From Owenia fusiformis (Eukaryota; Annelida; Polychaeta; Sabellida; Oweniidae), in the NCBI GenBank assembly GCA_903813345.2, contig CAIIXF020000003.1:26615248-26679247 (forward strand): DNA of 64,000 nucleotides, read 5' to 3'. Below the pieces are notes generated by a model. It searched no databases and had not been told where the DNA came from. It saw nothing but the letters and a program-made list of their open reading frames with translations. How positions within the stretch are numbered: the first letter of the stretch is position 1; each line of letters starts with the position of its first letter. Both the position numbers and the translations under genes were made by a program. Below are positions 1-64,000 of this stretch, piece after piece.

Positions 1-109
1 ATAAATGCAGGATTTTCCTGGTTGGTCTTACAATAATTGTGTAACACTTTTATGAGTGATAATAATCAGCGCTTTAATTGTGATATCACAACCATAAGTT
101 TTAGACTGG

Positions 110-119
110 TTTATTTATT
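110..119 (-). terminator. Candidate polyadenylation signal of the MARVEL gene
   Basis: Two overlapping AATAAA hexamers on the minus strand (TTTATTTATT on plus) lie about 515 bases after the TAA at 632-634. The sequence between is AT-rich and otherwise featureless. Confidence 0.45.
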
Positions 120-631
120 TCCTATTCTTCATAAATCAACAACTCTTAAGGTTATACACATAAGGCACATTTTAAAGCATGATATGGTATGTTGAGCCAA
201 GAGCTATCCAAATGATTAAATGATATAAAATGTTATTTCCACAGGCATTTGGAAACTATCTTCCCAGCACAAACATTCGCTTAAAACATTCCCCCAGGAA
301 AAACATGTGCTTAAAATTCTGTATATTTCTATATCTTGTGGATTCCTTTAAATAATAATTATAACATCCCATGTATAAATATGATAGATATGATGAAACC
401 TTATAACTGATCGTTCTTAAAACAACCCTATGGTCATATTATTTCACACATTTTCTCTTTAATATTTGAATAAAGTCGCTACGTTTCTTACAATCCATAC
501 AAAATTGAGTCAGAACTCAATTCCTATAAACTTTAACCCTGGGTAATTTCTCTTTACTTGAACTTGATTTCACACTAGAAATAATAATGACCATTGTGAT
601 ATTTCATTGATGTTTTTTGTCACTGGTTTGT

Positions 632-3600
632 TTAGTATTGTTGGGTGGTCTCGGTTGTTGTAACGGTGGTGGTTCCTGTAGAGGTACCACCCCCTGATGA
701 TGTGGTCAATCCTCCATTTGCTCTCCAGTTACGGAATTGGAAAAATGTGTCAACTGCGTAAACTGCTGTTGTTGCAAATGCGAAAAACTGAAATTCAAAA
801 TATATAGGTATTACGTATAGGTGGAGATTGTATATATTTGTTATGCAATCTAAATACTGAGCTCTGATTAGAGAAACTGTATTATAGCATCAAGAACTGT
901 CAATCAATGGGAATTAATTAGTTGGGCTTAATTGTGTACAATAACAATTTTAAAATCTCCAAAGAAAAATTGGGAGGCTTTATTCTTTGATCTGCCAATT
1001 TATCACTATAACATAAACTTATTTTTTCTGAGGTAAGATAACTTTCTATTAGGGCTAAAGATAATAGTCTTTCTTAAGGCTCCTGTGACTCTCATCTCCT
1101 AAATCCCCACAATGAGGTGAAGTAAATTCATATTGAGGTGATGTAACTCCACAATGCGATAACGTAGATTCATATTGAGATGAAGTAACTCCACAGTGCG
1201 ATAACGTAGATTCATATTGAGGTGATGTAACTCCACAATGCGATAACGTAGATTCATATTGAGATGAATAACTCCACAGTGTGGTGAAGTAGATTCATAT
1301 TGAGGTGATGTAACTCCACAGTGTGGTGAAGTAGATTCATATTGAGGTAAAGTAACTCCACAATGCGATAATGTAGATTCATATTGAGGTGATGTAACTC
1401 CACAAAGAGGTAGAGTAGATTCATATTGAGGTGAAGTAACTCCACAATGAGGTGAAATAGATTTATATTGAGGTGAAGTAGATTCATATTGAGATGAAGT
1501 AACTCCCCAATGACGCAAAGTCGATTCATACTGAGATGAAGTAAGTCCAAAATGAGGTGAAGTAAAGTCATATTGAGGTAAAGTAACTCCGTAATGAGGT
1601 GAAGTAGATTCATATTGAGGTAAAGTAACTCCGTAATGAGGCGAAATAGATTTATATTGAGGTGAAGTAAATCCACAATAGGGTAAAGTAGATTCATATT
1701 GAGGTGAAGTAACTCCCCAATGATGCAAAGTAGATTCATACTGAGGTGGAATAATTCCAAAATGAGGTTAAGTAGATTCATATTGAGGTGAAGTAACTCC
1801 ATAATGGAGTGAAGTAGATTCATATTAAGGTGAAGTAATGAGGTGAAATAAATCCAACGGGAGGTGAAGACAGGAGGGCAGATATTTGATGCAGACTACA
1901 CAGCTACTCCCTATTGGAGACTAAATATAAATGTATAAACCATACTCACTGCAGTAGCCCCAATGGATGAGTGCCAATGGCCCCGGACTGCAGCCACAAT
2001 ACCACAGATGAGGAAAAACAGAGTGAACACGCAATAGTAGATGAACTCCTAAAATAACAATTACAATTATCAATGCTAGGAAAATTAATCACTTCAAATA
2101 TACATTATTGTATATTATATGCACAGTGATCTCCCCAATATTGGTGTAACCAGGTTTTGCACTCCTGGTACTACAGTGCATTATGTTAAACATTACATGC
2201 CACCCTGTTGAAAATCTCTATATTTTGGCAATACCGGTCTATTTTGACCAGAATAGGAAAACTAGGATTTGTACCACGTTGAGAAAATTCCTGGGGAGAC
2301 CACTGGTATACAATGCAAAATAATACAAGGCTGATAACACAGCACAATGATAACATGTTTCATGACACAATTGTAAAAAGGTTATATTCTAGAAAATTGA
2401 ATTAGAATTGACTTCAAAAATCTTAAATTTTCATTATTTTTAAAATCTAACAATTGACTCATTGGTAGCTAATTTTTAAGGTGCTAACAAAATGTACTAG
2501 ATGAATACAGTCATACATATTATTTTATAGAAACTCATAAATAGGCATGTGTATTGTGTTTTAAAGGGATACTCCTAGCCATCCTGTTGCTGTCTTGATA
2601 TGGTTGTTAAGAACCATTTATAAACTATCAATAAATAGGCCCATAGCCAGGATTAGCCAAGGAGGGGGTTCAATTCTAGGGGGTTCACTTCAAACCCCCC
2701 AAATCACCCCTGGCTATGGGCCTGATGAATATAAAAAAATATCAAATTTGATCACTTAAAAATATTTTGTTCATTTCAAAGGGCTGCCATTTTAAAAAAT
2801 ACTTCTTAATTTTCATATATTGAAACAATATACAAGAAGCGCAAAGTCACCTATATTTAAGTTCCACATATATTAGGTTTCCACATTTATATAGAGTGGT
2901 TTTGCTTAAAAAATAAGTTCTATGAAAGTCAATTTTTGCCAATCTCCTTGCTTATTAACTTCCCTGTTAGAAAGATGGCAGCATACTATGGCAGTACTAG
3001 AGATGACCAACAAAATTTTAAATCATCCCTTTTGATCATACTAAAACAATTTCTCATATTTTATGAAGAAAATGTTTAGCAACTATATAAGGAAAGCAAT
3101 GGAGTTAAGAGTATACCTTTAAACCCATAACAAAATTTTAAAACAAACCTTATGTTCAGTCTTAACCCATCAGGATGAAAAAATTGTAATTCTCTGGGCT
3201 ATTTGTAGGCTTCATTCATACTATAATGCTAATACTCCAAACAGAAATTTAAATTTCTCCGAGTTAAAATATATATTTTATCCCAGGTGTTTTGAGAAAC
3301 ATCCATCCATAATCATAATTCTAATATCATTTTGTCTAACTAAAAACTGAATGATGTACCACTGGCGGATTAGGGGGGGGGGACTGGGGGCCCGGGCCCC
3401 CCCCCCCTTGGGTGGGCCCAGAAAAAAAAATTGGGCCCAAAAAACTTTTGGGCCAAACAAGGCCTTCAGGCCCCAAAAAGTGGGCCTTTTTGGTCATTAC
3501 TGGGCCTTTTAAGGCCTTATTTTTTAATTTCAGGCCAAATTTTAAAGAAAATGGGCCTCAAAATTTCAAAATTTGGGCCCACTTATGGATTTTAGGGACC

Positions 3601-6600
3601 CAAAATTTTTTTCCGCGCAAGTGCTGACAATTTTTTCACTGACCTGAACTTTGGGCCCCCCCCCCTTGTTGCTTCCTAGTTCCGCCCCTGTGTACTAACA
3701 TTGATACTTTTCCAACATCATTGTTGTAAACAACACAACAATGAATGAAAACTGTACTTACAATTAGAAGCCTCCATCCTGGCATCCTATCCATGAGACC
3801 AATGATGTAGAAGATGAGGAGGAGCCCTGTGCTAAAGAAGGAAGAGATGGAGACAAACTCCACCCAACCCTGTAAGCTGCCCCACCACGCTACCACAGCG
3901 CAGATAAAGGTTATCAGAGAGAGCACCTAGATAGCATCATATAGACACAATCAATTGTGTTAAATAACTGCTATTTACATTAGAAACCATGCAGCCTTTC
4001 CAAACCTCCTAACCAATCGAGGCACAAGCCATAACAGTTCCAATGGCACAGCCAGGGATCTCAAACACATGCACCTCCATACTTGTTGATGCATTCAGTC
4101 AAATATCCTCATTCCCAATATTCTAATATGTTAGTGCTACCAAAATGCATTCATAAACTGAAGAGCCAAAGAAGGCCATCCATTAGTTTAAAACAAGCCC
4201 TTGCAAAGATTCAATCAATGGGGCCAACGTTTCCAATTGTTAAGGAGGTTGTGCAGTTTAGTTTTAGTACAGGTGATGCAATAAGAGAAAGAAGAAGCCC
4301 AAGTGCCCAAGTACCATTAATTCCTGACAGCCAGATGAGTTCCTTAGTGACATCGTGTTTGTCACCATGACAATGAATAAATGAAAAGATGGCTGGATTG
4401 AGAACTTTTATCACCCATCGTCTAATTAATAATTGTACTTGTTAAAGCATATATTTTCATCTGAAGCTTCAATTTACAATCAGTACCCATGGAAATGGTA
4501 TGTATAGTCAGACAACAGTATTTTAATATTAAATATATCCCAGCGTCTGGTTACATGACTTCTGGTTCCACACCTTTGCATGGGGCTTTTCACCAATTTG
4601 CTAACTTACATTTAGCACCTATATTCCCTTGTAGTTTCAGCTTCTGACCCCCGGTGGTCATGTTTCCTCCATATTATATGTTTCCCTCAAATATGCATCG
4701 ACGACCCTCAAAATTGTCTATGTTTATTCAGATAATAAACTTACACATTCATCCATGGTCCTGGTATAATTTGGTTCCGACTATTTACATCAACCACTCA
4801 TATTTTCTGCAGGTTTTCCAAAAATAACTTGCAATCAATAGCCCTGGAAGACTGATTTGTTGAGCGACTATTTTTTGGTGTATTCTTCAAATGTCAACTT
4901 ACAATGAGTATCCATGGTCCTGGCAGCTTGCCAATAAGGCTGCTGACATGCAGGAGGAGCCAGATGATACAACAAACGAATGACGCCATGGAAACAAATC
5001 CATTCCAGCCACCGCCATAGGGTTGCCAATACGGCCAAATCACCCCACATATAAATGTGATCAAACTTAGCACCTACAACAAATGCGCCATTCAAAAGTT
5101 TATGTGGGATCCCCAACATGCGGCAACTCTGTCAGTTCCCATGTCTGAGCCAGGGATCACACATATGCATGTACCTTTATATTAGTTGACTGAGTCAGTG
5201 TAATTCGTTCCCCATAGTACATGTATGTATGATACCATATTAATACTCCTAAAATGCATTTAAAACAGCAGAGAGCATCCATTAGTATATAACAAGCCCT
5301 CAATACCAAGCAAGCAAGCAATCAATTATTTAGGCTAGTTTCTAATTGTTAATAAAGTTTTAATGGAGTTTTTGCAATGGCATTAATAAATACCGGTATA
5401 TGCAATGCAATGAGGGAATGAAGAAGCCAGATAAAGCTGCTCATCGTTATCTTTCTGATTGCTAGATAAGTTGCATATTGACATCATACCTATCACCATG
5501 ACAATAATGTAAAAGAAAGTTCAGGAAAAAGATAGATGTACAGTGTAGTCTAGACAACGTACTTATACACAGCCAATAGTCAGTTCATTTGGTGCCGAAA
5601 CATCACCGAAATTTGCCACCCAAACAGCGTCGAAAATCAGATTGCATTTTGGGAGTGTAATATCATTTATGACAGATACGCTTTCCAAGATTTAACTGTC
5701 GGAGTAAGGAACTAAACCACTGTAATTGACGTTACAAACAGAAGTGAAGAAGTAAGACATCTAACACATCAACTGATATTCACAGACTGACATTTTGCCA
5801 TGTCTAAATTTTTCAGTAGAGGGCTTCAACTGGCAGTCACGGGATATGAATGCCACCTTCGCAGCAGCCTTAACATCTGTACTCTTGGACCATTACAGAA
5901 CCGTTCATATCACATAGGCAAGATGCCCAATGCTGAAACTCAACTACTTCTACTATCTCCACTTGCTAAAACCCAGAAGAATGGTCAGGCTTGATCGGAC
6001 AATGAAACATGGACAGGGTCAGCATGAGCATTCCTAAAAACTTGCTGGCCACCAACCTCTTCCATTGCTGCAATGCAGACTTAAGGAGAGACATAATCTG
6101 AGACCTTTGTACCAATGGAGAGAAGGATCTAATGGCCTCCAATGAAGGTTCAACAACCACTAACTATGAAAATGGTGTGAGTCTGACTATAGTATATTAA
6201 TGTCTAATGTCTGATTGGGTGAATACAGTACCAGTTCTACACCCATGTATTGTATGGAGTTTTTCACCAAATGGTTATTTTACCCTTTTTACTTACACAA
6301 AGGAAATGGCAGATACTTTTGTTTTCAGAAATTAGATGGTAGAAATTTTGTGATAAATGATAGAAGTGCACAAAGAGATAATTAGGATTCAAATATGAAC
6401 CATGGGATAACACCTCTTCTTCTTACCACTCCTTGTAGCTTCAGCTTCTGGCTCCTGGTAGTCACAATTCCCTGATGTTATATGTTTCGCTCAAATTAAC
6501 TTACAATGTGTATCAACGACCCTCATAGCTGGCTATGTTTATTATATGACAAACTTACACATCCATGGTCCTGGGTTCCGACTATTTGCGCCAAACAGCT

Positions 6601-9047
6601 GTCATATTTTCTCTAGGTTTTCCCATAAGAACTTAAAACCAATGGTCCTGGAAGATTGATCTGTTGAGTAACTACTTTTTGGTGTTTTTTCCAAATGATT
6701 AACTTACGATGAGCATCCATGGTCCTGGTAACTGGCTGATCAAACTGCTGACGTGTAGGAGCAACCAGACGATACAACAAATGAATGATGTCATGGAAAC
6801 GAAACCATTCCAGGCTCCACCCTGGGCTTGCCACCACGGCCAAATCACTCCACATATGAATGTGATCAAACTTAACACCTACAACACAACACATGCCATT
6901 CACCTCTTGTGTGCCCAGATCAACAGATATATATGTTTTCATTACCCACAAACAACATGTGATTTTCTCCAATTGCTTTTACCAGAACTATTTCCATATG
7001 GAGATTATAATTTTCAATATTTTGCCTGTTGTCTCCATTCAATGTTACTTGTTGTCATAAATTGCAATGAAACTCCTGCATTACTCTGGACAGATTACAT
7101 TTCAACAAAATGACCTTTAAATGTGTATGTCTGCCGAATGAACACCAAATCAGGTTTTAAGATTGAAAAATTGTAAAATTGGTCCAATAATGAAATGCTC
7201 TGGTATGCAAGAGATTTAATTCACGAACTTGGTGATTGTGGCCGGGAGAATAAAATCAATAATATAAATGCAAATTCAGCTGGTATACATAGACTTAGAT
7301 TTTCCCCAATATTTCTTTCAATGTCAGAATGTAGCAACTCTGGTAGGAATCCCCATTGATCAAGGAAGGAAGATAATTAAAACAAGGCATTAAGATGCAA
7401 AATGTCACCACCTGTTTGTTACAGACACTGACTGCCATACACCAACCGCCATCCAAATGAATTGGAGACCATAACAATATGTCACCACTTCTGGTGGTGA
7501 CATAAAAGATTAGGGGGACAAAATGCAGTTTTATAATAGTTTCACAACATGCAAAAAGCAACCATATATACCAAAATCAAACCATTACAGCATTTTCTTG
7601 GTCAAGTTAGTCTTGCATCAAGCATTTTATACCAAGTAACCCCATAACATAACATATATACTGTGAGCAAGAATATACATGAAGCAGGGGGGAGTTAGGA
7701 TAGACTTGATGCAAGACTTAAATACTGTTACTTCTACAAAGTTTTGGATAATCATTATTCAGGAATGCAACATATCATCAGAGATCACGGTAGACGTTCG
7801 CCATTCGCCAATTGCGAATTTTCGAAAGAGGTGGCGAAAAATATGTAAAGGTATTTCGCAGTTATGGCGAATTAGAGGTGTCACGGTTTCCCGATATTGG
7901 ACCGAATTTCGGTCCAGATGCTTCGGTTCGGGACATGGGACAGGAAGGGTTAATATCGGTACATAGATTCCTTCACTAAAATGCATAAAAACGTGTATAA
8001 ATAGCGAGGAACACCTCCGATTTCGTTCTGAAATATTTTCACTTACCTCGTACCTAGATTACACTTCTTTGCATTGAAAAGTGTTATTAACGGACCCGCG
8101 ATTTCAGGTAGATGGTAATGCTTGTTCGTAAATTTCTTTATCGTCGTTCGCAAATCTAGTGCATTATCAGTATGCCGGATGTAGGAAAGAAATTGAAAAA
8201 TCGAGCCGGCATCTAAGTCGAAAAAGTCGGCAGTTTGGAAGTATTTTGGGACTCCGATATCACAAGGTAAACGAATTGGTAATATTACACCGTGCAGACT
8301 ATGTGAAATGCCGATCACATTCGCGGCAGATGCTTTACATTCAATTTTAATGGACGTTTTTTTATTCCTGAATATGATTTTGAAAAGTGAAACTGAAAGT
8401 GAAACTGTCATCATCAGACATTTCATCATTTTTAATGTTCTGTCCCGTCCCATCCCGAAAGTAACGTGTTGAGACCATTTGTACCGTTCCGTACCGTACC
8501 GAAATTTTCTTGGACCGTGACACCTCTATTGCGAATTCCCTTTTTTACGGTTTTTCAAAATGGCTAATTCATATTTTGGTTGGCTAAAAATATTTTGGAA
8601 GATTTAGCCACAATGGCTAACAAGTTTTTTCAACTATCGTGATCTCTGATATCATGTTGTAAGCTATTATCCAGATAAGCAAGGCATGTATCATAATAAA
8701 GTGTATGTTATTTATTTTATATTTTATATATCATTATTTTATTCATAGCTTTTTTGACATTACATGTACATGCTTTAGAGTATGCGTGTGAATGTTTCTG
8801 ATTTTCTCTGGCATTTTCTATTATTTCAGATTTAATATCTTTAGACTTAATCCCATGATAATCTAATTATGAATTCCGTCAAAGATAATCATATTTAAGA
8901 AATACTTACAATTTCTACAATTTTGAGGATTCCTGGTATAGTTTTAATATAGTCTACATTCACATTAATGCGTGGTCCCGAAGATGAGCTACTTGTAGTA
9001 GTTGTTTTTGTTTCATAGGTGGAGGGCATTCCGCTTTCATCTGCCAT
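632..9047 (-). CDS. MARVEL-domain four-helix membrane protein (CMTM/plasmolipin-like), split gene
   Basis: Coding exons, in transcript order: 9047-8910 (46 codons, ATG at 9047-9045), one of three alternative exon 2 copies (6878-6708, 5073-4903 or 3926-3762), 2048-1950 (33 codons) and 787-632 (51 codons plus TAA). All junctions are GT-AG and phase 0, giving 185-187 aa. The N-terminus is a short Ser/Thr-rich cytosolic tail followed by DYIKTIPGILKIVEI, the juxtamembrane signature of CMTM/plasmolipin proteins. Exon 2 supplies helices 1 and 2, exon 3 helix 3 (IYYCVFTLFFLICGIVAAV) and exon 4 helix 4 plus a Thr-rich tail ending TETTQQY. Known family members are tetraspanning proteins of membrane traffic and membrane domains; the substrate or partner here is unknown. 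An acceptor at 9084-9085 (TTTTCAG) upstream of the ATG implies a separate 5' UTR exon. The family call is firm; the exact orthologue (CMTM4, CMTM8 or plasmolipin) is not resolved. Confidence 0.85.
1106..1850. repeat. Minisatellite with 21-bp subunits in a 42-bp higher-order unit
   Basis: The array alternates two related 21-mers, AGGTGAAGTAGATTCATATT(G) and AGGTGAAGTAACTCCACAAT(G), giving about 17 higher-order units in the last intron of the MARVEL gene. Because 42 is divisible by 3, the array stays open in several minus-strand frames as 14-residue repeats. That is a by-product of the unit length, not a gene. Confidence 0.9.
2637..2723. mobile_element. Short MITE-like inverted repeat
   Basis: AGGCCCATAGCCAGG at 2637-2651 is repeated inverted as CCTGGCTATGGGCCT at 2709-2723. 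The 87-bp body is G-run/C-run rich. No clear target-site duplication is visible. Confidence 0.6.
3360..3693. mobile_element. G/C-run-rich element with imperfect inverted ends
   Basis: The left end CACTGGCGGATTAGG and right end CCTAGTTCCGCCCCTGTG are imperfect inverted copies. Between them are runs of G and C and repeated GGGCC motifs. It lies in the intron between exons 2a and 3. Open frames across it are low-complexity artefacts. Confidence 0.5.
3762..3926 (-). CDS. Alternative exon 2a of the MARVEL gene (most divergent version)
   Basis: This 165-bp, 55-codon exon is flanked by AG at 3927-3928 and a GTAAG donor at 3757-3761, phase 0 at both ends. It begins VLSLITFICAVVAWWGSLQG and ends MPGWRLLI. 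It encodes the same two helices as exons 2b and 2c, but the loop and second helix differ strongly (FFSTGLLLIFYIIGLM). It is the exon 2 copy nearest exon 3. Using one copy gives the normal four helices; including two would give six, so mutually exclusive use is inferred. Confidence 0.85.
4471..4860 (-). repeat. Serial decayed copies of the exon 2 3' end and donor, beside exon 2b
   Basis: Reading minus, motifs like CCAGGACCATGG followed by a GTAAG-type donor recur near 4826-4856 (now GCAAGT), 4740-4765 (GTAAG kept), about 4700-4720 (heavily decayed) and 4476-4500 (CCATGGGTACTGATT then GTAAAT). They match the last 20-30 bases of functional exon 2. Several are spaced roughly 40-90 bases apart. 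No acceptor or body of an exon accompanies them. Confidence 0.6.
4903..5073 (-). CDS. Alternative exon 2b of the MARVEL gene
   Basis: This 171-bp, 57-codon exon has an AG acceptor at 5074-5075 and a GTAAG donor at 4898-4902, phase 0. It starts VLSLITFICGVIWPYWQPYG and ends LPGPWILI. It differs from exon 2c at about 10 of 57 residues, mostly in the extracellular loop (YWQPYGGG versus WWQAQGGA). Intron sequence on its transcript-downstream side is also shared with the exon 2c copy, so the duplicated unit was larger than the exon (about 1.8 kb between donors). Confidence 0.85.
6490..6660 (-). repeat. Serial decayed copies of the exon 2 3' end and donor, beside exon 2c
   Basis: These are the equivalent array downstream (in transcript sense) of exon 2c. 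Fragments at about 6500-6540 (ending ACACATT then GTAAG), 6555-6580 (CCAGGACCATGGATG then GTAAG) and 6622-6655 (CCAGGACCATTGG, donor lost) match both the exon 2 end and the array beside exon 2b. The array therefore predates duplication of the 1.8-kb unit. Confidence 0.6.
6708..6878 (-). CDS. Alternative exon 2c of the MARVEL gene
   Basis: This 171-bp, 57-codon exon has an AG acceptor at 6879-6880 and a GTAAG donor at 6703-6707, phase 0. It starts VLSLITFICGVIWPWWQAQG and ends LPGPWMLI. It is the version closest to exon 1. The reading frame is intact with no stop or splice-site damage, so it looks functional rather than a relic. Confidence 0.85.
7779..8648. mobile_element. Non-autonomous DNA transposon with 7-bp ATATCAT duplication
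   Basis: The ends CAGAGATCACG (7779-) and CGTGATCTCTG (-8648) are inverted, and ATATCAT occurs directly at both flanks (7772-7778 and 8649-8655). The element lies in intron 1 of the MARVEL gene. It carries no recognisable transposase and contains a second element. Confidence 0.75.
7874..8527. mobile_element. Nested transposon with AGAGGTGTCACGGT ends
   Basis: AGAGGTGTCACGGT at 7874-7887 is perfectly inverted as ACCGTGACACCTCT at 8514-8527. Subterminal sequence is rich in GGTCC/CGGTACC palindromes. GCGAATT lies close to both ends, a possible imprecise target duplication. No transposase ORF is seen. It sits wholly inside the 7779-8648 element, so it inserted later. Confidence 0.7.
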
Positions 9048-9083
9048 TTTGATTTCTTTATTGTTCCCTTTTGGAAGTCACTC

Positions 9084-12000
9084 CTGAAAAGACAGAATAA
9101 GATTGATCCAATGAAGTTTAATGATTAACGTTTTGATTATTAAAAACCATGTGACTTGCATGAGTCATATCAATATCTTCAATAAGGAGCTCCCATATAT
9201 GATAATCATCCATAGTCATATCATAAATCCAAAAATGTACAAGTAGATTAAAAAGGTGGAACCAATAACAAAAAAATGCAATAAGCGCAAATTAAAGAAA
9301 AATCCCTGACTATCAGGTTCTGCGCAATTCCAATCACTATAAGTCAATGAAAGTTATAATCAAACTTCATTAGTCACATTTGGCATAAGATATTTCAAGG
9401 TGTATTCACATAACAAAGATTCTAACATATGGTTACCATGCCAACTGACAACATCTTGCAACTGGAAACTATCTGTTGCTATAACAACCTTCCACACATA
9501 CCTTAACAAATACAGTTTGTTTACACCTGTCTTCACCACAACTAGTGTAAAGCCATATACAGTTTATAAAATGTCACAGTGTTCTGACTTTATAAAATAG
9601 AATCTTGATAAATATAGTAAGAGGAAAAGGTGGAATTTCCTTGTACAGTTGTACTACTAGGGATTTATGACTCAACTTGAAGTAAAATATAAAGTAATAA
9701 AACTGGTATAACATACTAGGCACCTTTCTCCCTAATCATGTTAACCAATATAGGGGGGCCCCAATATATACGGATTATGCTGATGTTAGCTGACCATCCT
9801 GATTCCTGATTAACTGAACTTAACGACATAAGGAGCAAGCACCATTTCTTTAAGTCACATTTAAAACTGTTCTTTAAGTCACATTTAAAACTGTTCTATA
9901 TAATTATGAATTCTGCCTTATTGCACTGCGTGTAGAGAATCAGTGACGTTAGGATTACAAAACTATTTCCTCATACTCAAGTCCTATTTTAGTACATCAT
10001 CCACCTGTTGCTTACTCAACTTTACAGTAAAGTGTATGGTACAGTAAAACTTGTATTTGTGGTACGCCTCAGGTCACTCTTAAATGTTCTACTTGAAAGT
10101 GTTTCACTTAAGGTTTTATAGCAGGTTTTACAGAATACAAACTACACTATTCATTTGATTTGGAAAATGTACATATGTATTTTGTATAACTTCAACATCA
10201 AACACACAAATTGTTGACATAGAACAGTGACCTAATTGTCACTACATTTATTTGAAACTTTACATTAACTTCATTTTTTTATCATTTTAAAAATTATAAA
10301 AATTTTGAATAGTTGCCCTTAAATAGGAAATATTGGTATAAATCAGGATAAAATGGGATGATTTGACTAAATTGAGCAGAACCTTGAAAATGAGAATTTT
10401 TGATAGATAAAGTCTTCACCTTTTAAACATGTTCCTACCACCTTATAAGCTCGAGTTAATATAAAAACAAACTGATATACTGTACAACAGACAGAATAAA
10501 TCAGATTCAAGCTGTTGCCTCTTGATCAAGTTGAACGAGAAAATAATTTTTCTAAAGGCAAAATCCATACACTAAGGTCAATCACAGAGTCAATGAATCA
10601 TTTTCCAAAAATGAAGCAAAATCAAGAGTAAAAAATATGTGGAAAATTTATAACCGGGTAAAAAAATTTAAAAATACAAATAAACAATTTGTCACATTCC
10701 ATTTACCTGTTCTCTGTTCTCACTCAGTTTCTACTTCAATATGTCAATTCATCCACCTGTTGAACACCATAACCACCAATATATCGACAGATCAACAACT
10801 TTTCATAATCCAACATGTAAGGCCATAACAGATCATCAGTTGCATAAAATGGAGGTTAAATTCCAAGTAGCTGATCATGGATGTCTTCTTATAGACTACA
10901 CCTTTATTTTTAGAGCTGAACTTCACAAAAAACAAACTCCCACTATGTTACTGACTGTTATAATACTTTCAGCGCTGACCCAAAAATAAACAAAACTTAA
11001 CAATTTCCTCAGGGTGTTTCATTTAAGGGTGTTTACAGTTTTGACATTTGCCATGAAAAAGGTAAAGGATGGGCCACTTAATTATAAGGTTGTTTTTACA
11101 AAAAATGGTTTGTTGTTTTCATAGTAGCAGACAAAGGGGTGGGGGCAAACTCTTATTTCTATTCATTTATTTTTCTTCAAAAGGTGAGCACTAATGCATA
11201 TAAGCCATATATATTTTCAAAAAGGTGTTCAAATATTGACCCCCTCCCATTAAATATCCCAGTACATTTGGTTATACCCGTGGAACCTCCTTAACACGTC
11301 TTCATACATTAACTGAGCATGAAGCAGGGGTTTCACTAGTATATCTCACAACAGGCTAAATAAATGAAAACAACAGGCAAAATCAATAGAAATCATAAAT
11401 TCAACATGGAAAAGTTGAAAAGTCTAAAAACAACAAGTGATTTTGTGATTTTAACAAATGATGAAAATCACCCACTGCTAATAAAATCCTGAAAAAGAGT
11501 CCAACTGAACAGTGGGACTACAGTCAATATGAGATAATTGGCAATGATTGTCCATTTACCCAAAATTTCTTTATCTCATAAATGGTACAGCCCTGAAAAT
11601 TCAACATCTTTAAAAAAGACTATTACATGGAAACTGCAAAGTGGTACCATTCTATTTTGTATTTTCTCTACCAATGTAAATACTCTCTGAGTCACTGAAG
11701 TTGCATGTAGCTGTAAAACTTCTAAGTGATTTAAAAATTTCTGTGAAATTAACATTTTGGCAATGAAAACATCACAGGCTGTATCAATAAATCATTAACA
11801 CATACACTGTCAATAATGAATATCATAATAAAATAATATAATAAATTCAAACATGACTGTATTCCCACCTTTTATAAACTGTGAACAAAGTCAATATATT
11901 TCACTCGGTATCTATTCTTCGATACAATACCTAGCTGGTATTAAGTGTTTCGTTCACTGCTAAACTCAAACTTGGGAATAGGAAATAAACAGACGATTAT

Positions 12001-12413
12001 GAGGAGTTTTCAGGTTCGAATCCTAATTAAATTTAAAGAGCTTGGATATATTAATATAGACCTCAGATTGCTATAATCAAGTAATAAATACCTTAGGGCT
12101 AGGCACAAAAGCTTTTTTAATTTGAACCAAGAAAACATTTGTGCCTATAGCCCTGCAGTATTTACTCGCTGATATAATACCTCCTCTTCAGTTTATATTA
12201 ATATATTATCAGATGATGTAAAAGAATTACACATTTAAAAGTAAACTTTCAATAAATCAATTGTGCAAGCCACAAAGGTTCAAGTGAAAATATAAGTGAT
12301 AAATACAAATGCAAGGCATGATGTAATTTCCGGTATCAGAGAGATTCATAAAATTTATCATTCATCTTGAGATTCCAGAAGCATTAGATAAAAAGTGACT
12401 CTGATAATATAAG
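9084..12413. other. No gene seen
   Basis: This is AT-rich sequence without a convincing ORF or splice-bounded exon. A 24-base direct duplication (CTTTAAGTCACATTTAAAAC type) is visible near 9848-9897, and a small inverted repeat (AGGGCTAGGCACAAA / TTTGTGCCTATAGCCCT) at about 12084-12155. If the 5' UTR exon near 18986 is real, this is intron. Confidence 0.6.
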
Positions 12414-12720
12414 TTATTGAATGATTTGAAGTGCAATACAGGACATATTCTGCTCGAGAAATTCCGTATTGGAACGAGACAAAGTCGAGTGCCAATACAG
12501 AATATCGAGAGCAGAATATATCCTGTATTGCACTTCAAATCATTCTCTAACGTTTTTATCATATGATCCTCTGTATTGCTACTGAGAATGTCCCCTCCGT
12601 ACCAATATTTTCTGTAATGCAATGGAGATGATCAATGGGGACGATCTCAGTAGCAATACAGATTGGTACAGCACAAGAACTGACCAATCAGAAGGCTTCG
12701 TTTTACAGATCATACGATAA
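12414..12720. mobile_element. MITE family 1, copy 1
   Basis: The 307-bp element starts TTATTGAATGAT and ends ATCATACGATAA (inverted ends), with a long internal hairpin formed by ATTTGAAGTGCAATACAG and its inverse. A second copy lies at 37065-37377, with matching ends and interior, in an NFS1 intron. Confidence 0.8.
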
Positions 12721-15700
12721 ATCAGAATATGTTGAAGGCAAACACTCTTGAAACCTGTCTCAACCAGACGCTACTGGGACCAATAAAAAGCATTCAGATT
12801 AGCATTTATTCAGTTTACATTTCAAGGCTTTTACCACATGGTAATCAATGGCAGATTTAACGAAGTTGGTGTCCCCACTTATGGTGGTGGCATCAATAAA
12901 GTGTAGTGATACAGGTGGTTTACTTTACTTCAGTCTTGGAAGGTTTAACTTTTAAAAGTATAAATAATCGCTCGGAGGATGTGTTGCATTCATATTATAC
13001 GTAAACATGCAAAGTGGAGTCAGTAGGTAGAAAACTGGGGGACCTGGAACCTTAAAAAAATACAGAGTTTGTGAACTAATTAACTTTACCTCCATTCTGA
13101 TTTATCAGGTAGAGTACCTCTTTATCTACCTAGTTGCTAACTAGAGCAACTACAAGACTAGAGGCTATGAGTAATGATTCTACCAAAATAAGACCTGTGA
13201 CCTGTACTTGTTCAGGTATATCTATTTTATCCAAATACCTCTCTATTCTGAACATATCTTGAAAGTGTATGCATTTTTCAGCCCGATGTTTTATCTTTCA
13301 GCCTGATTTTTTATCTGCCTCATGTTTTAAAATCATATTGAAAATCTTGCTGCATTTATCTGTATAATGCATTAAGCATAAACTACAATTGATCTCAAGG
13401 GAAATGGTAATGAATCTGAGTGAAAAATACTATGAAATTATGAATAATTCATCATGTATAATGGTATAAATGCTGTTCAGCAGTATTATTTGTAACCAAT
13501 CTTAAGTCCAGGGTATTTCAATCATTTCCATAGCTGATAGAATTGAATTAAGGGATACATCTATAGATTATGTGTCTAAGTGAGCAGTTGAATCGCCAAC
13601 ACTGATAATTTGCAGAACCATCTTATAATTGACCCATTATGCCATGCCAGATTTAGCTAACATAATTGATACTATTAATCAAAAAGAGCTTGAACACTTG
13701 ATCATGTTTTGTTGAACATGTATTTATATAATTCCTTAGTACTATATAGGGCAGCTATAATATTATAACCTGAAGGTAATCATATTGTCCTAATATCTTG
13801 AAATGCAAGATGGATAATTAAAACGTCAACAAAAACAAAGTAAAAATATATAAGGAATGAAGCGAATACTGGTACTCCCGAATTGGAAAAAACACGAAAC
13901 ATTCACATGAATTTATTCAAATTTTACAAAGAACTGAGAACAGTATTAAATTATGAACTAATAGCGGAGGACAGATCAATCATAGGTACAATCATATAGC
14001 ATGATTGTATGATAGTATTCATAGATAGTACCTGAGGCTGTTAATTACCTTGATATTCTCTAATTGAGAACTTTGCTATTAGTTTTATGATAACACTGGA
14101 CACACACTAAATATGTTGACACTTGTAATGAAATGATGATGATGAATCAAAAAATATTTCACCAATCACTAAATGTTTCACTGAATAATGATATACATAA
14201 TGTGTAAACTCGGAGAATATTCCATAAATACTTTTATGTAAAAATTTTCGACAATTAATCAATTTCTAAAAACATTCATTTTTAAAAGGAGCATTCTACA
14301 TTTAAAGATGTTGTTCTGTGAAACCAGTTGACCTGATTTCAACATTTGAGTGATTTTCTATATCGACACTTCATACGTCATGTACATTAGTTTTCCTGTA
14401 ATTTCAAAGTAATAAATTCACCTGCATGTGTGATTCCATAAAATGAGCTATAAAACATATCATGTTGTCTCATATGTTTAGCCCCTATATGCAAAGATCA
14501 TTATATACCTCAATCAAGGGCAAAGGTCTGAGACAGAATGATAAATGTCCTTATGAACTAAAAGATAAGTTAACCCATTTATTAGGGCTTTTCATTAAAA
14601 TGCATGAATTAAATTGTGCCCTTTGAAATACCAAACAAGTACTTCAGTCATCAAATGATTCTAGTAAATAATCAATAATATTTTTACTGCAGCTTCATAT
14701 TTTCACACATTTTAATTTCAATATTTCAGGCCTACATAGGTCTAAAAAAATAGAGCTAAAAATAAAAGCTAAAAAATGTAAAGACTAAATTAGTCTCCCT
14801 ACACTATTTATGTCAATGTGTAGACAAAATTCCCTTAGAGAATGCATAACTCTTAACAGAGCCTCGCATTCATTTTGAAAGCATAAAAGAACTAACTTAA
14901 TCGGAGATACCTTGGGTTCCTATTGCTTATATAGGGTCACACTGCCCTAGTCTGGAATTGGAGAAATGATAACTCTATGAGTCTATGGGAATCTCCACAT
15001 CCCAATCTTCTGTTCTATAAATCATTTACAAATACTCAGTTCAATTTGTACGATTTAAAGATAATAAATTTTTCCTCTACACTTAATATTGCCAATTGAA
15101 ACAGGCACACGATATTAGTTGCAAAGAAAGTAGAACCTCCACTTCCTTCAAAAGTGGTGTTAATTCCTTCAATAAAGTGAGCACAATGTTAAATTGATCT
15201 GTTTATTTTAACACAAAAGTCAATACAAAATGAATTTTTTATCGAGACAAAAATCAATTTAGTCATAAAATCAGCTCTCTTTCACTCATAAAGTAGAATC
15301 TGGCTTGATAAGATGAGGTACATGTACCTTACAGTATAATAACAGAACATAAAACTAAACCTTAGGTAGACCTGCATGATGAGATTTTTTGCAATATTGA
15401 AAAGAAGACCGCTCAATTTTTTAGTTATTTATACATTCTAAAGAAAGTGAAATCTGACCTAACTTAAAAAAATTGGATCATCCAGATTTCTCTCCCGGAC
15501 AATCAGTAATGTCCTAATATAACTGCTCATATAACATCATTTATACCTTAGATATATTTTGATCATGAGCACAGTTTCACCAATATATTGAGAAAATCAA
15601 CAGGACAACCAAAGAACAACCATCTGTTTAGAACACAATAAGTCTAAAACAACACACAATTGTTTAGATTCATTTATATTGCAAAACCCTTGTAAGTATT

Positions 15701-15757
15701 AGTACAACATTCAGAAAGGATAAAAATATGTTGTGTCAAAAAAAAGAAAAAAGAGAT
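12721..15757. other. No gene seen
   Basis: AT-rich sequence with frequent stops in all frames. No repeat, RNA gene or coding exon can be supported here. Confidence 0.6.
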
Positions 15758-15850
15758 TGCCCACGCCAGAAATCGAACCCCAACCTTTGGGACAAAACAA
15801 TAGATTGATAACAGATAAGAAGTCCGACGTGCTACCTACTGCGCCAAAAG
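15758..15850 (-). repeat. tRNA-like relic or SINE head
   Basis: On the minus strand an A-box-like TGGCGCAGTAGGTAGCA (15830-15846) is followed by a B-box-like GGGTTCGATTTC (15769-15780) and then a T-run that could end Pol III transcription. The acceptor arms do not pair, the T stem is weak and there are about 20 extra bases between the anticodon-like arm and the B box. It is therefore not called as a working tRNA. Confidence 0.4.
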
Positions 15851-17011
15851 ATGGTTTCATATGATACCTGTCGAATTTTATAACCTGCCTCAGCTGTCAA
15901 TCTCTCAACGTTCAACAAAACAATCTACTAAATGCACTTAATGAAATATGCATATAGACAAACCCTTGATTAGTTTGACAACAAATCATGAAAAAGTTAA
16001 CATTATTCTCAATGGGAGAACTTTTCTTTCTGACGAGGAAAACAAATTATTATTCAAAAAACTCTATTGATATTTCATTAATTCATGAAGATTTTAAAAA
16101 TGATCTGATGTCTCCGAATGCTGTACCCCCCCCCCCCTTTACCAGTGATAACATCAAATAATGTATATGGAAAACGTTTTTGTATTAGCTGACAGCTAAT
16201 ATGTAATCCAATATATATAGTATTACACACACCTCCCTCAACAAAGGTCAACGTGACAATTTGACATTTTGTGATAAATTGTTAATTTCCTTTCAAGATA
16301 ATTATTGGTGCCCAAATGCTTTATTTCCTAAAATAATAATCTATTATCATTAAATGAAATAAAAATTAGGGTAATTGCTTTCCTAGAACTAAAGTTATGT
16401 ACTTTCAAAGATAGCAGGCATCACAAAAACTTATTGAAATCAGTGGAACGTACAACGGAATAATCAACAATTTCAAGTTCAACTTGTTTTTGTCTTTAAC
16501 ATTCATATTTCAAGAAATAACTAAAGTACTACAAATAACAATAACAATTAGTGATTTAGTAAGATAATATATAAATGCTGACTTATTATAATTTCAATAT
16601 AATTTCGGTCCGATTTTCGCAAGCAACCACATAGCAACGGGATATAAATTGAATTTGTGAAATTGAAAAATCAGAGGTAGGGGAAAATAAAAAAACGATA
16701 TCTAAAATTGGGAGAGTTTTATCATTATAATTCTGGTACCACATTAATTAACTAAAATCGATTTTCATGAAATAAAGCACGTTGGAAAGAGAATTTAATC
16801 TGTTTAATGAGAGAAACTATCTACTAAACAGAGTAATAATGATTAATTTGCATCTTCTACAGTATTAGAAACAATCATTGAATGTGATTATATACATTTT
16901 ACGAATTTCATTTTTATTGGCTTACTGCCGACTATTATAACTTTGCCCCACTACCCCCAAATCACCTTGATTTATACGACAAAAAGTGCCATTTATCTAT
17001 GGCCGAATCTA

Positions 17012-17709
17012 GAAAAACTAGACAATGGCAACTCCGCGGAGTAGCAAATCCCAACGAACAAAATATCAATTACCGAATTCCAATCAATTATACTCATTAC
17101 TTTGGTTAAAATTGAAAAATTTAGATTTTAGAATTGCGAATTCCTGCAAAGCAGCCATTTTGAATTTTCTGAGGTACAAATCTGAAGAATAATACCATAA
17201 TTGTGATCTACTCCAAAATTCCTTCAATTTGAGTATAATATAGCCATACTTAGAAGGGATCGAAAAATTATTGCGAAATCGTACATTAGACGGCCATTTT
17301 GAATTTTACGAGGCTCGAATCAGAAAAAAGATACAATATTTGCAATCTACTCTTAATAGCCTTTCATTTGAGTATAATAAAGCTATACTTCAGAAGATCT
17401 AAAAATTAGCGAAAATTACTGTTTTCCTGACCCCCCATACACAGCCCCTGGGGGTCAGGATGAAAAACACAATATATGTGAAATAGGTAGATGTTGCGAA
17501 TATACTACCAAAATTTCAAACAATAATATTAATTACTTTGGTTTAGAATGAAAAATTTATGGTTTTTGCGAAAAAGTCCCGTCATTTCTAAAGCGGCGGC
17601 CATCTTGAAAATTTTTTTTTTGCGTACAACTATTCACCAATATACATCTTTCCACTAAATATGAAGAAAATCTGTCAACTCGTATTTGAGTTATCTTCTG
17701 GATGGACAG
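17012..17709 (-). repeat. Dispersed repeat family 2, copy A (truncated)
   Basis: In reverse orientation this matches the copies at 28631 and 35381. It carries the CTCCGCGGAG end, the GTTCGTTGGGAT motif, the CCCCCATACACAGCCCC(T) block and the AACTCAAATA stretch, and stops at 17709 where a MITE begins. The GTCCGTCC-rich terminal part is missing. Confidence 0.8.
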
Positions 17710-17918
17710 ATAATGTACATGAATGACATTTGTATATTTCAGATTTTTTAGTTTTTTGTGCAATAAGCCTGTGTCGTCTTGTAATTTGAAGAATTTCAGC
17801 CATGTTAATCTTATTGAAAATAACATGGCAGAGAAACATCCAAATATAAGAGGCCACACACTTTATAAGCCAAACTAGAAGCAATCCAAGATATACAAAT
17901 GTCATTCATGTACATTAT
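17710..17918. mobile_element. MITE with perfect 28-bp inverted ends
   Basis: The 28 bases at 17710-17737 (starting ATAATGTACATGAATGACAT) are perfectly inverted at 17891-17918. The 209-bp element sits exactly where repeat copy A breaks off, and sequence beyond it does not resume that repeat. Perfect end identity suggests recent activity. Confidence 0.8.
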
Positions 17919-19300
17919 GAATATACTTTTCCATATATTATTGCACAATGGTCTCCCAATTTCTTATTTTTGCCGTTCTACTGACGAAATGAAGCAGTGA
18001 AATGTTATCCCGTTCCCGGACTATGGTCCTGTGAACATCTCAATCTTTTGCCTGTGCGATTACAACATGGGAGAATTTTTTACTGATCTTACACTTCAGA
18101 TACCTACTTCAATAGATTCCTTGGTAATTTAGCATTCTTTTCGTGTAGTTGAATCCACAATTGTATGGGTTTATCGGCATAACGAAGACATTTTCGTTTT
18201 TGATCGCAATATTTGCGTGTAACATTTAACTTATTTCAACCGTCAAATTCCTCCGTATTGGTACTTCCGGGCTACATCCGGGACAGCCAAACGGGGGCTT
18301 CCCCTTTTAAATCCAACCGCCATTTTGAAAAGTGATGGAATCTCTCTCGATGAAAAAGAGAAAATGTTCCTGTTCTGCCGATATACCCAGACAATCGGCG
18401 GTTCCAATATATTAGAAGTTACATCTTGAGTTCTATAATGCATTGAGAATTTGAGGTAGGTATCTCAGGCCTGTCAACTGTCCCGCAATTTGCGTATTTG
18501 TCACGCATTTGCTGAAGAATTTGAAGTCACGCCAGTTATTTTTGCGTGACAGAAAATGTCACGCAAATACGCATTTTACCTGGTAATTGTCAAGCAAAAA
18601 TATTTCTGTAGAAAAAGTTCTAAAAAAGATGGTCTACACAGCAAAAATACGAACGGCGGAAAAAAATGTACGCATTACGTTCGGACTTTTCACGCGAATT
18701 ACGTATATGTCACGCATTCCGTTCGAAATTTTTCGTCACTACCAAGGGCCATTGTAAAATTATAATTGACTTAAGATTCATCAGCACCTGTTGAATCTAA
18801 TTAATTAGGATTCCTGACCTGATTTCCAAAGCGAAAGTCAAACTCAAAAATAATTCCCGAACTTGATGCAACTTTTCAGCTGAATGTGATACAACAAATT
18901 AAATATAATCATTAGCATCATATCACTGAAAAATCAAAGAAGTAAATGAAATCGTCAAATCGCGTGTACAAGTGAATTTTCTTACCTTAATTGGATGTTT
19001 TGCCACTGATTCCGACAATATTTTTAAAACTGCCCTGCCCCTTCAGGAAGTCACGTTGTAGTCTCGTCACTTTCGAGATTACACTAAACGAAAATACGTT
19101 CAATTACCCGGGATCTATTACAAAATATATGGTTTAGGAGTTAAAGGATGTATATAACTATTAACTTAAAGTCCTTAGAAAACAATGAAAACAAGTTTTT
19201 GAAGAATACCATCAATTAGATTCCATTTCATGAACTAAATTCAATAAATACTCTTTCGCTTTCTAATCGAATGTGAAAGTGCTCTAATAATGAAAGTGAC
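17919..19300. other. No gene; GTCACGCA-rich patch
   Basis: No coding exon is supported. At 18480-18730 variants of TGTCACGCAAATACGC occur repeatedly on both strands, likely the remains of a foldback element. The rest is unremarkable, apart from the candidate UTR exon near 18986. Confidence 0.5.
18986..19060 (-). other. Possible 5' UTR exon of the MARVEL gene
   Basis: A good donor (AATTAAG then GTAAG, reading the minus strand) lies at 18981-18986 with no other gene to claim it, and the MARVEL start exon has an upstream acceptor at 9084. Joining them implies an intron of about 9.9 kb. The far end of the exon is a guess, and only RNA data could confirm the link. Confidence 0.25.
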
Positions 19301-19323
19301 CATAATCGGGGGGGGTGTATAGA

Positions 19324-19455
19324 GGGTCTTGGAAATGCATATACAATATTTTTCAGCTCTCTTATACCATATACAATATTTTTTCACCATATACAATATT
19401 TTTCACAGCTCTTATACCATATACGATATTTTAGGTGAAATACAATATACGATAA
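19324..19455. repeat. Subterminal ATACCATATACAATATTTT array, left
   Basis: At least five variant copies of a 20-30 base CCATATACAATATTTT unit lie just inside the left end of the 3.3-kb element. Their counterpart at 22480-22612 has the same orientation although the outer ends are inverted. Confidence 0.7.
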
Positions 19456-20440
19456 TTTTGAAACTGCTTTTGATTAAAGTTTGGATATTTATAAGGAAAT
19501 AATATTATATTAGGAGAGAATCCATGTACTAAAGTAAATGTATTATTATAAGGCAACTAGACTCCACATACATACCACAATGATTTCATTTATTTCATTA
19601 TGAATTAGACACCATTCGGGTACATCAGCATCAGAAAAGCTGTGACCACATTTTATTTTCAGGTAAACAAGTTGATTTAAAACACATTTATGATATAAGA
19701 TTCATGACTTCTCTTTAGTGATTTAGCAACCTAGTTTGACCAAAAAAACTAACTATGACATTGCTACAATTTGCTAAAGCCATTAGCCCATTACCTGTAA
19801 AAGTACCATAAAGATATTCAAAATTAGCACAAAACCTGCATCATTGGAATGGGTGGAACCTAGTGCTCCTCTTTCTTATGACCTACTTTCCCATGACTTA
19901 TTTAAATGTCCTATAGTGAGCCAGGGAAAAAAATTCTTGAAACATAATTGATGCAAAATTGAGAATGTTGAATAAAAGATTCATCATGTGTTCTATGAAA
20001 ATAAAGTTTGCTGAGGAAAATATTTATCAGATAGATAATGAAGATTCACAATGCACAATAATTTTGTAAAGCAGTTACCTGGAAAATATTAAGTATTTAA
20101 AACAGTTTCAGAAATAAAGGACTTCACAAACTTCCATGTAGATAATTCATTTTTGATTGGACTCGAGTCTGGAAACAGAGTTTGAAATAAAGGCAAGATG
20201 AGACTTGATTGTTTAAACATTTGAAACATGAGACACTTCGGGGTTTCAGATAAGGCAGCCTCAAAGACAGTATAAGTTAAACAAAGGTGTGTCAAAATTA
20301 AGCAAATTTCCATGAAGGTCAAACCACATGTTTCACAAATGATTTCAAGGCAAAGATGTATTGATGAGAATGAAAACTACTCTATGTAACTAGAAATAAC
20401 TTTCTTTTAAAGGACCACGGACGGTATCGCAACAGTTTCA

Positions 20441-21073
20441 GTCATATATTGGATTTTGGCTATTTTCTGAGGATTTGAACAGGTGCATATGTTAGGCCAA
20501 TGCATTAACTCCAGGACAAGCAGTCATAGAGATTATAAAATAATTTGGACTTTAAGACAGGGAAGGTGCAAACACCCCATCAACATGTTTTTCTGTAATG
20601 TTGTCCTGATTTCCAGCCCTTTCCACACCTGTTTTTCAATGTTTGTTGCATCGATCACTCTGTTGCGTTTTGAGACATGGTTAAGATCTTTGAATGAAAA
20701 TATGATTCATGCAGGGGTTTTAAAGATATCAATTTTGGATGACCAAAATTAAGCTGAAAACAATGGATCACATGAGTTTTCCCTATGGGAAAATAACATG
20801 GGAAATACATGTACTGTTTTCCACTTTATCCCAAATAAATCATATTTTAGAGGTTAACTGTGTCTCAAAGTGCAACATATTGGTGCATCAAACATTGAAA
20901 AAACATATGTGGAAAGGGCTGAAAATAAGGACAACATTTCAGAAAAACCTTCCCTGTCTCAAAGTTCAAATTATTTTATTACCTCTATGAGTGCTTGATC
21001 TGGAGTTAATGCATTGGCCTAACATATGCACCTGTTCAAATCCCCAATAAATAGCCGAAATCCAACACATGAC
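20441..21073. repeat. Palindrome inside the 3.3-kb element (arms about 130 bp)
   Basis: The arm at 20441-20570 (containing GCATATGTTAGGCCAATGCA) is inverted at 20945-21073, separated by about 375 bases. Arms are similar but not identical, so the foldback is not brand new. Confidence 0.75.
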
Positions 21074-21268
21074 GGTTTGAAGACCAAATAAACACCTTTT
21101 GCTATATTATGCTATATTAGCATTGTGATGCTTGTATTAAAACATGCGCTGTATGAACACTTTATACTCAAATATTTTCATGATTTATCCCACATACCCC
21201 GAAACACGAGTAGCCATAGTGACCATATTTTTCATCAAAGTTAAGATGGTCAATGACATTTGGCAGTC

Positions 21269-22239
21269 TCACGCCCGGTGATCTGATGAAATGAACGGAG
21301 GGGGAGTAGCTGATTTTCGGTAAATTCAACAAATGTTGAAGATTTATTTTTTCAAGCAAAAGTTTACAATTGAATGGCTACATGAATAGGTGCAGTGCAC
21401 AGGGAAATATGTTAGGTCTTCTTGGATTTTTTTTGAACTGATGGAGTTCTAAGATAAAAGGTCTATTAAAAAAGGCGCAGCGTCGCCAACGTGCAAATGC
21501 CAATGTTTTTGCTATAAATGAAGCAACAATGGTCTGCACGACATGTAATAAATATATAAGCGACATTTTTATATCACAAAATTCATTGCCGGTTTTTTAA
21601 AATAATTTTCCAAATGATAGATAAAAAATGATCGAAAATAATTAAAATTGAACGGAGGGGGGGGGAGTGAACGGAGGGGGGGAGTAAAATGTCTTTAAGG
21701 TGGAAGAAATTTCCACAAATTCGTGTACTTGAAAAATGAACTCACTTACTCAGTAACTTGATGTTACAACTCTGAAAAGTGAAAAATGGGGACATATGGA
21801 TTTATTGGAAGTTTTCATATGTCTTATAGACAAATTACTCCCCCCCTCCATTCAATTTTAATAATTTTCGATTACTTTTTATATAACGTATGGTAACATG
21901 TTTTACAAAACCCAATAATTTTGTGATAATTACTTCACTTACAAGTATTTATTACAGGTCGTGGAGACCCCTGTTGGTTGATTTATAGCAAAAACATTGG
22001 TATTTGCATGTTGGCGACGCTGCACTTTTTAATAGATCTTTTATTTTAGAAGTCCACAGTTAAAAAAAATCCAAAATGACCTAACATATTCCCCCGTCCA
22101 CTGCGTCTATTCATTTAGCCATTCAATTGTAAACTTTCTCTTGAAAAAATAAATCTTCAAGATTTGTTGAATTTTATACCGAAAATCAGCTAGATCTACC
22201 CCCCCCCCTCCGTTCATTTCTTCTGATCACCGGGCGTGA
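21269..22239. mobile_element. Foldback element with about 400-bp arms
   Basis: TCACGCCCGGTGATC at 21269-21283 is inverted as GATCACCGGGCGTGA at 22225-22239. Similarity between arms extends over about 400 bp (21269-21672 against 21838-22239), including the AACGGAGGGGG motif and a GCGTCGCCAACGTGC block. No ORF of note lies within it. Confidence 0.8.
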
Positions 22240-22479
22240 TTCTTATTTGAGACTGTATTTAACACCTCCTCTGAAAATTTGAATGAAAAGGGCACAAAAC
22301 TCTTAGTTGGAGAGGGATTTTCTCTAAACTAACAGTATCGATTGACCTGGAATTTGAAAACAATTATAGAGACTACTTTTCCATGTTTTTCCAACACGGT
22401 TACAGTAAGAGAGTTGGCACAATGGGGGAACTTTAGGGTACAATTTCTTCATAATTAGCCTTCTTTAATTCTAGATACC

Positions 22480-22612
22480 ATATACCATATTTTCTAAAAT
22501 ACCATATACCATATTTTTTACACCTCTTATACCATATACGATAAATTTTGCCCCCTCTTATACAATATACAATAAATTTTCAGCCTCTTATACGATATAC
22601 AATATCTCTATA
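22480..22612. repeat. Subterminal ATACCATATAC array, right
   Basis: At least five variants of TTATACCATATACGATAAAT lie just inside the right end of the 3.3-kb element, in the same direction as the left array. Confidence 0.7.
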
Positions 22613-23485
22613 CACCCCCCCCCATAATCGAATTCTCATACATGTATTACAAATATATGATAATAATAATGTATAAAGCTTTCAAGAAATAAGCCCAAAA
22701 ACGGCAATGTTGTTGTAATTGAATTAATCGTTCCCTCATTTATTACATGGGACAAAACATTTCTGAAAATTGCTAAAAGTAGGAGTCATTGTAACAGCTC
22801 CCACTCTGTCAATGTAATCACTTTCTTTTTTTTTATATAGAATAAAAGATGAGTATCCATTGAAAATATGTAAGTAAAAATCAGTAATATATACTGTAAA
22901 CACAGCAAGAAGTTGTATAAGGCTTTGAAAAGGAGTGAAAAACACTTTAATAGTTGCATGTATATACAAACTTTAACATAAGCATGGGGTTAATTCGATT
23001 TTTTATCTTTCCTGAGGTTTATGGCAGTATGGGTAATGGATATGTGACTTATATAGGTGAAGTCACACTGGTTAAATAACTTTTTAGTCGTGAGACTCAT
23101 GAGGCTACATGAAGGGAATAAAGTATTTCTCCCTTTATGCCTTTGTTGACGTACCCTTCCAAATTAAATTTACATTGATACAGCATCTGGAGTACAGTGG
23201 ATACATTTCGATTTTATATTGAATGTTGATAGTGCAGAGTTTTATGCCATTTTAGAGAAAACAGACCTTATTTGGAGAAGATGGGCTCAATTTTTATAAA
23301 CTGGTCCCAAATTAAATAAGGACCAAAACAAGATTTTCTCAGTTTAAATTATGTAATTTTTATTCTAAATAACATGTGTAACTACATGTGTACTAACTAA
23401 TATACGATGCACTCATGACACAAACATGAGGCCCTCGGCCTCCATCATATAAAACTGATCATATCAAACATATAAATTGGTGGTA

Positions 23486-23535
23486 ACCAATTTACCTGTT
23501 TACTGTACATATATACAGTAAACAAATAAATTGGT
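23486..23535. repeat. 50-bp near-perfect hairpin
   Basis: ACCAATTTA-CCT-GTTTACTGTA-CATATA and its inverse TACAGTAAAC-AAA-TAAATTGGT form a compact cruciform-capable palindrome. The preceding AAATTGGT can also pair with the same arm. Confidence 0.7.
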
Positions 23536-23683
23536 TATTTTTGGCAGAATGACATGCAATTTTGGATCCAGATATGAAATATGACTGTATGATATCAATT
23601 TGACTAAATTCTGAATATTGAATGATTACTCTTACTGGCATCTCATCTGTTTAAGGTTAAAAAACACAATTATGTATCTATTA

Positions 23684-23872
23684 CAGTTAAACCTGTCTTA
23701 GTGAACATCTTTCTCTAGTAAGGACCTGTGTCTAGTGAACCAGCCTTTTCAGCACAATACACCATTGATATCTGTACAAGATCACCTCTCTGTAGTGAGC
23801 ACCTACCTACAGTGGGCACATTTTTGTGGCTCCATAGGTGTTCACTATACACAGGTTTTACTATACCTTCTG
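23684..23872. mobile_element. MITE with ACAGTTAAACCTGT-type ends
   Basis: Left ACAGTTAAACCTGTCTTAGT and right GTGTTCACTATACACAGGTT are imperfect inverted ends, with AGTGAAC/GTTCACT pairing further in. The end motif resembles non-autonomous mariner-type elements; no transposase is present. Confidence 0.55.
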
Positions 23873-25537
23873 GTGGTAAGCAATATTGCATATTTTTATA
23901 GTATCTCATACGTTATACCTACACAAAGGTACATAATATGCAAAAAGTACATCAAGGGAAATATATGGATATTTTTGTATCTATTTAACAATCACTAAGG
24001 CCCACGATTCCAGGATGAGTCCAACAGCTATATCCATTCTTGTTCCACTCCATTTTTTAAAACTAAGTTTTAAACGGTATTCATTTTGAAACTTCAAAGA
24101 TGAAAATTTTCACAAGGCTTTAATCTTAAAGAAAGTTGTATTTTGACAAATTTCATATTTAAAGTTTTAAAATTAATATTTACCTTAAATAATCTATTCT
24201 AAAATTTTGTGATAAGCCCTGTATAAAACCCTCCCATTACATACATATACAAGTATGTATATCTAAGACATGTTGCAGATGTCTATGCTCTGAGTAGTCA
24301 ATTTAGATTAAAACCATGTATACATGCTTGTGAAACTCTCAACCTCACATTTTGGCAAATCAATTATGGCAATAATAGTTAGTATACAAATACACTGCTT
24401 ATAATGGTCAGTCAAGTTCATTCATCATTAGTAAAAGCAAAATTTAATAAAATTTTGGCAATAAAGTGCTTAATTAATAGGTGCATTATATCATAATTTA
24501 ACTTTCAATGTGTGGCTACATCTCTCACTCTAATTTAGTATACTCATCCTGATAGACGACAAAGTGGGTCTGCCCCAGTTTATGTATACAATGAATAAAT
24601 CAACAGATTTCTCAGTGTTCTTCCAAGCATCAAGCAACTTCAAATGGGTGCTGTACCCACTTGAGATTTTGAAAATAAGATATGTCATGGAAATTGCAAT
24701 TTTTACAAAACTTTGGGCAGAACTGTTCAAAGTTAAAAATAACTTTTACGCTCAAAAAAGAAAAACACTTAGCGCAAGCACAGTTCTTTCTTAATGGGAT
24801 GCCAAAATTCTCATCAACAAATGCTGCAATATTTGAAAAAATGTTCAACTGAGTTCAAATTCTCATTCTAATACATATTTTATGTAAACTGAACACAATA
24901 ACGCAGATGCGAGTAGGTAGTTACCAGATTCACCACCAGGTGGCTCGTTCGGGTCAGATAGCATGGCGGGTATGGTAGAAAGTTCAATTTAACTTAAATT
25001 ACATCTATTTGCTTGGTTCAGTTTTCATATAACCCTTATGTATCTAATAGTTATGCAAATTAAAATATGTCCGGTAAAAGAAAATGTTATCTGTCCAATA
25101 CAAGAGAAGATAATTCACTTTTTGTGATTTTGTAACATGGGGTCTATGGGGAATCAACCCGAACAAGAAGTCACATTTTCAAAAAAATAAAATTTTCAAA
25201 GTTGATAGACAATTTTCGAAACCACATTTCTAGATGTACTTTTACATGCAGATTTCAAATATGAGATCACGTTGAATGAATTTTGAATATTTAATGACGT
25301 AAATCAAGATTATTTCTACTCGCATCTAGTCTATTTGGCAAAGTTAGAGGCATTTAGAGAAATTCTGTTATTGATAATATGTACATTCCTCAGTCTGTGT
25401 ATTTAAGGGGTTAATAAATAAATCAGAATCAATATTTGGAGCTAAGAGCCTTATAGAATATAAATTGTTTAACTTTTTCTATGAAAAGCATGCACTCTGC
25501 CTAGAGTTTATATTTTCACACACTGTTCAAGTTGAAG

Positions 25538-27037
25538 CTAAGCTGGACAAGTTCGCAAAAAGTCTTGATCAAAGAAAATGACTGTAACTGTGATGTCATC
25601 ACGATATAGTCGCACAATATCTTGCGGGATGGATAGCATTAACGACAGTTTATTATGCTGAACTCCAAACTCAGATGTTCCAAGTGCATTCCTGATCAAA
25701 TGTGTCGCTGAATTTTTATCAATTGCTCGATTTTCAATTCCAGATTTCCTTTTAAGGAGAACTGAATTGATATCCTTCAGTTTTACTCCTTTGTTTGGGA
25801 CATAGGGGTCATAGGTTTGTTTTCCCGTCATATGTTGCCCAACAAGACGTATCACCATGTCAGGACTTAACATATCCCATAATCCATCAGTAGCAAGAAT
25901 GAGGAATTTGTCTTGGGATCGTAATCGGTGATATTTTATTTCAGGGCTGACAGTTAAATATGGTGGAGTGTAGTAGTTTGGAGGTATAAAATTCTGGGCA
26001 TAAGGAGTGTTCATTGCCATGGTAAGTTTTTTTAAGTCTGCATGCTGCCATTTGTAGCGGACATCCCCGAAAGCTCTAAGAGGCGCCAACTGTCCGAGTA
26101 ATCGATCATTTTTTATTACAAAGTTTGATTCACTGGAAGGATGATTATCTTTGATACGTTTTACTTCTGTCAGATTCTGAGCATTGTGTTCTTTAGAAAG
26201 CTCTGTGGCGTGCCACCTGTTTTGGTCCTCGTCGTAGCTGCCTAATACTGCCATACTGTCACCAGAGTTGGCTATGTGTAAATGTGGACCATCAATATGT
26301 GCCACACATGCCACTGTCCCTGAGAATGCAATGTCGATCATCTCAGGATTGATAACAAGTCCATTAGCACCTGGCATTGCCTCAGTTGATATGTCCTGAT
26401 CAAGACGCACAAAAGCACTGGTAAGTGCATCCCACATTACAAACTCGTGATCATCTTCCATACAGCTTGTCGATAGCATCTCTGTGACGTAACGATGGAG
26501 ATTGCTCCTATACAATGATGCCATTGATGTGTTGAAATAATCGTTATCATGCCGATACCAATTCAGTAACCAAGTATTCACAGATGGGAGCCTATCTTTC
26601 AAAGCATGGTTGAATTCATCCAGTAAGTGGGGAGGTAAAAGTGAGACTGCTATGTACTCAAATAAACGTTCACTCACTGCTTGAGCACATGCACACCCTG
26701 CATGACCATCAAACACTCCAAACATTAACCCATCGGTTTGGGTCAGTCGTGCCTCTGATCTGCGATCTTCAATGGGATCATTACTTGCGAGTTGATTTGT
26801 ATCAAAACTCCTGACAGATTTTCCACGTTTCAGTTCAAAAGTATTTTCATTATTGCGTAAGATTGAGCTGACTTGCTGAGGAGTCAATTTAGGATACGAT
26901 AATGTGGAACCTGCATCATCACAGCGGTTTGCCACATGTTGACTGAAAACCACTCGTTTATGGTGACCATTGTCTAGTTGACTCAATCGTGTCCATATCT
27001 GACGATAGTTTCGCCATATCACTCCACCTATTTTCAT
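25538..27037 (-). CDS. PDP1: Pyruvate dehydrogenase [acetyl-transferring]-phosphatase, mitochondrial (PDP1-like)
   Basis: A single-exon, 499-aa PP2C-family phosphatase that would remove phosphate from the E1 alpha subunit and so reactivate the mitochondrial pyruvate dehydrogenase complex. Seen in order: an Arg-rich, acid-poor N-terminus fitting a transit peptide; the PDP signature NDPIEDRRSEARL; metal-binding VFDGHAGCACAQAVSERL near residues 108-125; SGTVACVAH; GDS; HNAQN; RAFGDVRYKW; FIPPNYYTPPYLT; ATDGLWDM; and RDDITVTV near the C-terminus. Length is close to vertebrate PDP1 (about 530 aa), which also has one coding exon. The frame is open 33 bases further upstream but only from a GTG, so the ATG at 27035-27037 is chosen. 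A CGGTCAG acceptor at about 27062 could receive a UTR exon. Odd point: the usual GDSRA reads GDSMA. It is divergent from NFS1. Confidence 0.95.
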   Translation of the reverse strand: MKIGGVIWRNYRQIWTRLSQLDNGHHKRVVFSQHVANRCDDAGSTLSYPKLTPQQVSSILRNNENTFELKRGKSVRSFDTNQLASNDPIEDRRSEARLTQTDGLMFGVFDGHAGCACAQAVSERLFEYIAVSLLPPHLLDEFNHALKDRLPSVNTWLLNWYRHDNDYFNTSMASLYRSNLHRYVTEMLSTSCMEDDHEFVMWDALTSAFVRLDQDISTEAMPGANGLVINPEMIDIAFSGTVACVAHIDGPHLHIANSGDSMAVLGSYDEDQNRWHATELSKEHNAQNLTEVKRIKDNHPSSESNFVIKNDRLLGQLAPLRAFGDVRYKWQHADLKKLTMAMNTPYAQNFIPPNYYTPPYLTVSPEIKYHRLRSQDKFLILATDGLWDMLSPDMVIRLVGQHMTGKQTYDPYVPNKGVKLKDINSVLLKRKSGIENRAIDKNSATHLIRNALGTSEFGVQHNKLSLMLSIPQDIVRLYRDDITVTVIFFDQDFLRTCPA

Positions 27038-27256
27038 TCCAAAAATAGATCTGTATCCAACTGACCGCACAAAATGTTAGAACAGTGTACACGGTACAAA
27101 TGATTAAGGAATGATTTTGCACATTTTGTTAGAATGTCAACACCTGACAGTTAAGGTCAATTGTTTGTAATGGAGTACATCAGAAACGAATGGTGATCGT
27201 GTAATTTTTCCATTTGGGCAGCCCTACCAGTGGGCTTGGCATAAGATTTGCTTCAG

Positions 27257-27824
27257 TTAGGGCTGCCATCATTAGTCGGAACGTCGACTTGTCAGTCAAA
27301 ATGCAAGTTCGACAACGAAGTCGACAAAAATTCCCGTCATGTCGACAGCAAACGATATCAATACTTACTTGAAAATATCCAAATGGCCCCAATACATTTC
27401 AATACACATTTCAACGTGTTATGTGCGCGTATTCTGCGGAAATATTGTTCACATTCATTTCATTTTCAAAAAATAAATTCACCCGGAAGTTCCCTTCATG
27501 ACTTCTCTTCTCTCTTGCGAGACGTTGTACGAGATTTCGCCCGAGCAGTCGAAATAAATCCCGGTCGAAACATTGCAGGTATTTGTCCCATTTTCGTCTA
27601 TAATATTCTATTAACTTGGCATTTAGTAACAATATTAGGCAATTACATAACATTTGTATGATATTTGTGTTGAAAGATTTGGAAAAAACGAACCAACAAC
27701 ACAGAAATAATTTTTCTTTTTTTCCCGATGATTTTTTCTCCCTGGAAAGTTCGATTGTCGACAATATTTTCGACAGCAGAGTTCGACTGTCGACACTGAC
27801 ATTTGAGTTCGATGGCAGCCCTAA
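27257..27824. mobile_element. MITE in the PDP1-NFS1 intergenic region
   Basis: TTAGGGCTGCCATC (27257-27270) is inverted as GATGGCAGCCCTAA (27811-27824). Inside, GTCGAC/GTTCGAC motifs recur near both ends in inverted order. The element fills almost half of the gap between the two divergent start codons. ORFs crossing it have no recognisable product. Confidence 0.75.
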
Positions 27825-28278
27825 TGAAGCATTTCAGATCCAAAATCTCAGAATTCACACATTCAATATTGTTGTCAGCCATATGCATACTTTCCTCATA
27901 TGTAAATTATCCTAGCGTAGTATAGAAACAGTAAATCTTATGTTTATAATCGTAGAAGAAGCAATATTTAAGAAAATGTGAAGCGAAACCTTGAAATTTT
28001 GTTTTCCAACTCCAAAATGTGCAAAGCTAGGGATTGCTAAGAATATATAATTTTCATCATTCCAACTAAAATTATGGTACCTGACAAAAAGATTAAGTGC
28101 TAATTTGCTTTATAAATGTATCAATTATAAGTATAAAGACAAATAAAGCACGATATTAATAAATACAAAAGGTACGAAAATATATTTGTTTCGAGAAATT
28201 GCGAGAAGTAAAACGAGACTTGTAGAATTTTGCATAACTTTCATAATTTCGCATGTTTTACTTATTATCTCTTTAACC

Positions 28279-38361
<10,083 letters not shown>

Positions 38362-38481
38362 GCCCATAAAAACAACAGTTACAAGAGATGAACAATGATA
38401 GTGACATAGAAGGGTGCGACATGAACATCAGAGCCAGTTATGTTTAATCTGGACCGGCTTATTTTTCAGCATGAGAAGTCA

Positions 38482-38487
38482 AATAAA
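38482..38487 (+). terminator. Candidate NFS1 polyadenylation signal
   Basis: An AATAAA lies about 120 bases after the NFS1 stop codon. Other AATAAA hexamers further on could also serve. Confidence 0.4.
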
Positions 38488-39875
38488 TTGGCTACTGGTT
38501 TATGATTTATGAACTGTGGGACTAAAATCGATATGATGCACCCTGCTGGCCTAGTTTTGGGGTTAAAAGAGAACCGGGCAATGTCTTTACATCTCTGAGT
38601 ATAACTAATGCAATACTAAATGACACCAAAACAAAATGAATCAAACTACAGATATAGTATTACATCAAATGTTTCAAATCGATGTTTCTACAACTCTGAC
38701 TCTGATGTTAATATCAGTGATGTCATATATTTGTGATGTCATAAGTTTGTGATGTCGTATGATACCAAATGGAATATTGTAAGCAAGCGCACAATTTCAT
38801 AGAATATTACTTTATTGCAGTATGTGTAAATATAAATGCATATACATATATTTACATATATATGTATACAAGTATAGACTCGTAGGTCAACAGTTGAAAA
38901 CGGAAACTGTAAACGTTGAAAGTACTGTTGACTTAGATGGTGTTAAATGAACAATTAAACAATTAGAAAAATAAAACAATTATAGACCTTAGTAAGTAAA
39001 TGGTTAAAATAGTACGTCTTGGTTACATTGTTGTGAAATCTTTTTGATAGTTTACCTGAACGTAGGTCAATAGTATTTTTGTAGATCTATATATGACTTT
39101 GTTATTTCACCTCCACAAGTTGTGACATATAGTTTTAGTGTCCAACTTTTTTTGTGGATGATGTTCAGTGGTTAGTGTTCGATGGTTGGTGTAGTGAGTT
39201 CAGAGTCTCTAACAAATGGCAGGTGGTGACATCCTGCATATTAATGCCTTGTTTCTAATGTTGTACTATAATACTATGATTTTCATTATATATAATGAAA
39301 GAGGTAACCTTCTTAATTCTTTAACCTGTTTTGCGTTTGCGAGTGTGTCGGCTCACGTATAAAAGGCGAATCCAACTCAAATCCATGCAGGGGTGTATGA
39401 AGTACTCGAATAGGAAAGACCTCGTGAAATCTGAATTTATATGCACATGGTCAATGTTTACACATGTTTGGAGTTATTGAAGAAAATGGGATATGAGTGT
39501 GGTTCCGAATTTGAAGTCATTGCTGGAAAATATGATTTTAATACGTGAAATTATATCTATAAATACAACACTAAAAATAACAGTACACATGAAGTACATC
39601 TGATTGTGTTCAGATATGTTTGAAACCCTTACGGAAAATTCTGTCTGCATTTTGTCACCATTGCTCTTTCTTCCCGCATTCTAGTGCTGTTTGAATGAAT
39701 ATATTAATTAATGTATTTCTAACTAAAATATATCACATTTTTAGAAACCACAAACATTTAGATCATAAAAAAATTATTCAATACTTGAGAGAGCACGATA
39801 TGCAAGGGTTACTAAGTTGACACCGTAAATGCCCACTGATATTGTGTTAGTCCATGCACACAGCGTATTCTGCTA

Positions 39876-40309
39876 AGGCCATAAGAAGTAGATTCTTTGC
39901 TTTGCGTCCTCTTGCTTGCGCAATTTTGAGTAAATCAGAAAAAACAAACACATCAAAATAGCAATCACAAGGGTCTGAAAGTACCATTACATTTCGTTCA
40001 ATTAGAATCAGACGAAATGGCGGATAATTTGATGTGCGTCAAAATTGACAGTGTTATAATTATTTTGGCATACATTGTGTATTTTCTTATTTTTTACCCT
40101 TGACGTTTAAATATATTGTATAAAATGTATAGATATGTGTTTGTAATCACTGCAAATTGGTATGTCATCCCTTTTTATGCCCATAAAATGAATACATTTC
40201 TCAGCAAACAAGTTTGTGTTTTTCTTGAGTTTGTGATTGTTTTCCTTGTACCCTTGCATGATTTGGATTTTGCCAGGACGCAAAACAAAGAATCTACTTC
40301 TTATGGCCT
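39876..40309. mobile_element. MITE with long AGGCCATAAGAAGTAGATTC ends
   Basis: AGGCCATAAGAAGTAGATTC (39876-39895), continuing through TTTGC and GCGTCCT, is inverted at the right end (AGGACGCAAAACAAAGAATC then TACTTCTTATGGCCT, to 40309). Arms are about 35 bases with few mismatches; total length 434 bp. Confidence 0.75.
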
Positions 40310-42846
40310 AATACACATTTGCTAACACCCCCACTTTCAAAGTGAAGTGACTAATTGGTTTATGTTTACGTTTTAATGTGTTTTGGGTTCCTTGTTACAG
40401 CAAGGGGGGCCAGTAAAGTAGACTAACATGTTTGCATGGCAAGTTTTGATCGAATATGTGAGACACTTTAAATGAAAACTTTTTTGTTTATCCAAATATG
40501 GCCCCTACATCTGTTTTACTCTCACTTATAGTGTTCTCATTTTCAATTTGAGTATAGCCCCTGAAAATTATTTATTGATGATTTGTGTTTTAAGCATTTA
40601 ATTTGAGTGAGGTATAAGGTTGAAACTAACCCCTGCTAAATGGAAAATGCCAATTTCTGTATAATATATGTATATTTTGTAAATAAAGAGAAATACATGC
40701 ATACATGAAGTTTCAGTAACGTTTTGTTTTAAAAGTTATCCACAAATATATTTTATAACCATTAATGCTTGCCACTGATTTATCAACATGATCAAAACAA
40801 AGTTTCTTCGATTTTAGAAATATCAGAAGTGCTTTATCAAATTACACTTTCTGGTCATATTTAAGGTCAAGGATATTTCATTAAATGTGAATAATTTCCT
40901 TTGAATGATTCTTTAAATGTTGTAAATGTGTTTACTGATTTGGAAATCAAGTAACCTACATGTTCACTGGAGTACAGAGTGACCCTAGAAATGCAACAAA
41001 TTATGAAGGAATCTCTTTGAATTTTTTGTCCAGAATAGTCTTGAATGAGCAAAACGGCGATGGACTTAAATTGTTCACGTTTCCTTCCAGATATGCTTGC
41101 TCAGTCAGTCAAATGATTCAATAATGCAAGTTTGAAAACTTCTATATTTGTTATTTTCCCATTTAGCAAGTGGATTCTTCATAAATGTTACTGGTAGTAC
41201 ACCACTCGCATCGCACTCTCTGCGCAATATTTCATCATATTGAAAGATATAGTACAAAATTAGTACCATTTGCATTCGTTTCACTTCTTAAAAGAGAGCT
41301 TCGTCTTTAGTTTAACTAGACTCTGCACGCAGGGTACAAAATTAGAGGGTTGCATTTTTTATCGCCCTGTACCATAACATGTTTTAAGGCAAATGTTTAT
41401 TCCTTTATCAACATCCAATCTTGTTTTTTATAGATGAAATGCAAATATTTGTCACTTGAAGTGTATGAACATTAAATTCTGTTAAAGCTGATATATTTGA
41501 GGAGGCTTTTACATGAGTTATTGAGATAACTTACCAGTTGACTGATTGTAAATATCAATCTTTTAGCTGACATCTAAGTGAAAAAAGTTAAATCCATACT
41601 TATTTAAAGTTCAATTTGAACGATGCTATTGAAATTGACGTTTCAATAATATATGAGTGAAATCACGTTAATAGTATATTCATAACAAATCGCAAAGGAA
41701 AACGTAGTGTCAAAATGACATTTCTGATTTTGAAGAAGAATTTGGATCCTCTTAGTCATGTAGTTTAATAATACAACAACACCAACATATTCCAAACAGC
41801 GCATCCCATGTCATATCCAATTTTATGATATAAATCCTTTGATTTTTATAAGATCTAACAATTAAAACATGGACATACCCCTTTTCAACTGTAATGTGTT
41901 TGAACATTTCTGTCGTCTTTAATATCAACAGTTGACCAGATATTCAGATAATAAAATTAGGTCACAAAAACAATCTTCCTATATTCACAACCTTTAGAAC
42001 GTTTCGAATCCTGTCTGGATTCTTATCAACTATAGAAATAAATGATTTATCAACTATAGAAATAATTATAAAGGTTGTTAAAAGAAGAAAACTGTTTTTG
42101 TGATTTAATTAGGATTTTAAGGGAAGTCTTGGAATGCTTAAAATTAGAAAATAATACTTCCAATATTTTACACTCTTTTTTCTTTGCTGCCATATTGAAA
42201 TGAAATAAACGCGTAAAGAAACTTGAAAGCAAAAATGAAATAAAGTTGACATTCTGTCAATTTCATCCAAAGTAACCATTCGAAGTATTTGTAAATATTG
42301 ATTCAATAAAAACACGATAAGAATTTAAAATATAACACCAAGAATGTGAAACTTCACATACTTAAAAACTTAACTTGTTTAGGAATCAATATATTTTTAA
42401 AATGTTCATATTAGTTGGTACTTCTTATGCTTCCTGTATTGCAATTAAATAATCACAAAAAACATCACCACTAGCTCTTTCACTTTCATATGATTATGAA
42501 GATTAACCCAATTTGCTTTATTTGCGATTCAAATCATTTTGTATTGGAAATTCAAGGTTAACAACAGACCTTTAAAAAGTTAAAATGGACATTTATGCCT
42601 TATGGACTCATAGTGGATTCATTTATGTTTGCTTTCAAGAGTGGTATTTCGGTTTTTTTGGTAAGGCGTGTTAAAATAATCTCTTGTGTGGTCCAAACCA
42701 TTCTGCCACTCCCTTATATTCTGTTTTGATTTTGATAACTATGACAACCCCCTTAATGGCACCACATTGTACTCATAATTGTACCAGTTTATAAATAAGA
42801 AGTCCTGAAAATGAATATATTATATGACCTATCGGCCATTTACATT

Positions 42847-42924
42847 GTAGTTCATGTTAGTTCATGTAGTTCATGTTAGTTCACGTAGTTCATGTTAGTT
42901 CATGTAGTTCATGATGGTTCATAA
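42847..42924. repeat. 19-bp minisatellite
   Basis: About four copies of GTAGTTCATGTTAGTTCAT, each made of two sub-units sharing AGTTCATG. Confidence 0.85.
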
Positions 42925-44845
42925 TAATTAAGGAAATATCAATGACATTTAACGTTTCTCGCGTTGATAAGAATATTTTCAAAATATTTGGAAAGATAAG
43001 TTTAGAATGTTTAGAATTATTGAGAGTATGTCTAAGTGTTAGAAGTTCATGGGAACTGAGGCCTTATTGGAAAAAAGGTTTCTTTTCTAGTTATATTGAA
43101 AAGGGAATTCGGTTGGAGACTTGATGAGCTTGTTAATCCAAACAAGAACCTCGTGCAATAAAGCACCTACAAAAATTTGCGTCCTGGATTAATACAGTAT
43201 AACACGCTAGTTATATCAGGTTTATAGTATTTTAAATCACGTGAACTCGACGTAAAACTATTGAAACTATTTATTTTTTCATAACAATGCCGTGAAGTAA
43301 ATGCCCAGAGGCTTGTTGGATAAACATAAAATACACTTTTAATCATGTTCTTCCATACTTTGCACGATATTTTCAAGTATATTATAGCTTAGACTTGGCT
43401 CTAAACAAACTTTCGTGTAGTATCGGTGTATAAATAGGGGACTTTTGATTTACTCGTGTAATACCTGCGTTAGTTCGTTTAATGACAACTTGCGTAAATA
43501 TATCACCAAAAGGCGGGCACCTGTATACCTGTTTTAACAATCCCTGCAGGGTAAAAGACTTATCAGTAACATATCAGCGACGATCCTCAAATGGAACGAC
43601 TTCACGTGGTGTGACGCCGGGAATGTCTATTGCACTTATGTAAGGATGGACGTGGATTTATGTTAAGGTGATTATGTCGAGTATTATTTTGTAATTGAAT
43701 AGTAAATTGAAGTTTTCAGTCGTTACCATCTCGAATAGTAAAATGTAATGTAAGCTAAAACTTCAAAAATGTATGAGTCAACGAATGAATTATTGCTGTT
43801 TTGTCAATAGAGTAAAGAATACCGATCCGCATTTCAATGACAAGCAAGACACTCAATTTACAGGCATTCAAATAGAAAGCAATGGAGTATTGAATTGATT
43901 TGAGTATTCTTATAATAAGGACACTGGAATGATGGGTTATTGTTCATATATCAGCATTTGTGTAATAACTTTATTCAAATGATGGACAATTCTAAATCAT
44001 AATTTATCGACAATTAGATAAGTAAAGATCCATAAAAACAATTTAAGAATAATCATTTGGAACGGGCTTAAAGTGTATTTAATTCGATTGCAAAACGAAG
44101 TTAATGATACAGCGTCTGTGAAATGCAATTAAAGTTTAAATCTTTTATTTTGGTTCATACTGAAAACGGTTCTAAGAACTTCATCATGAGTTATTCAAAT
44201 AAAACTAAGTAACCCTATCGTAAACCTATGAATGAAAGCCTTCCATTGACGCTGTTTTAAGTAATATAAAAATATAAAGTAACATGTCAAAAGGTTCAAA
44301 TTATATGATCTTTGACTAGTATTTTACCGCTTTCTTTTTTCTTTATGTTATGTATTTTTAGTCACATTCTAAAACGTGTTTATGAGATTTTCTTTGGAGT
44401 GCCTGACAAGGAAGAAAATAATTATTTATATTTATTTATAAGGAACATTTATAATCTAAATATGCCGTATGAAATTCTAACTAAACTTAATGTGCTTAGA
44501 GTAGGGTCTAAATACAACAATTGCAAAGCTTAACTTTCAAAGTAACATAAACGTATTCTTTGGTTTACCAGAGCGAGACACTAGAACTGTTGACCGATCA
44601 AGAGGTTGACAACATAATTTATATCATGGTACAGATATATACTAAGCGAATTGATAACCGTCTATTGTCCAGTCAAAATAGATATAATTGAATCACATCG
44701 CGCCGTATGGTATCGTGTCGTATTGTCTTAATTGTAATTGTATTGAGTTATATACATGTATATTGTTCAATAATTAAAATTGGCTATTACCGTTAGGGTT
44801 TTAGAGTCATACATTAATTGAGGTCTCTCACTCACAAACAAATGA

Positions 44846-46690
44846 TGTAATGTTACCCTGTTTTTAAACCCTATAACTCCAGATGAAATGTCCTTGATAA
44901 TTTCTAACCTTAAGGATGGGGCTCCGGGAATAGATGGGTTTAAGGCCTGTGCTTTGAAATATTGTAAACATATATTAGCTCCACTTCTTAGTCACCTGTG
45001 TAACTTATCTTTTGTAAATGGCATTTTCCCAGATATTCTTAAAACAGCTAAAATTACACCAATTTTCAAAAAAGGAAAACCTAGTTTATTCTCTAACTAC
45101 AGGCCTATTTCTCTTCTTAGCATCTTTTCAAAAGTGCTAGAGAAACTCATGCATAAAAGACTTATAGATTTCATTATAAAACAGAAAATACTTAGCTCAA
45201 GTCAGTTTGGTTTTTTACCAAACAAATCAACTTATATGGCAATTTTAACTTTTCTTGAAAACCTCAGAACATCTCTTGATGATAATAACTTTAACATAGG
45301 ACTGTTTCTTGACTTATCTAAGGCGTTTGACACTGTTGATCACAAAATTCTACTTGAAAAAATTGATTTTTATGGGTTAAGGGGAAATGTAAAAAATTGG
45401 TTCACTTCCTACTTAGAAAACAGAAAACAGATCACTTGCTACAATAACACTTATTCAAATCAAGATATTATCAAATGTGGTGTACCTCAAGGATCTATAC
45501 TTGGACCGACTTTGTTTTTAATGTATATTAATGATATTACTTCAACCTCAAATCTTATCAAATTTGTATTATATGCAGATGATACTAATTTACTTATATC
45601 TAATCGTAATATGGATGAACTAGTTAGACTATTAAACAAAGAACTGCAAACAATTAATCAATGGTTTAAAGCTAACAAACTATCTCTTAACTTAGATAAA
45701 ACTAATTTCATAATTTTTACTCCTGGTAGAAATTTAATCCATGACATAAATATACATATTGACAATGTGCCAATAAAAAGAGAAAGTAGTGTTAATTTTC
45801 TTGGAGTATTTATTGACGAAAAGTTAAATTGGAAAAAGCATATTCAGCATATTACTAATAAGATATCAAGAATAACAGGCATTCTCTATAAAGTAAGAGA
45901 CATCCTTGATCATGACTCTAAGCTTAAAGTATATCATTCATTAATCCTTTCTCAAATTAACTATTGCAATATTATTTGGGGTCATGTAAAAAAGAACATA
46001 CTTACACCAATACATCTTATTCAAAAGAAATGTATTAGATTAATTACAAATTCACATTTTAGAGAGCACACTGCCCCTTTATTCAAAAGAGAAAACATTT
46101 TGACAATTTTTGATATTTATCATTTAAATGTTGCTACATTTGTATATAGATGCTTAAACATACCATCTGGCTTTCCTGTATACATTTTTAAAGACTATTT
46201 TAAAATTTCCCAACATGGCCATGACACAAGATCTAAACACCTTTTAGTCCAACCTAAATACCGCATTAAGTTTGGGTGGGACTCACTTAAATATATTGGA
46301 CCATCATATTATAATAAACTACCTAATGAAATTAAGCACAGTGTCAGTACAGTTAAATTCAAGGCAGCACTTAAACATTATATTATATCAACTTATTAAT
46401 TTATATGTAACTCTAGCAGACTCTACCATCTCACTTTTCCTGCATTCCTGCACTTCATTAAAATAATTGTATTTACAAATATTGACTTTTGATCCTTGAA
46501 CTACAATATACGCTTTGCGTCAGATTGTATATGAATACTATATGTAACATGTTAAAAAATTGGAATAAACTTAAACTTAATAACTGTAACTTAATAACTG
46601 TAATAACTGATAATCACATGCTAAACGTAACAAGTTACGCTTTTCACAACAAAATGACAAAAACACTATAATTGCAACTCCAGTAATTTT
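44846..46690 (+). mobile_element. 5'-truncated non-LTR retrotransposon (CR1/L2/jockey type)
   Basis: The protein frame upstream of the first ATG is open only back to a TGA at 44843, and no endonuclease domain precedes it, so the copy lacks the 5' half of a typical LINE. About 290 bases of AT-rich 3' sequence follow the stop, with short TAACTGTAA-type repeats near 46575-46615 that could be the 3' tail. The exact ends and target-site duplication are not resolved. Confidence 0.75.
44888..46399 (+). CDS. Reverse transcriptase fragment of a non-LTR retrotransposon
   Basis: 503 open codons without a frameshift. Motifs in order: GAPGIDGF (residues 12-19), NYRPISLLSIFSKVLEKL, FGFLPNKST, FLDLSKAFDTVDH with the first catalytic Asp, GVPQGSILGP, the YADD catalytic box (VLYADDTNLL), then WFKANKLSLNLDKT and a thumb/C-terminal region ending in the usual LPNEIKH...FKAALKHYI pattern. 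In a full element this enzyme would copy the LINE RNA at a nicked genomic target. The endonuclease domain and any ORF1 are absent, so the copy is probably unable to move by itself. Lack of stops suggests recent insertion. The ATG is simply the first one in the remaining frame. Confidence 0.9.
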   Translation: MSLIISNLKDGAPGIDGFKACALKYCKHILAPLLSHLCNLSFVNGIFPDILKTAKITPIFKKGKPSLFSNYRPISLLSIFSKVLEKLMHKRLIDFIIKQKILSSSQFGFLPNKSTYMAILTFLENLRTSLDDNNFNIGLFLDLSKAFDTVDHKILLEKIDFYGLRGNVKNWFTSYLENRKQITCYNNTYSNQDIIKCGVPQGSILGPTLFLMYINDITSTSNLIKFVLYADDTNLLISNRNMDELVRLLNKELQTINQWFKANKLSLNLDKTNFIIFTPGRNLIHDINIHIDNVPIKRESSVNFLGVFIDEKLNWKKHIQHITNKISRITGILYKVRDILDHDSKLKVYHSLILSQINYCNIIWGHVKKNILTPIHLIQKKCIRLITNSHFREHTAPLFKRENILTIFDIYHLNVATFVYRCLNIPSGFPVYIFKDYFKISQHGHDTRSKHLLVQPKYRIKFGWDSLKYIGPSYYNKLPNEIKHSVSTVKFKAALKHYIISTY

Positions 46691-46699
46691 TCAGTACAA

Positions 46700-48939
46700 T
46701 TAAGGGCAATTGGTGACACGTCAAACAAGATGCGAGTCTTGAGAGTCTACAATTGTGTTTGGTGGTGATACAAATGTATCAATTCAATAGATCTAGTCCT
46801 TTAATTACTAAACCAAATAGGTCTTTTCTCAAGAATAATGCAATGTGTTTAAGCCTCTGAGACAATTTCACTCCAAATACATAAATTTGCCCCATATCTC
46901 GTCTTGCTTCAAGCCCCGGTGCAGTCGTTCTCTACACGTCACCTGAACATCTTGAAATGAAGCTGATAAGGGAAAGTCTTGATGCAAGACTACCCAGACC
47001 AATAAAGGGTGAAATCCCCTGCCTCACTGAGATTTAAAGAGAGATGTGAACACGGGCGGGACGAACGTGTGTACCTCATCTTATGTTTATTGCTGACGTA
47101 TCGCATAAAACTTGCGAACGGGTCAACATGGCACTTACTTTCAACTTTGTCAACCAAGCCCTTACGAACCCAAATAGTTTCAACATTGTGATATGTAATG
47201 TTTCGTGCAAAAATTAAAAACTGGTTTCTCGTGATTAATTAAACGTTATCATAAATGATATAATCTAGACAACAATAGACAACAATCGTGCAATTAAATT
47301 GTCTTGGCTGATAAACTAAAATATCATGGCCGAGGTCCATCTTCGCTTGGCTACTGTATTTCTCAGAGATAGGCCTCGAGTAACCATGGACTGGGCTGGG
47401 AAAATTTAAAGGGTTACGATTGAACAAGTTGGAGTAATTTTTGCTTTGATTCCTAACCCTTTTAAATCCTTCTCATGCCAACGCCTATAAGACCAAAATG
47501 TTCGGATTCATTAGTAGGTGTCTACATTTCAAGCAGATTGAAAAAAGGGGACGAAAAAGCTTTCAAAAAGGTTATGATGTACAAGTTTCCTAGGTATTGT
47601 CGGGTAATCCCTTTAACAATTCATGGCTCTGCTGTCATTCAATCTGATCTGCATACATTCAATGTAGATATCTCGAGGTTTGACGTTAGCCGCGCCAAAC
47701 AATCTTTCCATCTCAGGAGATTCTGACGCACAAATATTTGCTAAAAATATCTTCAATATAGATGATTAGGTTTCCCAAAATAATATTTGGTAAATATAAA
47801 AGACACTACATGCATCTTTTTCGAAAGGGGGAGAACTTGGAGGACATACAATTCAATACTTTAATTAATATGCAAGTCTTTGACAGTTCAATCAAATCTA
47901 TCAGCTATAGAAATGTTTAAGGTTTTAGGTAAATGGCTATTGTTGCCACAAGTCACGTTATCTTTAACATGTCTATTTATAAACAAGTTGAATCTTTTAA
48001 AAAATAATTCTATCTAAAATTTTAATTAGAATGCGGCATTTTCGTTATAAAACATTTGTTGCACAATAAATGGTAATGTTTTAAAAACCATCATTTTTAA
48101 TTATATAGTTAAGTTAAATACAGTGTAAATAGTCGAAACAGTGAAAACAAATAGATTTTGCTTCATTTGGATCCTTATATTTTGTAAAGATAGCATGCAT
48201 GTATATCTGAACGAAAAACAATTTCAAACGATTTTCCGAAAGAGATAAAGCTTGTTTAGCTGACGCCATGAAAGTAATGTCTAGTTACTAATCTTGGATA
48301 TATAATAGATTCATCGTCAGAGATCAAGGTATATTCTTTAATTTTCTTCAGGTATATTAAAAACGGGACGGAGATGGTGCGAGTATCTAAAATAGGTTGA
48401 TTTCAATACTGGTCAATTGGTTGCCTATGACAGCCTTTTGGCCTATTTCATTTGTAATCATAAATCCAATTAGTTTTTTACTTTAAACATCGTGTGTATG
48501 TTGACCGAAGGATTGTTTGGTGTTTGAACTTGTCCTAGTATAAAGATGTGAACAAGAATTTGTAGTTTATTTACACTACTGATTTTTAATGGATTTAGTG
48601 GTACTGAGTGTGTCAAATTAAGTGCATTCAAATGATCAATAAGGACTCTCCGAAGACGATGGGTAAATTGAATTAACTTCCTTTCATTTTTAGAACTGTT
48701 TTGAACAAATGTTTTTATCTAAATTTGAATGTCAATAAATGTTTTTCTAAAAAGGAAAATGAGCATGGCGACATGTGTGACAATTCGGATTATTTTCAGG
48801 ATGTCTCTCATGCAACAGGCAAACCGGTCACTTATTTTCAATAGGCGACTAATATCGCTACACGCACATTTTTATTAAAGAATGTAATTGGAAGGATTCT
48901 ACACATATGGATTAATCAAATATCACATCTTTATTTCAG
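46700..48939. other. Intergenic, upstream of the mucin-like gene
   Basis: No gene is supported. An 83-codon ATG ORF at 47475-47726 has no recognised similarity and is not called. The mucin-like gene's 5' UTR exon and promoter should lie here, because a TTTATTTCAG acceptor abuts its ATG, but neither can be placed. Confidence 0.5.
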
Positions 48940-51900
48940 ATGTTGAGTGACAGTGACATGGTCTGTTTGCCTTACATCGTCTGGTGTGTCGTCTGCTTTC
49001 TTCCATTTACTACGGGCCAAGATGGCTGCTTTTTCGATGGTGTATTTTATCAGACTGGCGAGCTTATCTATACTTCGGGCGCATGTTCGGGGATTTTATG
49101 TCACGGCGGTGGTATGCTAGCACATTGGGATGACGTGGGGTGCTTCACCAATGCACCTGTCAAACCTGCAACAACAAAGCCCCCGATAGGTGGCACTACC
49201 ACATCAAAACCAACTGCAGCGTTCGGGTGTTTCAGTGATGGGAGGTTTTACTTTTTTGGTCAAGAAATGCACTGGACACCGTGTGAGACAACATATTGTC
49301 GGGAAGGTGGCGTGCCGGTTGTCTGGCACAATCCACAGTGTAGCGTGTCTCCAACAACTCCAATGACATCTCCAACAACTCCCATGACATCTCCAACAAC
49401 TCCCATGACATCTCCAACCAGAGCACCAACCTCAACCACAAAACAAACAACATATTCAATCATTACACAGACATCAGAATCTGACAAGCAAACGACAATC
49501 AAAACAACAAATTTTTCAAAGGGAACTACAGTTGCAACATCAAGTACCCCTACCACACAGGCTTTCTTAAACACAGATTCAACTAGTCCAGCCGTGAAGG
49601 AGTCCACAGGAAAAGAGAGCATGGAAAACTCAAGCATATCCCAAACGACAACATCCGACTCAAAAACTGTCGCAACAACTACACTTACAACCATCGGCCC
49701 AACTGCGACGCCAATTGAACCCTCTACTACAAACATGGCTCAGAATGACACAATTTCAAGCCCTGATCCGACTACAAGAATCCCACTTGAGCAGACAACT
49801 AAGTCAAATACAACCATCTCGAATGAATCAAGATACAGTACGAAGGAACCTATTGTTTGTCTATATAATGACACGTACTACATAGCTGGGAGTAACATCG
49901 TTAGGAGTAATTGTTCTGGACTATATTGTGATCAAGATGGAGAGTTAATTCATTGGAATGATACAGATTGCGTTCCTGATGAAAGCACAGCAAGTATAAC
50001 TGTAACTTTGGAACAAATAACTGATCTAGATACCACTACTAGTGCAACAACTGAGGAACTTATTTCGTGTTTCTATAATGGTACATACTACCCAGCTGGT
50101 GTTAACATAGTTAGAAATAAATGTTCAGGCTTGTATTGTGATCAAAATGGAAAGTTGGTACATTGGAATGAAACTGACTGCTATATTGATGTAACAACTG
50201 ATGCTACAACGGATCTATTTATTAGTCCAGGTGCAAACAGTGATCTAGGTATTACCAGCGATGCAACAACTAATTTGGATATTACAACTGTTGCTACAGG
50301 TTATCTAAATATAACCACCGATATTACAACTGATCCTGAGAATACCACTGATGCTACAACTGATCTAGATAATACCAATGATACAACAACCGATCTAGAT
50401 AATACCAGTGATACTTCAACTGATCTAGAAAATATCACTGATACAACAATTGCTCTGGATAATACCACTGATACAACTGATCTAGATATAATCTCAATTG
50501 CTACAACTAATTTAGATATTACTACTGATGCTACAACTGAACTAGATAATGCCACTGAAACTACAACTGATCTAGATAAAACCAGTGATCCTACAACTGA
50601 TCTAGAAAATATCACTGATACAACAACTTTTGTAGATAATACCACTGATACAACAACTGATTTAGATAATACCACTGAAACTTCAACTGATTTAGATAAT
50701 ACGAGTGATACTACAACTGATCTCGATAATACCACTGATACTACAACTGCTCTAGATATTCCCAATGATACTACGACTGATCTAGATAATACCACTGATG
50801 CTACAACTGATCTAGATAATATCACCGATGCTACAGCTGATTTAGATACTACTACTGATACTACAACTGATAAAAGTATAACAACCGATGCTACAACTGA
50901 TCTAGATAATACCACTGATACTACAACTGCTCTAGATATTCCCAATGATACTACGACTGATCTAGATAATACCACTGATGCTACAACTGATCTAGATAAT
51001 ATCACCGATGCTACAGCTGATTTAGATACTACTACTGATACTACAACTGATAAAAGTATAACAACCGATACTATAACTGATCTTGATAATACTAGTGATT
51101 CAACAACTGATTTAGATATTACTACTGGTACTACAACTGATCTAGATATTACCGCTGATGCTCCAACTGATCAAAGTATAACCACCGATTTAGATATTAC
51201 AACTGATGTTACAACTGTTCTAGTTATCACCACAGATGATACAACTGATCTAGATAATACCACTGATGCTACAACTGATCAAAGTATAACAACCGATTTA
51301 GATATTACAACTGATGTTACAACTGTTCTAGTTATCAACACTGATGAGACAACTGATCAAGATAATACCACTGATACTACAATTGATCAAGATAATACCA
51401 CTGATACAGCAACTGATTTAGAAATAACCACTGAAACTACAACTGATCTAGATAATACCAGTGATTCTACAACTGATTTAGCTATTACAACTGATGTTAC
51501 AACTGTTCTAGATAATACCAGTGATACTACAACTGATTTAGATATTTCTACTGATGTTACAACTGATCTAGATAATACCAGTGATACTACAACTGATTTA
51601 GATATTACAACTGATCTAGATAATACCAGTGATACTACAACTGATGTTACAACTGATCTAGATAATACCAGTGATACTACAACTGATTTAGATATTACAA
51701 CTGATGTTACAACTGAGCTAGATAATACCAGTGATACTACAACTGATTTAGATACTACAACTGATGTTACAACTGATCTAGATAATACCAGTGATACTAC
51801 AACTGATTTAGATATTACAACCGATACTACAACTGATCTAGATAATACCACTGATACTATAACTGATCTAGATAATAACAATGGTACTACAACTGATCTA

Positions 51901-54900
51901 GATAATACCACTGATGCTACAACTGATCAAGATAATACCACTGATGCTACAACTGATTTAGATAATACCACTGATGCTACAACTGATCTAGATATTACTA
52001 CTAATACTACAACTGATCAAAGTATAACAACCGATACTACAACTGATCTAGATAATACCACTGATACTATAACTGATCTAGATAATATCAATGGTACTAC
52101 AACTGATCTAGATAATACCACTGATGCTACAACTGATCAAGATAATACCACTGATGCTACAACTGATTTAGATAATACCACTGATGCTACAACTGATCTA
52201 GATATTACTACTAATACTACAACTGATCAAAGTATAACAACCGATACTACAACTGATCTAGATAATACCACTGATGCTACAACTGATTTAGATATTACTA
52301 CTGATACTACAACTAATCAAGATATTACCACTGATGCTACAACTGATTTAGATATAACTTCTGATACTACAACTGATCTAGATGATACCACTGATGCTAC
52401 AACTGATCTAGATATTACTACTGATACTACAACTGATCAAAGTATAACAAACGATACTACAACTGATTTAAGTAATACCATAGATACTACAACTAATCTT
52501 GATAATACCAGTGATTCCACAACTGATTTAGATATTACTACTGATGCTCCAACTGATCAAAGTATAACAACCGATTTAGATATTACAACTGATGTTACAA
52601 CTGATCTAGATTATTTCACTGATGCTACAAATGATCCAGTGAATACAACTGATCCTACAACATATCTAAATATTACTACTGATGCTCCAACTGGTCAAAG
52701 TATAACAACCAATGCTACAACTGATTTAGATATTAAAACTGATGTTACAACTGTTCTAGATATTATTACTGATGCTACAACTGATTTAGATATTACCACT
52801 GATGCTACATCTGATCTAGATATTTCTACTGATGCTCCAACTGATCAAAGTATATCAACCGATGCTACTACTGATTTAGATATTATCACTGGTGGTACAA
52901 CTGATCAAGACAATACCACAGGTACTACAACTGATTTAGAAATTACCACGAGTCCTACAATTGAATTAGATATTACTAGTGATGCTACATCTGATCAAAG
53001 TATAACAACTGATTCTACAACTGAATTAGATATTACAACTGATGCTACAACTGATCTTGAAATTACCACTGGTGGTACAACTGATCTAATTATTACCACT
53101 GGTGCTACAACTGACCTAGATAATACAACTGATGCCTCAACTAATCTAGATGATACCACTGATACAACAACTGATCCAGATAAATCCACTGATGCTACAT
53201 CGAATCTAGATATTACCACTGGTGCTACAACTGATCTAAATAATACCACTGATACTTCAACTAATTTAAATAATACATCTGATGCTACAACTGATCTAGA
53301 TAAAAACCCTGATGCTACGACTGATCCAGATATTACCCCTGCTGCTACAATTATTTTAGATATTACCACCGATGCTACAACCGATCAAGGAAGAACCACC
53401 GATGCTACAACTAATCAAAGAATAACCACTGGTGCTACAAATAGTGTAGATAATACCACTGATACTACAACTGACCTAGATATTGCCACTGATATTACAA
53501 CTGATCTAGATAATGCCACTGATGCTACAACTGATCTAAATAATACGACTGATACTACAACTGATCTTGATATTACCACTGGTGGTACAACTGATACTTC
53601 AACTGATCTAAATTATACCACCGATGCTACAGTTGATCTAGATAATAACACTAATGCTACAACTGATCTAGGTAATACCACATATATTACAAGTGAGCTA
53701 GATAATACCATTGATACTACAACTGATTTGGATAGTACCTCTGGAGCTACAACTGATCTAGATATTACTACTGATGCTGCAACCAATTTAGACAGTACCA
53801 CTAATACTACAACTGATCTAGATAATATCACTGATACTACAACTGATCTAGATATCACCATTGGTACTACAACTAATTTAGAAATTGCCACTGGTACTAC
53901 AACTGTTCTAGATAATACCACTGATACTACACCTCTTTTAGATATCACCACTGGTGTTACAACATATCTAGATATTTCCATTGATACTACATCTGATCTA
54001 GATAATACCACTGATTCTACAACTGATCTGGATAATACCACTGATACTACAACTGATCTAGATATCACCACTGGTCCTTCAACTGATCTAGATATTACCA
54101 CTGATACTACAACTAATCTAGATATTGTGACTGATATTACAAATGATCTAGATAATGCCACTGATGCTACAACTGATCTAGACAATATCACTGAAACAAC
54201 AACTGATCTAGATATCACCAGCGGTGCAACAAATGATCTAGATATTACCATTGATACTACAACTAATCTAGATATTGCCACTGATACTACAACTGATCTA
54301 GATAATACCACTGATGCTACAACTGATCTAGATATCACCACTGGTACTACAACTGATCTAGATAATACCACTGATGCTACAACTCATGATCTAGATAATG
54401 CCACTGATGCTACAACTGATCTAGATATCACCATGGGTGCTTCCACTGATCTAGATATTACCACTGATGCTACAACTGATCTAGATATCACCACTGGTAC
54501 TACAACTAATCTAGATATTGCCACTAATGCTACAACTGATCTAGATAATACCACTGATGCTACAACTGATCTAGATAATGCCACTGATGCTACACCTGAT
54601 CTAGATATCACCACGGGTGCTTCCACTGATCTAGATATTACCATTGATATTACAACTGATCTAGATAATGCCACTGATGCTACAACTGATCTAGATAATA
54701 CCATTGAAACAACAACTGATCTAAATATCACCACTGGTACTACAACTAATCTAGAAATTGCCACTGATACTACAATCGATCTAGATAATACCACTGATGC
54801 TACAACTGATTTAGATATAACCAAAGATGCTACAACAGATCAAAGTATAACAACTGTTGCAACTGATTTAGATATTACCACTAATGTTACAACTGATATA

Positions 54901-57900
54901 GATGTAACCACTGATGCAACAATTGGTTTAGATATTACCTCTGATGCTTCAGCTGATCAGAGCATAACAACTATTGCTTCAACTAATTTGGATTCAACAA
55001 CTGATGCTATAGCTGATTTAGATAGAACAACTGATGCTTCACCTGATCTTGATATAACCACAAATGCAGCAACCAAAGAAAGTATAAAAACTGATATTAC
55101 AACTCATCAAAGTATAACAACTGATGCGACAACTGATTTAGATATTACTACAAATGCAGCAACTGAACAAAGTATAACCAATGATGCATCAACTGCTTCA
55201 GATATCACTACTGATGCTACAACTCATCAAAGCTTAACAACTGATGCATCATCTGACTTAGATATTACTACTGATGCTTCAACTGATCAAAGCATAACAA
55301 CTCTTGCTACAACGAATTTGGATTCAACAACTGATACTACAACTGATTTAGATATAACAACTGATGCTACAACTGATTTAGATATAACAACTGATGCTAC
55401 AACTGATTTAGATATAACAACTGATGCTACAACTGATTTAGATATAACAACTGATACTACAACTGATTTAGATATAACAACTGATACTACAACTGATTTA
55501 GATATAACAACTGATGCTACAACTGATTTAGATATAACAACTGATGCTACAACTGATTTAGATATAACAACTGATGCTACAACTGATCCGGATAATACCA
55601 CAAATGCAGCAACTGAACAAAGTAAAATCACTGTAGTAAAAACTGATCAAAGTATAACAACTGATGTTACAACTGATCCAAGTATAACAACTGATGCCAA
55701 AACCGATTTAGATATCACAACGAATTCAACAGCTAATTTAGATATCACTTCTAATGCTAAAACTGATTTAGATATCATCACTGATAGTACACATGATTTA
55801 GAAATAACCACTGCTGTTACAACTGATTTAGTTATCATCACTGATGCAACAACTGGTTTAGATAATACCATTGAGGCAACAACGGATTCAGTCTCGAGTG
55901 TATCTACTGACGCAACAACAGATTTATACATGAGTTTATCCACTGAAGAAGCGACTGAAATAAACCCGACTGTATTCAATAAATCAACCACGGTGCCAGA
56001 CCCCAGTGTAATCACTGTAAACCAAAATGTATCCACTGAGGTAACAACAGAATCAGACCACAGTACATTGACTGAAACAACAACGGGGTCAGCCCCGAGT
56101 GTATCCACTGAGGTAGCAACAGAATCAAACAAGAGTGTACCAACTAATGCATTCACTGAAGTAACAACGGATTCAGACACGAATGCATCCACTGAGGCAG
56201 TGACGGATATAATCATGACTGTATTCACTGAATCAACAACAGTGTCAGACCCGAGTGTAATCACTGATGCAGCGACAGAATTAAACCAAAGTTTATTCAC
56301 CAAGGCAACGACTGAATCAGAGAGGAGTGTATCTACTGAGGCAGTGACAGAATCAAACCCGGATGTATCCAGTGAGGCGACCACAGAATCAGACAGGAGT
56401 GTTTCCACAGAGGTAGCAACAGAATCAAACCAGAGTGTAACCACCAAGGCAACGACTGAATCAGACAGGAGTACATCTACTGAGGCAGTGACAGAATCAA
56501 ACCCGGATGTATCCAGTGAGGCAACCACACAATCAAACAAAATGTTATCCTCTGAGTCAACGAAAGAATTAAACCCAAATGCTGCAACTGAGGTAACGAC
56601 ACAATTAGGCTCACACACCTCAAGCGAAGCAGCAACAGAAGCAAATCCTAGTGTAACCACAAAAACAGGTTTAACTATAAGCGTAAACCCTACATTAGAA
56701 TCGGATATAGAAACAACTCGTAGAGTAACAACAGAAAGTACTAATGAAATAACAGATGAAGATATCACTGTAACCAATGGGGCAACAACAAAAACAGATA
56801 TTGGTATCAGCGTAACCAATGCAGCAACTACAAATGGAGAAAATGGTATGCCTGCTGGAGAAACGACAGATGAAAACACCAGCGTAGTTACTGCAGCAAC
56901 AACGAAAGCAGACAATGGTATAACTATCGCTACAGAAGAAGACATCGACCTAACTACTGAAGCAACAACGAAAGCAGACATTGGTATAACTATCGATGAT
57001 ACAGATGAAAACATTGGCCTAACTACTACAGCAACAACGAAGGTAGACATTGGTATAACTATCGTTGAAACAACAGATAAAAACATCGGCCTAACTACTG
57101 CAGCAACAACAAAAGCAGACATTGGTATAACTATCGGTGATACAACAGATGAAAACATCGGACTAACTACTGAAGCAACAACGAAAGCAGACATTGGCAT
57201 AACTATCGGAGAAACTACAAATGAAAACATCGGACTAACTACTGCAGCAACAACTAAAGCAGACATTGGTATAACTATCGGAGAAACTACAAATGAAAAC
57301 ATCGGACTAACTACTGCAGCAACAACGAAAGCAGACATTGGTATATCTATCGGAGAAACTACAAATGAAAACATCGGCCTAACTACTGCAGCTACAACGA
57401 AGGCTGACATTGGTATAACTATCGGTGAAACTACAGATGAAGACATCGGCCTAACTACTGCAGCAACAACGAAAGCAGACATTGGTATAACTATCGGTGA
57501 AACTACAGACGAAGATGTCAGCGTAGCTTCTACAGCAACAACGAAAGCAGACATTGGTATAACTATCGGTGAAACTACAGATGAAGACATCGGCCTAACT
57601 AGTGCAGCCACAACGAAAGCAGACATTGGTATAACTATCGGTGAAACAACAGATGAAAACATCGGCCTAACTACTGCAGCAACAACGAAAGCAGACATTG
57701 GTATAACTATCGGTGAAACTACAGATGAAGACATCGGCCTAACTACTGCAGCAACAACGACAGCAGACATTGGTATAACTATCGGTGAAACTACAGATGA
57801 AGACATCGGCCTAACTACTGCAGCAACAACGAAAGCAGACATTGGTATAACTATCGGTGAAACTACAGATGAAGACATCGGCCTAACTACTGCAGGAACA

Positions 57901-60900
57901 ACGAAAGTAGACATTGGAATAACTATCGGTGAAACTACAGATGAAGACATCGGCCTAACTACTGCAGCAACAACGAAAGCAGACATTGGTATAACTATCG
58001 GAGAAACTACAGACGAAGATGCCAGCGTAGCTTCTACAGCAACAACGAAAGCAGACATTGGTATAACTATCGTTGAAACTACAGATGAAGACATCGGCCT
58101 AACTACTGCAGCAACAACAAAAGCAGACATTGGTATAACTATCGGTGATACAACAGATGAAAACATCGGACTAACTACTGAAGCAACAACGAAAGCAGAC
58201 ATTGGTATAACTATCGGTGAAACTACAGATGAAGACATTGGCCTTACTACTGCAGCAACAACGAAAGCAGACATTGGTATCAGTATCGGTGAAACTACAG
58301 ATGAAGACATCGGCCTAACTACTGCAGCAACAACGAAAGCAGACATTGGTATAACTATCGGTGAAACTACAGACGAAGATGTCAGCGTAGCTTCTACAGC
58401 AACAACGAAAGCAGACATTGGTATAACTATCGGTGAAATTACAGATGAAGACATCGGCCTAACTACTGCAGCAACAACGAAAGCAGACATTGGTATAACT
58501 ATCGGTGAAACTACAGACGAAGATGTCAGCGTAGCTTCTACAGCAACAACGAAAGCAGACATTGGTATAACTATCGGTGAAACTACAGACGAAGATGTCA
58601 GCGTAGCTTCTACAGCAACAACGAAAGCAGACATTGGTATAACTATCGGTGAAACTACAGACGAAGGTGTCAGCGTAGCTTCTACAGCAACAACGAAAGC
58701 AGACATTGGTATAACTATCGGTGAAACTACAGACGAAGATGTCAGCGTAGCTTCTACAGCAACAACGAAACCAGACATTGGTATTACTATCGGTGAAACT
58801 ACAGATGAAGACATCGGCCTAACTACTGCAGCAACAACGAAAGCAGACATTGGTATAACTATCGGTGAAACTACAGACGAAGATGTCAGCGTAACTACTA
58901 CAACAACAACAACAACAACGAAAGCAGACATTGGTATAACTTCTGGTCAAACAACAGATGAAGGCATCAGCGTAACTACTGTAGCAACAACGAAAGCAGA
59001 CGTCGGAATAACGGTCGGTGACACAACAGATAAAGATATTGATATAACTACAGGTATGCATTTCGATAGATTAGATATGTTGAAAGGACTTCATTTCAAT
59101 GTACGTTCTATTTTATATTGCATTTACTATTGCCCCTGTCTGTTTTTACTTTTAAGCTGATATACTTATCACTTTACTCATCTCAATCTATCGTTTCTAA
59201 AAAATATTTATGAATCTTGCCCTTCTCTGTCTTTATAGCATAGGTTGACAATACACCCTTATTGTATTTACGTATATTTTCTAGGAAGGAGCATACATGC
59301 AAGATCGACTTCTGAACCTCTTTCTCTACTTTACCCCACTACTTCTGCTCCTATTGTTACCTCAATAACTAATAACTTAACTGTAACTGAAAAACACTCA
59401 AGTAAACGAAAGCGCCATGTCAAGAGAGCGACTGCAAGTGAAGAATTTATTGTGCCCCTAAAAGTACAACGAAGAAGAAGACGCAAAACAAGCAAGTCAT
59501 TTCCAGATAAAAATGTACCTGAAACCAGATCTCCCAAGAACACTGTTTTAAGATATATTCTTTCCAAAATGTATGAGCTTGAATTAATGATCAATTATGA
59601 TGTACCAAGCACAAACAATGATCTATTAGCGACGATTCGTGATCGTGAAGCAGCAAACAATGGGCTGTCTTCATTCGAGACTGGAAGAATATATTTGGAG
59701 AAGAATTACGTTGTTCCAAGAGGCAGATTATTGGGTGCGAATCAATTATCTTTTTCTCAACTTTGACTATCTTCTTTTATCTACTTCTAACTTCTACAAA
59801 ATGAGACCCTTTTCCTATGAATTCTACTCTCAAACTCTGTCGAATACGTTCATGTATTTCTATAGAACTTATGAATACTTATACCAACAGAGTCTCTCAA
59901 CAACAAGTAAATGTGTATTTAAACAATTTAACTATACCTGGTCACGTCACTCTCCGCTATTAACTCGCAACCAGAAAAATATGTCTGTTGTTTGATGAAA
60001 TTATAAACCTTGAATTAAATATTATATTTACCTTGAATGGAATAATGTTAATACAACCATATCAAGTGGTTCTGCTTATGTTTTAGATAACGCCATTACC
60101 ACATATGAAGACACAACGAGGAATGAAGGAGTTAATGACACATCTAAAACACGATCACCTATTTCAACAATGGCAAACGACAATAATACTTCGACCAATG
60201 AAAGAAAAACAACAACGTTTGATACTACCACTAATATCACCACTGTACCACCATTAGATGTCACAACCGATCTGTTAAAAAATAATTCTCATTCTTCTAC
60301 TGATTCAAAATCAAATGCGTCATCCTTACCTGATATCACTCTTGGTGTGGAAAATAGTTCTACAAACTTTATATCCACAACTATGGCAAGCGAATTTCAT
60401 ACCGCACAGACAACTGGTTCAATTATTTTGTCAACCTTGTTACAGAACTCCACTAACGTTACTATAGCTACCACATCTGTTGCTACGGATACTGTGATAT
60501 CACAACAAACTACAGCTATATTACCAATTCTAACATCGACAATATCAGCTATATCTCAATTTGTTTCTACTTCCATTTCAAGTATTATAGTGTCAGGTAC
60601 TACGAATGCAGGTGGTCAAAATGAGGAGACAACAACTTCACTTAATACAAATGTTACGGCCAAAACTACACAGACAAATACTCAGACTGTTGGGGAGACA
60701 GTACACTCAAATACGATTACGACAGATATGACGTTGTCATCACAAACTTTGAACAATGTTACGACAACTACTACTACTACTATATCAGGAGTAACATCAG
60801 AAGTTACAGGGCTAACAAATTCTCCAACTTCAAATGGAACAACGCGTGTAACTAATCTTACAGGCGCACTCACCACAGATGGAATATTCGAAAGCACTAG

Positions 60901-61351
60901 GGTTCCAAATCCCCCAAATGGCACCCTGGATGACAATCAAAAATCTACCAAGGCAGCATTTACATCATCAACATCAAAAACAATATCAACAACGCATTCA
61001 GGCGCATTAGACTCAACAAGAACAACATCCCAATCATTGTTTCCATCCATAGCATCATCGGCATCTTCCACAAAAGATGTTACACCCACAGCAAAAGCTA
61101 CTTCACCCAAAATAAGATATGCAACTAGAAAACAACTTCCGACATCAACGTTAGATCCTATACTCTTTGACATGCCAAGAATATTTAATCCACTGAATAT
61201 ACTTAAAACTCGCCTAACAAGAGATATAGTCAACAAAAATAATGATGCAATATTACAGAACGGTCGCAATTGTTCCAGCGGACTCATTGATTGCAACATT
61301 ACACAGTTGCTTTCCTTATTAATAGTGATATTTGTGAATGTATTTATTTAG
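48940..61351 (+). CDS. Giant secreted mucin-like Thr/Asp-rich repeat protein, probable GPI-anchored form
   Basis: Exons 48940-59053 (10,114 bp, one exon) and 60087-61351 join at phase 1 (G + AT), giving about 3,792 aa. A TTTATTTCAG acceptor abuts the ATG. Order: signal peptide (CLPYIVWCVVCFLPFTTG, about residues 9-26); four 4-Cys modules at about 30-68, 97-134, 307-344 and 377-414, with Pro/Thr/Ser linkers; 10-residue repeats of the TTDATTDLDI/TTDLDNTTDA type (about 420-2320); Ser/Thr/Glu repeats (about 2320-2580); 24-residue repeats containing TKADIGITIGETTDED (about 2650-3367); then a Ser/Thr-rich stalk. The C-terminus has GRNCSSGLIDC, then the hydrophobic tail ITQLLSLLIVIFVNVFI, as expected of a GPI signal. 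The abundant Thr and NTT/NTS sequons predict heavy O- and N-glycosylation, and Asp makes it strongly acidic. No function is established; mucus, adhesive or biomineral-matrix roles are guesses. Confidence 0.8.
50190..55880 (+). repeat. 30-bp coding tandem array (TTDATTDLDI type)
   Basis: About 190 units of a 30-bp repeat related to GATTTAGATATTACAACTGA + TGCTACAACT, all in frame. Higher-order blocks are visible: a 180-bp block near 50740-50890 repeats at 50920-51070, and a 210-bp block at about 51841 repeats at 52051. A run at 55336-55580 is nearly identical from unit to unit. Confidence 0.95.
55890..56660 (+). repeat. Ser/Thr/Glu coding repeats (STEATTESDRSV type)
   Basis: Units of about 11-12 codons, such as STEAVTESNPDVSSEATTES, diverged and irregular, bridge the 30-bp and 72-bp arrays. 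Confidence 0.8.
56890..59040 (+). repeat. 72-bp coding tandem array (TKADIGITIGETTDED type)
   Basis: About 29-30 in-frame units of 24 codons. Two main variants alternate irregularly: one continues DIGLTTAATT, the other DVSVASTATT. Units are nearly identical in DNA, including third positions, which indicates recent expansion or homogenisation. Confidence 0.95.
59285..59766 (+). CDS. Alternative last exon of the mucin-like gene (polybasic, soluble form)
   Basis: A TTTTCTAG acceptor at 59277-59284 is followed by a frame that accepts the same phase-1 donor at 59053 (G + GA gives Gly) and stays open for about 160 codons to TGA at 59764-59766. The tail starts GRSIHARSTSEP, then has SSKRKRHVKRATASEE, a good furin-type site, and VQRRRRRKTSK. 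It ends GRLLGANQLSFSQL without a hydrophobic tail. ATTAAA at 60014-60019 could end the transcript before the GPI exon begins. If used, the product (about 3,531 aa) would be soluble and cleavable. The composition is unlike the AT-rich intron around it, but there is no RNA proof. Confidence 0.5.
60014..60019 (+). terminator. Candidate poly(A) signal for the alternative last exon
   Basis: ATTAAA about 250 bases after the TGA at 59766 and about 70 bases before the acceptor of the GPI exon. Confidence 0.35.
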
Positions 61352-61369
61352 AATTAAGTATAATGTATT

Positions 61370-61375
61370 AATAAA
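61370..61375 (+). terminator. Poly(A) signal of the GPI-anchored form
   Basis: AATAAA begins 19 bases after the stop at 61351; a short 3' UTR is likely. Confidence 0.5.
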
Positions 61376-61584
61376 TATTTTACAATGGTTATTATTTCTT
61401 CCTAAATTGAGTTACCGTATGAACTATTTGGTGTGTAAATACATGTACAGCTAATCGTATTGATCGTAAATGTTGACCAAAATATTGACAAAATTAGAAG
61501 TATTATATGTAAATGGACAAAAACCATTCCCAATGTAAATGATTTGGATAATACAGCTAGAGATTCAGTTGAAATGAACACATA

Positions 61585-61690
61585 AAGACACCAGCGCATC
61601 TACTGCAGTAACAACGAAAATAGACATTAATTAATACTACACATATGAAGACATTAACGTAACTAGTGAAACAACATTCGAAGAAACCAC
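61585..61690 (+). pseudogene. Orphan decayed unit of the 72-bp mucin repeat
   Basis: ACTGCAGTAACAACGAAAAT and the following AGACATT, ACATATGAAGACATTAACGT and AACTAGTGAAACAAC match, with indels and stops, the 72-bp repeat (ACTGCAGCAACAACGAAAGC, AGACATT, ACAGATGAAGACATCGGCCT). It lies about 240 bases beyond the gene's stop codon and is not open. Confidence 0.65.
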
Positions 61691-61699
61691 GTACTTCAC

Positions 61700-62600
61700 C
61701 TAGAAGTGAAGTTGAATGGAGAGTGCAAATCACAGAACACAATATCGTATCAAATTATTGATTGATTAGGTCCACTTTTAAGATAAAACTTTGGTCCATG
61801 CAGTAATTGTCAGTTTGAATAGGATTAAAGTGGCCTATCTTCATGTTCATATTCTTTAAAGTGTAACATGTAGATATTTATATGACCTTTTCGCTGTAAG
61901 ACAAATCGATTGTGTATAAACCAGACCGCTACTGCAGTTATCGTATCCGTTATCAAATTATCCCCTATCGAAATTAAGACGGTAGAAAATAGCATTCTTA
62001 GCTTTTGTTACACGAACCAAACTAGACCAAAACCGAGGTCAACAAAAGGACCAAATATAGCAATACCTATACACAAAACTTCATGGGGCGTGCAGTTTAA
62101 AAATGTGCCAAACCTGGAACAAACTTGCGCAGTTTTGATTTTGAAAGTAAATATCCTCTGGAAAACGAATATGAAAAGTCATACATACTCCTTTGATATC
62201 ATTCTAACCGATTCATGGCAATGAAGACCGACTGAATAAGAATGACAATGAGTAAGCTATTTTCCTGTTATTTAGCACAATGCTGTGAAGTGTTACAAAA
62301 CCAAGGAACATGTTCTTTCGAGCCTGATGTCACAAGGTAAAAATTGAAGTATGTAAAAAAGTGTTGATTAATATAACCTTTTAACAATGAAAATTTTTCT
62401 GTTAACTGTACGTACATTTGAGGCACAAAATCTCTTTCAATAGTAGCTAATTTACGAAAAGTAAAAACCTGAGATAAGCTCACCATAGGTGCGGTGTTCA
62501 TCCATTTTGTTGCGAAGGTAGCCTTTTGCGACCTACCGCCCCTTGAGCACTATCTTGTGAAACTTTTTTTGATGTACATATTGTTTAATGTACAATAGAA
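61700..62600. other. Intergenic, no gene seen
   Basis: AT-rich sequence between the mucin-like gene and the transporter. It should include the transporter promoter or 5' UTR, but no element can be pointed to. Confidence 0.5.
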
Positions 62601-62615
62601 AGATACACATCTGCT

Positions 62616-63568
62616 ATGCTTTTGACATTAAACGAGGCGTTTCAAAAAGTAGGGCTCTTGGGAAAATGGCAAATAATATTTATTATTGGGCTATCTTTAT
62701 ACAGTATCCCGTCATCTTGGACGTGGTCAGCTGGTATTGTATTTCAGGCTGGTGTCCCGGACCACTGGTGCGCTAACTACGAGCTAGCTCACAGAGGTAA
62801 CCTTTCTAGGGACCAAATCAAGCGTATATCAATACCTACAGAGGTGAAGTTCGATGGAAGTGCGGGATACAGTAAGTGCATGCAATATGATCGGAACTAC
62901 AGCGCGTTCTCGGACGAAGAACTCATCAAATGGAACGTGACATTAAGAGCCGAATGGGCAACCGCCATGAATGTATCAGAGAGGGTGGTGAAGTGCAAAT
63001 CTTGGGAATATGACACATCGGTCTTTACAGTCACAACTGTATCACAGGTAGATGTTTCAACTTGCATTCATACAAGTACCATTCATGGATTGTTATATTA
63101 TCTTTATCTAGTGTAATGTTGGACATTTCTCATAGTGCTTGTCATGAGTTTGACACCACTTTGCAATAGCAAAAAAAGATATCGTGAAATAAGTCTATAT
63201 GTGTTAAAGTTGGTCCATAAATAGATAAAATAATGCGTAACGAATATCTATTGGCCAGATTAATCTCGAATAGTTTCCTGTGAGCAGATAGGATTGGTTC
63301 ATTAAATTGAATTCATTTACAAATCACAATCACAGAAGATGGGAGAAAAATTAGAATAAAGCAGCCGTCACATTTTAAGGAACATGATGCTGCATAATGC
63401 ACTGGACGAACTACGGAATAAACGAGTGTTGTTATATTATCTTTATTTGTATTTGTTATTTTAGTTCAATCTAGTATGTGATGATGATTGGAAGTTGGCA
63501 TTCTCGTCCAGCGCATTTATGGCAGGGATGTTTCTGGGTGCTATCTCTGCGGGTGCTGTCTCAGACAA
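62616..63568 (+). CDS. SLC22-type organic ion transporter, first two coding exons (gene continues off the right edge)
   Basis: Exon 1, 62616-63047 (144 codons, phase 0, GTAGAT donor) and exon 2, 63465-63568 (34 codons plus two bases, donor at AA|GTATAA). Exon 1 gives a short cytosolic start (MLLTLNEAFQKVGLLGKWQ), helix 1 (IIFIIGLSLYSIPSSWTW), the family motif FQAGVPDHWCANYEL and the large glycosylated extracellular loop with NVSE/NLS sequons and several Cys, ending KCKSWEYDTSVFTVTTVSQ. Exon 2 begins FNLVCDDDWKLAFSSSAFMA, the standard SLC22 run into helix 2, then GMFLGAISAGAVSD, the start of the MFS SDxxGRR loop. Members carry organic cations, carnitine or anions across the plasma membrane; the substrate cannot be told from this part. 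Confidence 0.9.
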
Positions 63569-63747
63569 GTATAAATTACACCATGCAGTTGTCTTTCTTC
63601 GTTCCTTCGTCCCACTATCCGCCGTATCCGGTGATCAATGAGTCATATTTCAGGATCAGGCACTGAATACCCTGTTTATCCATTCTATATACTCGCTTTT
63701 CTTGTATCTATATATTAATCTACCGACTGTATACCATGTAACATTTA

Positions 63748-63975
63748 GGCTGCGTTTTTGAATTGCCCGCGGCGCTAGTACATTGTTTTCCCCAAGAAAA
63801 ATAACAAAACGCCCCGTAGCGCAAATTGCATGGTCGCATGTTTTCAACAAAAAAACTCATCCAAGCTCCGCGGGAAATTCACACGAGTAAAAGAAATACT
63901 CGAGTGGAGACCTAATTCAGTATTACGCAACCTTACTTAGTCTGCTAGCGCCGCGGGCAGTTCAAAAACGCAGCC
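63748..63975. mobile_element. MITE with 31-bp ends and TTA duplication (PIF/Harbinger-like)
   Basis: GGCTGCGTTTTTGAATTGCC (63748-) through GCGCTAG is inverted at the right end to 63975 with one mismatch in 31. TTA flanks both sides (63745-63747 and 63976-63978), the target type of PIF/Harbinger elements. It is 228 bp, non-coding, and lies inside the transporter gene's next intron. Confidence 0.85.
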
Positions 63976-64000
63976 TTAGTGAATGCATTTAATTTTCAGA

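Follow-up and report, generated by a model that had tools for sequence, protein, structure and literature searches.

The MARVEL locus and its predicted products

The window analysed here, a stretch of 64,000 nucleotides from the annelid Owenia fusiformis (contig CAIIXF020000003.1, positions 26,615,248 to 26,679,247), carries on its minus strand a MARVEL gene consisting of exon 1, three tandem copies of exon 2 (designated 2a, 2b and 2c), exon 3 and exon 4 (Table 1). All coding-exon boundaries are in phase 0 with AG/GT sites. The exon 2 copies are 171, 171 and 165 nt in length, respectively, and contain no stop codons; their acceptors end in TTGTAG (2a), TTGTAG (2b) and TCTAG (2c), whilst the donor is GTAAGT in all three. 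The exon coordinates, phase 0 ends and intact splice sites reported in the first-pass annotation of this DNA were found to be exact. An acceptor-like TTTTCAG/GAG, with an exon starting at 9083, suggests that a separate 5' UTR exon may be present upstream of exon 1.

Inclusion of a single copy yields products of 187 (2a), 187 (2b) and 185 (2c) amino acids, and all three exceeded the curated cut-off of the Pfam MARVEL profile PF01284 (32.8 bits), with scores of 45.6, 48.9 and 45.9 bits, respectively. Hydropathy analysis, conducted with a 19-residue window and a threshold of 1.2, gave two segments when no exon 2 copy was included, four with one copy, six with two and eight with three, confirming the earlier statement that one copy results in four helices and two copies in six. 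The helix 4 segment is weak (1.41), and each single-copy product is predicted to possess the four helices of a MARVEL protein. The exon 1/2 boundary falls within the helix 1 segment, and the exon 2/3 boundary borders helix 3 and cannot clearly be placed within it. A sequence search of the PDB with the 2b product retrieved no match better than E 0.33. Since a four-exon, all-phase-0 layout with an exon 2 of 55-57 amino acids also fits human MAL, the family label should read MARVEL (MAL- or CMTM-like) instead of the CMTM-type originally assigned.

Table 1. Coordinates of the MARVEL gene, its introns and other features within the window
Feature	Position	Strand	Description
Coding exon 1	9047-8910	minus	46 aa; N-terminal tail and the beginning of helix 1
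Exon 2a	6878-6708	minus	57 aa; remainder of helix 1, outer loop 1, helix 2, turn up to helix 3 start
Exon 2b	5073-4903	minus	57 aa; recent sister of 2a
Exon 2c	3926-3762	minus	55 aa; top score against exon 2 of the C12 paralogue
Exon 3	2048-1950	minus	33 aa; helix 3
Exon 4	787-632	minus	Helix 4, C-terminal tail, stop
Proximal intron after 2a	6431-6707	minus	Copy at 4627-4902; candidate splicing-control sequence
Proximal intron after 2b	4627-4902	minus	Copy of 6431-6707
Distal part, 2a-2b intron	5133-5518	minus	Two blocks homologous to blocks in 4035-4386
Distal part, 2b-2c intron	4035-4386	minus	Two blocks homologous to blocks in 5133-5518
Partial exon 2 end, 2a-2b intron	6583-6553		Followed by GTAAGT; possible decoy donor
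Partial exon 2 end, 2b-2c intron	4766-4739		Followed by GTAAGT; possible decoy donor
Inverted pair	3408-3372		Self-pairing G/C run
Inverted pair	2610-2560 with 3123-3076		Intron after 2c; 76% over 51 bases, second-highest score
Inverted pair			Outer ends of the intron 1 transposon
666-base element, intron 1	7868-8533 (within 7768-8659)		Terminal inverted repeats of ~20 bases
Dispersed short repeat	5577-5667		In the 2a-2b intron
21/42-base tandem repeat	1099-1895		In the last intron; minus-strand open frames (222 and 213 residues)
PP2C phosphatase	25538-27076		Single 512-residue open frame; presumably pyruvate dehydrogenase phosphatase
Reverse-transcriptase open frame	44846-46399		RVT_1, 131.8 bits; retroelement
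Thr/Asp-rich open frame	48916-59160		3414 residues, repeats; mucin-like by eye

Several repetitive sequences occupy the introns of the gene. For the 666-base element of intron 1, 40 of 277 genome candidates were scored (own copy included) and found to be 93-100% identical, which indicates a young mobile family; an outer pair of inverted repeats suggests that this element is nested within another. The dispersed repeat of the 2a-2b intron had 39 further scored matches in the genome, at 87-93% identity over ~83-97 bases (40 of 399 candidates scored).

Similarity of the exon 2 copies and signs of selection

Alignment of the encoded residues revealed that 2a and 2b are identical at 47/57 positions (shuffle z 26.9) and 2a and 2c at 25/54 (z 9.9), hence the likeness of the copies is greater than expected by chance. 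At the nucleotide level 31 of the 171 bases differ between 2a and 2b, comprising 11, 2 and 18 changes at codon positions 1, 2 and 3, respectively, with 10/57 residues altered. The first-pass annotation had located the differences among the copies in the extracellular loop and helix 2, a description that holds for 2c against 2a and 2b; between 2a and 2b, four of the ten residue changes are found in loop residues 13-24, but this concentration is not significant (P=0.19).

The dN/dS ratio of 2a and 2b was estimated at 0.16 (0.113/0.706) by NG86, 0.14 by LWL85 and 0.22 by maximum likelihood, with no value returned by YN00. When the same count of changes was placed randomly over 2a, a mean of 20.1 amino-acid changes resulted and a stop codon was introduced in 86% of 20,000 runs. 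Had one copy been neutral since the 2a/2b duplication, ~27-28 amino-acid changes would be expected beside the 15 silent codon changes, compared with the 10 observed. None of 340 accepted neutral-copy simulations (125 and 215 under two transition biases) had ten or fewer amino-acid changes at 15 silent changes, and a smaller, looser run produced 1/134, 0/105 and 0/61 such cases. Free drift of 2a or 2b since their duplication is rejected, although the test would miss a copy that fell out of use very recently.

No rate ratio could be obtained for copy 2c, whose divergence leaves silent sites saturated or undefined. The first nine residues, VLSLITFIC, are identical in all three copies, with codons that differ at 8/9 positions between 2a and 2c and 7/9 between 2b and 2c; 200,000 random trials gave 0 (2a-2c) and 2 (2b-2c) such cases. 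In L001, the paralogue located on contig C12, VLSLIGFIC is encoded following a similar exon 1 end. Retention of this motif in every copy is as expected if each joins exon 1 directly, completing helix 1. There are, therefore, signs in the sequence that each copy is under selection, and these, along with the structure of the gene, lend support to the earlier proposal of interchangeable exon 2 copies.

Paralogues and the search for further copies

Six 10-kb loci of the genome with MARVEL matches were compared, and a comparable phase 0 exon 2 was present in just two, L001 and L003 (contig C3). The exon 2 of L001, seen as a single copy with phase 0 boundaries, encodes 64 amino acids, and its exon 3 encodes 33. 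Alignment of the L001 exon 2 scored 103 against 2c, 57.5 against 2a and 64.5 against 2b (z 10.8, 4.7 and 5.1, respectively), with plain identities differing little (25, 23 and 23 residues). On the basis of this best score, 2c is probably nearest to the original form of exon 2. The 55-residue, phase 0 exon 2 of L003 is about equally far from 2a, 2b and 2c (z 4.4, 4.9 and 4.2), and thus does not help in deciding which copy is original. One exon 2 was seen at L003, in a stretch that stops 332 bases beyond it, short of any exon 3, so that additional copies may follow. This locus has two exon 1-like starts (513-656 and 2246-2347) ahead of the one exon 2 seen (9504-9668), as well as an internal repeat of ~4.1 kb (the same short matches at 3594/7705 and 4272/8383). 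The remaining loci were either judged to be chance matches (L002 and L006) or matched the PF01284 profile below its cut-off and had other exon shapes (L004 and L005).

No further full exon 2 copy was identified within positions 1-20000 of the window. No convincing additional exon 1, 3 or 4, and no convincing separate gene, was detected between the copies, where the searches gave only short matches with E 0.24 or worse. Among the matches listed from genome searches, close exon 2 copies were confined to their own locus, with weaker matches elsewhere. A genome search with PF01284 gave eight matches, all of them weak and under the cut-off, and the gene's own exons were not among them, so it does not represent a census of the family.

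Duplication history and introns

The two introns between the copies measure 1634 nt (2a-2b) and 976 nt (2b-2c). The block 6886-6431 matches 5081-4627 (77%), whilst later blocks pair 5518-5405 with 4386-4276 (70%) and 5300-5133 with 4201-4035 (68%), demonstrating that these introns are copies of each other. The history shown is that of an older two-copy gene (2ab and 2c), in which 2ab was subsequently duplicated along with its downstream intron to give 2a and 2b. Copy 2b has a mixed upstream region, in that roughly the final two dozen bases preceding its acceptor align with those before 2a, and the sequence from 60 bases upstream onward aligns with that preceding 2c.

The proximal intron, compared after 2a and after 2b, has diverged by 17.9% (47/262) versus 30.5% (119/390) for three distal blocks (P=3e-4); the block 5132-5074/4034-3927 (27/54 mismatched) is not clearly homologous and was omitted from the distal pool. 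Fourfold sites of 2a and 2b were changed at 5/18, a proportion statistically indistinguishable from that of the proximal intron (P=0.34). The slower-changing proximal intron may be a splicing-control sequence or a tract of local gene conversion. Each inter-copy intron also harbours one partial copy of the exon 2 end followed by GTAAGT (Table 1), and an exon extended to these possible decoy donors would immediately run into a stop codon (GTAAGTTAA after 2a and GTAAGTTGA after 2b).

RNA pairing and local structure

Docking/selector pairing was assessed for five homologous blocks against three candidate docking regions, amounting to 15 tests with 60 shuffles each. The lowest P value was 0.02 (dock 5655-5642 with selectors 5259 and 4150) and the next 0.05, neither of which is significant after correction for the 15 tests; the dock at 5655-5642 lies in the dispersed repeat of the 2a-2b intron. 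Local folds at the six splice sites had z values of -1.8 to 0.5, and for the lowest of these, at the 2c donor, 10/200 shuffles were as good.

A plain inverted-repeat search over 2049-8909, for which the best score of a reversed-sequence control was 17, detected three pairs above the control, none of which touches an exon copy (Table 1). The pair within the intron after 2c could be the two termini of a foldback element. Of the pairs that involve an exon copy, the best joined 3769-3745, which covers the 2c donor, to 5364-5340, and its score of 17 was no higher than that of the control. An Rfam search of window positions 1-9600 returned two matches (E 0.36 and 0.5), neither of which came near the gathering score.

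Splicing of the exon 2 copies

The three copies are neighbouring internal homologous exons of like length and the same phase, as in a cluster of mutually exclusive exons. The locus is best described as a single MARVEL gene in which exon 2 was tandemly duplicated twice, and whose mRNA probably contains one copy at a time. Splicing of 2a, 2b and 2c one at a time is the reading we favour from the sequence, as the exon 1-facing end of each copy is kept unchanged and is located inside the helix 1 segment. The same argument was employed by Hatje et al. (PMC5740500), for whom a copy end within a secondary-structure element argues for exclusive rather than cassette exons; their argument concerning the side of the membrane is inapplicable here, given that each copy adds a helix pair. 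Many highly similar neighbouring exons were also described by these authors as not being spliced exclusively.

None of three simple exclusion mechanisms (steric hindrance, U2/U12 mismatch, and frameshift with NMD) applies at this gene. The inter-copy introns are too long for steric exclusion, all sites are GT-AG, which removes U2/U12 incompatibility, and the exon lengths are multiples of three, so that joint inclusion remains in frame and yields an even number of hydropathy segments, leaving no role for frameshift and NMD. In the account given in PMC5740500, 57 of 629 human clusters are potentially steric, five are U2/U12 and 377 contain exons whose length is not a multiple of three, the last being a property from which the present cluster differs. 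Pyrimidines occupy 9 (2a), 8 (2b) and 10 (2c) of 17 acceptor positions, compared with 13 each for exon 2 of L001 and L003. Such weak acceptors are no clear mark of the exon 2 copies, however, since the acceptors of the gene's own exon 3 (10) and exon 4 (11), and that of L001 exon 3 (11), are scarcely stronger.

This lack of an exclusion mechanism in the sequence tests is one of the points in favour of regarding the copies as cassettes used independently, several of which may be spliced in series, so that proteins with two, four, six or eight helices would be made. All copies are frame-neutral, each adds a helix pair that leaves both protein ends on the same side, and the hydropathy profiles do exhibit six and eight segments for two and three copies. 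Nonetheless, the nine residues facing exon 1 are unchanged in all three copies, although a serial product would need them in one copy only, and the end that bears them sits inside helix 1; we therefore regard serial joining as unlikely. A switch of helix number, whereby tissues would combine zero to three of these frame- and topology-neutral modules to obtain two, four, six or eight helices, with loop exchange in addition, appears decidedly unlikely.

It is very unlikely, in our estimation, that one copy, probably 2c, does nearly all of the work whilst the others are unused or decaying. The top score of 2c against exon 2 of the C12 paralogue would accord with this, as would the 2a and 2b acceptors with just 9 and 8 of 17 pyrimidines, yet both 2a and 2b have been under selection since their duplication (a very recent loss of use would evade detection), stops are absent and the GTAAGT donors have been kept. 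That allelic copies were placed in tandem by an assembly artefact is scarcely credible: no point was found in its favour, and against it 2a and 2b differ at 31/171 sites and 2c at far more, the inter-copy introns are of unequal length, and no second locus for the 2b exon was present among the genome matches listed.

With one copy per mRNA, the gene would encode three four-helix proteins with a common helix 1 start, helix 3, helix 4 and tails, differing in the first outer loop and second helix. The choice of copy may be steered by trans-acting splicing factors, for which the likeliest control site would be the slow-changing intron directly downstream of 2a and 2b. By analogy only, the loop and helix 2 could alter the selection of partners or lipids. 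If the copies are indeed exchanged, one MARVEL gene would give rise to several proteins whose only differences lie in outer loop 1 and helix 2, and these would form a natural series for asking what this region recognises. Such a choice of copy would lie beyond steric or frame rules, and the cluster holds two duplications of different age, the recent 2a/2b and the older 2ab/2c.

Comparison with known systems

Human MAL has four exons of 31, 56, 42 and 24 amino acids, all in phase 0, and minor transcripts that arise by alternative splicing of exons 2 and/or 3 (PMC8145151). The Owenia gene has in common with MAL the four-exon, phase 0 plan and an exon 2 of similar size (56 residues in MAL, 55-57 here), but MAL, as described there, has one exon 2 and its alternatives consist of exon loss, whereas several exon 2 copies are present here. 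Exon 2 is likewise an alternatively used unit in CMTM8, whose variant CMTM8-v2 is without the second exon; the exon is absent from v2, with no duplicate reported in that source (PMC7691587). In mouse MarvelD3, two common first exons are followed by either exon 3.1 or exon 3.2 (PMC8282860), which represents a choice between alternative exons in a MARVEL gene, albeit of two versus the three found here, and exons 3.1 and 3.2 appear to be terminal exons. Alternative exon use in MARVEL genes is thus not new, and the earlier remark that this splicing pattern was not described for the family stands in part: MarvelD3 exons 3.1 and 3.2 and the loss of exon 2 from MAL and CMTM8-v2 were already known, whilst searches of the open-licence literature, a body of work that mostly excludes subscription papers, turned up no MARVEL gene with a tandem internal set of exon 2 copies.

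The association of tandem exon duplication with exclusive splicing is well known from Dscam, 14-3-3zeta, Mhc and others (PMC6071210, PMC9013439). The present cluster resembles those described in these sources in its neighbouring homologous exons, which are similar in length and phase, and in an intron that was copied with its exon. It is unlike them in that the pairing tests gave no significant docking/selector pair, and in that its exclusivity is inferred from sequence. One unusual property of this cluster is the topology-neutral helix pair that serves as its repeated module.
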